From assembly GCA_021234155.1 (NCBI GenBank), contig JAJEKV010000046.1, forward strand, positions 10,988,818-11,052,817: DNA of 64,000 bases, read 5' to 3'. A model generated the notes under the pieces. That model ran no database searches. It saw nothing but the letters and a program-made list of their open reading frames with translations, and had not been told where the DNA came from. The DNA comes from Isoetes taiwanensis. Its lineage: Eukaryota > Streptophyta > Lycopodiopsida > Isoetales > Isoetaceae. Positions 1-64,000 of the stretch are shown here, in pieces (the stretch's first letter is position 1; each line of letters starts with the position of its first letter). Both the position numbers and the translations under genes were made by a program.

Positions 1-195
1 CGGTGTGGTCAAGGGAGAATGTATTATTTCAGATGGGAAAAAGAAAGTGACTCTCTACAAGCGGGGTTGGAGAGCTGGAGAGCTTTAAATTTCTTAGAGA
101 TAGACATGCTATCCCAAAATCCTTGTGGAGAATATGAGATTTGAGATTCCTACAATTTACAACATGTTCAATAGAAGAGGGTAAGCTAAAAAATC

Positions 196-620
196 AATGG
201 TGAACATGCATACATGTGGTTTGATGGAGGTATATCAAAAAAATTGAATATTCTTTGCTTACGCAATTATCGAGAGATAACTCTAACAAGCTTTTGGCTA
301 AAGTTGGCGAGAATTTTCGGGGATAACATCAAATGTGGCGAGAATCTGAGAGCTCTATTAGCGGGCTTACAAGAAGCCAAACATTTGGGAATTAATGATT
401 TTGGTTATATTTGGAGATTCTCGGCTTGTTTACAAAGCAGTATTGGGAGAATATCGGTCAAAGAATCTGGATATGATTTTCTTAAGGGATGAAGTTTTGG
501 GAGAATTATTGGATTTCAAAAGATGGGAGATACATCATATACCAAGGGAGTTTAATTGAGGAAGGCTGATGCACTTTTGAAGTGTTCTATTAGAGCATCT
601 AGGTGAAGGTGCCATCAATG
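196..620 (+). pseudogene. Archaeal/plant-type RNase H (aRNH) of copy A, upstream of RT
   Basis: The fragment opens with WFDGGISKKLN, which holds the first catalytic Asp in FDGG. It continues through a RALLAGLQEAKH helix with the preceding Glu, then FGDSR with the third acidic residue, HIPREFN, and KADALLKC with the last Asp, across at least two frameshifts. This is the pattern of the RVT_3-type RNase H (PF13456-like), not the gypsy RNase H that normally follows reverse transcriptase. Copies B and C have the same domain in the same place. The enzyme would degrade the RNA strand during reverse transcription. It is inactive here because the frame is broken. Confidence 0.8.
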
Positions 621-639
621 AGGAAAAATTGGAGAGGAA

Positions 640-1660
640 AAAATTACGGCGATTGTATCCCATATTAGTGATTAATGCTAGTGAGGAAAAAAGCAGGGCG
701 GAGTGAAGATAAAAAGAATAATCGGGGAAAGGACTCTTTATGTAGGGGATTTATTTTGGGGAAGAGGATGAGAGTAGGGTAAGAGATTTTTTGAAGAATG
801 GAGTGATGTATTTGCTTGGGATTATGATGAGCTGAAAGGGGTTGACAAGAAGATTTGTGAATTTGAGATAAAAACAAAGGAAGGAGTTAAGCCGATAATA
901 CAAAAAGCGAGGGAGGATAAATGGATCATTATTGACCTTGATTAGGGAAGAATTGAATAGGATGAAGGATCTTTGGGGTAATAGTGAGAAATTATGAATC
1001 AGAATGGTTATCTTGTATAGTACTGTTGAGAAAAAAGAATAAGACAATTAGGATATGCATTGATTATAGGGAGCTCAACAAAGCCACAATTGGGACTGTT
1101 ATCCTCTACCTTTTTAGAGGAAGTGCTATATCATTAGCAGGTAAGGAAATGTTTTCATTCTTGGATGGTTTTTGGGTTTCAATCAAATCGGCATAAAGGA
1201 GGAGGATCAACCAAAGGCTGCTTTCATTACACCTTGGGGTAATTTTTGCAAAAAAAATGCCTTTTGGACTAATGAATGCTCCTGCCACTTTTAGAGAGCT
1301 ATGGACACTATTTTCAAGGAGATGCATCCAATTACTTGAGGTGTTTTTGGATGATTTGTGTTTAGGCACATTTATCAGAGAGATCATTTCAGTTTGCTAA
1401 CAAAATATGTTCATTATCTTGGGGAAGTGGGTGAGCCTAAACCCTAAGAAATGTGTTTTCTTACGTTTCTAAAGGGGATCTTCTTGGACATGAGATATCA
1501 ACTCAAAGGGATCGAGGGTGGGCTGTAGGAAATTGGAAGCCTTGAAGAAGTTGACACCACGAAACCCTCAAAAAGGTTAAAGGTTTTATGGGGATGACAA
1601 GTTTTCTTAGGATATATGTGCCTCACTTATCACACATTATTTGTCCTATAGCAGTTGACC
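640..1660 (+). pseudogene. Reverse transcriptase of copy A
   Basis: After a linker containing PILVINASEEKS and TLYVGDLF, the reading resumes with DVFAWDYDELKGVDK, IRICIDYRELNKATI, a KMPFGLMNAPATF-like stretch and VFLDDLCLG, where the polymerase YxDD box appears as FLDD. These are the conserved blocks of Ty3/gypsy reverse transcriptases. The linker runs straight from the aRNH into RT with no room for another domain, which fixes the order aRNH then RT. Several single-base indels and stops break the frame. Copy B (28.84-27.8 kb, reverse) is the readable version. Confidence 0.85.
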
Positions 1661-1689
1661 AGGGGTTGGTAAATACTCAAAAAGAAGTA

Positions 1690-2120
1690 AGTATATTTTT
1701 ATAAAATGGGATGATGTTTGCCGAGAGAGCTTTTGAGGAAATTATAGAAACCCTTTGCAATCCTACTATTTTAAAACCTCCTGATCTTACAAAACTTTTC
1801 CTTTGCATATATAAGTGTGACCAAGAGAGCCATAGGTATAGCCCCCTTTCTGAGGAACATGGAATTATAGCCTTTTCAAGCAAAATGCAGTAAAACACGG
1901 AACTTAGATATCAAAGATTAGAAAAAAGTCTTTCTTTGCACTAATGTTCTTATTGGAAAAGCATGGACACTTCTTGCTTGATCATACCCGTGTTTTCATG
2001 AAGCAAAACCCATTGACACTATTGTTTGCAAAAAATTTACCAAAGGCAAAGTTATGAGATGGGCTTGTAAGGTACAAAATTATGATATTGACATTAAAGT
2101 AATTAAAGTTCTTGAAAGAT
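1690..2120 (+). pseudogene. Degenerate gypsy-type RNase H of copy A
   Basis: A fragment with AYISVTKRAIGIA, an IIAFSSK stretch, EKS and FMKQNP lines up with the gypsy RNase H region of copies B and C. In an active gypsy RNase H the first motif reads TDAS and a later one TDH. Here the first Asp is replaced (VTK) and the later one is replaced by MKQN. The same replacements occur in the other two copies, so this looks like a property of the family and not decay of this copy. The frame is also broken by indels. Confidence 0.6.
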
Positions 2121-2334
2121 CCTAGTGCTTATTTGCCTAATATGATGTTTAAGTATGAAGATCAAGAAGGTTTGAATGAGGAAAATACAACTAACATAGT
2201 AGCTTTTTGGCGATTGAGATGATTGATTGGCGGGTTGACATTAAGAATTTTTTTGGAGCATCTTTGAGATACCAAAAGATCGAATAGCGACCCGGTGAGG
2301 AGGTTCAAGGAAAAGTGTAAAACTTTTAGGCTCA

Positions 2335-3520
2335 TTGAAGGTGTGCTATGCAAGGTGGATAAAGAAGGGGAGTCTTTGCTTTCGGTGTGTTGACAAAGGG
2401 TGAGGCTGAATTAATCATAGAGGCATGCCATGAAGGCATTTGTGGAGCCATTATCTTTGTAGATACTACAGCAAAGAAGATCATGAGGTCGAGGGTACTT
2501 TTTGGCCAACCTTGTTTAAAGATTGTTATAATAAAATTAAAAGTTGTCATAAGTGCGGATTTTTTGGAAAAAAGAATATTGCGACCCGGCACCACTTTGC
2601 CATTGTATCACTGGACCATTTCAAGTTTGGGGTTTGGATTTTTATAGGACCCTTAGATCCCCCTTCATCGCTCAACATCAATATATCTTGGTTGCAACAG
2701 ATTACTTCACTAAATGGCAGAAGCTGTACCTCTTAGGGGAAGCAAATGCTTTACAAACAAGCTAGGTTCTGCATGAAAATATTTTGCGGCGGGTTTGGGA
2801 TACCTTTTAAAATTATATCATGAGAGGAACTCGGTTTGTAAATCAAGTTATTGCTACACTCCTAGAGATCCTTAAGGTTAAGCATGTAAAGAGTTCAGCC
2901 TACTATCCACGAGGGAAATGGCCAAGCGGAATCAACAAACAAGGTTCTTAAGTCCATATTGCAAAAACTGTTAGTTTGTCAAAAAGAGATTGGCATGAAA
3001 AACTTTATGATGCATTGTGGGCTTATAGAACTACTGATAAAATTCTACCAATCATACTCCATTTAGCTTGGTTTATGGTGTGGAATCATGTGGTTCCTAT
3101 AGAGCTCGAGTTACCTTCATTAAGGTTGGCTCATAGAATCCAATCGGAAATGGAAGAAGCGTGAGGGGAAAGGTGTGTAAAGGCTGATGCAATTGGATGA
3201 GCCGCGGATATGAAGCGAGAAAATCTTCATTATGATTAAAAAGGCCAAGGATGTTGCAGCTTTTTAAAGCTGCTCACAAGCTCAAGGAATATTCAAGGAA
3301 GGGGAATTGGTTTTGAAATGGAATAAAGCAAGGGAGAAGGTTGCAAGCAAATTTGAGAATTTATGGGAGGGTCCTTTTTGAAGTTATAGGTGTAGCGGGG
3401 CCGAGATTCATCTTGGTTAAGATCTGTGGAAGATAACTATAATTTTGCCAAATCCTATCAACATTCTACATTTGAAAGAGGTATTGGCAACAACATGTTG
3501 CCCTATGTTTGTTTGCATAA
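2335..3520 (+). pseudogene. Integrase of copy A with C-terminal domain
   Basis: The zinc-binding H2C2 region is recognisable (EACHEGICGA then DTTAKK and CHKCG). The catalytic core follows, with WGLDF, ILVATDYFTKW, TRFVNQVI and an NGQAEST-like stretch spread over different frames, then DALWAYRTT and ELELPSLRLAHRI. A C-terminal stretch LVLKWNKAREK...KFENLWEGPF at about 3.3-3.4 kb corresponds to the GPY/F module. Integrase inserts the cDNA into the genome. Numerous stops make this copy non-functional. Copy B has the same enzyme as one open frame at 26,214-27,176. Confidence 0.85.
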
Positions 3521-3867
3521 TGCGAGAAGATGCATCCTTAACTTAAATTAGGATTTAAAGTGTGTTTAGACATAAATTCAACTTTGAGAAAAAAAAATTA
3601 TAAAAAGATAAAAACATCAAAAACATCAAAAACATTTTGTTCTATATGTTCTTTGTGATTGATTAAGTATTATTCGACTTTATTCTTTGCTTAAAATGTC
3701 ATGTGTAGCTTTTAACGGGTTTTAGCGGATCCGGGGATGTTGTCTTCAAGAGGTTGAATATTTTCCATGCGGGTTCACCGGTCGACCATCATTCATCATT
3801 GCATTAGTGATCTTGCCCAAACATCCGAGCCTTATTCCTTACCTTCACTTCATGATCATGTCCTTCT

Positions 3868-4262
3868 AGCAAGCTCTTGCCAAATCAACATCCCACACTG
3901 GCGGGCTTGCAAATGCTAATCATCTTTATTTGTCATGCGAGGGTGCATCGGTGGCCATTATTCATCGCACATTTGTGGTCCTACCTAGCATCAAGCCTTA
4001 TCATATACTCTTCTTTCCATATTCCTATTCCTTTAGCAAGCCTTTGCCAAATCAACATCCCAACCGGGCTTGCAAATGCTAATCATCTTTATTTGTCATG
4101 CGGGTGCACCGGGTTGGCCATCATTCATCTTTTTGTTTTTGGTCCTACCTAGCATCAAGCCTTATCATATACTCTTCTTTTCATATTCCTATCCCTTTAG
4201 CAAGCAGCGCCAAATCAACATCCCACCAAAGCGGGCTTGCAAATCTTTAATTTTATTTTATT
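3868..4262 (+). repeat. Tandem repeat of about 165 bp, 2.5 copies
   Basis: Units start at about 3,868, 4,033 and 4,198, each opening with TAGCAAGC and CCAAATCAACATCCCA, then CGGGCTTGCAAAT, a CATGCGGGTGCACCG-like segment, and TCAAGCCTTATCATATACTC in the first two. Units 1 and 2 are nearly the same length; unit 3 diverges halfway. A weaker partial unit precedes them at about 3,755-3,867. They lie inside the LTR-like block and may be LTR promoter/enhancer repeats, which is inference. Confidence 0.8.
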
Positions 4263-5687
4263 TCCATGCAGGGTGCACCGACCATTGTCATACTTCCATC
4301 ACGCTCACTTGTTGGCCTATTTATTCCATATGACTTCACTCCTTGCCACATTCATTTCCCTCGGAAGTGCCTAGTTCAACTTCCCATCAAGGCAAACTTC
4401 TCAACATCTTGAAAATTTGTGAGGTTGAAGTATGGAGGGCGGTTGACTTCCTCTTTCTTTTTAGCATGATCTTTGCCACATTTTGTGGCGACAAGAGGAA
4501 ATTGTACAACACAAAGAAGAAGACAAGCTGCCAATGCTGATTTTAAGCTGATTACACTCTTGAAGGATTATTTTATTCTGAGATCATTGAAGAATTTTTT
4601 TGATGAAGACTAAGGAAGGACATTCATGGAAGCTATTTCATTAGATCAAATTAAATGGTCACAAGGAGCAAAAGAAAAAGTCAAGTCATCATATTTGAGC
4701 AAACAAGAGAGCAAAGGACACAAACATTTACTTTGAAGACATAAGAAGGTTTTGAAGACCCCCAAGAGTTCCATGGTATGTGCAAAATAACTCTAGATCA
4801 AGTTCATATTGAGGCAAATTCCTATACCATTATTTCACCCCATACCACCTTCTTTCCTTGATTTCCAAGTTGGTACATCCTCAATCAACCTTGTTTTCAA
4901 TTGACAACATTTTTGTCTAGCCAAAAAGCTTCACTCTCATCTCTTCCCATAACTCCATACATTCATTTCCATGATAAGCTTCCAAAGAAAAATGGTCAAG
5001 AAATTTGCAAAGTTATGCATAAAGGTGGCATTGTGCCGCATTATAACCTTGGAAGCCACCTCACATCTCCATCATTCCTCATCATCACTTACATCATACT
5101 CCCTCCATCCCCAAGTTCAAAATTAAAAATTGGCTAAAGGGCTTCCATTTTTCAAGTTGATTATGATTCTATGTAATATTGCCACTTGGGGGTGCCATGT
5201 CATTTGCACATCATCCTCCTCATCATCATATATGCCATACCGCGTGTCATCCACATCCATAAGTTGAAAAGTTTTTGGCTAGACAAAAAATTGAGTCAAG
5301 ATACATTGCCATGTCATTTGCCTAGTCATCACCATTGCCATGTCATATGCCATCACAATTGCCTAGTCATCTTTTTTGCCATATTTCACATCCTATGGTT
5401 AAGCTATGCAAAAATTATTCCTAGCAAAAGATTCCAATTGAGATGGGAGAATATGCTAATATCCTTTATCTTGGCCTTTGGATTATTGCCTTGAGATTAG
5501 TTTGCCTTTCTATAAAAATTAAAAAAATTTTCCTATTCTACCCACCTAGCATTCTCTACCCCCCCTTGACTCATCCACCAATCCACACCCTCCCACGTGG
5601 CACCATGGGGCATGGGGGCGGAGCCTGGGCGGTTCCCCTTCATAATGGCACGCGTTTATTGAGGAAGAAATTGCGGTAAAATTCCTT

Positions 5688-5694
5688 TTTATAC
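5688..5694 (+). promoter_or_regulatory. Possible LTR TATA box
   Basis: TTTATAC lies about 65 bases upstream of a GTGGGATATTTGG-to-CCTAATTTTC segment. The related block at 19.3 kb has CTTATATACC in the equivalent place before the same segment. Conservation of a TATA-like site between two diverged LTR-like blocks suggests the transcription start of this LTR family. No other evidence is available. Confidence 0.3.
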
Positions 5695-6770
5695 ACTAGT
5701 ACGCTTTTCTAAACATGCCCGGTGGGATATTTGGACTATTTTTCAAGAACCCTAATTTTCGATGAAGGCCAAGATCCGGGAAAATTGGTTGGAATTACCT
5801 GCTTAATCATAGCTCGCACCCTCCATTCACCTACACGCATCCATACCGACTCATAAACAAACAAAATTTGAATTTCAAAGCGAGAATTTGCCAAGATTTG
5901 GGCGAAAGGGGGCCGTTTAAGATGGATTGAGATCTTGCATTGTTTTAGGGGTTGTATCGTGAAGAACGTCGACTTGAAGCTTTTTAGAGCGGATTGGATG
6001 ATTCCTAGCTGCATTTGCTCCTCTAGCCTCAAATTAGGAAGAATTGCCGAGGGCTATTGAGATTATCGACCACTTTTGAGATTATTGACAATTTGATCTG
6101 TTTGATTGTTTTTCACGAGACCATTAGACTCGGGGAAATTGATGTTGATCTTTTGAATAGCTTCTTGAATGAAAATCGACCTTAGAAAAAAATTAGTGTG
6201 GTGATTGTTCTTGAGTTTAATCTTGATTTCAGAAAACTAAAAAATAATTTAGTTTGAAATTTTTATGCACTATAACTAGAGGGTATTTCCAGAACTGATA
6301 CACTTGAAAACACAAAAAGCCAATTAGATTTCATATTAGGTAAAGTTGCTCTCGGGTTCTTGCCACGGTCAGACTGATAGGAGATTTTAATCAAATTCTA
6401 CCCTTTAGGTTGTTAATTTCCTGAAATTTTTAAGTTGCCTTCAATCTAGACTTTTGTCGGAGATATCTCAAATTTCCAAAACTAAAAAACTTGTTCCATC
6501 TTCAATCTGCAAAAATAGCTTGCTTTTCTTTGGTATTGACCAATTTTTGACCGGTCGGAAGTGTGATTTTGAGAACCTTGCTTATCTCAGCTCTATCTAG
6601 ACTTTTGAACACTGATTCCCACATCTACATTAAGAAGATCTCTATCAAAAATCAATTGATTTGCTTGATTTGATTTTAAATGCACAAGTTTATGGTCGGA
6701 CCATTTTTTGCCGAGGGGAAAGCGGTCGATCTTGAAATTTCAGTGACTTTTCCGGTTTTGGTGATTGAGT

Positions 6771-6802
6771 GGTTGCCTTAAGCAACCTGGAGGTTCTAAA
6801 CC
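6771..6802 (+). other. LTR-end hairpin plus primer-binding-like site
   Basis: GGTTGCCTTAAGCAACC forms a perfect 6-bp stem with a CTTAA loop. It is directly followed by TGGAGGTTCTAAACC. The same pair of elements occurs at 40,432-40,463 and, on the - strand, at the 5' LTR/gag junction of copy B (31,935-31,903). In copy B the second element sits where an LTR retrotransposon's primer-binding site should be, and it starts with TGG as expected for the complement of a tRNA CCA end. The bases after it (6,803-7,017) hold no gene that I can see. Confidence 0.6.
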
Positions 6803-7017
6803 ATTAGGTTGGAGGTTTTGCCAAAAAAGCCTTCAACACCTAGGAACGCATTTAAAGGCTTATCCCATCATAGCCCACATGTTTAAGATTACGGCATATG
6901 TATTCCACTAACTAGAATACACACGCGGGAGCTAGAGGCTAACTAAGAAGCATACTAAGCTAACCTCTGGCGAGTCGGGTCGACCAAGTCGGAGGCGACT
7001 TCGCCCATCAAACTCCT

Positions 7018-8390
7018 TCATAAACTCACGGGTATTGCTTCTCCAAATCTTGCTTCAATACCCAAGTTCGTCTTCCGCGGGCAAGTGCTTCCACTTGACC
7101 AAATCTGGAGGCGAGACCTCCTAGTCTTCTTGAATGACTTATCAAAAGTAACTTCGCACAATTTCCACTTGCTCTTAGTCATTTCCAACAAAGTTGGAGT
7201 ATCCAAGACCTCCTGAGGGGTTAGGATTGTGCCTTTTCAATAAACTACGTGGAAAACCTTGTGAACTTTGAGATGGGTAGGAAGATCCAACTTGTAGGCT
7301 TGGGAGCCCACTCTCTCAAAATCTTGAGCGGACCAGCCCACCTAGGGGCAAGCTTCTTGCAACTCCCAATCAAAAGCTTAGCTTGCTTGACCTTGATCTT
7401 TCAACCACACGCTATAAGCCTACCTTGAACTCTCTTACGGTCCTTAGTGTTTGTCGGCTACACTCTTACACTTGGCCTTCTTCTTAACGCTAGGAGGTAA
7501 CCCCTCACTTCTTCCACCAAGCTGCTGCATATCCCCTAGCATCTGTTTGGGACACTTCAACCTTTGACACGGATTGTGCCAAGTGTACGGGGTTAAGCGG
7601 TGCCGTAATTTACCATGAAAGGAGACATGCGGGATGACTTGCTTGGCAGCCTTTGTTGTGGCCCGAATTCCACCAAGTGGATGTACTCATCCCACTTGAC
7701 TGCTTATTCGGACAAAGCTTCTAAGCATGTCTTCAATGATTCGATTTCGTCCTCTCCGATCCCGACCATGCGTTGCGGGGATGATATGCGTGCTCATGGA
7801 GAGCTTCGTGCGAATGGTCTTTGAAGGCGTCCCCGCCAAAAAGCACTCATAAACTTGGAATCTCTATCCGATATTATCTCGAGGCATGCCATGGAGCCTA
7901 AAAATCTCCTTCACAAATAGCTTGGCATTATCTAATCTTTGTGTCGGTAGTTCTACAAGGCACAAAATGTGCCATCTTAGACAATTTGTCTACTACGACC
8001 ATCAATGCATCTTTGCCTCGAAGAGTCTTAGGAAGTCTGTGATAAAATCCATACTTACCACTTCCCATTTTGCATTCGCAGCGCTAGAGGTTCCAAGGCA
8101 CACGGAATTGAAGGCTGCTCCGCTTTTGGTTTCTTTGGCACAACCGACACTCATGCGAATATATCTTGCTATACGCTTCTTCATTCCGGGCGAGAAGTAG
8201 CTTCGCCGAATCTTGAAGTAGGTCTTCATAAAACGCATGCCACGCTATTGGGCTATTGTGTGTGTCATGGAGAATTAGCTTCCTTACCCAGTCGATGATT
8301 CGGGCACACACAACTTATGCTTATGATACAACAAGTTGCCTTCCTTCTTATAATGCTTGAAGGCTTCTCGTTCCTTATCATTCTAGCCTC
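7018..8390 (-). pseudogene. Integrase with C-terminal chromodomain remnant (element D)
   Basis: The - strand reads HDTHNSPIAWH and CRLCQR (H2C2 zinc site), SYFSPGMKKRIARYI and [12 protein letters not shown], the last holding the first catalytic Asp of the core. Downstream sequence is decayed until 7.2-7.02 kb, where VKWKHLPAEDE followed one frame over by TWVLKQDLEKQYP and a stop matches the C-terminal half of a chromodomain. Chromodomains of chromovirus integrases are known to bind methylated H3 tails and steer insertion to heterochromatin. The enzyme is inactive here because of frameshifts. Confidence 0.75.
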
Positions 8391-8391
8391 T

Positions 8392-8965
8392 CTAGAGGCT
8401 TTCCCCATACCTCCTTGAAATCACCATCGGATGGTAGAGTCTCCTCAATTCTCTTGCCATACCCACTCGAAAGAGTTGATATAGCATTACAATATGTTCT
8501 CGTCTCAAGAGGTCTTCTAGAAAGGGCATCGCAACCACATTCAACTTACACGGCTTATAAGCAATCTCAAAGTCATACTCTTCTAGGAATTCCATCCACC
8601 TCCTTTGTCTTAGATTCAGGGTGGTTGGGTAAAGATGTATTGGAGGCTCGGTGATCGGTATCTAAAGCTGAAACTTCCTCCCAAGCAAATAATGCCTCCA
8701 AAAATGAAAAGCCCGACAATAGCTAGAAGTTCACGATCATGGGTTGGATAAGCATTTGCTTTCGGTGTCGTTCAACTTCTTGGAATCATAAGCTATCACT
8801 CTTCCTTCTTGCATAAGGACTCCCACTGTTGCTATCTTACTTGCATCTGTTGCTACTATCTTGTCCTTATGCGGAACTATCCAGTAAGCAGTGTTGTTGT
8901 TAAAGGCCTCCTTAAGCTTTTCAAATGAAGCTTGAACATTTTCTAACCAATGTGTTCTCAATCTT
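8392..8965 (-). pseudogene. Gypsy RNase H and connecting region (element D)
   Basis: The stretch ENVQASFEKLKEAF, KIVATDASKIATVGVLMQEG and VIAYDSKKLNDTE is a canonical gypsy RNase H start, and it retains the TDAS catalytic Asp. Further along, [21 protein letters not shown] is the usual segment between RNase H and integrase. Frameshifts break it. It contrasts with family 1, whose gypsy RNase H lacks this Asp. Confidence 0.8.
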
Positions 8966-8969
8966 TCAC

Positions 8970-9900
8970 CTTAACACTCTTAGTGAGGTCCGTCAAGGGG
9001 GGCCCCTTAGCAAAAGTCCTTCCACGAACTTTTACGTAATAACTTTGCCGGGCCTAGAAAGCTTCTTACTTAGCCACATTCTTTGGGTGGCCAATCTACT
9101 CTTGCCGATCTTTGTGGGGTCGGTGGAGATTCCTTCGCCCGATATGACATGGCCCAAGTACTCCACTCTTTCGGTAGCAAAGGGCATTTGGAGAGCTTTC
9201 CATACAAAAGCGATGCCGCCTCAACTTTTCTAACACCCTTCTCAAATCTGACTACTATGATCTTCAATGGACTTCTTTGTAGACTAGAATGTCGTCAAAG
9301 AAGACAATGACAAACTTCGTCTAGAAAATCCACGAAGGCGTCGTTCATGAGGCATAAAAGTTGCTGGAGCATTCGACAATCAAAGGGCATTCTTGTAAAC
9401 TCAAAGTGACCATACGGCGGCTCGAATGCGGTCTTATGGATATCCTCTTCTTTTATTCTTATTTGGTGGTACCCGACCTCAAATCAATCTTAGAGAATAC
9501 CTTTGCTCCTTGGAGCTGGTCCATTAAATCATCGCCCTTGGCAATGCATACTTGTTCTTTATAAATGCGCTTGTTGGTGGTGATAGTCTATGCACATTCT
9601 TAAGCGCCATCTTTCTTCTTCACGAAGAGTATGGGTGCTCAAAAGGAGACACACTTGCTCTAATAAAACCAAGCTCAAGCAATTCACGGAGTTGCTTCTT
9701 GAGCTCAATCAACTCCGTGTGCTCATCCCGTATGGTGCCTTCTTTGGTAGGCTTAGCATCACGGTGCCAATGTGATCTCACCTCCACACCCTATAAGGTG
9801 GTAGCTGCGGATTTCATCGGGAAATACATCCTTGAATTCAGAAATAAGCCTTGCTCTTGGCTTTGGGCAAGCTGCTTTCCCTTTTGATCATTTCCATCAC
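8970..9900 (-). pseudogene. Reverse transcriptase (element D)
   Basis: On the - strand EEDIHKTAFEPPYGHFEFTRMPF and, one frame over, FVIVFFDDILVY are standard Ty3/gypsy RT blocks; FFDD is the polymerase catalytic box. They are followed by AASLLYGKLSKCPLLPKEWS and a VDWPPKE-like end. Upstream a ELREQLLELG-type segment at about 9.68 kb leads in. Multiple indels prevent a continuous frame. Confidence 0.82.
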
Positions 9901-9989
9901 GCTATTGGGCTCGATTGCCTCAATCTCAAAATGTAATCCACCTTATTTCTTTCTATACTTTTCCTTATTTGCTTCAAAGAAATACCTTT

Positions 9990-10470
9990 GCATAGAAGAA
10001 GGCATCTTCTTACCTCTCACTATGAATTTGGTGCCGTCGGTCTTTGTCATGGCGACTTCATTGCGGTCGCCGATCGATCATGGCTTTTCGGTGGCTTTAG
10101 GAACTCCATTCCTACTATAAGGTCATACCTTCCAATCTCCATGACCTCGCCCCCATCGGCCACTTACTTCCACTAAGGTCTATGTCGAGATGTGATCCTC
10201 CTCCCCTTAGTGTGTGCGAATGGCGCTTGGTTTGCCATAGGTGGCCTTGGCTTAGACTTCAATACCTTGTTCTTCATTAGGGCAGCCAGCCTAGGAGGCG
10301 AAGTTGTGAGAGCTTTTGTATCTATCAATACTAGATATGGACTGCTATCTATGATCCCCTCGGCCCTTAATATGTTGGTGACTTTCAATGTCATCGACTC
10401 AATGTTTGCTGCAGATATGGCACTCACCATCTATGAAGTCACGGGCCTCATCTTTGGTCGTCGTCTTCAT
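9990..10470 (-). pseudogene. Aspartic protease (element D)
   Basis: SPYLVLIDT followed in a shifted frame by HNFAS-like and then PRLAALMKNKVLK matches the active-site region of Ty3 proteases (DTGA or DTGS followed by HNF). A downstream piece at about 10.1 kb reads YDLIVGMEFLK, the usual end of the protease. The domain lies between gag and RT as expected. It would cleave the polyprotein; here the active-site codons are shifted by small indels. Confidence 0.6.
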
Positions 10471-10499
10471 CTGCTTACGTTGGTGAATCCCAATCCATA

Positions 10500-11797
10500 A
10501 GCTCTGCCAAGGCTGCCTGCATGACGAATGGGCAATCATGGGTTGATTGCCCTATTTGGAAGCACACGAAACAAAGCTTCTTCTCAATACATTCTGTCTC
10601 TTCTCTTTTCGTCGGTTTGTCTAGAATACGCTTTAACATGCTGCCCCACGATGCATATTGCGGCTTACGGTCCCCAAAGTTCTTACCACGAGCTCTTCCA
10701 TCTTCTTTGGGGGCCTCGATGGCGTAGTTCTTTGATTGCTTACTCTGTTCTTTGCCCTTGGTAATGTGCAGATTGACTTTCCTTTGAAGGCCGATTGTCT
10801 CTCATCTGGCGTTCTTTGGAGCTTCTTCCAAACTTATGGCTTTATCTCGGCCGCCCAGCGACTTAGGGTTGATTGCTTTCGGACTAGCCTTTTGATATTC
10901 TTTGTTCAATCCCTCAATGTAAGTTTTATTTGCTTGCCTTTCAGGCACTCCAGGAACATGAAGTCTAAGTCGCATAAATTCCTCGTATACTTTGGCCCGA
11001 CAATGTACCACGGTTCAATCTATAGAGGCTATTTGGATCTGCACCGCTAGTATGTGACCTAGGCACATAATGTCTGCTAAAAGCCTTCTTTGAAGGTCTT
11101 GAATACAAGAATGTTCCTTTTGAGCTTGTTGGACTTCGCATAGCCTTTCCACCGATTCTAGCTGCCCTATCAAGTTTGCTGTAGCAACCTTCCCTATGTC
11201 CTTATCCTTCATGCCATAAGAGTTGCCGAACTCTTCCATCTCGTCAAGCCGGGCTTCGCCTCCATACGACCTGTCCTTCCCGAGAACTGACCCAACTTCC
11301 TAGTCTTCCACACATTGCTCATAGCAGCATCAACTTTCTTTTGATAATCATCTTCCTTCCTTGCCACGGCTCTTACGTGGAGTGTCGGACTCACTTTCGA
11401 GCTAGAGCTGTCATGGTATGCGAAGTGTCGATGAGTTGGAGCTAGGTGGTGTTGGACTCCTTGTTTCTCCTTTTTCCTCTTCACGTCTCGACATTCCCTT
11501 GATTGTCCTGCCCCTCTGCTATGGACCTTCCTCGATGCCTTCTTTGAGGTAGCGGTGGAGGTGGTGGTGGAGCGGTGCATATTCTTGGGCATTCATCAAT
11601 GGGGTGGCCCGGTGGATCAGGTGATGCATCGGTTCCTCATCATCCGGGCCGAGCCTTGCGTTGATTGCTTCCGCGTCATATCGATCGTTGTTGTCATCTT
11701 GATCCGTCCAAATAGGTTTACGGGTACCCCTTGGTGGTGTCGGCCTTGACCTTGGGAACTGAGCTGTGTTCCTTTTGCTGCAAGGATTAATCATCAA
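10500..11797 (-). pseudogene. Gag (element D)
   Basis: The - strand carries YEEFMRLRLHVPGVPERQANKTYIEGLNKEYQ, a Ty3 gag pattern, at about 11.0-10.85 kb. It is preceded by a low-complexity N-terminal region (11,797-11,209) rich in His, Pro and Arg. A degenerate zinc knuckle with CFVC and THDC is seen at about 10.57-10.53 kb. Gag forms the particle and binds RNA. Frameshifts divide it into at least four pieces. Confidence 0.6.
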
Positions 11798-12092
11798 TGC
11801 TTGTTATTAAGTTACGGTATTGATTTTTGCTTACAATTAAATTGTTTGTTAGGTACAAAAGAAATCATATGAAAATTCCACTTACAAGTCAAGATCATGG
11901 TAAGACATTAATTAGTATTTAGAAATACATTTCATGAGTTACATGATAATAGCGAAAAGAGAGTTACAATACACTTTAATTAATTAACAAAACAAGTCTT
12001 CCATCAACGATGTCGCTTGAAGAAGTTCTTGATTTTCTTGAATCCTGTGCCCTTGCCCATGTTACCGCGGGATTACGGCGCCCGATCCTCCC

Positions 12093-13518
12093 TCAATGCT
12101 CTTGCCACTGTGGTCTTTGGGAGTTCAGTGCGATTGCCACCACTTGCGACAAGTCGCATCCCGAGGTGGCCCCTTGAAGTCGAGGGGCATGAAGGGCTAC
12201 AAATCTTTTGAAGAGAATCACATGGTCCATCCCGAAATCTATCCTGGCGTGGTGTCCAAAGCCTGAGAGTGCTATGAGGAGCGCCACGGATTCTTCACCC
12301 CTTGGGCTGAACTCCTTGTGGAAGACTATCATCTGTCCTTGGCTAAGGGCCGGAAGATAGTACCGAAAGTGATTTTACCCCCAATGCGGCCCGTGGCTCC
12401 CGTACTCTTCCCTTGAGCCGCCTCGCCGAACACATCTATTGCGGTAAGATCTTCGTGGTCTCTCCACATAGTTGTTGCGTTCTCCAAATTGATGCTGCTA
12501 GATGATTCACGCATGCTCATGGAGCGCACCGGTCGGCTTGAGCTTGGGCCTCTTCCCGGCTTGTACAACACGCTTTGGATCTCACGGAATTCCTCTTACG
12601 GAATGTCGGGTTCTTCTTTGTTGGAACATCTGCCTTATCGTTGGTATGCACAGATGTCCGACATAGTTTCCCTAGCGTAGGAGTGTCGATCTCGGCTACC
12701 TCCCGTGGAATCTCTTGGTAGGAGTAGTCGATGAAGTCACTACCCTGCTCTTGTGCCATAAGGCTTAGGAGCTCATCGATCCTGAGGCCCTCCTCTCGAC
12801 AATAGGGAAGATTGAGGATATCGGTGGCGAATATATACTCCTCGCCGTCGATGATCACCGGGGTGAGGGCCGTGATACCCATTGGTGGCTCGAAATCCCG
12901 CCTTAGTGCTTCCTGTTGTTGAGCTAGACGCCTCTCCATCCTTCTTGCCTCCCTCATCTCCCAACTTGGGTTCTCTTCCTCCTCCTCTTCGTAATCTGCT
13001 CAATGCACGCAACATAGGTGCCCGATGTGGAGCCGTAATGCTCGTCTGCCAGTAGTCTCGATCTCATGGATGCTTATCTGGGCTGCCCGAGTGTCGAGAG
13101 GTGCCAAATCCAAAGGTTGAATTGACGGCTCCCCCGGTTGGTTAACTGCCCTATACTGCATGAACAATGCTAAGGCTGCTTGGCTTGAGAGGTACCTATG
13201 CCTATGATGCTTACAGGTCATGTAGTCTGGCATGTTTCTGGTTCTATCCCACAGCTTGTTCTTGCCCCTGGATCCCCCACCTATGGCTTGAGCAAGAGAG
13301 TCTAGAGAAACCCATTTCCCTCCCCTAGGTGGCAAGCTAACTTCCGAGGGCGTAATTTTGCGATCATATTGGCAAATGATGTCAGTGTAGTAAGGAGTTC
13401 TGGTCAAAGTGGCATGAAGATCAAAGAGATGATCGAAGACATGAAAGGCTTGCTCCGCAGGGAGTTCACGGATGTGATTAGAGTCATTGTACCATCTAAC
13501 AAAGCTTGATGGCGCCAT
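12093..13518 (-). pseudogene. Unknown ORF between H3-like ORF and gag in element D
   Basis: I do not recognise this protein. From ATG at 13,518 (MAPSSFVRWYNDSN) the frame stays open to a TGA at 13,000, then continues in the same frame through ADYEEEEEENPSW and a basic coiled-coil-like stretch (EARRMERRLAQQQEAL) to about 12,520. A shifted frame then carries FRYYLPALSQGQMIVFHKEFSPRG to about 12,100. Read together it would be about 450 residues: a globular N-terminal part, an acidic/basic middle and a second globular part. ATG 13,518 was chosen because a TATA-like box lies about 110 bases upstream, although the frame is open further up. It may be an extra retrotransposon protein or captured host sequence. 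Confidence 0.5.
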
Positions 13519-13626
13519 TGAGCAGAGGTGGCTATAAAAATGGCTGATGGAAATAAGCAAAGGCCTAGGAAATCGCCAAAGGGGCTGAGAGCAGTTCTGA
13601 TGGGGAGAAAATAACAAATGAGGGCC

Positions 13627-13635
13627 CTTTTTATA
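13627..13635 (-). promoter_or_regulatory. TATA-like box upstream of the unknown ORF
   Basis: The - strand reads CTATAAAAAGGGCCC about 110 bases before ATG 13,518, followed by a C/T-rich leader. This is a typical plant core promoter arrangement. It suggests the ORF has its own promoter and does not depend only on the LTR, which is inference. Confidence 0.45.
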
Positions 13636-13811
13636 GATTAGGGGGGTGCCTCGGGTTCTGTGCACAAAGGTTCTTGGTGGGGCAGACTTCGAGTCTATGG
13701 CCATGGTTGTCCAAATGAGCTACCATGAAGTACAATTCTAGACAAAGCAAAGCAAGAAACACTACATGAGAGTTTGTTGGGTCAAAATTGGTCAACTTAG
13801 GCAAAATTGGG

Positions 13812-14096
13812 CGAAATCGGGTGGCGTCGCGAGAAATAGCTCTGCGTCGAGGGGGCCAGATGAGCGGGTTTTTAAGCGATGCGACCCGGTTTCGGGTCAT
13901 TTCTATTCCTATGAAAGGTTTTTGGGAATTTAAACATCCTAACATGACTTTTCAGCATGCTTCTAACCTAACTAGCAACTTTTCTTACTTAAATTGGACA
14001 CGTATTAGTATCAAAGTGCCGAAATCGGGTGGCGTCGCGAGAAATAGCTCTGCGTCGAGGGCGCAGATAGGTTTTTCGCGATGCGACCCGGTTTCG
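13812..14096 (-). repeat. Two direct copies of an 80-nt hairpin-forming repeat
   Basis: Copies lie at 13,812-13,894 and 14,020-14,096. Each begins with CGAAATCGGGTGGCGTCGCG and ends with GCGATGCGACCCGGTTTCG on the + strand, which pair with each other as an imperfect stem of about 18 bp. The second copy has an inner stem TCTGCG...CGCAGA; in the first copy the inner part has changed. They lie in the gap between the H3-like ORF and the unknown ORF. No protein is predicted across them. Confidence 0.75.
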
Positions 14097-14304
14097 TCAG
14101 TTTGGCAATTTTTTGACTAATTAAGCTAGGGTTTCTAACTAATTAATTTTTCTTTCAACATTCCAATTTCAATGGTCAAAACTAAAGTAAAATTTGAGCT
14201 ACTTAAACACATTTTCATACAAGAATTAAGGTCAGTTTACCACAAAATTTTGTATTTATGGGAAAAACTTAATAATTACATTAATTTTAGACAAAACTGC
14301 ATCT

Positions 14305-15398
14305 TCAAGGGTATTCCTTGCGGATGCGACGCGCCAAGTGTATGTCCTTGGGCATCAAGGTCACCCTCTTCGCGTGGATCGCGCAGAGGTTCCCTTCCTC
14401 GAACAACTGGGTGAGCTCGGCCTCAGCGGCCACCTGCAGCACCCGAGTTGTGAGCGACGTCACCCTGTAGTCGGTGACGAACTCCTGCATCACCTCCCGC
14501 ATGAGCCGCTCGAACGGTGCCTTCCTAATCAGGAGATTAGTGCACTGTTGAAAGTGCTTAATCTCCCGGAAGACACGGGAGTGTATCGAATTAGGCCCGT
14601 GATGGACCTTCTTCGGCTTCTCCGGTGGTGGTGGCGGTGGCTTGGGCTGGTTCTTCTTGGGTCGGCCCCCCTCCACATAGCGCTCCACATTCTGGCGACA
14701 GTACCAGTCATTATACCTCGTCCATCCAGCGAGGTATTCTGAAATGCATGCTTGAAGGCGGCGTTTGAAGAGTCTGTCCTCCTTCAAGGCGAAGGATCGC
14801 TCACCTGCCTTCTACTTCTTGACCACCTTAGGTGGCTTGGGCCACTTTGGGTAAGGTGGTCTAGCGTCGGGGTTTGAGGGTTCCCCGGCGCGCTCGTCCT
14901 CCTCGTTTTCTTCCTCTTCGACCTCCTCTTCTACCTCCTCCCGCTGCGGTTCTTCAATAACGACGGTCTTGCGAGGCCGGTCGTTCCTTCTCTTCGTTCT
15001 TCTCTCCTGCTCCCTCAGCTCCCGTTCTCTCTCCCTCTTCTTCCTTGCGGCCCTCTCTTCTGGCCACTCCGTAACCTTCTCCTTGCCCTTCTTCTTGGGC
15101 ACCGAAGGGCCTGCCTCTTCAACTTGCTCTTCAACCTGCTCTTCCACCTCGGTGTCCGAAGGCCAGTGGCCGGGATTCTCGGTTCTCACGGGTGCTGGCG
15201 ATGAAGAGCTACTGCTAGGTGCGTCCTCCTCAGCGTCATGTAGGTTGCGTCGCTGCTGCTGGAGGGAAACTCCTCTTCCCCCTTCTTAGGTCGGAGGTGC
15301 TCCGGGATTTTCTTCGTATGGCGTCCCGCTGCTACCTGCGCCATCGAGAGCGTGGGTTGCTCGCCGAACTTCCTAGCTGTCTGTTTGGTGCGAGCCAT
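14305..15398 (-). pseudogene. Divergent histone H3-like ORF with long charged linker, inside element D
   Basis: ATG 15,398 starts MARTKQTARK, identical to the first nine residues of mature histone H3, including K4 and K9. Residue 10 is Phe, not Ser, and the rest of the tail differs. After a frameshift around 15.2-15.3 kb the frame runs through a Ser run, a KR-rich stretch, a long Glu-rich stretch and a Pro run. A single in-frame TAG at 14,812 lies before a complete H3 core: [20 protein letters not shown] (alpha-N), [38 protein letters not shown] and [12 protein letters not shown], ending KEYP. The core has canonical spacing without the longer loop 1 typical of CenH3. Total length would be about 364 residues against 136 for normal H3. 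It is the first ORF after the primer site of element D. The two breaks make this copy probably inactive. Confidence 0.85.
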
Positions 15399-15485
15399 AC
15401 TTGACGGTGGGGAAAACAGATGACGTAAGGCTGATCAAGAGAGATAGGGTGGAGGAAAGTTTGGAGGGAAAAATGAGGTGTCAGG

Positions 15486-15498
15486 GATATTTAAAGAG
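15486..15498 (-). promoter_or_regulatory. TATA-like box upstream of the H3-like ORF
   Basis: The - strand reads CTCTTTAAATATCCCTG about 95 bases before ATG 15,398, followed by a C/T-rich leader. Position and context match a plant TATA box. The unknown ORF downstream has a similar box at a similar distance from its ATG. Confidence 0.45.
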
Positions 15499-15950
15499 GA
15501 GGGTCCCTGAGAATATTCTCCTACCATTAATAGGCCTACTTATTAGCCCCCTTTATTAATTACACCATAGTACCCTTATTATTAATATATGTTTAATTTC
15601 TAATACATATACTAAAATTCGTATTATACCTTTAGAATTTCAAATTTCCTAATAGTTTGAAGTATTAATTATGGATTTGCGCCATTTTTCACCCAGGTCT
15701 CCGATTGGCATGATTCTTCGACCCATTTTAGGTGAAATTTGATGCAGATGCATAATTTTCACTCCAATTTTACTAGAAGGTGAATTTGACTCATTCACTT
15801 CTTAACCTAATTTCGGACCCACTACCTAGGAGAAAAATTTTCCCCTATTTCCGAGGTTCGATGGTGGAAATTTCTATTTCTCACCCCTATAGGCTTGTTA
15901 GACTACTTTCATGGTTATGGTCAGTGCTAGTTCTTGGTCAACCAAGAACA
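15499..15950 (-). other. AT-rich leader between primer site and H3-like ORF, no gene seen
   Basis: About 450 bases without an ORF of note. The part nearest the H3-like ORF is AT-rich (TATTAATATATG-type sequence); the rest is unremarkable. It corresponds to the 5' untranslated internal region of element D. Confidence 0.5.
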
Positions 15951-15964
15951 TGGCTCTGATACCA
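15951..15964 (-). other. Primer-binding site for initiator Met tRNA (element D)
   Basis: The - strand reads TGGTATCAGAGCCA, the standard plant LTR-retrotransposon primer site complementary to the 3' end of initiator methionine tRNA. It lies one base after the end of the LTR. This fixes the element's orientation (- strand) and shows that the LTR to its right is the 5' LTR. Confidence 0.9.
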
Positions 15965-15965
15965 T

Positions 15966-17610
15966 TGTGACGCTCCCTGCTAAACATACGGCGCCCAGCC
16001 GTACACTTGGCAGGAAATCCCCCGTCCAGGCTCATCAACCGCGACGGGCCCTCGTCTATCCCCACTTTCGGAATCCTCAGAGTAGAAAGCGGAAGGGGAC
16101 ACTGAAGGTGTCTGGCGCCCTTCCCCTATGGGCTCCTATCACGCCGGAAGCATAACACGTCGAGAACTAGCAATACAATACAATATGCTACCTCGAGGGG
16201 GTAGCTCAATCGCTTATATCCATAGATGCAAAGAACATAATCATATGCCATAAAACATGAGAGGTCCTAGGTGGCTCGGAACCACTAAAGGAAGTTGACT
16301 CATTTGGATAGGCCTCAAGATAGAGCAGATCGAATCATAACAATGGCGGGGCTGGCATAAGACAATGGCTAGGGTTGACCACTCCATCCGCTCCTCCTGT
16401 GCATACTTTGCAGATGGGCTAGATCAAGGCGTGGCATGACTCTAACCTTGGGATCACGCAATCCCATGGCATCACCCATAGAGACTACTCGGGTTGCATC
16501 TCCCGGGTAGGACGAGGTAGGAAGGGTTGCATCTCCCCTTCCCGGGGTCTAGAGGCTCCACGGGCGGCTAGAGAATCATGGCGGCACACGATTCGTACCC
16601 AACTGAACCCCCCAAAACAAGAGCCAAGCTGACACTTGCAACTCTTGAGAGGCAGGGCGACACCATTGCCCCAGGAGGTGTGGGACCCATGCTCGGCCCA
16701 CGAAGTGGACCGACCATAAGCCCTAGCCCTTGTGGGATCCCCCGAAGCCCCCACTCGGCAGGGATCCACCCCCCATCTTGCCTCTAGCCCCGTTGTGTGG
16801 TGCTGAGTCACATCATAGCTTCCATAGCCCGGTGGGTTCCTATGCACAGGCCGCAACTAATAGGAACTAAGGGATCTACACTAGGAGCATACTACATATG
16901 GCCCTAGGTCTCTACCCCCCTTCCCCATACAAGAGGAGCAGCATGATCAACCCATATCACATATATCACATCATGATCAATACCAACATCATATGAACAT
17001 CTTAACCTAATCATACATAGCTAACTAACAGTTAGGGTTCCTTGGTTAGGGTTCAAGATGTTCAACAAAGGATCTAGGGTGGCTCTACTCTAGATACGAA
17101 TCACTAACCCATCACGGAGGGCTATCTTCGGATGACTAACATGAACTCTACTCAACCTACCTCCTCGAGGCGCTTCCTCCCATTCTGGCGTCTCCATGCT
17201 CCTCGGCGTGGTTGAAGGTTTGCTCCCTCACGATCATACACACCTTCCGAGGGCTGCTCGGCTAGATTATGACGAGCGGTGCTTTCAAAGCGGGGTTTCG
17301 GGCACGTGGATGAGAGTTCAGGTGCTAGGTCAGAGAAAAGGGTCTAGGGTTAGGGTTAGAGCTCATATAGGTGTGGGTCCACGTGGGATGCCACGTGGCA
17401 CCACTAAGATGAGGCCGTGTGGCGGTTGCCCAATAGGATAAGGCCATGTGGAAATGGGCCTTATCCTAAGGTTATCTAAGTTAAACGATTAACTTAGATG
17501 TGCACCCCTTGCCACTTATCCAAGGCATACAAGGCTACCTAGGTAGACTTGTATGGTGGCGGGTCCAGGAATATACGTATTTATGGCGTATATTCCCTTG
17601 GAACGTCACA
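15966..17610 (-). repeat. 5' LTR of element D
   Basis: On the - strand it starts TGTGACGTTCC at 17,610 and ends GGAGCGTCACA at 15,966. These are terminal inverted repeats matching at 10 of 11 positions, with the TG...CA ends expected of an LTR. The end abuts the primer-binding site after one base. Length is 1,645 bp. No matching 3' LTR was found in the window, so LTR-LTR age cannot be estimated. ACTAA at 17,611-17,615 would be the outer flank. Confidence 0.82.
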
Positions 17611-18130
17611 ACTAAGCAAGCTAAGAAGCTAGGTAGACAACTAGACGAGCCAACTAAACAAGCTAAGAGACTAGGGAGGAAAACTAAAAGCACAAGAGAG
17701 AAAAGATGGAAACGCTCAAGAAAAAGGCCAATCTAAACAAGTAGAAACTAAAGTAATATATAGAAGAACAAAAAGGTGCAAGCAAAAAAAGTTCCGAGCT
17801 ATTTTCGTCTTTCCAAGAATGATGGTTCTATATTGCCATGGAACTATTGCATTCCTACCTTCAAGGCTGCAAAATTATCCATTTTAAGTGAAACATATTG
17901 AGAAATACCAGTTAAGTTTATCTCCACAAAACAACTATGTTTTAAATTGATGCATGAATTGTGCGTATAACTTGTCAACCAACTCACCTTAAGGTGGGTG
18001 TTAAAAAGGGTCTTGTAAATGCTCGCATAACTTGTCAACCAACTCACTGCTGCCATGCTATAGCACATATTGATATATTTATGCCTGCTTATTGATTTGA
18101 GCATTGGAATACAAGCAATACAGATTTGAA
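17611..18130. other. Unassigned stretch, purine-rich, no gene seen
   Basis: The first 230 bases are a degenerate A/G-rich run with recurring AAGCTAAGA-like words. At about 17,960 and 18,027 a 23-base phrase around CATAACTTGTCAACCAACTCAC is repeated, with a CACCTTAAGGTG palindrome after the first. I see no coding sequence. Confidence 0.5.
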
Positions 18131-19560
18131 GATTTTCATCCCTAAAGGTCGCAAGTAGACACTTGCTTGAAGAGCCAAGGAGAGGACATTCATTGAAGAT
18201 CACACAAGCAAGCAAGGGAAGAAGATTCAAGCAAAGCAATTTGAAGATTGGAAGACCCCTCAAGTTGACTTGATATGTGGTTTACTTTGAGTTCTTGGCA
18301 TGAGCACTATTTCACATGGTTCATCTCTAGAGTTCATCACCTTATTCCTACTCAAAACATCCTATTTGCCTAATATTCCATGTCTCACCTTCATATCCCA
18401 TAGCAAATTTGGAAAATAGCCTTTTCTCTAGTCAAAACATATCATTCATGCACCGTTCACACTTCACACACTTATCATGCCACCACCATCTTGAAGAAGC
18501 AAAAAATTCTACTCAATTTAGCCTCCCCCATAATCTAAGGTCATGTTCCCTCTCTAGAAGTCAAAGTGGAGAGAGAAAGTGCATAAATTCCAAAGGGAAG
18601 CATGAAAAAGTCAAACAATCAAGTTATTGCATAAAAGTTGCAAGTTAATGTGCACTAGTGTCAAATTGGTCCATGTCACCACCCAAAATTGCCAACATCA
18701 CCATCCACATAATCAGCATTGCCATGTCATCACACACATGTCACCCTTCTTGAAAATTCATTCTTTCAAAAAATTGACCTAAGTAAAGTCATTTAGACTT
18801 TTAAGGGGACATGTCATCATGCCACATCATCACTAATGCCTCTACATCATCACACACGTGTCACACACATCATTTCCACCTCATCAAAAGTTTTGACTAG
18901 AAAAAAGACATTTTGCCAACTAGTTTGACACATCATTATCCCATATTGCTATGTCACCCCCCATTTGCCAACTCACCATGCCAACTTGCCTTTTGAGCTA
19001 AAAAGCCAAATATTCATTTTGCAAAAAAGATTCCTCCACTTCATAGAGCATCAAAAAAGATTTCATGTGCAAAAAAAGAATTTTCAAAAAATACTTCATA
19101 TTGACCTTTATTTTAAAGTTCTTGGGAATCGTGCCAAGGTTCAAGAAATAAAAAAAAAATTCCTATCTACCCCGTGGGCCGAAGTCACTCATCCCATCCA
19201 GTCTCCCCCACCACATAGTGCCTCCGGGCATGTGAGCTGGCAATGGGCCAGACATCACGTGGAGACAACAAGTAAATCTTGATAATACACATCAGCTTAT
19301 TCCTTATATACCCGAGCTGCCAGAACCTGAAATGCCTGTGGGATATTTGGCTTCAAAATCTCAAAAACCCTAAAACTCTGTCAGGTCTCAGCGAATTAGC
19401 CACCTAATCATTGCCAAATACTCCCAAATTGAGCTGACGCATGCCAAGAACACTCAAATTAAAAAAAAAAAACTAGCAAAAAGGCACGCCAGAGGCCATA
19501 GAAAATATAGGCGCATGAAAATTAGGGCAAGGTAATTGGATAGGAAAAGATAATTGAATT
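18130..19560 (+). repeat. LTR-like fragment related to the 3.5-6.8 kb block
   Basis: The order of recognisable segments matches 4.74-5.76 kb: a GAAGACCCC segment near the left, repeated TCATCACACA-type stretches, a TTCCTATCTACCCC segment, a CACGTGG-type motif, CTTATATACCC and then GTGGGATATTTGG with AAAACCCTAAA. Identity looks modest. No internal retrotransposon region is attached on either side, so it may be a solo or truncated LTR. Confidence 0.45.
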
Positions 19561-22500
19561 GTCTTTTACGTTTTTTCAAACCATTTGAAAGCATAATTAG
19601 GGAAAAATTATATTGAAATTTATTGTTCATGGTTGAAATAGCATATGTTGTTTAGATAGTTTAGATGATGCCCCTCCATTTAAGGTACCCATATTTCTTA
19701 GTTTTTTCTTATAGAGCTTGGTATTTAGCAACAATTTAAAGAAAGTAGTGCGAGAACTAGCATTTAGAATAAAAAGGAAAACACGGGTAATCTTGACCAT
19801 CTTAAAAGCTCGAATGTATTTCCATAATGATATGACATTTCACCTAAAGTCTCACGGATATTGAGCACTTGGTGAGACCATGATAGGTCTAAAAGCATTA
19901 CAAGGTAGCAAAGCCAAAATGTATGAAAGAACCAACCCAACTAGCAAAAAAATGGCATATCTTGATGTTTAGAAGATAGCCTTCCAGTTCATTATCTGGG
20001 TCACAGAAGATCCCTAGACACAACTTCTAATAGAAGACACCATTTAGAATATTTAGTCTGCAACATTTAGAATATTTAGTCCGCAACAAAGAATTTACAA
20101 GCCAAGCCACGAACAAGAACTTGGGCTCAGAACTTATAACAGTCCAGTGTACAGGCACCCAAGAACATCAGAGACATGTTCCATGTTCAGAATCAAGGTT
20201 AGAATGATCAATTTTTTGTTAGGCATGTGATTGTTAATTGTTGTAAAATACTTCATGAAGAAGTATTTTTCTGTAGGTATTTCTTTTTTTTTTCAGGCAG
20301 AAACATTTCTGGTATTCCTTTAACTAGTAATCAATAAAAGTATAATGTACGTTGTATATTTTTATAACACCCATTATTTAGAACCTTTTCATCATCACAT
20401 TTACAATGTTGATGCATTATCAGTTTGCCCAACAGAGTCTCATGTCTGTGCAGATGTATGGAGCTGCTTGTAGAGTGGCCACTCTCTTACAAACACGATA
20501 CATTGAGGGCCATTGGGTTTTCGGGTGATGATGCGCAAAGAGAACATGTACCATCATCTATGCAGGCTGGAACAAGTAATACTTTCTGTTAGTAAGCAGA
20601 CAGTTTTCTACCAGAAATATATATATATCACAAATGGACTAATATAATGTTTTTCAATGCAAATCACAAGCTCCAAATGTGTTTCCATAATGATATGACA
20701 TTGCATTTCACCTAAAGTCTCTGGATATTTCACCATTTAGTCTATATTGTAAAACTGAACATATACTTCAGATATACTTATTCCTAAGGAATAATAACAA
20801 AATTTATCTAGAATGAGGAATGTTGCACCTTTCGGCTACTTGAAGCAGACTTTTGGCCTAAGTGTTCCCTTAACATCAACATGCAATGCTTTAGCTTCAC
20901 CAACATCCTGGTCTAGCGGCAGATGTAGTTCCAACAGTGGTTATAGATCTGTAGAATGCTACCTGCAAGAACTCTACAGTTTAGCATGCCGGAAGTAAGC
21001 GAGCTCAAAGGCATAAGAGAAAATGTAAAAGAATAGATACATACCCAGAATGCTCAAGTAAGTAGTAGCTCTACACCCATCGCAAACTAATATAATGTTT
21101 TTCAATGCAATATGGCATGGAAGGAGCAACATAACAATATTCAGGGTTCTGTTAATTATTTCCGCTGCTTGAAGCTTTCAACGGCGTAATAGATCTGTAG
21201 AATACTACCTGCAAGAACTCTAAAGTTTAGCATGCCGGAAGTAAGCGACCTCAAACACATAAGAGAAAATGTAAAAGAATAGATTTCTTTAATCAAAAGC
21301 GAAAATATGGCCTAAAACCAAATGCGAAAATATGGCGGTAATAGATCTATAGAATGCCACCTGCAAGAACTCTAAAGTTTAGCATGCCGGAAGTAAGCAA
21401 GCTCAAAGGCATAAGATGGTCTGTGCAGCCAGATGACAGCATTTGTATGAAATTCTTATATGCACCACCGATCCCCCATATATGCATTACTGATGTTGAC
21501 AAGAATAAAGATCTTACAATCTCTTTATCTCTTCAACTGCGATGGCTAAACAGATTTTGGATTCGCAGGCTTGAAGTTGTCAGTTGAGCTCTTGATTTAT
21601 CTATATCATCATTTCTTCCTTTTTTTTGCACTATGATGAATTGTGGCAATTTTTCAGAACTCTGCATAAAGGTATAAAACCTACACCTGGGGCATAGAAT
21701 ATGGCTATTTTTTAGACTACAGTAAGAGGCTGTAGACACCAGATACTATGAGTTCCAAGCAGGCACCATAATACCGGGACAACAAGGACAACAATAATGG
21801 CAGTTGAATTAAATGCATAAATAAAAATAATGCAGTTCTTCTAAGCATGACCATGAGAGACCAGTAGTTACTGCATTGGTAATGATGTCAAATGTGTTGC
21901 CGTCAAATCGCAATACTGGATTTGCATTTTTAAGTCTCGCACAACGTACTCAGTCAAGACCTGCAAATATAGCAGGCTGCACTGTCATCAAGAACAAAAG
22001 CAAGAAGTTGGAGCAAACAAGTAAGTGATGATTGGTCTAAAATGGAATCAAGTTCATACAACTGTGCATCCCACTCTGAAATGTCAGATGTGCACAAATA
22101 GAGTAGTCCACAGGCTGCACTAACTATAATGTTGTCCTCTCTTGTCTTAGCTTAGTATCTCATGAGGAGCAGAATTTGGAATTGATTCCTTCTTTCTACA
22201 AGCTTTTCCAAGTCCCACGTATTCCAAATGGTTAATTCCACTAAGAAAACTAAAATTTGGGTGATAATGTGATTCCTTTCAGCTACAATAGTTAGGAATC
22301 AATGACGAAGATTTAAGATTTCCCACCACATTTTGGCATTGGATGTATTTTGAAGGGAGCCTTACTTTGAAGATTCCATTGGAATACCTAGAACATATTG
22401 TGTGCGATATTGTTAGACTGGAAATTATTTCAAGGGTGGGAAAGTCAAATGAAACAAAGCATATGTTTCTTATATGCCATCACCCGGCTTATGTTGCGCT

Positions 22501-23240
22501 ACGAGCTTTACTTTCTCGAACCCTAAATCCTACTTCAAGTGTAAATCGTATCTTTGGCGAAGGATTGAAGCAAGATCTTTGCTTAAAATAGGGAATAATG
22601 GATTATCACGAAGAAATAAACTGCCTTTGAATGATAAAAATGAGTCTACCTTCTGCGATAATCTTTGGGAAGCGTCATTTGTACAATGCGAATCGAGGGA
22701 AAATATGATATCCTCCGAACAAATCACGGATGGCAAATTTACGATCACAGAGAAAATATCAGTATAGGGCCTTAAAAAAGAGTGTCGGATAAATAAAGCT
22801 AAGCCACAAATGACCTTATCCGCCATAGCCGCAATATCACAGGCCAAGCGCCATAGCCGGAGCTTCAAAAAGTGGAAGAATCGAGCTTTTAAGCGAGGGA
22901 GGGGCATTATGCGAGACCTCCCACATGCAACAACAATACACATGCAGCGCTTTCATTCGATGAGAAGAGGGAGCAAACGTTGGAAACATATTTCATGAAA
23001 GCCAGGATTTCTTTCTGGTAAAGGAAGCGAAGCAGGGGAGAGAAACGGCAGGAAGTCGCTAAACCCATTCACATCTCCGTGTATTTTTTTTGCCTTTTTC
23101 TAATTTTCATAGCCCTAGATCTTATAAAATAGAGATCTAATGGTGGTAGTCAATGCCACGTTAGTATTTGGTGAGGTGGAGGCTCCACGTGGATAGCCTA
23201 GAATTGCAAGGAGGGTTGCACGCTTGGTTAGGCTGGCGTG

Positions 23241-23242
<2 letters not shown>
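19561..23242. other. No recognisable gene; short dispersed repeats
   Basis: Short ORFs up to 137 codons occur around 22.3-22.9 kb on both strands, but none has a domain I recognise and frames change. Phrases repeat within the stretch, for example TTTCCATAATGATATGACAT at about 19,820 and 20,684, and ATATAATGTTTTTCAATGCAA at about 20,643 and 21,089. It could include introns or untranslated parts of a degraded gene; I cannot show that. Confidence 0.4.
20942..21416 (+). repeat. Three direct copies of an about 97-bp repeat
   Basis: Copies lie at 20,942-21,040, 21,188-21,284 and 21,339-21,416 (last one partial). All share TAGATCT, CTGCAAGAACTCTA, a TTTAGCATGCCGGAAGTAAG core and CATAAGA. Spacing is irregular (246 and 151 bases), so they look like segmental duplications, not a classical tandem array. 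Confidence 0.8.

Positions 23243-23272
<30 letters not shown>
23243..23272 (+). other. Run of 30 A
   Basis: An uninterrupted run of 30 A residues follows GGCTGGCGTGCT. It could be the poly(A) tail of a retroposon on the + strand. I found no target-site duplication to confirm this. Confidence 0.5.
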
Positions 23273-23274
<2 letters not shown>

Positions 23275-23976
23275 CAATGAATTCAGTTGATTTTGCCAAG
23301 AACGGGCCGGAACATAGCATTTTGAAAAAGGGGAATTGTTCTCAGATAAATTTCAAGGGCTTTGGGCGAGAGAATCGATCAACACTGCTCATTTTGAGAC
23401 CAGTTTTGAAGGACTTTAGCTTGAATATGCCTTTCAAGCTTCATCCATGGATTACCTGATGCTACTGTCTTATTTGCTATTTTGAAGAATGATTTGATCC
23501 TGTACCCAAGACCACAGAGCTTGGGAATTTGACTTATTGAAATGAATGAAAATCCGACCCTTGGTGGCATATCTGAGTTTAATTTGCACTCTACTTTCAA
23601 AACAAGGTAAAGCAATAAGGTAAAAATGAAATTTAAAGGTTAAATAGTTTATCTTAAGCTCGTTGTGAACTAGATCTCGTCATATTCTGCTCTACAGATT
23701 TAAATTCCACATCACAACTAGATTAAGTTGCATTCAGAGTATATCAACACATATATCTAAGAGGTTTAGTGTTTGCAAATAGATCAAGTGCATTTGCAGA
23801 AAACAGTCCATCTGGGAGAGAGGACAAAAAGATGGAAAAAACATAAAGAGAGCATTCTTAACTTGCCTGATTATAGTAATCTTGCTTGTTTTTGCATTTC
23901 TCAAGTCAAAAGATTTGCATTCTCAAGTTTATAGCCGCACTTCTAATCAAACAAGCAGTCCTTCCATATTTACAGA

Positions 23977-25570
23977 CTCCAGATCACTTAAGGTGATCAG
24001 TCTACACAAGAATTTTTCAAAGAAAAAGCTCAAATATCAAGTATTCATACCTTTCCCGATTTAAGAATATGGAACCTTCACTTAAATCGATGTAGTTCTC
24101 ATAGGTGGATTGATTTTCAAGGTCAAATGATTGTGACTTATGTAGAAAAGTTATAGGCATGCAAGGAAAAAGATCTTGACCAAGTCTGAGTTCTAGTTTG
24201 CAAGATATTCGATCTCAAAGTTGAGTCAATTTTTGGTCAATACCAGTCAAAGCCACAGATAGATCTCAGAATTTTGTAACTTGATTTGTAGAGGGAATTT
24301 TTGAGAAATTCCAAAAGTGAGATGAAGTATAGGTCCCAAAGGTGAGGGGCATGCAATCAAATCCTATTTTGGATCACTAAAACTATTTTTTTGGCACTGT
24401 TTTGTGAGTAACAGTCTAAAATTGTATCAGACAGAATGCAAAAAATGATAAGTAGAGGTTGGAATGGTTTTTTCTCGAGCTTTTTGTGCACACAGGCGCA
24501 AATGTGATGAGAAATGAGGGGCAAATTGTCATATGCAAGAAAAAATGATGAAATATCTTACTGTAAAAATGTTTGTATGGCAAAAATACTAAAAGATCAT
24601 GACAGTCAATTTTCTAAGCATTTGGCAGGCAATTTTCATTGATATGAAGGTAATACAAGATGAATATAGGTCTCAGGATCATAAGTCAATCATCAAAATA
24701 TCTCAGAAGGTCATATAATAATTTCATAACAGGAATATCAGTCCAATTTTCTCAAATCGAACTGTGGAATGCTCAGATATCAGATCATGCTCAGCATGTA
24801 TCAATGTTGAGGTTTGATGCGTCTGGGCCTTCAAAAACTTCTGTAATTGTTTTCCCCGGTATATAGATTTGGATTTGATGATTCCGGCATCTTAGGACTT
24901 AATTTTAGGCTTAATGAGATGCTTATGAGCGGAAATCCAAGAATAGATAGTTTTTATAGCTTAGGAATCCAATTCCGGCGTGATTCGAGCAAGTTTCCAG
25001 ATTTAGGGTTGCCCAACCGTATTTTTCCTGAAATTTCGCGATACGGTGGCCATATTTTTGGGAGTATATACTCGGAATATGCTGTATTTCGAAATTTTGA
25101 AAAGCTAGACTATGGTTTAAAAGGTGCCGTATAAAATGGTTAAGAAGTTTTTGATCATTTGAGGCAATGGCAACCCTAATTTTTTGGGAATATGCTAGGT
25201 CTAGATACCATGCTTGGAATATTCCATGGGGTATATGGGTAACATGGGTATTTAAGGCACAATGGTGGGCAAAGCAAAATGGGTATAAGAAATTTCAAAC
25301 AAGAATTAGACTAGGGGTATTTGCAAAGGTGTGACATGGGGGATAAGAATGAAAAAAAAGGATATGAAATGGGAAGATCATCTTTTGAGAGGGGCAAAAG
25401 GCATTAGGAAAAAAGAATTAGGCAAACATGGTGTGATTGGCAAAGAAAGTGAGCAAGGGGGAGTATAGATATAAGGGAAATATGACTAGAAAAATGTCAA
25501 AATGGGGGTAAGAATATGGATAAAAATGACTAGGAGGTGGAATCAAATACCATGGGGTCTTCCAAACTTT
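23977..25570 (-). repeat. 3' LTR of copy B
   Basis: It matches 31,914-33,527 base for base over long stretches. One difference is an extra 14 bases in the other copy near 32,716. It includes the hairpin at 23,982-23,998. The match ends at CCAAACTTT on the right. The left copy may extend to about 26,080, where the - strand reads AGGGGTGCCACTTCC (a purine run followed by TG); in that case the right LTR has lost its first 0.5 kb. Confidence 0.85.
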
Positions 25571-25599
25571 TGGGAATGAAAACAAGAATAAGAAGTCTA

Positions 25600-25833
25600 A
25601 ATGGATAGCAGGACCACTTATGGCAGATGAATAAAGATGGAGAAAGGATGCACCTGTCATGGAAACACGCAAACAAGTTAATCTTGATCTTTGCAACTCT
25701 GCCATGATGGTGAAGCTGAATTTGCAGAGTGCACATTTAGGGAAATAAAATGAGGAATACATGGCTAAATGGAGGGCAGGACCACAATGAGACAGATGAA
25801 TGAGGATGGAAGAAGGGTGCTCCTACAAATGAC
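25600..25833 (-). repeat. Duplicated 65-bp segment next to the 3' LTR of copy B
   Basis: 25,600-25,662 and about 25,767-25,833 share AATGGA, GGCAGGACCAC or GCAGGACCAC, CAGATGAAT, GATGGA and GGGTGC-type words in the same order. The duplication lies between the 3' LTR match and the integrase ORF. Between it and the integrase (25,834-26,213) I see no gene. Confidence 0.6.
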
Positions 25834-26213
25834 ACTTGACAATTAATGAAAATCCTTGTCCTGGAGTTGTTTGATAGTTCATCCTTCATACTGGCTAACT
25901 GTAAACATAAACTCAATGAAGACATTAGTTCTAAATTTAAGACAAAGTGAAATCTAACCTATCTAATATTTAACTTTAATTCTAACTTGTCTAAGTTCTA
26001 GAGCATAAAAAGGGACAAGCATATATGCTGATCCCAGTACCTTTTCAGGTGGATAGTGTTGATAGGATTTGGAAGTGGCACCCCTGAAGTTAATTCCTTT
26101 AACCAATAAGAGTTGGTGCCTGCAGGTTCCAACACCTCATAGGGACCCTCCCAAAGATTTTCAAACTTACTAGCTGAGTCTTCCCTTGATTTATTCCATT
26201 TCAGAACTAACTC

Positions 26214-27176
26214 TCATGTCTTGAAAGTCCCCTGTATTTTATGAGCAGCTTTGAAAGAAGCCAAATCCTTGGCTTTTTTAAGCAGATTAGCATTCTCAGC
26301 TTCCATCCTATATTCCTCTAAATGCAGAAGGGTATCCAGTCTTTCCTGCAAGGCATATTCAAAAGGCAAACATAACTTGTGGGCTAACCTTAGAGATGGA
26401 AGCTCAAGCTCTACTGGAAGCACAGCTTCAATGCCATATACTAAGTTAAAGGGTGTATGAGTGGTTGCTGCTTTAATGGTGACTCTATAAGCCCATAGAG
26501 CATCCACCAGTTCGACATGCCAATCCTTTTGATTGTCATCCACTGTTTTCTGCAAAATGCTTTTCAAAACTATGTTAGTAGCTTCTGCTTGACCATTACC
26601 TTGGGGATAGTAGGAGGAGCTTTTGGTATGTTTGACCTTAAGAATAGTCAACAAATTAGTGATAACTTCATTCACAAAGGGAGTACCTCTATCAAAATGC
26701 AATTGTAGAGGAATGCCAAACCGTGCACAAATATATTCATGTAAAAACTTTGCTGTTGTAATAGCATTAGCCTGTCTTAAAGGAATTGCTTCTGCCCACT
26801 TGGTAAAATAATCTGTGGCTACAATAATGTGCTGATGTTGTCCTGCAGAAGGGGGGTTAATAGGGCCAACATAATCCAGTCCCCAAATTTGGAAGGGCCC
26901 TGGAGAAATGATAGGATTTAATGCAGCTGGGAGAAGGATCCTTTTGCCAAATATTTGACACTTGTGGCAAGATTTTATAGCAATATAACAATCTTTAAAT
27001 ATTGTAGGCCAATAATAACCTGACCTGAAAATTTTCTTAGCAGTAGTATCTCCAGCAAAATGGCCTCCACATACTCCTTCATGCATTTCTTTAATGATCA
27101 GAGCAGATTCTTCTTCATTGACACACCTCAGTAATAGTCCATCCCTGTTGACTTTACATAGAACATCATTAATCAT
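26214..27176 (-). CDS. Integrase of copy B
   Basis: A single open frame of 320 codons. Residues 20-75 form the H2C2 zinc domain (EMHEGVCGGHFAGD, then SCHKCQ). The DDE core follows with WGLDYVGPI, FDRGTPFVNE and PQGNGQAEATN, so all three acidic residues are present; the second lies in FDRGT instead of the usual SDNGT. ELELPSLRLAHKL and a coiled region finish it. It inserts the element's cDNA into host DNA. The frame is separated from the RNase H ORF by a stop and frameshift at 27.2-27.35 kb. The GPY/F-type C-terminal module seen in copy A is partly in the sequence beyond the stop (26,213-26,110). Confidence 0.9.
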   Translation of the reverse strand: MINDVLCKVNRDGLLLRCVNEEESALIIKEMHEGVCGGHFAGDTTAKKIFRSGYYWPTIFKDCYIAIKSCHKCQIFGKRILLPAALNPIISPGPFQIWGLDYVGPINPPSAGQHQHIIVATDYFTKWAEAIPLRQANAITTAKFLHEYICARFGIPLQLHFDRGTPFVNEVITNLLTILKVKHTKSSSYYPQGNGQAEATNIVLKSILQKTVDDNQKDWHVELVDALWAYRVTIKAATTHTPFNLVYGIEAVLPVELELPSLRLAHKLCLPFEYALQERLDTLLHLEEYRMEAENANLLKKAKDLASFKAAHKIQGTFKT

Positions 27177-27346
27177 TTTAAATTGCCTACATTTTTCTTT
27201 AAATCTCCTTTACTGGCTCGAAGTCAGTCCTGAGGGCATCTCCTTGAATTGTAAGAAATTTTTTATAGGTAGCTGCCAATCCTGTGGGTTCTGCTTTTCA
27301 TCTTCTGCCTGCAAATAAGCTAAGGCATCCACAAAGTCAACAACCT

Positions 27347-28840
27347 CTACTGCATCCTCATGATCAAAGAAAATATAAGTAAATAAAGACTGGGACTCTT
27401 CACCTGATGTAACTCCTTAATGGAAATATCAAAGGTTTGTAGCTTACAAGCCCACCTTTGAATTTTTGGTTTGGAAGTAGCCTTACCAAATAACAACCCC
27501 ATTGGATTTTTCTTCATATAAACTTGAACAGAACTCTTCAATAGTAGGTGACCTTGTCTGTCAATGAGGAACATAAGAGCAGCAGCACTCTTCTCCATTC
27601 TAGTGTATTTTTCTTCAGTTGAACTCCACTGTTTGCTGGCAAAAGCTATGGTATGCTTGTCCTGTAGAATAGCTAGACCTATGGCCTTTTTAGTGATAGT
27701 AATAAAAACATCAAATGGCATATCCAAATCAGGCTTTTTTAAAAGAGTAGCCTCACAAATGGACTTTATAAGTAACTCAAAAGACTCTTGGCAATCGGAT
27801 GACCATGTGACAGGGACATACTTGCTCTCAGATTTAGAAATCTTGCCTATTCTTGTCAATTTGGAAATAGGACTTATAATGTGAGCAAAGTTAGGAATAT
27901 ACATCCTAAGAAAACTAGTCATGCCAATAAAACTTTTGACCTGCTTCAAATTCTTGGGGGGTACCAGTTTTTTGAGGGCTTCAACCTTTTCTTGTGCCAC
28001 TTGTATACCATTGTTGGACACTTCATGCCCCAAAAGTTGCCCTTTGGATGCAAAAAAAATACATTTCTTTGGGTTGAGGTTGACTCCAGAGTCTCTGCAC
28101 AAAGAGCATATTTTTGCAAGCAATTCCAAATGATTAGTAGGGTGAGATCCTAAGCACAGGTCATCCAAGTAAACTCTGAATTCTTGAGGAGACATAGGCC
28201 TAAAAATAACATCCATAGCTCTCTGGAAAGTGGCAGGTGCATTCATTAATCCAAAAGGCATTCTTTTCATTGCATAAGTTCCCCAAGGGGTAATAAAAGA
28301 GGTTTTTGGTTGATCCTCTTCCTTAATGCTAATTTTATTAAATCCTGAGAATCCATCTAAGAATGAGTACACCTCTTTTCCTGCTACATCATATAGAATT
28401 TCTTCTAAAAAAGGCAAGGGATAGCAGTCTTTGATGGTGGCTTTGTTGAGATCTCGGTAATCAATGCAAATTCTTAAGGCACCACTCTTTTTTTCTACAG
28501 GTACAATGCAAGATACCCATTCTGGATTAATAATTTCAATAATAACACCTGCATCTAGCATTTTATCCAACTCATCTTTGATTAGTCCCATTAAGGAAGC
28601 ATTAATTCTTCTCAGTTTTTGAAAAACAGGTTTACATCCTTCTTTAATTTTAATTTCAAATTGGCAAACCTCAGTTTTGATACCAGTAAGCTCAGAATAA
28701 TCCCAGGCAAAGACATCCTTCCTTTCTACAAAAAACATTTGTATGTTTTCCCTATTTTGATATTCAATCAAATCTCCAACAAATAGGGTTCTAGTCTTAC
28801 CATTTTTTCGAGGAAAAACCCTGACAATAATGGGATCACT
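27347..28840 (-). CDS. Reverse transcriptase and degenerate gypsy RNase H of copy B
   Basis: The frame is open for about 500 codons. The RT part has LFVGDLIEY, DVFAWDYSELTG, ALRICIDYRDLNKATIKDCY, YAMKRMPFGLMNAPATFQ and VYLDDLCLG (intact YLDD). The RNase H part reads FDVFITITKKAIGLAI, IAFASKQWSSTEEKYTRMEKS and VYMKKNPMGLLF. The catalytic Asp of the TDAS motif is Thr-Lys here, and the Asp of the TDH motif is missing. Copies A and C show the same losses. The protein therefore probably relies on the upstream aRNH for RNA cleavage. The open frame extends upstream to 29,032 through inserted sequence. Confidence 0.9.
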   Translation of the reverse strand, partial: SDPIIVRVFPRKNGKTRTLFVGDLIEYQNRENIQMFFVERKDVFAWDYSELTGIKTEVCQFEIKIKEGCKPVFQKLRRINASLMGLIKDELDKMLDAGVIIEIINPEWVSCIVPVEKKSGALRICIDYRDLNKATIKDCYPLPFLEEILYDVAGKEVYSFLDGFSGFNKISIKEEDQPKTSFITPWGTYAMKRMPFGLMNAPATFQRAMDVIFRPMSPQEFRVYLDDLCLGSHPTNHLELLAKICSLCRDSGVNLNPKKCIFFASKGQLLGHEVSNNGIQVAQEKVEALKKLVPPKNLKQVKSFIGMTSFLRMYIPNFAHIISPISKLTRIGKISKSESKYVPVTWSSDCQESFELLIKSICEATLLKKPDLDMPFDVFITITKKAIGLAILQDKHTIAFASKQWSSTEEKYTRMEKSAAALMFLIDRQGHLLLKSSVQVYMKKNPMGLLFGKATSKPKIQRWACKLQTFDISIKELHQVKSPSLYLLIFSLIMRMQ

Positions 28841-29238
28841 AACCAATGCTAGGTCCAAAAACATAATAGATCTTGTACCCTCATGCTGACTAGCCTTATT
28901 GGGTGAAAATACATCACAGCAATGAAGTTGCCAAAGACGACACATGTTTGAATTGTTTTCTCCATTGATCTTCATCTTGTGCCTCGAATCCAAAGCTCTC
29001 GTCCAAACAGCCACGCTAAACCCTGCATACACAAGAAAGCCGAATAAGCAGGAGGGATGGGGGGGCCAAAATGTACGAAGGAGAAAGGGGAGATGCGAAT
29101 GAGAGCTGATAAGGAAGCAATGAACGAAAAAGAACTTAAATAAGGTGCTAGAAGGGGAAAGAACAAAAACTAACTGCTAACTACCTTCGTAGTTCTAGAA
29201 CTTTGTTTTCCTTCTATTCGGTGAAACGAAGGAAAACA
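28841..29238 (-). other. Inserted segment of about 0.4 kb between aRNH and RT of copy B
   Basis: In copies A and C the linker after INAS/INAN runs directly into the VGD motif of RT. In copy B about 400 bases separate them. On the - strand the segment has CCTTATTTAAGTTC (TATA-like), a long C/T-rich tract, TGTGTATGCAG (acceptor-like) and then an open frame of unknown origin (CRLWQLHCCDVFSPNKASQH) that fuses in frame with RT. It may be a captured promoter/exon piece. I do not recognise the protein. Confidence 0.55.
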
Positions 29239-29259
29239 TCATTCAGTGCTCTTTTCTTC

Positions 29260-29725
29260 TGATGCATTGATGGTTAGGATAGGACAAAGTTCTTTTACCT
29301 CACTAGCATCAAGATCTTCCTCTGGAATGGCTCCTTCAGTTAAATGTGACTTGAGAGTTTCTCTACATAAGGCATCAGCTTCCACATTTTTCTCCCTTGA
29401 TATGTGAGTGATTTCCCATGAAGCAAAACTTGAAAGTACTCCCATTACTTGGTTTTTTAGGAGCTCCATATCTGCATTTTTTGTTTGGTCCTGAAACTTG
29501 TCTACAAATCAATTTGAATCACCATAAATGTGAATGTTAGCAATATCCATAGCTTTAGCCTCCTGAAGACCTGCAATCAAAGCCTTATATTCTGCTACAT
29601 TAGATGTGACTTGGGGAAAGATTCTTCCTACTTTAGCTAAGAGTTTGTGAGAAGAATCTTTCAAAATAGCATCAGATGATGCAATATTTAATTTTTTAGA
29701 AATACCTCCATCAAACCATAAAAAT
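29260..29725 (-). pseudogene. Archaeal/plant-type RNase H (aRNH) of copy B
   Basis: The domain starts FLWFDGGISKKLNIASSDAI, with the first Asp in FDGG. NVAEYKALIAGLQEAK holds the Glu and IHIYGDSN the second Asp. After one in-frame TGA at 29,509 it continues KFQDQTKNADMELL, WEITHISREKN and VEADALCRE with the last Asp. All four acidic positions are present. This is the RVT_3/archaeal-type RNase H fold. It follows the protease in the same frame and precedes RT, an order confirmed in copies A and C. Only the TGA interrupts it. Confidence 0.85.
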
Positions 29726-29729
29726 CCTG

Positions 29730-31128
29730 ATGGTCCTTGTCTGCTGGGGAGTGCACATTCCATAATAAGAGGAACCATTTCACATTTTCTTGGTCTTGTA
29801 TTTTTTATCCTGTAAGACCCCAAAGGTTCTTCAATCAGCGTTTCCTTAATAAAGTTTACCTCTTCTTTGGAGCCATAGGAGCCATCTTGATTATAAATTG
29901 TGGCAGTTTGAGAGCCATTGGAGATGGTACATCTCCCTTGAGACCAGACTGGCCTAGCATCCATAGTGGCTAACCATCTTCTCCCTAGAAGTAGATCATA
30001 GATGTCAGACTCATCTCCTATATCTTCAAAAGCCACTACAATGAAGTTGGCAGCTACAGTTATGCCCTCTGTATTGACAGGCACTTTGGTTACCACACCA
30101 ATAGGGGTAATTTTAGCATTATAAAAAGATCTTAATAATATAGAAGCTTTCTTGTCCACCTCGAAACCACATTTTTTCATAATGTGATATGGCATGATAT
30201 TTAGGGGGGATCCCCCATCAAGTAACACATTCGAGAAGGTATAACCTCCTAAAGCAGCTGAACATGTGAATGCCCCAGGATCTTCTTCATTCTGTGCTAG
30301 AACAAGGTTAGTGGCATCAATAAAATTCACACAAGCATTTAATACCTCACCACCAGTTTGCTGCAGTACTCTTTTTCTATAGCTAGGTGCAATTTTTAGC
30401 AATGTGAAAAGATCCACACTTACTTTGGAGTTTTTGAGCAAAACATCAACTTCATCACAGTCTTGATCTTTCTTACCATACTTTTGCTGTGGAGGTGGAG
30501 CTATCATTTGAGCAGGTGATTCCACTGTAGGTGGTGAAGATCTAGCAGTGGAATGTCTACTTGACTCAGTATGCACATGAGCTTCATTCATGCTTCTAGT
30601 TTGCACCACCATAACTTCTTCAGCTTTGGGAACTTCTGTAGCCTGAATAAATCTTATAGAGGTACTTGGCTCAGCAAATCTCACAGGAGGTTTAGGCTCT
30701 GGTCTCTTTTCTTTTTCCTGCTTAGCAAAATATTCCTTAACAGCACACCTAACATCAGTATGGCCAACTTCTTTACAAAAAGAACAAACAGGACATTCCT
30801 TTCCAAAGTGGCCTTTTCTATTGCATTTGGGACACACTTGCCAATAGCAAATTTCTGATGGATGAGAATTCCTATTGCAATGAATACATTCAGGGTAAGT
30901 TTTACCTGTTCTTGTAGCCCTGAGTTCGACCAATTGTTTGGTTAGTTCTGCTAAAGCTTCAGTAACCTTAGATAGGTCTGATTTGACCTCTGCAACTTGA
31001 GAATTAGCTTCCTTTTCTTTAGATTTTTTTTTCTTTCTGCATGGCAGAAACTGGAATGGAAGAGTGATGATCGTAATGTGCATCAGTAGCATCAGGGTAA
31101 AAAGGATCATGGCTATGGTGAGAAACAT
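29730..31128 (-). CDS. Gag C-terminus, three zinc knuckles and protease of copy B
   Basis: A coiled segment (KSDLSKVTEALAELTKQLVE) is followed by three CX2CX4HX4C knuckles: CIHCNRNSHPSEIC, CPKCNRKGHFGKEC and CSFCKEVGHTDVRC. A variable Pro/Ser region follows, then the protease with VLLDGGSPLNIMPYHIM (active site DGGS), FIVVAFEDIGDESDIYDLLLG and RRWLATMDARPVWS. The protease matures the polyprotein; DGGS in place of DTGA or DSGA resembles the Tat-like branch of plant Ty3 elements. The frame connects to gag through a one-base shift in an A run at about 31,027-31,034 and runs on into the aRNH. Confidence 0.85.
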
Positions 31129-31899
31129 GATGCTTGTCAGGCAAAGTAGAGAGCATCTGAGTTAGGTCAGTGGTTTTGGCAAAAACTTTGTATATAGAAT
31201 CAAATCCTTCAGCAGCTTGGAACTTGAGCAACTTCCTTTGGATATCTGATCTTCTTTCCAAACCATTGATGAAAGCAGTAACTAAAAAAAGGGTTGGGAT
31301 TGTGACTTGTGCTCTTTGGCACCTGCTCATAAATGTGCTAAACCTTTCCTTGTACTGATTCACACTTTCTCCTGCATGTATAGAAAAACCTTGCAACTCA
31401 TTAACCAAATATTTTGGAGCAGCTAAATTACCAAATCTATCCAGGAACTTCTTGACGAGTTCATCCCATGAAGTGGTACCCATTAACTTCTCATAAGTTA
31501 ACCAAGCACCAGCTTCACTCTCTTCTTTGAAACATTTTTCAAACTCTGAAAGCTTGCAGCCTTTCTTGAAACCATAATCCCTGTAATAATCCTCAAATAT
31601 TCTCAAAAATTGTTAGCACTCATAGTGGAATCAAAAGTAGGCAAAGGAACAGGAACATTCAACTCGAATTGGTATGACATGTTTTGAAGCAGGCTAGTTG
31701 AGAAACTTGAAGGCAATGGCCTTTCTCTGCAATGATCTGGTGCATCAATATCTTCTAATGGTTCTTGTTCTGCTGGAAACTTTTGCTTTGGAGCCATGAG
31801 TTCTGAAATCCAGGAATATCTCGGTAGTACCTCCAAGATGTTGACCCTCAACCTGGCTAGAGAGTCAAACACAAGAAGCCAACTTGAATTTATGCTCAA
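31019..31899 (-). pseudogene. Gag of copy B
   Basis: Two overlapping frames (31,899-31,603 and 31,606-31,019) encode the N-terminus (LMAPKQKFPAEQEPLED) and the capsid core (AGAWLTYEKL, SWDELVKKFLDRFGN, LQGFSIHAGESVNQYKERFS, FINGLERRSDIQRKL), a pattern typical of plant Ty3 gag. The frame change is at a run of five T, consistent with loss of one T. A likely start is ATG in ELMAPKQKF. Gag assembles the particle and packages RNA. Disruption by one-base changes in homopolymers leaves open whether the source element is active. Confidence 0.8.
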
Positions 31900-31902
31900 G
31901 TT

Positions 31903-31935
31903 GGGGTTAGAACCTCCAGATCACTTAAGGTGATC
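31903..31935 (-). other. LTR-end hairpin and primer-binding-like site of copy B
   Basis: Reading the - strand, GATCACCTTAAGTGATC (31,935-31,919, 6-bp stem, CTTAA loop) is directly followed by TGGAGGTTCTAACCCC (31,918-31,903). The position, just inside the 5' LTR and before gag, is where a primer-binding site belongs. The matching tRNA would end GGTTAGAACCTCCA; I do not recognise that tRNA. Confidence 0.65.
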
Positions 31936-33527
31936 AGTCTACACAAGAATTTTTCAAAGAAAAAGCTCAAATATCAAGTATTCATACCTTTCCCAATTTA
32001 AGAATATGGAACCTTCACTTAAATCGATGTAGTTCTCATAGATGGATTGATTTTCAAGGTCAAATGATTGTGACTTATGTAGAAACGTTATAGGCATGCA
32101 AGGGAAAAGATCTTGACCAAGTCTGAGTTCTAGTTTGCAAGATATTCGATCTCAAAGTTGAGTCAATTTTTGGTCAATACCAGTCAAAGCCACACACAGA
32201 ACTCATAATTTTGTAACTTGAGTTGCAGAGGGAATTTTTGAGAAATTCCAAAAGTGAGATGAAGTATAGGTCCCAAAGATGAGGGGCATACAATCAAATC
32301 CTATTTTGGATCACTAAAACTATTTTTTTGGCACTGTTTTGTGAGTAACAGTCTAAAATTGTATCAGACAGAATGCAAAAAATGATAAGTAGAGGTTGGA
32401 ATGGTTTTTTCTCGAGCTTTTTGTGCACACAGGCGCAAATGTGATGAGAAATGAGGGGCAAATGGTCATATGCAAGAAAAAATGATGAAATATCTTACTG
32501 TAAAAATGTTTATATGGCAAAACTACTAAAAGATCATGACAGTCAATTTTCTAAGCATTTGGCAGGCAATTTTCATTGATATGAAGGTAATACAAGATGA
32601 ATATAGGTCTCAGGATCATAAGTCAATCATCAAAATATCTCAGAAGGTCATATAATAATTTCATAACAGGAATATCAGTCCAATTTTCTCAAATCGAACT
32701 GTGGAATGCTCAGATACTTCATAAACGTCTTCAGATCATGCTCAGCATGTATCAATGTTGAGGTTTGATGCGTCTGGGCCTTCAAAAACTTCTGTAATTG
32801 TTTTCCCCGGTATATAGATTTGGATTTGATGATTCCGACATCTTAGGACTTAACTTTAGGCTTAATGAGATGCTTATGAGCGGGAATCCAAGAATAGGTA
32901 GTTTTTATAGCTTAGGAATCCAATTCCGGCGTGATTCGAGCAAGTTTCCAGGTTTAAAGTTGCCCAACCATATTTTTCCTGAAATTTCGCGATACGGTGG
33001 CCGTATTTTTGGGAGTATATATATTATACTCAGAATATGCTGTATTTCGAAATTTTGAAAAGCTAGACTATGGTTTAAAAGGTGCCTCATAAAATGGTTA
33101 AGAAGTTTTGATCATTTGAGGCAATGGCAACCCTAATTTTTTGGGAATATGCTAGGTCTAGATACCATGCTTGGAATATTCCATGGGGTATATGGGTAAC
33201 ATGGGTATTTAAGGCACAATGGTGGGCAAAGCAAAATGGATATAAGAAATTTCAAACAAGAATTAGACTAGGGGTATTTGCAAAGGTGTGACATGGGGGA
33301 TAAGAATGAAAAAAAAGGATATGAAATGGGAAGATCATCTTTTGAGAGGGGCAAAAGGCATTAGGAAAAAAGAATTAGGCAAACATGGTGTGATTGGCAA
33401 AGAAGGTGAGCAAGGGGGAGTATAGATATAAGGGAAATATGACTAGGAAAATGCCAAAATGGGGGTAAGAATATGGATAAAAATGACTAGGAGGTGGAAT
33501 CAAATACCATGGGGTCTTCCAAACTTT
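31914..33527 (-). repeat. 5' LTR of copy B
   Basis: It repeats 23,977-25,570 in the same orientation with scattered substitutions and a 14-base extra segment near 32,716. The match to the other LTR stops at 33,527. Because a - strand element has its 5' LTR on the right, this copy drives transcription leftwards. The far right end may be truncated. Confidence 0.85.
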
Positions 33528-33765
33528 GTCTTCCAATCTTCAAAAAGCATCTTCCAATCTTCTCAACCCAGAATCTCATAAAGCATCCTTTGACTACCTT
33601 TGACCTCAAATAGAGTACCTTCCATGGGAGTTGACCTTGAATATTGGTGTAGACCCTTGAAGATTGATGTTGTTTGACCTTCACATCAATGTTGACTACC
33701 AAGCTCTTTTTTATTTGATTTTTCCAAAATGACTTGACCTAACTTTAATACATGAACCAACAGTT
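33528..33765. other. Unassigned spacer between copies B and C
   Basis: About 240 bases rich in TTGACC, TCTTCCAATCTTC and similar words. It holds no gene. It may be remains of an LTR or leader of copy C. Confidence 0.4.
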
Positions 33766-33768
33766 AGT

Positions 33769-34222
33769 ATGTTGCCCTTTGGGGGCAACACTAATCACAC
33801 TCTACACCTCGTGGCATCTTTCATAAGAGGCTTGAGCAGCAGACCAAGAGTACATAGAAAAATGTTGAAAACACAAAAACAAGAAGGATTTGATACCATT
33901 CACAAGGCATTTAACAAGGCCATTGAGATTGTTGATATGCTCTCTTACCTTCCTGATGATCTGCATGTTCCTAATAATCCTTTTTATCCAGATTATGAAC
34001 CAAAATATCTAGGACCTGGTCCTACACCAATCTATGCTCTTCAAAAGGGAAAAAAGAAGCCAAAACTGATGGAAGACTCAGAGAATCCTGTGGCTGATTT
34101 CAAGGCTGAAATCACAAAGGTTTCAGAAGCACTAATGGAAGTAACTAAGCAGCTTCAGGAAATGAAAGTTGTAAGACCTGAAAGGAGAACCTACCCCCGT
34201 GTGCTCACTGCATGAGGGACAC
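33769..34222 (+). pseudogene. Gag C-terminal part of copy C
   Basis: The frame reads LHLVASFIRGLSSRPRVHRK, QKQEGFDTIHKAF, EIVDMLSYLPDDLHVPNNPF and EITKVSEALMEVTKQLQEM. It aligns with copy B gag (FINGLERRSDIQRKL, AEGFDSIYKVF, MLSTLPDKHHV, SKVTEALAELTKQL). The zinc knuckles follow after the inserted LINE at 34,729-34,860. A one-base deletion lies just before the first knuckle. Confidence 0.85.
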
Positions 34223-34728
34223 ACATTCTTCAGATTTTTTTTTTTTTTTAAGGACGTGAGGCTCTTTTTATTGACAAGAACAAAGGCACAATACACAATG
34301 CACAGACAGGAATAAAACCCTAGTGGATAGGCTGACCCAACTAGGCATAAACACCTGTCTATGCATAAGAAGAACACCGTAAATACGTCTGCCAAATTAT
34401 CTCTTTTTTATCTCGTTGCCCTCTCTGTGGCCAACGTGTCGAAACTATTGAACACTGCTTCTTCTTGTGCGATCATCTACGGCTTGCTTGGGAGTGGCTG
34501 TTCACTCTTTTCAGTGTGTCTCTTACTAGCCAGGAGATCCTACTTGCACTTTATCCTCCTGTTTGGCCTAACTTGCGTAAGCGGGCATTTCATCTTGCTT
34601 CTAGTTGGATTTTGTGGTCTATTTGGCAAAGGCGACGTTTGTGTATTTTCCAAGGTGCACATATCTCTGATCAGCAGCTTCTCCATTGTGCTCAACAGAA
34701 GATCACTAAAGCTTAACATTCTTCAGAT
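34223..34728 (-). mobile_element. 5'-truncated, 5'-inverted LINE insertion with 13-bp target-site duplication
   Basis: ACATTCTTCAGAT occurs at 34,223-34,235 and 34,716-34,728 as a target-site duplication. Just inside the left copy is a T run, which is the poly(A) tail of a - strand insertion, preceded (- strand) by a 3' UTR-like segment with CAATAAAAAGAGCC. The right part, about 34,385-34,715, instead reads on the + strand and encodes CPLCGQRVETIEHC...CDHLRLAWEW, the zf-RVT domain at the end of plant LINE reverse transcriptases. A 3' part in one direction and a coding part in the other, in one duplication, is the signature of twin priming. Removing the insertion restores the zinc-knuckle frame of copy C. 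Confidence 0.88.
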
Positions 34729-35770
34729 GTTTGTTGGTACAGACCATGCACCAAGTGTGGTAAGCAAGGACACTATGGTAAGGAATGTCCTATCTGTGCT
34801 TTTTGCAAGGCCACGGGCCACTATGAGGATAAATGTAGTGTAAAAGATTATTTTGCTAGGCAAGACAAAGCAAAAATTGGAGAGCCTAGTGCTTTAGTAA
34901 GATTTGCAGCTGAGCCTGCTATCAGATTTGTGCAAGAAACAGAGAGGCAAGAAGAAATTATGGTTGTGCATACCAGAGGCATGTCAAATCCAAAAAACAA
35001 AGAATTAGTGCATGCTAATGAGGAGGTAAATGTCCACAAAGGTAAATATAATGAAGACAATAGGTTGTACCTCTTCCTTCTTTTCAAAAATTCATCAAGA
35101 AAGAGAAAGAAAATGAGGAGTTTGAGTGTTTGCTAAAAAATTCTAAGATTAGTCTGGATTTACTCACATTGCTAAGAATTGCCCCCTCTTACGGGAAGAA
35201 GATGTTGAGTTTAACTCAAGAAGAGTAGGTCAATTTGTCTCAGGAGGAGCAAGTGGCTTTCACAAATCATAAGAACAAATGTTGATTCAAGATGAGCATG
35301 ATCCAGGTGCATTCACATGTGAGGCTTTAACAAAAGTATTGCTTGATGGGGGATCACCCCTTAATGTGATGCCTCACCATGTTATGAAAATGTGTATGGT
35401 GCTCAAATCTTTTTCTAACTAAAAAATCAATCCCATGGGAATAGTGAGCAAAGTACCAATTGATATTGAAGGAATTATTGTGGCTGCTAATTTTGTGGTG
35501 GTTGCTTTTGAAGGTATAAATGAAAATTCAGATATTTATGACTTACTCTTGGGTAGGAGATGGTTGTCAACAGTGGATGCAAGACCCATATGGTCAAAGG
35601 GTGAATGTACCATAACTAATGGGAGGAAAACAGTCACACTATACAATAAGTTTGGAGAACTGGAAGCCCTTAACTTCATTGAGGAAGATGTGCTAATATC
35701 ATATCACTTTGGTGAGTATGACTCATTGTTCAAACTCAAACAGCAATGCAGAAATTGCCAGTCGAGGTAA
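34729..35770 (+). pseudogene. Zinc knuckles and protease of copy C
   Basis: Directly after the LINE, the second and third CCHC knuckles read CTKCGKQGHYGKEC and CAFCKATGHYEDKC. They are followed by AAEPAIRFVQET and EIMVVHTRGM. After decay around 35.1-35.3 kb the protease has KVLLDGGSPLN (active site DGGS), VAANFVVVAFEGINENSDIY and LLLGRRWLSTVDARPIWS. The same domain order occurs in copy B. Stops at 35,136 and 35,227 break the frame. Confidence 0.82.
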
Positions 35771-35789
35771 TGCCTCTCTAGATCAAATC

Positions 35790-36190
35790 CCTGCATATTT
35801 ATGGTTTGATGGTGGAGTGTCCAAGAAATTAAATGTGGCTTCTTCTGCTGCTATAGTTAAAGATAATTCTAACAAATTATCGGCTAAAGTTGGCAGGGTC
35901 TTTTCTAACATCACCTCTAATATGGCTGAGTACAAAGCTCTCATTGCAGGATTACAAGAAGCTAAACACCTTGGTATTTCTAACTTAGTTATATTTAGAG
36001 ATTTCCAATAGGTATGCAGGCAAATCCTAGGAGAGTATCAAGCAAAGAATGAGGACATGATCACACTAAGAGATTAAGCTTTGAAGGAATTATCAACCTT
36101 TGAGTCTTGGAATCTGCACGTGCCAAGGAAGCTTAATGATGAAGCTGATGCAGAAGTGTCCTGCTTGAGCATCTAGCTGAGGGAGCCATT
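35790..36190 (+). pseudogene. Archaeal/plant-type RNase H (aRNH) of copy C
   Basis: The frame reads YLWFDGGVSKKLNVASSAAI (first Asp), NMAEYKALIAGLQEAKHLGI (Glu) and VIFRDF, where GDS has become RDF but the Asp is kept. After stops, LHVPRKLNDEADAEV holds the last Asp. It lies between protease and RT, as in copies A and B. It is inactive here. Confidence 0.82.
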
Positions 36191-36194
36191 AAAG

Positions 36195-37125
36195 AAGAAG
36201 ATCTTGAAGAAAAGGAATTGCAACAGCTACATCCAATCCTGGTAATCAATGCTAATAGTAAGAAGCAAGTCAAAGAGGTAAAAATTAATAAAAATGGTCA
36301 AGACAGGGTTCTCTATGTTGGAGATATTTTTAGAGATGAGAGAGTCATGGAATTTTTTAATGAATGGAAGGATGTGTTTGCCTGGGACTACAATGAGCTA
36401 ATTGATGTTGATAGGGGTGTGTGTGAATTCGAGATAAAAATTAAAGAGGGAATGAAGCTTGTCATGCAAAAACTCAGAAGAATAAATGTTGCATTGCTTG
36501 ATCTTATCAAGGATGAATTGCATAGAATGAAAGATGCTGGTGTGATAGCAGAGACTGTAAATCCTAAATGGTTGTCATGCATTGTGCCTGTTGACAAAAA
36601 AAAACAAAACCAGAATATGCATTGACTACAGATACTTGAACAAGGCAACTATTAAAGATTGCTATCCTTTGCCCTTCCTGGAAGATGTTCTACATGCTGT
36701 AGCAGGTAAGAAAATGTATTCTTCCTTGAATGGTTTTTCAGGTTTTAATCAAATTAGCATCAAAGAAGAGGATCAGCCCAAGACAGCCTTCATCACACCT
36801 TGGGGCCCCCTGATCCTAAGAAGCCTTTTCAAGCCTACTTGAGTGTAACCAAGAGAGCTATAGGATTAGCATTACTCTAGGAAGACAAAGTGGTCACATT
36901 TGCAAGCAAAATCTGGTCTGACACTAAAATGAGATATCCCAGGCTCGAGAAAAGTGCAGCTGCTCTTATGTTCTTGATTGATAGACAGGGACACCTCATT
37001 CAAAATAGCCACACTCAAATTTTCATGAAACAAAATTCTATATCCCTTTTATTTGCCAAAACCCAAGGCTAAAAAATGCAGGTGGGCATGCAAAGTACAA
37101 ACATATGACATCAATGTCAAAGTGG
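36195..37125 (+). pseudogene. Truncated RT joined to degenerate gypsy RNase H, copy C
   Basis: LHPILVINANSKKQ leads straight into RVLYVGDIF, DVFAWDYNELIDVDRG, RICIDYRYLNKATIKDCY and DQPKTAFITPWG. At about 36,810 the sequence jumps to KKPFQAYLSVTKRAIGLALL, FASKIWSDTKMRY, EKSAAALMFLIDRQGHL and IFMKQNSISLLF. The jump removes about 0.6 kb that in copy B encodes the YLDD box and thumb. The RNase H motifs show VTK for TDA and MKQN for TDH, as in copies A and B. The element ends around 37,125. Confidence 0.85.
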
Positions 37126-37144
37126 TTAACACTAGACCTGTCCC

Positions 37145-37600
37145 TAGGACCATTCCTGATCCATGGACCAGAACTGGCCCACATGATCTCTGCCACTTAA
37201 ATCTATATAACTCACGAAATAAATTTCAATTTTATAATATACTACCATCATTTGATCTTCACTTGTTTCTTAATGCTCTGAGAATTTCAAGACCAATGAA
37301 ATCACATATACCTTGTAGTGATTGCTCAAACGTTGGAGAATTTGGCAGTTTCTGCACCAGTCCAGAACTGCCTTCTTCGATATTTCTAGCATAAAGTGAC
37401 CTAAGCCTTGCTAACGTTGGAGGTATTTGCTTGTTTATCATAAAACACATTGAGTTTTATGTTCCCATGTTTTCTTGCTATCATCTGACATCATTGGAAG
37501 CCGCCAAATCCTATTTTGATCAAAAAAGCTGCTTGAGGTTCAAGAATTATTTCTATCTCATTATAACAAGTTTTGATTTAATTCTTGTGGCCATGAGTTG
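37145..37600 (+). repeat. Dispersed repeat, copy 1
   Basis: It matches 53,425-53,840 in the same orientation with moderate divergence. Shared words in order are CATGGACCA, CCACTTAAATC, TTTCAATTTTATAAT, TCATGACCAATG-like, TCTAGCATAAAG, ATAAAACAC, CATCATCTGAC, AATTATTTCT and ACAAGTTTTGA. It begins just after copy C ends. I cannot assign it to a known element class. Confidence 0.75.
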
Positions 37601-37688
37601 CTAATTATACGAGCTATAGTTTCATAAGTCATGTTAACTTCAATATTTACTAAAAGAATCGACTATACAAAATTCTGGACAAAAGAAT

Positions 37689-38010
37689 TAGCCCTTTATT
37701 CCAAGATCTGGACCGTACATAGCGATCCTCGTTTGTGGGGTATGCATGTACAAATTTTTGTATACTGTATATTAAGGTTTGCAAAATACTATAAGATTTG
37801 AGAGAATGTACTTAATGGTGTTAAATTTGTACATGTATTGTAAATATATTTTTGGGGCTCTCGCTGCCCTACGTAACCCCCCGTGTGAATATGCACCCAA
37901 ACCAAAGGGGGTTTAAGGGGGATTTTAATTTAAATGTGTCAAATGCAATGGTTTGTGTTAATAATGTTAGTTGTGTGTTAACTAAAAAAAATTTTGGCCC
38001 CTTCGGGGCC
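37689..38010 (+). repeat. Inverted-pair repeat ending in a GGCCCC hairpin, left copy
   Basis: It matches the reverse complement of 45,701-46,033. Strongly shared parts are CGTTTGTGGGGTATG, TTTGCAAAATACTATAAGAT, GGGGCTCTCGCTGCCCTACG, CCCCCCGTGTGAATATGCAC and AATGGTTTGTGTTAA. Both copies stop right after a perfect hairpin (GGCCCCTTCGGGGCC here). A short non-coding mobile element is likely; class unknown. Confidence 0.8.
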
Positions 38011-38060
38011 TTAAGGATGGTGTAGATATAGACAATTTAAGTAATTGCAATGACCTTACT

Positions 38061-38128
38061 AGAAATAAAGGGCATGTTTCTGCCATCACTAGTAAGAAAT
38101 AAAGGGCATGTTTCTGCCATCACTAGTT
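38061..38128 (+). repeat. 34-bp tandem duplication
   Basis: AGAAATAAAGGGCATGTTTC followed by TGCCATCACTAGT occurs twice head to tail with one mismatch at the end. The rest of 38,011-38,371 holds no gene that I can see. Confidence 0.9.
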
Positions 38129-38371
38129 AGGTCGGGCAGAATATGCAAAGCTAGAACCATATGGAGGTAGTAGGAAAAAAATATTGCAAATACTTACAGT
38201 AAAATTTGTTTAAAGAGAAGCAATAGAATTGTAAGTAATCACCATAAATGAGATAATAGAATTACAGAATAGACCCTCTAATCCAGCATTTCCATGCGTG
38301 ATGGTGGCTGGATTATAATATAATATGCCTCTGCCCTATTATTCATGAGTGACTTGCCAAGGCAGTCTCCT

Positions 38372-39462
38372 TCAGAAGAAGATACAACAGAGATTTTTGC
38401 CTGGAAACTGGCCATGTATTAATATCAAGGCACCTTCTCTATCTGCTCCAAGTTCATGCACTTGATTGTAATAGTCATCAACAACATAATCCACAACATC
38501 TCCTCTAAACGCAACCTCTCGCCATGTATCTGCCAGAATGTTGTAGGAAAGTATGGTGTGAGCATAAGAATCATAGTGTCCCCTTATTGTGACAAAATGA
38601 ACCACCCCATTATGCACTGTTTTGGTACCATTCTGCAAATTCCCTTCACAGATCATCCCACCATCACTACATTTGCTGTTTGTGCCGCTGCGCCTGGACC
38701 AACTTTCTACATCAGAATCATACACATGTGCCACAAAAGTGGTATCTGGGCAGTCACAATGCATTCACAGTGCTCCTTTGGAAGCTCCCAATAAGAAATC
38801 ACAACTACTTTATACCTAAGCCTTTTGTTGCATGATCTGCAGGAGGAACTTTTAGGGTTCTTATCTACATGCAATGCAACTATACAAGCACTGAAATCAA
38901 GCCTGCAAGATGGAGCTTTGGGTAAGAATATAGACCCGAACCGCCGGTAAGGGAGCAAATCAGAGTATGTTTGCCGGTTGCCAATTCACGTAAAACCCGC
39001 CTCAATATCCATTCGAAAGCAAATGAACAAAGTATCCATAGACAAGACACCAGGGCCAGTGTGCTTAAGCTTAAAGTTTTCATCTGCAAACTTGGCCAGA
39101 TTCTCCTCCCCTTCCATCTCCATGGGTAAAATCCCCTCCTTGGATGATAAAACTAGGGATAATAATGATGAAGAATGCCTTTAAAATGCAAAGCCTTACC
39201 TTTGGATCCCCGCAGAATGCACAGATCCGAGAAAAGCATAATCGAGAAAGGACAGACCATCTCTTAGGATAGTCTTGCAAGTGTTCAGGGGCAACCAAGC
39301 AGAACTAGCAGCGTGAGGGCCAAAGCTATAAGGGAACCTCTCGCAAATGATCGCCATATCTCTCAGATCGAGGAAACCCGTAAGGGGTACAACATTTTCG
39401 CACTTATGGGCTCCGCCCGAATTGGCTAGGCTGGACCGAGGAAGACTATGATGGCCAGCCAT
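38372..39462 (-). pseudogene. F-box/kelch-like protein remnant with one intron
   Basis: From 39,462 (MAGHHSLPRSS) the frame includes LRDMAIICERFPYSFGPHAA and AWLPLNTCKTILRDGLSFLD, resembling an F-box-type N-terminus. A GTAAGG donor lies at about 39,201. The second exon reads ENLAKFADENFKLKHTGPG, MDTLFICFRMDIEAGFT, an in-frame TGA, then YSDLLPYRRFGSIFLPKAP and RYKVVVISYWELPKEHCE. A frameshift near 38,750 leads to FVAHVYDSDVESW and TILSYNILADTWREVAF, typical of beta-propeller/F-box-associated domains. F-box proteins recruit substrates to SCF ubiquitin ligases. One stop and one frameshift indicate a pseudogene; family assignment is by general resemblance. Confidence 0.55.
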
Positions 39463-40009
39463 CGGTACAAGTTGCGATGCGCGAGTAAATGCCCTAAATT
39501 CGCCGGTGCAGATGTTGTTTTTTTACATTTCGGAAAACAGACCGAACCGAGTCAAAGGGGATAGATCCAGAGAATTATATCGTAAAATGTGCAAAGATTA
39601 TTAACCCAGTGACACATATGTTCCAGAGCTCGGAAATTGTCCACGTTTTTAGGAACCGCATTACCATAGAGCCCCATAACCCACGCGACCGGGCCGCCTT
39701 CCCATTGATTTCCACATCAAAATAAGCCTTGTGTGTGTGTGTGCCTTCGTTTTGTAAAATTTCGACCAGAGCCACCGCAATGTTACAGCCAAGCTCCAGA
39801 AGCAACCTCGGCTCCAGAAGGCCTAGCCTAAATGCACGAATTTTCAGAAAGAAGCTACATACAGGAGTTGTCCACGAATTTTTTGACCTTAGATGCTTTC
39901 CACGAGGCTTGCATGTCCAGCCCTAAAATACAAAGAGGGCTTTTCTTCTGAGCCCTTGGATGTTGAACTATTGAAAAAAAAAAGCTAAATCAACGACTAA
40001 GAAATGGTG
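39463..40009. other. No gene seen
   Basis: About 550 bases without a convincing ORF. A (TG)8-type microsatellite lies at about 39,729-39,744. Confidence 0.5.
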
Positions 40010-40118
40010 CACTCTAGATGTACGCATTAGTACATCCATTCGAATACGCCATGAAATCTTAGGAAAACCTTTGTCAAAAGCGTACAAAAACACAAAGAAA
40101 ACCCCCTGTTATTATGCT
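40010..40118 (-). repeat. Inverted-pair repeat flanking the LINE, left copy
   Basis: The reverse complement matches 43,527-43,638. Shared parts in order are GCATtATAACAGGGGGTTT-like, CTTTTGTATTTTTGTAC-like, GGCGTATTC, GATGTACT and ATCTAGAGTGC. The pair encloses the LINE at 40.5-43.5 kb. These may be short mobile elements or remnants of a larger inverted duplication. Confidence 0.7.
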
Positions 40119-40431
40119 ACATATTGCCATATGGGTAATAGATGATGCATTCTATTTATATCTACATAGAACATAACTCTTATCAACTTACATATAGTGT
40201 AACTAGGGTATAACCATGCATATTTGAATGATCTCTGCAAATCTTTTGGCACCTAACTTTTGGCCTTAGATTCCCTGAGACTTTGAGCAGCCTTTTAAAT
40301 TGGAATTATGATTAGATCTTATTTTGCTCACAAATGGCATCATTTTTTCTGAGGCATTCTTTTTCCTGATTTGGAAAAGCAGTGATAATCTTGTGTTCAG
40401 GCTTTGTTATTGAAATTTTCTTACACAGAGT

Positions 40432-40463
40432 GGTTGCCTTAAGCAACCTGGAGGTTCTAAGCC
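40432..40463 (+). other. LTR-end hairpin plus primer-binding-like site (family 1 type)
   Basis: GGTTGCCTTAAGCAACC (hairpin) is followed directly by TGGAGGTTCTAAGCC, nearly identical to 6,771-6,802. The similarity continues for about 35 bases (CCATTGAGGTTG, GTTTGCC, CCTTCAACA) and then stops at the LINE. It is the only trace of a family 1 element start here; the sequence upstream does not match the other LTRs. Confidence 0.6.
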
Positions 40464-40537
40464 ATTGAGGTTGAATGTTTGCCAGGAATACCTTCAACAG
40501 TGTCTTATGGGGGGTGGAGTGGAAGATTATTAGCCAC

Positions 40538-40975
40538 TCAAGCCCAAATCAGCATATCCATCTCCTTAAGATGAAACCTGTCGCGGAACCATTGCCAAGA
40601 TGCCAGCCGACCATCATAGTACCAATCTTCTAAAGAGCAGACCTCATGCTGTGTCCACCTACGCTGAATTTGGGGATCAATATGTGAGGCAATTATGTAT
40701 GCCATCGTATTTGGGGAGAGTAGGATCCACCATGGTGGTGCAGACAATTGAACACATGCTAAGGCATCAATTTTAAACAATGGGAGAACATGCTCCCAAG
40801 CTCGTAGAAGGCCTTCGAGGAAAGGTGAGGCATGGATATATGGTTTGATATCAAAAAATAGTGCCCAGGGTAGCTGCACAGGGACTGTCGGTTTATGAAA
40901 TATGATTGAGTGAGACAAAGACTGATAAACCAGGAGCATGCCAGGAGAATCGATCTCGTTCCTACGAATTTTTCA
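40538..40975 (-). pseudogene. LINE C-terminal region
   Basis: ASPFLEGLLRAWEHVLPLFK, LACVQLSAPPWWILLSP and VCSLEDWYYDGRLASWQWF are typical of the part of plant LINE proteins between RT and the zf-RVT domain. The frame ends with a stop at 40,538 and no zf-RVT follows. Confidence 0.65.
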
Positions 40976-41002
40976 AATGAACTTGGAGATGAGAACTTTG
41001 GT

Positions 41003-41800
41003 CTAAGATTCCAAGTCCACCTGCGGCTCTAGAACGCACACACTTCCACCAAGCAACTTTACCCACCCCACCTTCCTCATTTCCACCTCAAATAAAATTG
41101 CGGACAATGAAGGAGATTTCCTGCATCTTGCTTTCCGGAGCGAGGCCATGTAGATATGTGTGGAGCATAAGACTGACTTTGCCACTGTGATTCTGCCAGC
41201 CATTGAAAGCTTACCACCTTTTCACCAATTGAGGTGACGATGCAAACCCATCAATTATCCTCACAAATACTATTGGCAGAGATGCCCATATCAAATGGGA
41301 TGCCCAAAAGTTTTAAACAGCAACCTTGCAGCTGCATTTGCCAAGGAAATTGGACAAGAAGATTCAAATGAAGGCCACAAAGCTGAGCATTTTCCCCAAT
41401 TCATAAGGCAATCATGAGCTCTTATGCATTTGTCAAATTCTCCTCATCTGCTTGCAAAACTAGGACGGAGTCATCTCATACTGACTCCCAATTTGTTGGG
41501 AACCATCTTCCATTCTCAAGTCCTCAATGACTCCATCATTCATAGCAGAGATGAGCAATTGGGAAAGTGCTTCTGCGACAATGGTGAATAAGCATGAAGC
41601 CAGTGGGTAGCCTTGATGGATGCCCCGACCCACCATAAAAACTGGAGAGGATTCACCATGTACTATGGCTCTGGCAGACATCAAGAGTTTCATAACCATT
41701 GTTGTAAAACTCTCTCCACAGCCCAAGGTCAGCATCATCCTCTCCAAGAACTCCCATCGGACGCTATCATAATCTTTAGGCAAAATCCAACTTTAGATAG
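41003..41800 (-). pseudogene. LINE reverse transcriptase
   Basis: KDYDSVRWEFLERMMLTLG (RT palm start with catalytic Asp), VHGESSPVFMVGRGIHQGYP (the GxxxGxPxxP block) and LFTIVAEALSQLL are canonical non-LTR RT blocks. The YADD region is decayed. Downstream MAGRITVAKSVLCSTHIYMA is the conserved thumb segment. Frames shift between blocks. Confidence 0.88.
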
Positions 41801-42022
41801 ACCATCTTCTAGTTTGTTTTACGTGCCCAGTGGACACCTTCAAATGCAGCCGCAACATTATTAAGGATACACCTTCCTGGAATGAAGCCAGACTGCATCA
41901 TATCCATGCAATTATTTTGTATACAAAAGAAAGCAATGTAATTGGTTGCCAATCTGAGATAGAAATAGGATCTTTCACTTTAGGAATTAATGAAATGCAG
42001 CCGGGTACTCACATAACATCTA

Positions 42023-42640
42023 TCATGTATGGCATATGTGCGTCCTAAATAATCCCATCCACTGATTACACCATGTGAAAATTCGGTCACCAGGTGATTC
42101 TATCATATGTAGATTATCTAGAAGTTGTAACCATTGATCTCTTTCAAAGCCTTGCACCACATATGAGCCCTGACCACACTTGGCCTGAGTAGACTCCACC
42201 ATACTGAAATCGCCGACCAACATCCAAGCGACCCCTGGCACCCAAAGACCTGATCTTATTCCTCAAGGATGCCCAAAGTGCTCCTCTTTGCCTAGTGTTA
42301 TTATGGGCATAGATATTAATGATACCCCATTCCTATGTGCCCTCCAGCCACTTGACACTAATCCACTGGCCCCAATGGTCGGCTAGTGTAAAAGTTACCT
42401 AGACATGCATCTTCCAGTCAATTGCAGAGCCACCCTTGGAGGTACCTGAGGTTGAAACTACTGCAGCGTACTGAGGGCCAAACATATCCAAAAGAGTACG
42501 GCTTTATGACATTTATGTTCCTGAAGACACATAATGTCTAAATCTAGCTTTCTATTTGCCAGTGCAACTTTCGTTCGTTTACTTGGGCAGGAACGGATCC
42601 CAAGCACATTCCAGCTCACTATCTTCTCATCCATGTACTA
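42023..42640 (-). pseudogene. LINE endonuclease
   Basis: WGIINIYAHNN at about 42.33 kb, LWASLRNKIR, WMLVGDFSMV and DRIFTWCNQW are blocks of the APE-type endonuclease of LINEs (the active-site GDFN appears as GDFS). It would nick target DNA to prime reverse transcription. Stops and shifts inactivate it. Confidence 0.8.
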
Positions 42641-42739
42641 GTAAAAAGAGAGGTTCTTCCTCTGTTCTTTCTTCCTTGCACGCTTGGAGATGCGGGTCCG
42701 TGATCTGACTTATAAGGCACCAAAGCAAACGGATTTTCT

Positions 42740-43518
42740 GTAGAATTGAAGTCCACAGAGAGGTTAGTTTCATCAGCCAAATACCTCATTCTAGGTACCT
42801 TGTCAGAGTCATCGGTTCCGGGAACCCGAGGCCAATGGATGTCTCTGATCCTGATTCAGACGATTGAACCGATGGTGTATACCCCGCACGTAATCCTGCT
42901 TTGCTGCCTCTTGAAGAGACTGAATTTGTTGCAATCTACGAGATACCATATCTGAGACCTCCGCCTGGCGATGTTCGACAATGACCCCACAAGGGGTAGG
43001 GGGATGAAACCTACAGTGAGTCTTGGGCCTGACCTGGGTGCTCAGGAGCAGGTGCGACCTCCCCATCATGGACCGGTCGCCTCGACACCTCCCCTGTAGG
43101 AGGGGGCATATGCTCCGACGCTGAGCCACCAAAACGTCTTAAAGTTGGGAACATTCGTCTAATTTCAAGACCACTAAGCAGGTTGAGGGAGAACTGAAAA
43201 TGCCAATCACCACTCTTAACAACTACTGACGTGGGTGACACGCTATCTGCAGGCAAGGCAACACAGGTTTTGGGAGCCCAAACAATTGAATGAATGTGAA
43301 ATGTGTGTGCGTAGACCTTTTGCCATAGCGATTAGAAATTCTGGGAGCAACATGTCTGCCGACAGATCTAAAATTTGGAACCAGCATGAGATCTTGAGTG
43401 CAGAAAGACTCCGCGCACTAACACTCGACGTATAGCGCCGATAGATCAGATAACCCCCTCGCATAAGATCCACACCACGTGCAACCACCCACTCCACTGA
43501 AGTTGCCGCATCAAACAT
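42740..43518 (-). pseudogene. LINE ORF1-like region
   Basis: The frame WVVARGVDLMRGGYLIYRRY, SARSLSALKISCWFQILDLS and LPEFLIAMAKGLRTH resembles the nucleic-acid-binding ORF1 region of plant LINEs. It is followed in other frames by Pro/Arg-rich sequence. Assignment rests mainly on position before the endonuclease. Confidence 0.45.
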
Positions 43519-43526
43519 GAATATCT

Positions 43527-43638
43527 AGCATTATAACAGGGGGTTTCTTTTGTATTTTTGTACACTTTTTAATATGGTTTTCATATGATTTTAAGGGCGT
43601 ATTCCACGAGATGTACTGATCAGTATATCTAGAGTGCG
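43527..43638 (+). repeat. Inverted-pair repeat flanking the LINE, right copy
   Basis: Partner of 40,010-40,118 in opposite orientation; see that entry. It begins 9 bases beyond the LINE ORF1-like region. Confidence 0.7.
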
Positions 43639-44726
43639 CACGGTATTCTCATGTTTTAGTTCCACATTCTTAATGGTTTTTGCTCCCCTTACCCATCTTA
43701 ATGGCCAAGATTGACCCTAGGAGTTTTTAATCCAAGGGTTTACAATAGAAGCCTTTTTCGAATGCACCATTTTTAGACGAATTCTCAAACTTAGCATGCA
43801 GATATCGAGCTCTTCTTTTCTAGGGTTATCATAATAGACAACGATGGAATGGCTCAAATCGGCTAAGGCAAGGATGGAAGAACCCCATTCCGATATGGGA
43901 GCAAAGAGCTATGGCGGCAGGAGGGAAAGATGACTTGTAGCAGTGTGTTGCCTTTCCTGCTTTATATCCCCTGTTGTTTTGGCTTCCAGCAGCTTATATC
44001 TCTTTCGCCAAGAGTCCTCAATTTTGATGAATCCAGAGGGATGTGTTGCTTCTTATGTGCATTGGAGTGGTAACCATAAGAACCTGCAGCAGATCTGTCC
44101 AGAATGTCCAAACATATTTATTCATTTCGTGGGCTTGGCTGGTTATTAGAAAGGGAGGCATACATCCAAAGCATGGCCGTGAGAGACGGATGGAAGCGAG
44201 GAGTCGCATGGGGCTATGATTCTTACGGCGATTCTTACATGGCAAGGCAGTTTGAGGCATGAATATCTAGCATGATTAAGGCCAGGGCATTGGATATGAC
44301 AATAAGGCTAAGAAGAATGGATTCAGATTTGGGTTTCAATGTAGTGTTCAAGAACAAGCACGATTCCCCTTAATCCAACATGTGATACCATTCCATCTGC
44401 CATGATGCTCTGCTATGAATCTATGGTAAGATGCCATATATAATTATTTTCTTGCTTTATGAAAGGCGTTGTTGCAGTCTAAAGAAATTTTATGCTTGAA
44501 GTTGAAATGCTCTTACTTTACAGCCAGCATGCAGCCGCTCTTGCTCCATAATGTAGCCATATCTGTCTTGCAGAATGTGTGATGCAGCATTATCCTTTGG
44601 GATGTTTAAACCACAAGTACGGTTGAATTCTGTGAAATATCTCTTCTATCAGTTTCAAGGGAACTTTGTACACATTGCATGAGGGTTGCTTTTGGTTATG
44701 CGGATTTACTAGTGGTTTCTTTGGAA
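43639..44726. other. No gene recognised
   Basis: Only short ORFs without domains. The segment just before the PPR remnant contains decayed sequence with no PPR motif I can read. Confidence 0.5.
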
Positions 44727-45125
44727 GAATTTGAGTATACTGAATGGAATACAATAATCTCAGCTTGTCTTCGAGAGGGGCAGATTACAAAAGCCCTCCA
44801 GCTCTTCAGAGAAATGCCAGCCCGCAGTGTGGTCTCTTGGAATGCTTTGATCACAACGTATGTGCAGCAGGGCCATGTTGAGAATGCGCATGATTGGAAT
44901 TTGTGTAGAAAAGGAATGGCTTATAGAAGCCTTCCATTTTTTACAAGAGATGCCAGTAAAGAATCTCGTGTCCTGGAATTCCATATTTCAGCCTCTTCCC
45001 AGCAGAATCATTTTAAAGAAGCCCTGCAATTATTTCAGCAGATGCAGGAAGATGTTCTTTGAAGGCGGATCACATCACCTTTGTGGCCATGCTTGGTTGT
45101 CATAGAGCTTCTGCATAGAAAAGGT
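44727..45125 (+). pseudogene. PLS-type pentatricopeptide repeat (PPR) protein fragment
   Basis: EWNTIISACLREGQITKALQLFREMPARSVVSWNALITTYVQQGHVENA is two adjacent PPR units. A frameshift moves the next unit to another frame (EAFHFLQEMPVKNLVSWNSI). A further shift gives EALQLFQQMQED and then DHITFVAMLGCHRASA. The MP-x-S/N-VVSWN pattern is the PLS subclass, whose members bind organelle RNA for editing or splicing. Only about 130 codons with at least two frameshifts remain, so this is a pseudogene fragment. No targeting peptide or E/DYW domain is seen. Confidence 0.85.
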
Positions 45126-45700
45126 TGGCAATTTAATAGGTCTAGCACAATGTCTGCTCACTGTCTTTGGTTGGTAAGAGATAATGCTCTCTTGGTGCAA
45201 TTTAGCAAGTGATAGCGCGCCTGTATGCTCCTACCTTTTGTGGCACTCAAATGCTTTTTATGCAGCTGGTTACTAGTCCGTTGAGTGAAGGGTTTCATAC
45301 ATAACGACCCCAGCATGATATTGAGGCTGTAAAGATGTACTCTAGGCCTTACAAAAAGACATTGTAATATCCTTGAGGCCAGGGTTTATTTCAAACAATT
45401 GGAATGACTTTAAAAGGGTGAAACAAGTGAGATGCACTAAACAGTAAGTCCTTCCCATTCTAACCTCTTCATACCAACCATCATCTAGATTCAATTTGTT
45501 TGGCTATTTCTGCTAGGCTACCTTCATTTTCGGATTATGTTCATATGATGTTCAAGACAATTTGAGCGCATTGTTACAATGTTGTCATTTTGAAGCCTAT
45601 AAATTATGCAATTTAAAATATATGGTTTGCAATAACACATCAATCATTTTGTACTTTTATTTTATTTTGATTTTTATTTTATTTTTTTATTTTCTTTTGT
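45126..45700. other. No gene seen
   Basis: AT-rich sequence with a T-rich run near 45,640-45,690. No ORF of note. Confidence 0.5.
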
Positions 45701-46033
45701 GGCCCGAAGGGCCAAAAAAAATTTGTAATATAACAACCAACATAACTACTATGAACATTAATTAACACAAACCATTACATTACACATGTTTAAAATTAAA
45801 TTCCCCCTTAAACCCCCTTTTGTTTGGGTGCATATTCACACGGGGGGTGACGTAGGGCAGCGAGAGCCCCTGTAATTATGTTTTGCACGTACAAAATCAA
45901 CACCATATAGTATATTGCCTGGAATCTTATAGTATTTTGCAAATTTTGTTATACAGTATAACAAATTGTATACATCCATACCCCACAAACGAGGAACTTT
46001 GTGTACGGTGTAGATTAAGGAATAAGGGGTCAA
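45701..46033 (-). repeat. Inverted-pair repeat ending in a GGCCC hairpin, right copy
   Basis: Reverse-complement partner of 37,689-38,010. The hairpin end (GGCCCGAAGGGCC) is at the left. The two copies face each other 7.7 kb apart. Confidence 0.8.
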
Positions 46034-47929
46034 TTGCAACAAGGAGCCCAAAAATGAACTAACATATTTAACCAGTATTAGATCATCAAAAAACCACGAT
46101 ATATGTGTTTTTTTTACATGAATTTATTTGATAGAAGAAAACTACATGCCATAGTGGTTTGTCAAATCTTATAGAGTTTTTTGACATGGTTATCAATGTT
46201 GATTATCAGATCTATAACAATTTATAAAAACTAGTTATGGTTCCTGAGAGAGTTTCACGCTACTATAGCGTAATGGTTTGTTAAAGCCACCCATCGATTT
46301 ACACTAAAATGCACATGGGAACATTCTCTACAGTGGCAACACCAACATTCTTCAAAATATAACATCCTTCATTGAAACAAGATAGTGGTTGCCTTTAAAA
46401 TTAGTTTATACCTTTGATTATTAAGATTAATTGTATTCAGACATAGATTTAGCAGTAATGTGCTAGAGATATCACTAGTTCAAATTAATTTATGAGCAAT
46501 TATCTCTAACAACTAGAGGATATCTAAGAACCTTCTAGATAAAATGATTATGCACCCCCCCTAGCATTTACATGATAGCTATGAATAAAAACTCAGCTCT
46601 AGACTACAATTTAGAGCTAGAGCAGTTCACAATATTGCTAGGTAAATCTCTTAATAATCATGCCCAAAGGTTTACTTCTGGACAAGACCAATTGAAACAA
46701 CAAGCATTGAACCCCAGGTCTAAACCCATGCAAGATCTCCAATCTAATCAATAGACTTAATAAGGAATGATGGCACAAATAAGGAGGAAATCTCAGATTT
46801 TTCTTTTTTTATATACACAACATGCATGACAATCCGGTAGTTTTCAAAGACAAAATCTGACTAGATTGAACAAGAAGACACAGGTCTGACTAGGTTGATC
46901 CGGAAGACACGTGGAAATATTCTTGGCAATCTAGCATGCAACATCGCAGTTGGTAAAAGGAATTGTATAAAGAAAAGACAACAAAATTGAGCAACAAGAA
47001 AAATGGAGAAATGATTGTCAATCATGTCGAACCATCAGAGGAGTTAGCCGAACTGTTGTAAACAGATAAAAATAATGTAAAAAGTACAACAAGATCCTGG
47101 CCGGGTAAAGAAGTATAGAAGAAGCAAGCCTTTGATTAGAATTAGGGAAAAGCCAGGAACGACTACTGAGCAGGTTCAGAGAGCCTCTGTATAGTACATA
47201 TACTTCTAATAATAATAAGTCTTTAAATGAACAATCTAGCTAGCTCAATCAAGAACAACACCAAGAATCATACCAAACTTCTCTAAATTCCTTCTCAATA
47301 TATGCAGACATTTCTCACATATATGCCTTGCTTTTCCATTCCAGAGCTCTATGTTCACTTCAGAGAACATGAAGAAAGGGAGTTTGATGACTCATGTGAG
47401 GTCAACAAATCTCAACCATGAAAGTTTATCTTAGCTTTCTTTGTCTGTTGCAACCACTCACAGAGTATTAAACTAAGAATATACCAAACTCCACGCTTAG
47501 GGTATGCCCTTCAGGCAACCTAGAAATTATTTTCCATGGCATGGTGATTAGAAACAATATGACATGCCCTAGAGCAAATCGAGAATATGCTAAACTCCCA
47601 TGTTTTCATGCTATGGTGACTAGGGGTGCTCGAGGAAATCATTTTTTAAAGTACTGCCAGATGGTAATGACGGCCAAAAATTTGGTGTTACATTACACCT
47701 TGAGATCGAGTGGCCAGTTCAAAACAATGTTGAGGCCACATCAGACATAGATTGGGCATTTGTAAAACCCACAGGCCTGGCAAACGGGTGTGTGCAGCTT
47801 CAAATTGATGTGCTGATGTTGATATGTTCACTCCGCGAAGTCCTAGGCGACAAATCTCCATAAGATTTGTTGGCATGCCCAACAAATTTTGCAATTTAAG
47901 CACCCCACTTGATGTCGGAATGGAAAATG
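46034..47929. other. No gene seen
   Basis: About 1.9 kb of AT-rich sequence with only short ORFs lacking domains or splice context. Confidence 0.5.
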
Positions 47930-48151
47930 GTGAAACCTTTAGCAGCTGGTTTTTAAATTTTTGGGCTACCTAGACATAAAACACAGCCTGCCCTAGAGAT
48001 CCCTTAACCCTAGAATGCCCCCTCCCCCCAAAAATAAATAAATAAATAAAAATAAAAAAATGGTGAAACTTTATGAACACAGGTTTTTTATTTTATGGGC
48101 TACCTAGATATAAAGCACGGCTTGCCCTAAAAATCCCTAACCTTAGAATAC
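47930..48151 (+). repeat. Direct duplication of about 88 bp around an AAAT microsatellite
   Basis: Two copies of a segment (47,930-48,019 and 48,061-48,151) share GGGCTACCTAGA, ATAAA(A/G)CAC, GCCCTA and CCTTAGAAT-like words. Between them lies (AAAT)n with a C run. Confidence 0.75.
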
Positions 48152-49071
<920 letters not shown>

Positions 49072-49448
49072 GCAGATATAAGCGTGTTCATAAACTGTTT
49101 GATCAGAAGGTTCATTTGTAGTCTATTATATTATATGCACTTTACAAAACCTACGATGCCACATTATTTATTGCTTTCTAATTTATGATTTGAAAAGTAA
49201 TGCTTCTTTTGTGAGTAATATAAATTCAGGAAACTCTTTGGTTTGACAGTACTTGCCACCATAATGTAGTTGGTCCTCTATTCGTGCATGAATTAATGGT
49301 TTATTTGAAGACAAAGGTATTGGACGCAAGATGTGCATGATCAATGCCTTTTGTTGGATATTAACAACTTAGATGAGTACCTTGCTCTTGAAGCGGCCAA
49401 AGTTGAAGAGGTCTTGACTCTCTCTAGGTATGTGCAATTAAAGTGTAA

Positions 49449-49510
49449 GCTGTCTTGGCTAACTGGTAACACCAGGGTTCAAATCCCTGGGCCTTTGAGC
49501 TGTGTAATAT
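49449..49510 (+). other. tRNA-related segment with A box, B box and T-arm
   Basis: TGGCTAACTGG at 49,456-49,466 fits an RNA polymerase III A box and GGTTCAAATCC at 49,476-49,486 fits a B box. CCAGGGTTCAAATCCCTGG forms a perfect T-arm. The boxes are only 9 bases apart, so the anticodon arm is missing and this is not a functional tRNA gene. It may be a tRNA pseudogene or the head of a SINE. 49,511-50,643 shows no gene. Confidence 0.5.
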
Positions 49511-50643
49511 CTATTTATGTAAGATTTCTTAAACATCACGCAGATCAACTACCATTACTTTATATAGCTGTTTTAATATTGAAACTTGCATCAATTTTGT
49601 TAATGCTTTTGTCTGTAAACCATATGTTTTTTCTCCTTTGAAATAACAATGGAATGTTGAATGAACGATTCTTACTTTATTGAATAAACTAATGTCAGTA
49701 TATAAAACAAATCATGGATTGATAATTAACAAACCATGGATTGATAATTTGATGAAGTAAATGTATAACTTGATGATATAAATGTATAATAATTGCCCGA
49801 AATCAATACCAATTGCATTGGAAAAACACCATTGATATATGCAATAAAAATAGGTTAAAGCTGCACTATTTTGATGAAAAAACAATTGGCAGTTGCCTAT
49901 ATTCTTCGATATGAGATTGTAGATTTTTATTGCATTAGTTCGTATGGAAATATATAGACAACTTTATCAGAAAATCACAAACAATGAAAGCCAAAACCAT
50001 TAGTGATTTATGGTCTACATTACATAATTATAAAACATAGCAATAAAAGAAGGTATTAAACAACATAAAAAGACTACTGTCAAGAACTATGATGGTAAAC
50101 TGTGGTAAGGAACTGTTGGTGGTTATTCAACACATTAACCCACTTAGTGATATTACTTTGTTAGCGTGAAAAACTAATAATGATGTTTTTTTGGGGGCCT
50201 TGTGAAACCTTATTAATTTGTAACTAGTGGAGGGCCACGATATTCTTTGGCATTTCTCATAGAAATACGCCATGAATGGACCTATAATACACACAACATA
50301 GCTCTATCTATAAGGTAGATACATGGCTTGCATCTGCTTAGCTCTATCACAAGAGAAGTATGGCATGTGAAATTGCATTGTTCTTGTAGGAGTTTTAGAA
50401 TGGTGAGATACTTTTGAGTAAAAAAAATACAGTTTTGCCACTTCAGATGGGGCAGGTGAGAGGCAAGCTAACTTCCTTGTATTCCCATGGAGCAAGAACA
50501 AGTTTCTTGGCCTGTTGATGCATGCAATCATCAAACCAGTTAAGGTCAAAGTGAACTAGACAGGATTTGGGCTTTGGCCATATAGAAATGAGTGCCACAA
50601 AAAGTTGCGGGAATAAGTGGCTCATATTCAATTGTAACAATGC
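49511..50643. other. No gene seen
   Basis: AT-rich sequence next to the 3' end of PPD6, containing duplicated short phrases such as AACCATGGATTGATAATT and AATCATGGATTGATAATT near 49.72 kb. Part may be the 3' flank of PPD6. Confidence 0.5.
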
Positions 50644-51575
50644 TTACACCTTAAATGAGTTTTGAATAGTCCTCAGTATCTTCTCGTTGTTGGACCATTG
50701 GGCATCATTTGCGCTCACCACAAATAATAATACCACATTTCTATCTGCCACTGCAGTCGCGAGATTATGTGATCCAGTTTTTGCATATGGTGTTTCCAAA
50801 CTATAGCTATAAAACTGCAAACAACAATGATAGATTCTGGTTAAGTTCCTAGAAGCAAAGAGACCAAAATCTAAATGAAAGGAAGGAAGCAGGCGAGGCG
50901 ATTTACAGTTTGTCCATCACGTTGCAGAACAGAGGAATCCACAACCTCATCGGGATCATAACTGTTTCCAGTCACGAAAGGACCAAGTGCTGCAATCACT
51001 CGATCTGGGCTTCCAATATCTTGGAGTTTAGAGTTGGGCTTGTTAGTGAGGCGGAGCATGGGGGAGGCAACAACTTGCAAGCTGCCTTGCTTTGGATCTT
51101 CAAATTTAACCTCCACCCATGGTTCTGCGCATTTGGGTTGACAATAATTCCCGGACAATATATTTGCAACTCGTAATTGCTTCCATGTTGATGGAAGAAT
51201 AAATTCGTAAGGCTGCACATTTCCTGCCGCAGAGGATAAGAAGAAAATAACAGAGAAAAAGACATAGGTATTAGATTAGAGGTTGTAAGTACCTGCCCTG
51301 AGAGCTGGAGTATCCTTGGTGGACGCCTTGAAACGCACAAAGCCAGGCTCCGAATCAACCTTAGGCAAGTAGGAGCCCACTTCCACTTCTCTGGCAATCG
51401 CAATGCCGCTAAATGTACAAGAGGCTAAGCCGATTGCAGCTATGCGTGCAATTGCTTCCCTTCTTGGAATAGTGGAAGCTCGTGGGATGCATGGCGAATA
51501 AGGGAGATGATGAGATGAGTTGTAGTAGTGAGGACGAAGAGGGAGGAGGTGTGAGAGATGAGGCGTGATTGCCAT
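50644..51575 (-). CDS. PPD6: PsbP domain-containing protein 6, chloroplast thylakoid lumen (PPD6)
   Basis: Three exons, 51,575-51,293, 51,223-50,907 and 50,814-50,644, join in frame at GT...AG sites to 256 residues; Arabidopsis PPD6 is of similar length. The N-terminus is a Ser/His-rich transit peptide. It is followed by a twin-arginine signal (RR at residues 38-39), a hydrophobic segment and AIA at 59-61, pointing to Tat export into the thylakoid lumen. The mature part has VQPYEFILPSTWKQLRVANI, GNYCQPKCAEPW, VVASPMLRLTNKPN, ALGPFVTGNSYDPDE, LETPYAKTGSHNLA and NDAQWSNNEKILRTI, all characteristic of PPD6. PsbP-family proteins associate with photosystem II or its assembly; the exact role of PPD6 is not settled. 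No disruption is seen and this is the only intact host gene in the window. Confidence 0.95.
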
Positions 51576-53424
51576 AGCCGGACAATCGCTGCCTTATCCC
51601 TTCTTTCAAAAAGGGCATTGCCATTTTTACCTTAGTGGGTGTGGGCAAATATTCTTCACATTTGGGCATATTATCATTATTCGTTTTTGGGTTGCCCATT
51701 GTTTAGTTTGTCGGGTGAATATTCTACAACATTTTGCAAATACCCTTGAAATTATGCTTTTTTACAAGCCATTTGCCTGTTTTTCCATCATGAAGGTGTT
51801 CAACCTTGTGTACTTTTTTTCTTGGTTTTTTTCCCATGTTTAATCTGTCAAACCATTGTTTTGATCGATGTTGTTTATTTGTTGACCAGCAATCACATGG
51901 AGTTTCATCCAGGTTGAGCTGACCAGCCAAGGAGCTATCGACCTTCTCTTCATCTGTTGTTGCCTGCTTTCTTTATGTTCAAACGGTGGTGCTTCAGATT
52001 TTTTTACTAGCATATGCTAGTATCTGGCATATTTGGTTATCTAAAAACGAGTTCATGCTAATAGCTTGCAACAAGGAACAATACAAGATTTGTGTGCAAG
52101 GCCGTAATGCTCTATTGTTGTTATAAAGCTCAGTGAGATGGGTATGGACAAATCTTTTCAGGTACCAAATGCGTCTTTTGTTTTTGGTTTTTGTTCTATA
52201 AAGGATGCTGAGTATTTCGTATGGTTGTACAACCATCAAGGCTTCATGCACATCGAGGCACATGCCAAAGCACAAAAGAATGTTGGCTAATTTGTAAAAT
52301 ACGAGAACGAACAGAAATTTCAAAATTGAAATCGCAATCAAGCAAGGATGAGTATATTCTTGAAAAGGACAACTCTTTTATTTCAGAATAGCGAGAAAGT
52401 AACAATCTCACAAAAGAACAAGATTACATTCTAAATATCCTGAAAGGATGCTGCACCTTGCTGGGATTTATAGAGCAAGAAATGGTGGTACATATGGTAA
52501 AAGCATGCTATGGTGTACAAGCTAAAGTAGTATTTATCTCCATCTTCATGTATATCCTTCATCGGCCATGGAATGAAGGAATCTCGAGCTCCATACACAA
52601 TATCTAGTTTCAAATAAGGCAAATGAAGCCCCAATAGCAGAATAATCTAACTTCCAGCGAGACAACTAAAACTCCAACTGGCAATTACATATTGTGATGC
52701 ATAATGAAGTCGTACACCTTCTACCATTGAAAATCCTTGATTTGAGACCCTTGTTACTGCAGAGTAAAAAAGTTTATAATCGGTTCTTTGAAATCGCAGT
52801 AGTGATTTTGATGAGCTTCACTAGTAATTAAATAGCAAAGCCTACGATCAAGATGAAGCATAACCACATATGACTAATATTACTATACAGATTTAATTAT
52901 TAATATTAATAGATAAAAACAACTATATAGATCCAATTAATACGAGAACTTTTTATTTTTTTGGAGCATGCATGTACCTGCTTGTAAGTACGTGCTTTCC
53001 ACTGGTAGAAGCACGAAAGAGTGTCTTAAAGTTACTGCCAATTGATGTACATTTTATAACAAGAATTTGACGTGAGAATGTACATTTTCAAATGTATGTG
53101 AAATTTACAATTGGCCTAACAACTTCATCATTAGGTTATTATTAGAATGCAATGTGAGTAGATTCAGCAATTATGGCCGTTCTTTTCGCTCTATTCCCAT
53201 CCAAAATTTCATGGAAAATAGGAAAATGGGGGAGGACATAGGGGCCAAAATTTGCAAGCACTAACAAAGCCATCAAAGAAATTACTGACTCGGATGATTT
53301 AGTTTGCGAGTTTTCAAAAAGAGGGATAAATTCTACCAAATGCTATATACAAGGAATATCAATATGAGGTTTAATAGGTGTGTAAATACCATAAGGAAAT
53401 TGATGAAATCTTTAACATGAGAGT
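51576..53424. other. No gene seen
   Basis: The first 200 bases would hold the PPD6 promoter and 5' UTR. The remainder has only short ORFs without recognisable domains. Confidence 0.5.
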
Positions 53425-53840
53425 TGTCGCAAGGATCATTTTGATTCCATGGACCAAAAATGGTCCATCATACCCTCTACCACTTAAATCCATATATCTC
53501 ACAAGTGAGATTTCAATTTTATAATCTACTACCACTTCTTGAGTCCTCTAAGAATTTCATGACCAATGGACTCACCCATATATTGGTACGATCACTTAAA
53601 TCTTGGAGAAATTAGCAGTTTTCACAGTAATCTAGAACTATATTCTTCAATTTTCTAGCATAAAGGTGTCTAAAGCTTGCTAAATATGGAAGTAATTGAT
53701 TTATTATGATAAAACACCTTGGTTTTCATGTTTGGCCACCATCATCTGACCCTATTGCTTAAAAATGCTACATGAGGTTGGAGAATTATTTCTCTCTTAC
53801 TATTACAAGTTTTGACTTAATTCTTGTGACAATGAGTGCA
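53425..53840 (+). repeat. Dispersed repeat, copy 2
   Basis: Partner of 37,145-37,600, same orientation, with moderate divergence by eye. No terminal repeats or target-site duplication are obvious in either copy. Confidence 0.75.
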
Positions 53841-54270
53841 TAGACCATTATAATATAATATATAAATATTATTGATATTACATATTACACATTAAACATG
53901 ACGTCCCACATATCAAAAATTGAACCATTGAATTAACCCCTCCCGCTAATTCGTTCATTGAATAATTTTTAAATAATGATGCTTTCTATAACACTATTCT
54001 TTTTATTATATTTTAGAAGCACAGGAACAGATGTGTGCATGGGAAGCACCCAATCTCCATTCCTTGGATTAAGATAAACATTGTACATGATCTGCAAAAT
54101 GCGGCTACTGCTCAAAGATTGCAAAATGAAGATAATTCCTTTGATGACAATATTGGCAATTTCTATGGGAATTTCAGTTTATTCAAATTGCATTGTTCAC
54201 ATATTAACAGCAGCCTTGTTTATGATTCTGTTAGAATATCTGGACTTCTGCAAGAGGGATCTGGACACTA
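53841..54270. other. No gene assigned
   Basis: AT-rich sequence with a short open segment at 54,035-54,271 that I do not recognise. It may be decayed gag or LTR of the copia element that follows. Confidence 0.4.
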
Positions 54271-55200
54271 GCTTTGATTACACAGAGGCAGTTAGATATT
54301 TGGGTCAGATAAACACTTAAGTCAATGCTTTTGAGGATTATTATTGGAAATACAAGATCCCTGACAGAATACTTCCTAAGCTTGAAGATTTTCCAGTTTC
54401 AGAAATTCAGTGGGCATATAAGTTTTGCAAGAGCACATATCAAATGTATACCTTATTCTAGTTTTTGGAGACCAATAATATGCAGATGACAGAAAGGCAA
54501 TTCTTATTTTATAGGGAATGCTATTACTACCATAGAGAAAAGGCAGATGCATATGGAAATTTACTGATCATAATGGCTACTTCTTGTGTCTCCGATCTGC
54601 TGGAATGCTTGGACTGGGGAAAGCACACCAATTTTATCCTGCAGTCTTCCTTCTCTGATCATTTTATGCCTTTTCAGAGTGTGACCAACTGTCCACCCTG
54701 ATGAGAAGTGTAGGTATAAATCAAGAGAGGGCTAAGCTTATGATAAGAACAGAATCGAGCAAAGGAAAATTCTTAAAAGGAAACAAGAAGCAAACATTGA
54801 AATTCTTTTTGCAGGAAAAAGGAATGGATGTTTTGGAAATGATAAGAGTAAGCTGGAACCATGCTTTGTTTGCAAGTCATATGGTCATTTGAAAAACAAT
54901 TGTCCAAAAATAAAAGAAAGTAGATGCTTTAATTGTGAAGGGATTGGACATGTAGATGCTGCTTGTAAGGTAAATATAAAAATAAAGGGAACTCTAACTT
55001 TAGAAGGAAAGGTGGTGAACTTAAGTGCAGAAATGAAGTTGTTTCTAGTGTAAATTTAGCCCAAGGTACAAGCATTGAAGAAGAAGATTCTGAAGTTGAG
55101 GTAAGTGTACATGCTACCTGCTTTATTATTAATGAAAATGCTAACAAAAATAGTGATATGCTTGTGATAGATAGTGGAGTTGAGAGATCAGTAGTTAAAG
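54271..55200 (+). pseudogene. Copia gag and protease start
   Basis: An open stretch with ERQFLFYRECYYYHREKADA leads to CFVCKSYGHLKNNC and CFNCEGIGHVDAAC, two CX2CX4HX4C knuckles (54,866-54,970). MLVIDSGVERSVV at about 55,160 is the protease active site (DSG). The gag part upstream of the knuckles is assigned by position only. Confidence 0.7.
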
Positions 55201-56340
55201 CTACTGATGCTCTCAAGGAAAGAAGAAAAACGAACTCTATTTGTACAAATGGGAGGTGGTAAGCTGCAAGAAGTTGAAGAGTCTAGAATGCTGGAACTTT
55301 TTGATATGGAAGGCAAAATAGTTAATTTACATGATGTAATTTCATTTCCAAATATTGTAAGAAACTTAATTTCAGTCAACAAATTGGTGGACATGGGATT
55401 CAAACTTGTTTTTGACAAGCATTGCTGCAAAAGTTGTTTCTTGCTCGGTAACTTGTTTGGATTTTATAATAAAACCCTATTTGGAAGTATCAACTCAGTA
55501 GAAATACCAACCCTAAAACTCTGGCATGAGAGATTAGGTCATAAAAATGTAGATAATTGAAAAGAAATGTTGACGAGAGGTCTAATAGTTGCTACAGAAC
55601 TAAAAACTTCGTCTGTTATAGATGCATGGTAGGAAAAAGTGCAAGGTAACTTCTACAATAAGAGATGAACGAGTTGGAGATTTACTTGAGCTAGTACACA
55701 CTGATCTTTGTGGACAAGCTTATAAGACAGAAGGTATTTCATTACATTCATTAATGATTAGACATACTAAATGCTTCTTTCATAGCACAAAAAAATCAGG
55801 CATATAAGGCTTACAGGATTTTTGAGAAAGAAGCTGAAAGAGCTACAGGCAAAAGGGTAAAATGTTTAAGGTCTGACAGAGATGGTCAGTATGTCAACGA
55901 TATTTTCAACTGGTATTGTAGAGAGAAAGGAATTTAAAGGCATGTTACTTTGTAGCCATACTCCACTACAGAATGGAGTGACAGAAAGGAAGAATAGGTA
56001 CATTGTTGACTCTGTGAGGTCTATATTGATACAATCTGACCTGTAATATTTGTAGTCTATATTCATAGTAGGATACCTTCCTCCAATCTGAATGGTCAAA
56101 TAATAGAACTATTCTATTCTATTCTATTCTATTCTATAGAGAAAATGTACAATATGTATTGTCTTTTCACATGTACCTAAAGAAGTGAGAAAGAAACTTG
56201 ATAATAGAGCAATAAAGGGACTTATGGATAAATATGATGAAATGCCAAAAGGGTATAGACTATATAATCCAAAGAAAAGAAAGATTATTGTTAGCAGAGA
56301 TGTTAGATTTAATGAACTGATATTCTACAAAGATAATAAA
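55201..56340 (+). pseudogene. Copia pre-integrase and integrase
   Basis: LISVNKLVDMGFKLVFD and LWHERLGHKN are the GAG-pre-integrase domain with its H2 zinc ligands. LLELVHTDLCG holds the first core Asp, KCLRSDRDGQYVND the second and QNGVTERKN-like sequence the Glu. VSRDVRFNE near 56,300 ends the region. Stops occur at several places. Confidence 0.85.
56109..56137 (+). repeat. (ATTCT)n microsatellite
   Basis: About six pentanucleotide units inside the copia integrase region, part of its decay. Confidence 0.9.
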
Positions 56341-56584
56341 TAGATTGACAAGAGATTGGATATGTCTGCAAATGTTAAGCATGATGGAGCTGGTGCAAAC
56401 TGTACACAATCAAATTCATATTTGGATGATGATGATGAAGGAAGTGCAAACACAATAAATAAAGAAGAAAATAGTGAGCATGATAAACAGGATGCAGGCG
56501 TAGATAATAACAGGGAAAATAATACTAAAGAAATAGGCTAAAGAAAGAGGAGCTCTAAAGTTCAGAGATTGAGAGGAGGACTTA

Positions 56585-56935
56585 ATGATATTGACATTGA
56601 AACTAACAAGTTTGAGAATTCTTCTTGCTTTTACAAATGCATTGGATCTCGAAATACATCATATGGATGTCAACACTGTTTTTTTGAGTTCTAATTTAGA
56701 TGAAGAGATTTTTATACAGCAAGCACAAGGTTTTGAACAAGGAGAAAATATGGTGTGGAAACTGAAAAAGGTTGTGTGTGGCCTCAAGGAATCACTGATA
56801 CAATGGTATTTGTGCATGGATGGGTTCTTGAAGGAGTAAGGATTCATTAAACTGCAAAATGATGGTAACTTTCATATTTATAGGAAGAAAAATCATTTTT
56901 GCATTATTGCACTACTGGTAATGGTGCCCAGCATC
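56585..56935 (+). pseudogene. Copia reverse transcriptase, N-terminal part
   Basis: KLTSLRILLAFTNALDLEIH, HMDVNTVFLSSNLDEEIFIQ, QGFEQGENMVWKLKKVVCGL and LIQWYLCMDGFLKE match the start of RVT_2. The stop at 56,837 is followed by GFIKLQNDGNFHIYRK in frame. The YVDD box is not reached. Confidence 0.88.
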
Positions 56936-57039
56936 ACTTGACATAAGTTGGAAACTTGTGTGGACAACAACCTGTTCAGCTCAGAGTAATTTTCATAAAT
57001 CTAATATAATAGAAATCAAGCCCAGCATTGTTAGACTGT

Positions 57040-57735
57040 AAGAGGTTTTTGTGCATTCAAGACCTTTCCCCTTCCCTTTGCATGTTGTTCTATTCCCGCG
57101 TTTCGCTGCTTCTTTTCCTTTTTTCTCATTTTCCTACACACTTTACTTCATTTTTGCTACACGTTTTGTTTTTTTCTTTTTCCATTTTTTCTTCCCTTTT
57201 TTTTTGGCCTCATTTTTCCTCCCCTTCCCTTCCCTCCCCTTCCCCTTCCCCTTCCCCTTCCCCTTCCCCTTCCCCTTTTTTCCTTTTCTTATTTCTGATG
57301 GAGTTTTTCTCTTTCCTTTTCATCCTTTCCCCGCCATTCCCATTTTCCCTTTCATTTTCCCCTTCATTTTCCTTTCCTCTTTCTTTTACATTTTTCCCTT
57401 CCCTTTTCCCATGCCTTTTTCTCCACCTTTTTCATGTGCCCTTTTTCTTCCTTTCTTCACTCTTTTCCCCTTTTCTCCATTCCCATTCCCCCTCCCTTTT
57501 TCTTTTCTCTTTTTCCTTTTCATATGCCCTTTTTCCCTTCCCTTACCGCCTCCCTTTTCCTTTTTCCTTTCCCTTCCCCTTTCATCCTTTTCATGCCCTT
57601 TCCCTTTTTCCAGGCTCTTCTTCCCTTCCCTTTCCTCCTTCTTTTTCTTTTTCTCTTTTCCTTTCATTTTTCCATGCTTTTTTTCGTTCCCTTTTCTCCA
57701 CCTTTTCATATATCCTTTTTCCTTCTTTCCGCATA
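57040..57735 (+). repeat. 700-bp pyrimidine-rich tract with CCTTCC repeats
   Basis: Almost entirely C and T on the + strand, including (CCCTTC)n at about 57,237-57,276. The long open frames across it on both strands (Phe/Pro/Ser on +, Lys/Gly/Glu on -) are by-products of composition. Such tracts can form triplex DNA. 57,736-58,047 shows no gene. Confidence 0.95.
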
Positions 57736-58047
57736 AAGGCAACAAAAAATGAACTTTTTGATTGTGGTTGTTTATGAGATTTGTTATTTTTAGATTATAA
57801 CAAATGGATAAATTATTTAATATTTTGGATCTATTAGTTTCATCTTATTTTTTAAGTCACCAATGTTTTTTTAGCAGGGTTGCCTAACCCAAGGTGCACA
57901 CTTTGCTGCAATTCTAGCTATGCTACGTGCCCTGCCGTGTCAACGTAATTGCGTCTCAACCATTAGATCTACTAATTTTTGAATCCACGGCTATGAAAAA
58001 TAGAAAACCTATGGAAAATAATATGCCTTTCTTTGCCGAGTGGAGAG

Positions 58048-59125
58048 ATGGACGAAGCTCTCGTGGGCAAGGTAGCTCTCCTTACCGAAGCGGAAGATGA
58101 ATTGGGATCCAGACTTGCGCTTTCTCTGGCAAAATCTGGATGTAAGTAAGTAACCCAACCATCTTGATCGTTTAATTGCTTCAAACCTAGATTACGGCTG
58201 ATAATTTATCATAAATGCACGCCCAGAATTATTTTGGCAGGAAGCACTTCGAGTTTAGTCCCTATGTCTAACAAGCTCAAATCTTTGTTAAACATTCAAG
58301 AGCAGGATGCACATGTTAAAGTTCTGGAGTTAGATATTTGTTCTGGGGAAAAGAATGTGGATGCTGCAGTACAAAAGGGATGGTAATTTTTTGGAGAAAT
58401 TAACGTTCTAGTCAATTGTACGAATTTTTCAGGTACTCAGCTTGTGAATTTGAGTGAGCCCAGGTTATTCACAGGGCACCACATACAATGATAGATAAAC
58501 TCCAAGTTTTTGTTGTCGTGGTGTTGGATGATATGCAACCAAGTGAAAGGTTATCCCTGCATTTACATGCTTTAATGAACAGAGCTTTGGATATCATTCT
58601 AACAACGAAATGAGGACCTAAGAATATATGTCCCAACCTGTTGTGGAACAGTCTCTGCAATATGTTGATTTTCTTGAGCTTAAGGTTATCTAATCTGTAG
58701 TTTGACCGATTGATGTTTCTGAGTTCAATATGTGTTTTGAAGTTTATTTTATGTAAATTAAAGTATTAGGTCGCTTTTTGAAGGTTTTCCATCAGATGAT
58801 TACCAAAAAGAGATCATGTTCTAAATTCGTTTATACCGTTTGGTCAGGTGCTCTCAAGCCATTCTTGGACATAACTGAAGAGCAGTGGGAGAATACAATC
58901 AGAGTGAACATTCATGGAGTTTGGGTACTCGCCAAGGCCTTGGCTAGGAGGATGCAGGCTAGGAAAATTGGTGGTTCATTCATATGCATGACATCTATAG
59001 CAGGTTTTGAGCGAGGGCAATGGAATACGATGCTAGTGATGCATCTATTATTGTGGCAAGTGAAGCTCATGCAATAACATTGGCAGTTGAGGGGCTTGTC
59101 TTCACAGTGGCGACTTTGACTAATG
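58048..59125 (+). pseudogene. Short-chain dehydrogenase/reductase (SDR) gene remnant, three exons
   Basis: Exon 1 (58,048-58,141, donor GTAAGTAAG) reads MDEALVGKVALLTEAEDELG, SRLALSLAKSG. Exon 2 (58,241-58,432) has AHVKVLELDICSGEKNVDAA and INVLVNCTNFS, matching the SDR NxxN/G region. Exon 3 from 58,848 has ALKPFLDITEEQWENTIRVN, IHGVWVLAKALARRMQ, GGSFICMTSIAGFERGQ and, after a frameshift, EYDASDASIIVASEAHAITL. The splice between exons 2 and 3 keeps the frame. The Gly-rich NAD(P) motif is lost (TEAEDELGS) and the YxxxK Lys is Asp. There is a TGA at the exon 1/2 junction and a TAA in exon 2. A decayed copy is most likely. Confidence 0.65.
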
Positions 59126-60649
59126 AGGCAGTGGAGGCCGGGGAGGTATTTCTGACTTGGCCCCTGGAATAACATGATGGGGATCTTGCCTTTCTGTTCT
59201 TCTGGCTAACACATTGTATTCGTGTTTTATCCCCTAGATGTGAAACTTCATCTTCTTCATCAGGGATGCAGCAGATGGGCGCACTTTCAAAAATCTGTGT
59301 CTCAATGGTTAACTCAGTTTGGCGTACCATGTTGGAGGCCCTCTCTCTAATGATGTCAAGATGATTTATTTTCTATTGCATGTTCATCATCCCATCAACA
59401 GTCATTGGAAATCTATTGGCTAAAGCTGGAAAGAACAGGACATTGTAGGCTGACTATATTTGGAAATTACAGGTGCCAAGGTGAAGCAATAGTCTTGGAG
59501 ATCTTAAAGGGTTATTAGGCATTTACCCAGGTGGGTGCGATGTTTTTAGAATCTTGTCCATGGCTTTGTCTCCTTTATTTGCTCTGCTGATTATTTCTTA
59601 ATTTGTAGGCTTGTGGTGTACTTCAAATGCTTGATCCATGTGATGCCTTTCTTTCTTCGTTCTTTGAATTTATGCTTATCCAGTCAAATGATTTCAGGTA
59701 GCTGTTATTCCTTGATTCGTTCATATAGGTTGGCAAAAATGCGGAGTACTAGTTTACCAGATCAGAATGTGTGGGAAACTTGGTTTTTAAGTAAAGATTG
59801 GAAAGATGGAATGGTTATTTGTGCATTTACGACTAAATCCTACTCCTATTATTAGTTTCCTTCAATCTACAATAATGTAATCTAACTACGAAGTTTGCAC
59901 TCATGTGTATTTTATTCTGGACTCGATTTCCATTTCCCAACCACTTTTGAGAAACTTTTGATCTTGTAGAATGCCCCAGCCATTTTTGAGAAACTTTTGA
60001 TCTTGTAGAATGAAGAAGTCTTCTTGCATAAGTAGGAAATTGACTGGAGTCACGATTCTCTGTTCAGGTTCTTAAGTGTTACAATTTAGGAGAATTTGAA
60101 TCAGCACAGAATCCGTACGGGTGCTAGGATCATACCTTCAGGAGGTTATGGACATGCGAGATCAGCTATGTCCTCGGGCACACACTTGACACGTATATAA
60201 GCATTGATGTATACTTGTACAGTTTGACAGCATTCTTATTACTGCCACGGTTTTTCCCTCGAAAACCCTTTGGGGCGGGGGTTTTTTAACCCGAACTGTA
60301 ATAAGTTTGCTTCGCTCCTTATGGGTCCCATAGGCCGATTGGCCTCAGTGGACGATAAAAAATCATTCTCATTCGGGTGAAAGCATGTTGTAGTGGAACA
60401 CCCTGGGTGTCCCCCCCGTCCCCCCTAAAAATGTGGTGGGAGATATCAAATTTGTGGTGCGATTTTAAATGTTTGTTTAGTGCCTAGTGCATGTACTGCC
60501 CAGATTCAATCATTTCTTGAACTGCAACAACCTGATTCCTACGCCACCCGTCCCATTCCAATTTCCTACGCCACCCGTCCCATTCCAATCTCCACCTAAC
60601 CGATTCCTAAACCCACGACCCACCCGCGCCTTTCCTGAAGCACACGGCT
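59126..60649. other. No gene seen; two small tandem duplications
   Basis: A 39-bp unit (ACTTTTGAGAAACTTTTGAT, then CTTGTAGAATG) is duplicated at 59,941-60,015. A 27-bp unit (TTCCTACGCCACCCGTCCC, then ATTCCAAT) is duplicated at about 60,537-60,589. The second lies about 60 bases upstream of the transposase-like ORF. Confidence 0.6.
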
Positions 60650-61584
60650 ATGGCGCTTAATCCGGTTGTGAATCAATCTGGTTCATACTTTGAATCATTT
60701 AATTTGGAAGCAAATCTGCCTAAAATCTCAAAACGTAGCACAGGTAAGAGAAAGAGAACTCCAGAACAAGAACGGGATCATAAAAGACGCCAAAGGAAAA
60801 GGAAAAGGGAAGCTAAAGAAGAATTAGCAAAAATTGCATCAGCAGAGGGAGGATCCACCAGAACGGCCTCTACTAGGCGTCGGATGGTGTTGAAATTATT
60901 ATCTTCATTTCATAGCACCACTAAAGGCTTACCGACAAGTGATAAGAAAGAGGTTTTACGAGATTTTCTGGAAGATGACACAATGGACAGCGTACTTGGT
61001 GAAGAGCTGAAAGTTTTGCAAGCCAAGAGCATTGTGGTCAGCAACCTCAGGGCTTCCATTCAACTTATGAAGAAGTCTAACAGCAATGACAGTTTAGCAG
61101 CCAAGAGTAGTTGCCTTGCTATGGCCGTAAGAGAAAGCATTAATACACAGAAAGTGCTAATCCGCAATGGTGTTAGGGGTTTTGGTAAAGCTGGCTGGGT
61201 GTTCATCCTAGGAATCTTACCAAAGCAAAATTGAAGAGGGAAGAGATAGATTGCAAAGGGGGAAATGGGTTTTGTACAAAAGAGTTAGAAGAGCGGATGC
61301 AATTCCCAATTACGTCATAGAACTTGTGCAAGCAATTTTGGACCAAAAAAGATAGGGTCTCTCAAATGCAAAGGATGTTAAGTTGGAAGATTGGAGCGAA
61401 ATGTAAGAGAGGATCATGCCACTCACTATCTGGAAGAATCACAGGTTATTTCATTTCTTCATCTTCACCACATTTTTTATTGTTAATGTGGTATGTGGTA
61501 TGTGGTTAGTGATTGCTTGTGATATGTGGTTGGTGTGGTTAGTGATTATTCGTGGTGTGTGGTGCCTATTAATGCTGTGATATA

Positions 61585-62195
61585 TGATATGTGCTGCCTA
61601 GCGTGGTGAGGCACGTGGTGTAAAATAAATGCTGTAAATATATGCTTTGTGATGCCTAGTGTGGTGAATAACATGATGTAATATATGCTATGTGGTGCCT
61701 AGTGTGGTGAAAAATATGGTGAAAAATAAATGCTCTAAATATACGCTTTGTGGTGCCTAGAGTGGTGAATAACATGGTGTAAAATAAATGATGTAATATA
61801 TGCTATGTGGTGTCTAGTGTGGTGAATAACATGGTGTAAAATAAATGCTGTAATATATTCTATGTGGTGCCTAGTGTGGTGAAAAATATGGCGTAAAATA
61901 AATCTTTGTAATATATGCTATGTGGTGCCTAGTGTGGTGAAAAATATGGTGTGCAATAAATTATGTATTATATGCTTTGTGGTGCCTAGTGTGGTGAATA
62001 ACGAGGTGTAAGATGAATGTACGTAATATATGCTATGTGGTGCCTAGTGTGGTGAAAAATATGATGTACAATAAATTATGTATTATATGCTTTGTGGTGC
62101 CTAGTGTGGTGAATAACGAGGTGTAAGATGAATGTCCGTAATATATGCTATGTGGTGCCTAGTGTGGTGGAAAATGTAGTGTACAATAAATATGC
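61585..62195 (+). repeat. Minisatellite in the predicted intron, about 57-bp unit, about 10 copies
   Basis: The phrase TATGTGGTGCCTAGTGTGGTG or a close variant recurs about every 55-60 bases, followed by AAAAATATGGTGTA or AATAACATGGTGTA and AATAAAT. The two variants partly alternate, suggesting a two-unit higher-order repeat near the right end. The array fills most of the intron at 61,445-62,221. Confidence 0.92.
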
Positions 62196-62673
62196 TGATC
62201 ATCTTGTTATCTTCCTTGCAGGTTGCAATTGTTCGAGGAAATTCAAGGCGGAACATCCTAGTGTTATGATCAAAGCAGGAGGATGTTTGAAAAATTTGAA
62301 ACCATGGTTTGTTGTAAAATTAAAGGACTTCAATAGTTCTTCTTTGTATATACCATGTTAGAAATGCAGATGCTAATAGATGGCTTCAATAGTATGAGAA
62401 CTAAGCACCCAAAAAGTTTGTAGCTGCACTTGTCGACTTTGCTTGGTTCGACATATATGGTGAATCAGGGCGTCGAATACAAAATAAGTAGCACAAGAAG
62501 TCGTGGCGGGGAATGTTATGTGAGAAAACTAGCTTCCAACCTTACCATAAGAGGGAATGCATTCTGCGTGAGTGTAAAGAGTGTGGGATTAAGAAGTTCC
62601 CTATCTGCCCACATGAACAATCTAGTGATAGTGGCATGGTGAAGTGGAAATACCTAGACTATGAAAAAGCGTA

Positions 62674-63183
62674 TTGAGAGATGGCGCAAAGAAGTCTAAG
62701 CTCGTTCACCAACACAATGAAACTGCAAGTCTTCCACTGGTGAACAAAATGTTGGAGAAGCTTCAAAAATTTCCTTTACACAACTTCAGATATAAGTGGC
62801 AGGCAGGCCAGTACAAAGAACTCCTTGATAACTTGCCTGGAGATGCTTACCTATCCGTGGTTGACTTCACAGAGAATTATACTTTTAAGGAGCAGAATGA
62901 AGTTCAGTCCATGTGTTGGGTCAACAACCAGATAACTATATTTGTTCAAATAACCTATCAGGTTGATCCAGAGACAGACACCATTGAGAAGGAAACACAC
63001 TACTATGTGTCAGATGATAGGGAACATGACACACTTTTTGTTCAACATTGTTTTATGAAATATTTTGAGTACTTAAAGCGAGAAAGGCAATGTCCCCAAA
63101 CGGCACTATGTATTTTCGGATGGTCTTTGCATCACAATTCAAAGCGGCGGATCATTTTATTTTGTTGGAAGGTACGGTTGTGA
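62674..63183 (+). CDS. Intact core segment of the transposase-like protein
   Basis: 169 codons remain open. The block LSVVDFTENYTFKEQNEVQS provides the first acidic residue and YYVSDDREHDTLFVQHCFMK a second acidic cluster; FGWSLHHNSKRR is followed in other frames by the third. The preservation of this block inside a frame-broken gene suggests recent decay. The true protein start is upstream in exon 1; the first Met here is not a start. Confidence 0.55.
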   Translation: MRDGAKKSKLVHQHNETASLPLVNKMLEKLQKFPLHNFRYKWQAGQYKELLDNLPGDAYLSVVDFTENYTFKEQNEVQSMCWVNNQITIFVQITYQVDPETDTIEKETHYYVSDDREHDTLFVQHCFMKYFEYLKRERQCPQTALCIFGWSLHHNSKRRIILFCWKVRL

Positions 63184-63339
63184 TACTGAGAGATCAACAT
63201 GATGAACTTCTTTGGATCAAACCATGGAAAAGGTGAACATGTTGGGAAGGCGTTAGAATTGAAAAGATGGATACGAGGTCTCTGACTTAAACATCGACAT
63301 TAAACTAGATAATGCCCATGATGTGGTGAAAATTGCGAG

Positions 63340-64000
63340 AGAAACAATTTCAATGTGGTACATCCGAGTGGGGTGAAAATGGAAGAAAAGTTAGGAGATA
63401 CTTACGGGAAATAAAACACGAGGATATCAACGGGGAAAAAGGCTTGGGGTGCGAGAGACAATTCGTAAACCGGGCAAATTCATTCAGTCCATGGATTCAA
63501 GACACAGAAATCCAACACGCCTACATACCCGAAAAGCTATCATGTTTTGCGGCAAAGAATTGTTTGGATGGAAAATGGGACATGTGTGAGAACAAATTGT
63601 ATGTAGATGAATGGACCCTTGTAGTCGTTGAACCATCCTCCAATGTTCATGCGGATGTGGAAGAGACACGCAAGTCTACCGTGCCACTATACTCAACCTT
63701 GGCAAATGTACTTTGCGAAGCACTTAGAGAAGGAGACAACTTTTGCGGTTCTTTGCACCTAAAGGGAATGAGGAGGATTTACGTATTTTGGATGTTGCTA
63801 TGCACCAAGCCAAAATTTGAAGTTGAAAATGACTTCAAGCAGAACGGAAACTTGTTTATGAGAGGTGAAACCGTTATGGAGGGCATTTACTATAGAAAGA
63901 AGCCTTGGTCAAAGGTGATGTATGAGTTGTTGACAAACGAGCCAAAGTCACTTGTATTCTCTACTCAAATTTGTGCTATTCGAGTTCCCATGCAGCAGAT
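63340..64000 (+). CDS. Open C-terminal frame of the transposase-like protein, continues past the window
   Basis: An uninterrupted frame to the last base reads RRYLREIKHEDINGEKGLGC, ERQFVNRANSFSPWIQDTEI, CFAAKNCLDGKWDMCENKLY, DEWTLVVVEPSSNVHADVEE, YRKKPWSKVMYELLTNEP and ICAIRVPMQQ. About 215 codons without a stop is unlikely by chance. It follows the HGKG block and so is taken as the C-terminal part of the same protein. No known domain is recognised. Confidence 0.5.

Follow-up and report, generated by a model that had tools for sequence, protein, structure and literature searches.

A chromovirus with hundreds of copies in the genome of Isoetes taiwanensis carries, as its 5' gene, an open reading frame (ORF) for a protein derived from histone H3. 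The ORF recurs at the same place from copy to copy, its frame is often intact, it is under purifying selection, its affinity is to H3 and not to CENH3, and most of its DNA-contact and H3-H3' positions have been kept. Taken as a whole, the explanation favoured here, that a high-copy chromovirus has a conserved, H3-derived 5' gene whose protein would pair with H4 and blunt silencing, is given a probability of roughly 0.55.

The element and its proteins

The copy described here, element D, lies in a window of 64,000 nt, the whole stretch of DNA that was analysed. Its LTR, primer-binding site (PBS), H3-like ORF, ORF2, gag and pol are all on the minus strand and follow one another in that direction (Table 1). 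Its inverted LTR ends, TGTGACG/CGTCACA, are short, as in a chromovirus; sibling copies have LTR matches at the corresponding place (query 15968-17609), and a search within the 64-kb window found no 3' LTR of this copy. The PBS 12-mer, which we take to be of the tRNA-Met type, is exact in the window and in 33 of the 40 copies read. In 28 of the 30 complete copies, which are related, a TATA-like site is found as a motif match at -95 to -100 from the H3 start, and a similar sequence, TATAAAAAGGG, stands at 13625-13635 (minus), about 117 nt upstream of the start of ORF2; the two sites are possible internal promoters. Between the H3-like ORF and ORF2 (13812-14096), a GC-rich stretch occurs twice, 208 bp apart, with the potential for an imperfect hairpin.

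Table 1. Features of element D in the window (positions counted from the first nucleotide of the window)
Feature	Position	Strand	Remarks
5' LTR	15966..17610	minus	ends TGTGACG (17610) and CGTCACA (15966)
PBS 12-mer TGGTATCAGAGC	15953..15964	minus	exact match, directly after LTR
TATA-like TTTAAATA	15488..15495	minus	motif match, ~96 nt upstream of H3 ATG
H3-like ORF, ~363 codons	14305..15398	minus	broken by one frameshift and one TAG
H3-tail start MARTKQTARK	15369..15398	minus	translation
Histone-fold core, H3 residues 49-135	14308..14568	minus	PF00125, gap-free alignment
ORF2, N-terminal two thirds	12520..13518	minus	in-frame stop 13002-13000
ORF2 end, then decayed gag region	10200..12519	minus	CCHC knuckle ~10478-10801
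pol remnants (RT/RNase H/integrase/SH3_Tf2-1), decayed	7000..10200	minus	Pfam on pieces
Chromodomain remnant	~7021-7236	minus	homology to sibling copy L012

The ATG at 15398 opens MARTKQTARKFGEQPTLSMA, and the frame runs to 14305 with a frameshift near 15231-15237 (the exact placement is our own) and an in-frame TAG at 14814-14812. The protein consists, in order, of MARTKQTARK, a charged, proline-containing linker and a gap-free H3 fold. Its C-terminal 160 residues match PF00125 at 8.4e-31 in Pfam and the H3 chains of the PDB at 6.1e-30, and from R49 to the end the core is identical to H3 at 55 of 87 residues without a gap. Only residues 1-9 of the H3 tail can be recognised, the canonical positions K14, K18, K23, K27 and K36 being unrecognisable, and the DNA gate has lost R40, Y41 and R42. 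In one sibling (L010), 48 K/R and 54 D/E are found among the 229 residues of the linker. An AlphaFold model made with a tandem-H3 alignment as input was poor (mean pLDDT 47.8). The preliminary description of this DNA, made from the letters alone, had proposed an ORF with the exact first nine residues of H3 and a full, divergent core, interrupted by two breaks only and standing first after the primer site on the same strand, and all of this is borne out. Its charged, proline-rich linker also stands, but not the length of about 200 residues given for it, the distance from tail tip to core being nearer 250.

An ORF2 of about 505 residues accompanies the H3 module. It is 504-507 residues long in siblings (L014:4401-5912; L019:4041-5561 minus) and gives no Pfam match above cut-off, no PDB match and no protein-database match at E<=10. 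Its dN/dS is 0.12 over the first 157 residues, as measured in the seven copies with that stretch unbroken.

The assignment to the chromoviruses rests largely on siblings. The gag pieces of the window copy have no Pfam match, and Ty3_capsid and Retrotrans_gag were recognised in the homologous region of L014 and L023; in these two copies gag is followed by PR-RT-RH-INT, the Ty3/gypsy order of chromoviruses. Three of the eight pol pieces of the window gave matches (RT_RNaseH_2 at 6e-10, Integrase_H2C2 at 8e-6 and SH3_Tf2-1 at 0.0025, the last below its cut-off). The chromodomain, broken in the window copy (LVKWKHLPAED), is found in L012 (PF00385, 1.7e-11) with SH3_Tf2-1 (1.1e-23), as at the C-terminus of a chromoviral integrase. 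The siblings thus supply the gag, RT, RNase H, integrase and chromodomain implied by the earlier claims that the H3 ORF lies inside a chromovirus and that element D carries a chromodomain remnant. With plant chromoviruses (Ty3/gypsy, Metaviridae), the family has in common the layout of LTR, PBS, gag, protease, RT, RNase H, integrase, SH3_Tf2-1 and chromodomain; unlike them, it has >4 kb from the PBS to the gag capsid region, with the H3-like ORF and the ORF2 of some 505 residues in between.

The further proposal that this chromodomain is of the kind that reads methylated H3 is weakened. In L012 and L021 the cage positions read I/W/L in our own alignment to the HP1 cage (which we take to be Y24/W45/Y48), the printed alignments being without the first site, and on this reading only the tryptophan of the three remains. 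Type II chromodomains are described, in the portions available of two papers, as lacking the first and usually the last cage residue (PMC6317226; PMC3059260), and their partner is reported there as unidentified (PMC6317226). As the same partial source finds cage-bearing chromodomains in non-seed plants, club-mosses included (PMC6317226), some Isoetes elements may keep a full cage.

Other features of the window lie apart from element D. A separate Ty3/gypsy element, probably younger, occupies 23970-33405 (minus), with long direct repeats about 7.95 kb apart that are 96-99% identical; facing it at 33700-37400 (plus) is another decayed gypsy element with about 40-70% protein similarity. A pyrimidine-rich low-complexity stretch at 57013-57774 is open in three frames, and a tandem array with a period of 57/58 bp (61563-62249) lies beside ORFs at 60611-63998, one of which has, by eye, a bZIP-like basic stretch.

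Recurrence, integrity and selection

The I. taiwanensis genome was searched with 160 residues from the window copy, which comprise the core together with the part ahead of it, and a first look yielded 10,428 candidates. The best 150 of these were scored, and all 150 match at E<=3.7e-83 with 81-99% identity, 128 of them free of internal stops. Taken from the segment that precedes the core, a motif of 26 bases has 345 exact occurrences genome-wide against 0 for the reversed control, a count that should be a floor because the window copy itself does not fit the motif. Forty of the scored copies were read, 20 at 10 kb and 20 at 3.5-4 kb, the choice leaning to long open frames and a spread of identity.

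LTR, leader and H3 ORF stand in order in 18 of the 20 copies read at 10 kb: 17 were found by script, and L012, whose 3' LTR the script had taken as its LTR, was added from an alignment that shows the 5' LTR too. Of the other two, L017 is without an LTR match, and L021 matches neither LTR nor leader. ORF2 and gag are also in order in 14 of the 20 and pol in 12; the window segment labelled gag starts with the end of ORF2, and in all 14 the match extends well past that part. The gap at the LTR-leader join is 0-1 bases in 17 of the 18 ordered copies and 14 bases in the other (L028). Between leader and H3 ORF it is 0 in 10 and 2-67 in seven; for L025 the alignment took in no more of the H3 ORF than its later part. 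Both LTRs (1537 of 1617 aligned bases identical, 95.05%) are present in L012, from which internal deletion has removed most of gag and pol; this copy, the one tested for a target duplication, is flanked on each side by ACATT, a duplication of 5 bp. The H3 ORF has therefore transposed as part of an LTR element. The preliminary description had foreseen homologues between the same LTR/PBS and gag in other elements, and many copies have them; the outcome it had set against itself, that no second element carries the ORF, did not occur.

Seen alone, the window copy looks like a one-off host H3 pseudogene nested in an element, or an assembly artefact. The likelihood of this is negligible: a nested pseudogene or single insertion is ruled out by the 150 matches out of 150, by the LTR-leader-H3 order and by the ordinary H3 genes of the host, which, at 96-98% identity to plant H3, form a group of 15 clearly set off from the other matches of the same search.

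In 30 of the 40 copies the frame begins with M..[TS]KQT and is uninterrupted up to its stop codon, giving 360-385 residues (median 370). In the other 10 the frame is broken or replaced upstream, and a clean core of 87 codons is missing in four of the 40. N-termini could be located in 39 copies by alignment of the leader, the motif playing no part. Among these 39, A1, R2, T3, K4 and T6 are each present in 38, Q5 in 37, and R8 and K9 in 36; position 7 is A in 26 and Y in 10, and serine at position 10 is absent from all 39.

Pooled Nei-Gojobori estimates over the 30 complete ORFs give a dN/dS of 0.068 in the core, over a synonymous divergence of 0.82, and of 0.072 for residues 1-10, as against 0.156 for residues 11-41, 0.144 for the linker and 0.123 for the segment before the core; tail tip and fold are therefore the most constrained parts measured. 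Codon changes relative to the window core number 34 synonymous and one non-synonymous in L020, 34 and four in L023, and 41 and 11 in L026. These values come from copies ranked by similarity to the 160-residue piece with open frames favoured, and this way of choosing tends to bring up copies that are intact and resemble the window. Although the query itself covered neither the tail nor the greater part of the linker, both were measured in the copies it had selected, and an ORF counted as complete when it ran open from the start motif. In these copies the frames of ORF2, gag and pol are often interrupted, and no claim is made that H3 is better kept than they are. In a neutral simulation of a single copy, run on the window ORF, the probability of no stop was 0.16 and that of the observed similarity in replacements 0.076. 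On the codon comparisons, in which ascertainment bias is possible, the H3 ORF is under purifying selection and is a conserved gene of the element, not a one-off retrocopy; the dN/dS of the core across copies had been proposed beforehand as a check, and its value indicates such selection.

Could the ORF be a retrocopied H3 carried as a passenger, without function? Broken frames are indeed common, being found in the window copy and in 10 of the 40 that were read, and the extra ORFs of plant LTR elements are, in the part of the survey available, heterogeneous and of open function (PMC6317226). This reading is nonetheless very improbable, given the low dN/dS of the core at such synonymous divergence and the ratios of 34:1 and 34:4 against the window, which contradict it short of a strong ascertainment bias.

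Pairwise distances in H3 and ORF2 agree (rho 0.83), whereas the agreement between LTR and H3 is poor (rho 0.35 over 55 pairs, from the 11 of 20 loci passing length limits). L010 and L015, for instance, share their LTR at 95%; for L013 and L015 the figure is 92% in the H3 ORF and 81% in the LTRs. From the two correlations, the 5' H3/ORF2 module seems to have been exchanged among subfamilies of the element.

The kind of H3 and a second family

In 36 ungapped cores the commonest residue is that of H3 at 12 of 14 DNA-contact positions, at 13 of 14 H3-H3' positions and at 19 of 27 other positions of the fold. The window copy by itself has the H3 residue at 24 of its 27 DNA-contact or H3-H3' sites and at 30 of the remaining 60 (P 0.0004). 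A gap-free fold with these contact residues is that of a histone H3. Conservation at the sites shared by H3 and CENH3 is weak (P 0.02-0.04).

Plant CENH3 has in common with the element H3 the MARTK start, a divergent tail and some core residues (HFQ, TNLL, TLM), but the element H3 is without the longer loop 1 of CENH3, and tree and identity place it with H3. The window core is identical to H3 at 55 of 85 residues and to three CENH3/CENP-A proteins at 40-45 of 84-85, and no CENH3-type loop-1 insertion is present in the family core. In the tree, the window copy and 19 siblings, the 20 family rows included, group together as a single clade (100/100) that is separate from plant CENH3. Loop-1 length, identity and tree rule out an origin from CENH3, the comparison being with three CENH3/CENP-A proteins and, in the tree, with plant CENH3. 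This was the tree placement called for in the preliminary description, and the core groups with H3.

An origin as a processed copy of a host H3 gene is likewise contradicted by selection and by the identity of the core to host H3, which is 56 of 87 (one host H3 core, read in part); the close match to one host H3 with random decay, named earlier as an outcome that would count against the element gene, was not what was found.

A benefit to the host has also to be weighed, in which the element would have amplified a host chromatin gene selected for the host's sake, for example as a centromeric or germ-line H3 variant. Plant CENH3 also starts with MARTK, six of the 30 core changes match the residue of one of the three CENH3/CENP-A proteins, and the genome holds a second, dispersed family of H3 fusions (below). 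Domestication is improbable all the same: the loop-1 insertion is lacking and the identity to H3 is the higher, hundreds of matches are dispersed, the ORF follows LTR and leader in 18 of 20 copies, and the poor agreement of LTR and H3 distances looks as if the module had moved among element subfamilies.

Searched against 5.8 billion proteins, the H3-like protein gave 3,272 matches; among the matches listed (the best 120 of the 3,272), the 16 examined were either H3 genes in tandem or fusions of H3 with other histones. With the linker region as query no match was obtained at E<=10, and IMG/VR yielded none that could be confirmed.

When the genome was searched with canonical H3, 135 of the best 150 matches belonged, by identity and coverage, neither to the 15 host genes nor to the family of element D. 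They are 71-86% identical, start at residues 3-36 and contain stops in six of the 135. The one that was read, L049 (L049:1-1396; C1044:6216100-6217495), has a frame of 463 residues in which about 290 residues of unknown sequence are joined to ...QRKPHRFRPGTVALREIRK and a full H3 core, identical to host H3 at 74 of 87 positions. A 409-residue query from L049 gave 12,410 candidates, the best 102 of which, when scored, match at 77-100%; 83 of these span the whole query and 68 are without a stop. The N-terminal part of this second family (group 2) shows no similarity to ORF2 or to the linker of the family of element D (group 1), and group 2 likely lies in a retroelement. The clade of group 1 joins the group-2 row weakly in the tree (81/58), a join that, if real, would point to one capture and not two. 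The preliminary description was right to place an H3 ORF in a chromovirus, but it missed both the ORF2 that travels with the H3 module and this second fusion family.

Silencing, known systems and significance

The course of events proposed here begins with a Ty3/gypsy chromovirus that would have acquired an H3 gene, not recently, keeping the first nine tail residues (ARTKQTARK) and the whole fold while some 250 charged and proline-rich residues replaced the rest of the tail. The protein would pair with host H4 and either enter chromatin or compete for entry. Since its tail is without a recognisable S10, K14, K18, K23, K27 or K36, its K4 and K9 would engage or sequester the enzymes and readers of H3K4/K9, and silencing of the element would be blunted during its life cycle. 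The mechanism that fits best is interference with silencing based on H3K9 or K27 by a variant or decoy H3, because K4, K9, R2, T3, R8 and the interface are kept and those other tail positions are unrecognisable; as a step that goes beyond the sequence, it is held at somewhat under even odds. A wider proposition is likewise put forward at less than even odds: LTR retrotransposons would carry and conserve their own H3, which a single lineage may have acquired on two occasions, once with the ARTKQTARK tail and linker (group 1) and once as an almost host-like H3 behind an N-terminal part of about 290 residues (group 2), and would use variant nucleosomes, or a K4/K9 tail decoy that for want of S10 could not be phosphorylated there, as a counter-defence against heterochromatin silencing.

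The protein might instead have an architectural role in the particle or pre-integration complex, where basic fold and linker could cover the cDNA and condense it, or bring it to the chromatin of the host and so target integration. The linker is basic as well as acidic, most DNA-contact positions are kept, and the ORF stands first after the PBS, followed in order by gag in 14 and also by pol in 12 of the 20 copies. Such a role is rather unlikely, as it leaves unexplained both the constraint on ARTKQTARK, as tight as that on the core, and the kept H3-H3' interface, and the chromodomain of the element keeps, by our reading, one of three cage residues.

The H3-derived counter-defence protein favoured here has partial parallels. 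Bracovirus H4 and the histones of giant viruses are viral histones, in which, as in the present family, a mobile or viral genome encodes a host-type core histone with a changed tail; those belong to DNA viruses, whereas here an LTR retrotransposon has kept the tip of the H3 tail and replaced the rest. Maize Bs1 and similar LTR elements capture host genes and so hold host coding sequence inside their LTRs, as this family does, but here the captured gene is under purifying selection over a high-copy family. Ogre, Retand, Athila and SIRE have, like the H3-bearing family, an extra ORF besides gag-pol. A survey of 8,453 Ty3/gypsy and 5,410 Ty1/copia plant elements considered extra ORFs among other things, and the most prominent domains it names in the portion available are the plant mobile domain, Transposase_28 and Athila ORF-1 (PMC6317226). 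Histone is not among these prominent extra-ORF domains of Ogre/Retand/Athila/SIRE-type elements in its main text, where the word 'histone' occurs once (PMC6317226). No retrotransposon with an H3 gene was found in the literature covered, seen in part and with preprints and most subscription journals outside its scope. The H3-bearing family is a gene-capturing chromovirus, and what sets it apart is that the captured gene is a conserved core histone.

Histone H3 is what transposon silencing marks. The conserved tail tip and fold suggest that this element produces its own chromatin protein, perhaps as a means of resisting host silencing; if that is true, the element supplies chromatin and is not only its target. 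Such a family would offer a natural, testable system for anti-silencing, for the function of H3 variants and for gene capture by plant retroelements, and H3-like open frames in genomes of this kind could be mis-annotated as host histones or CENH3.
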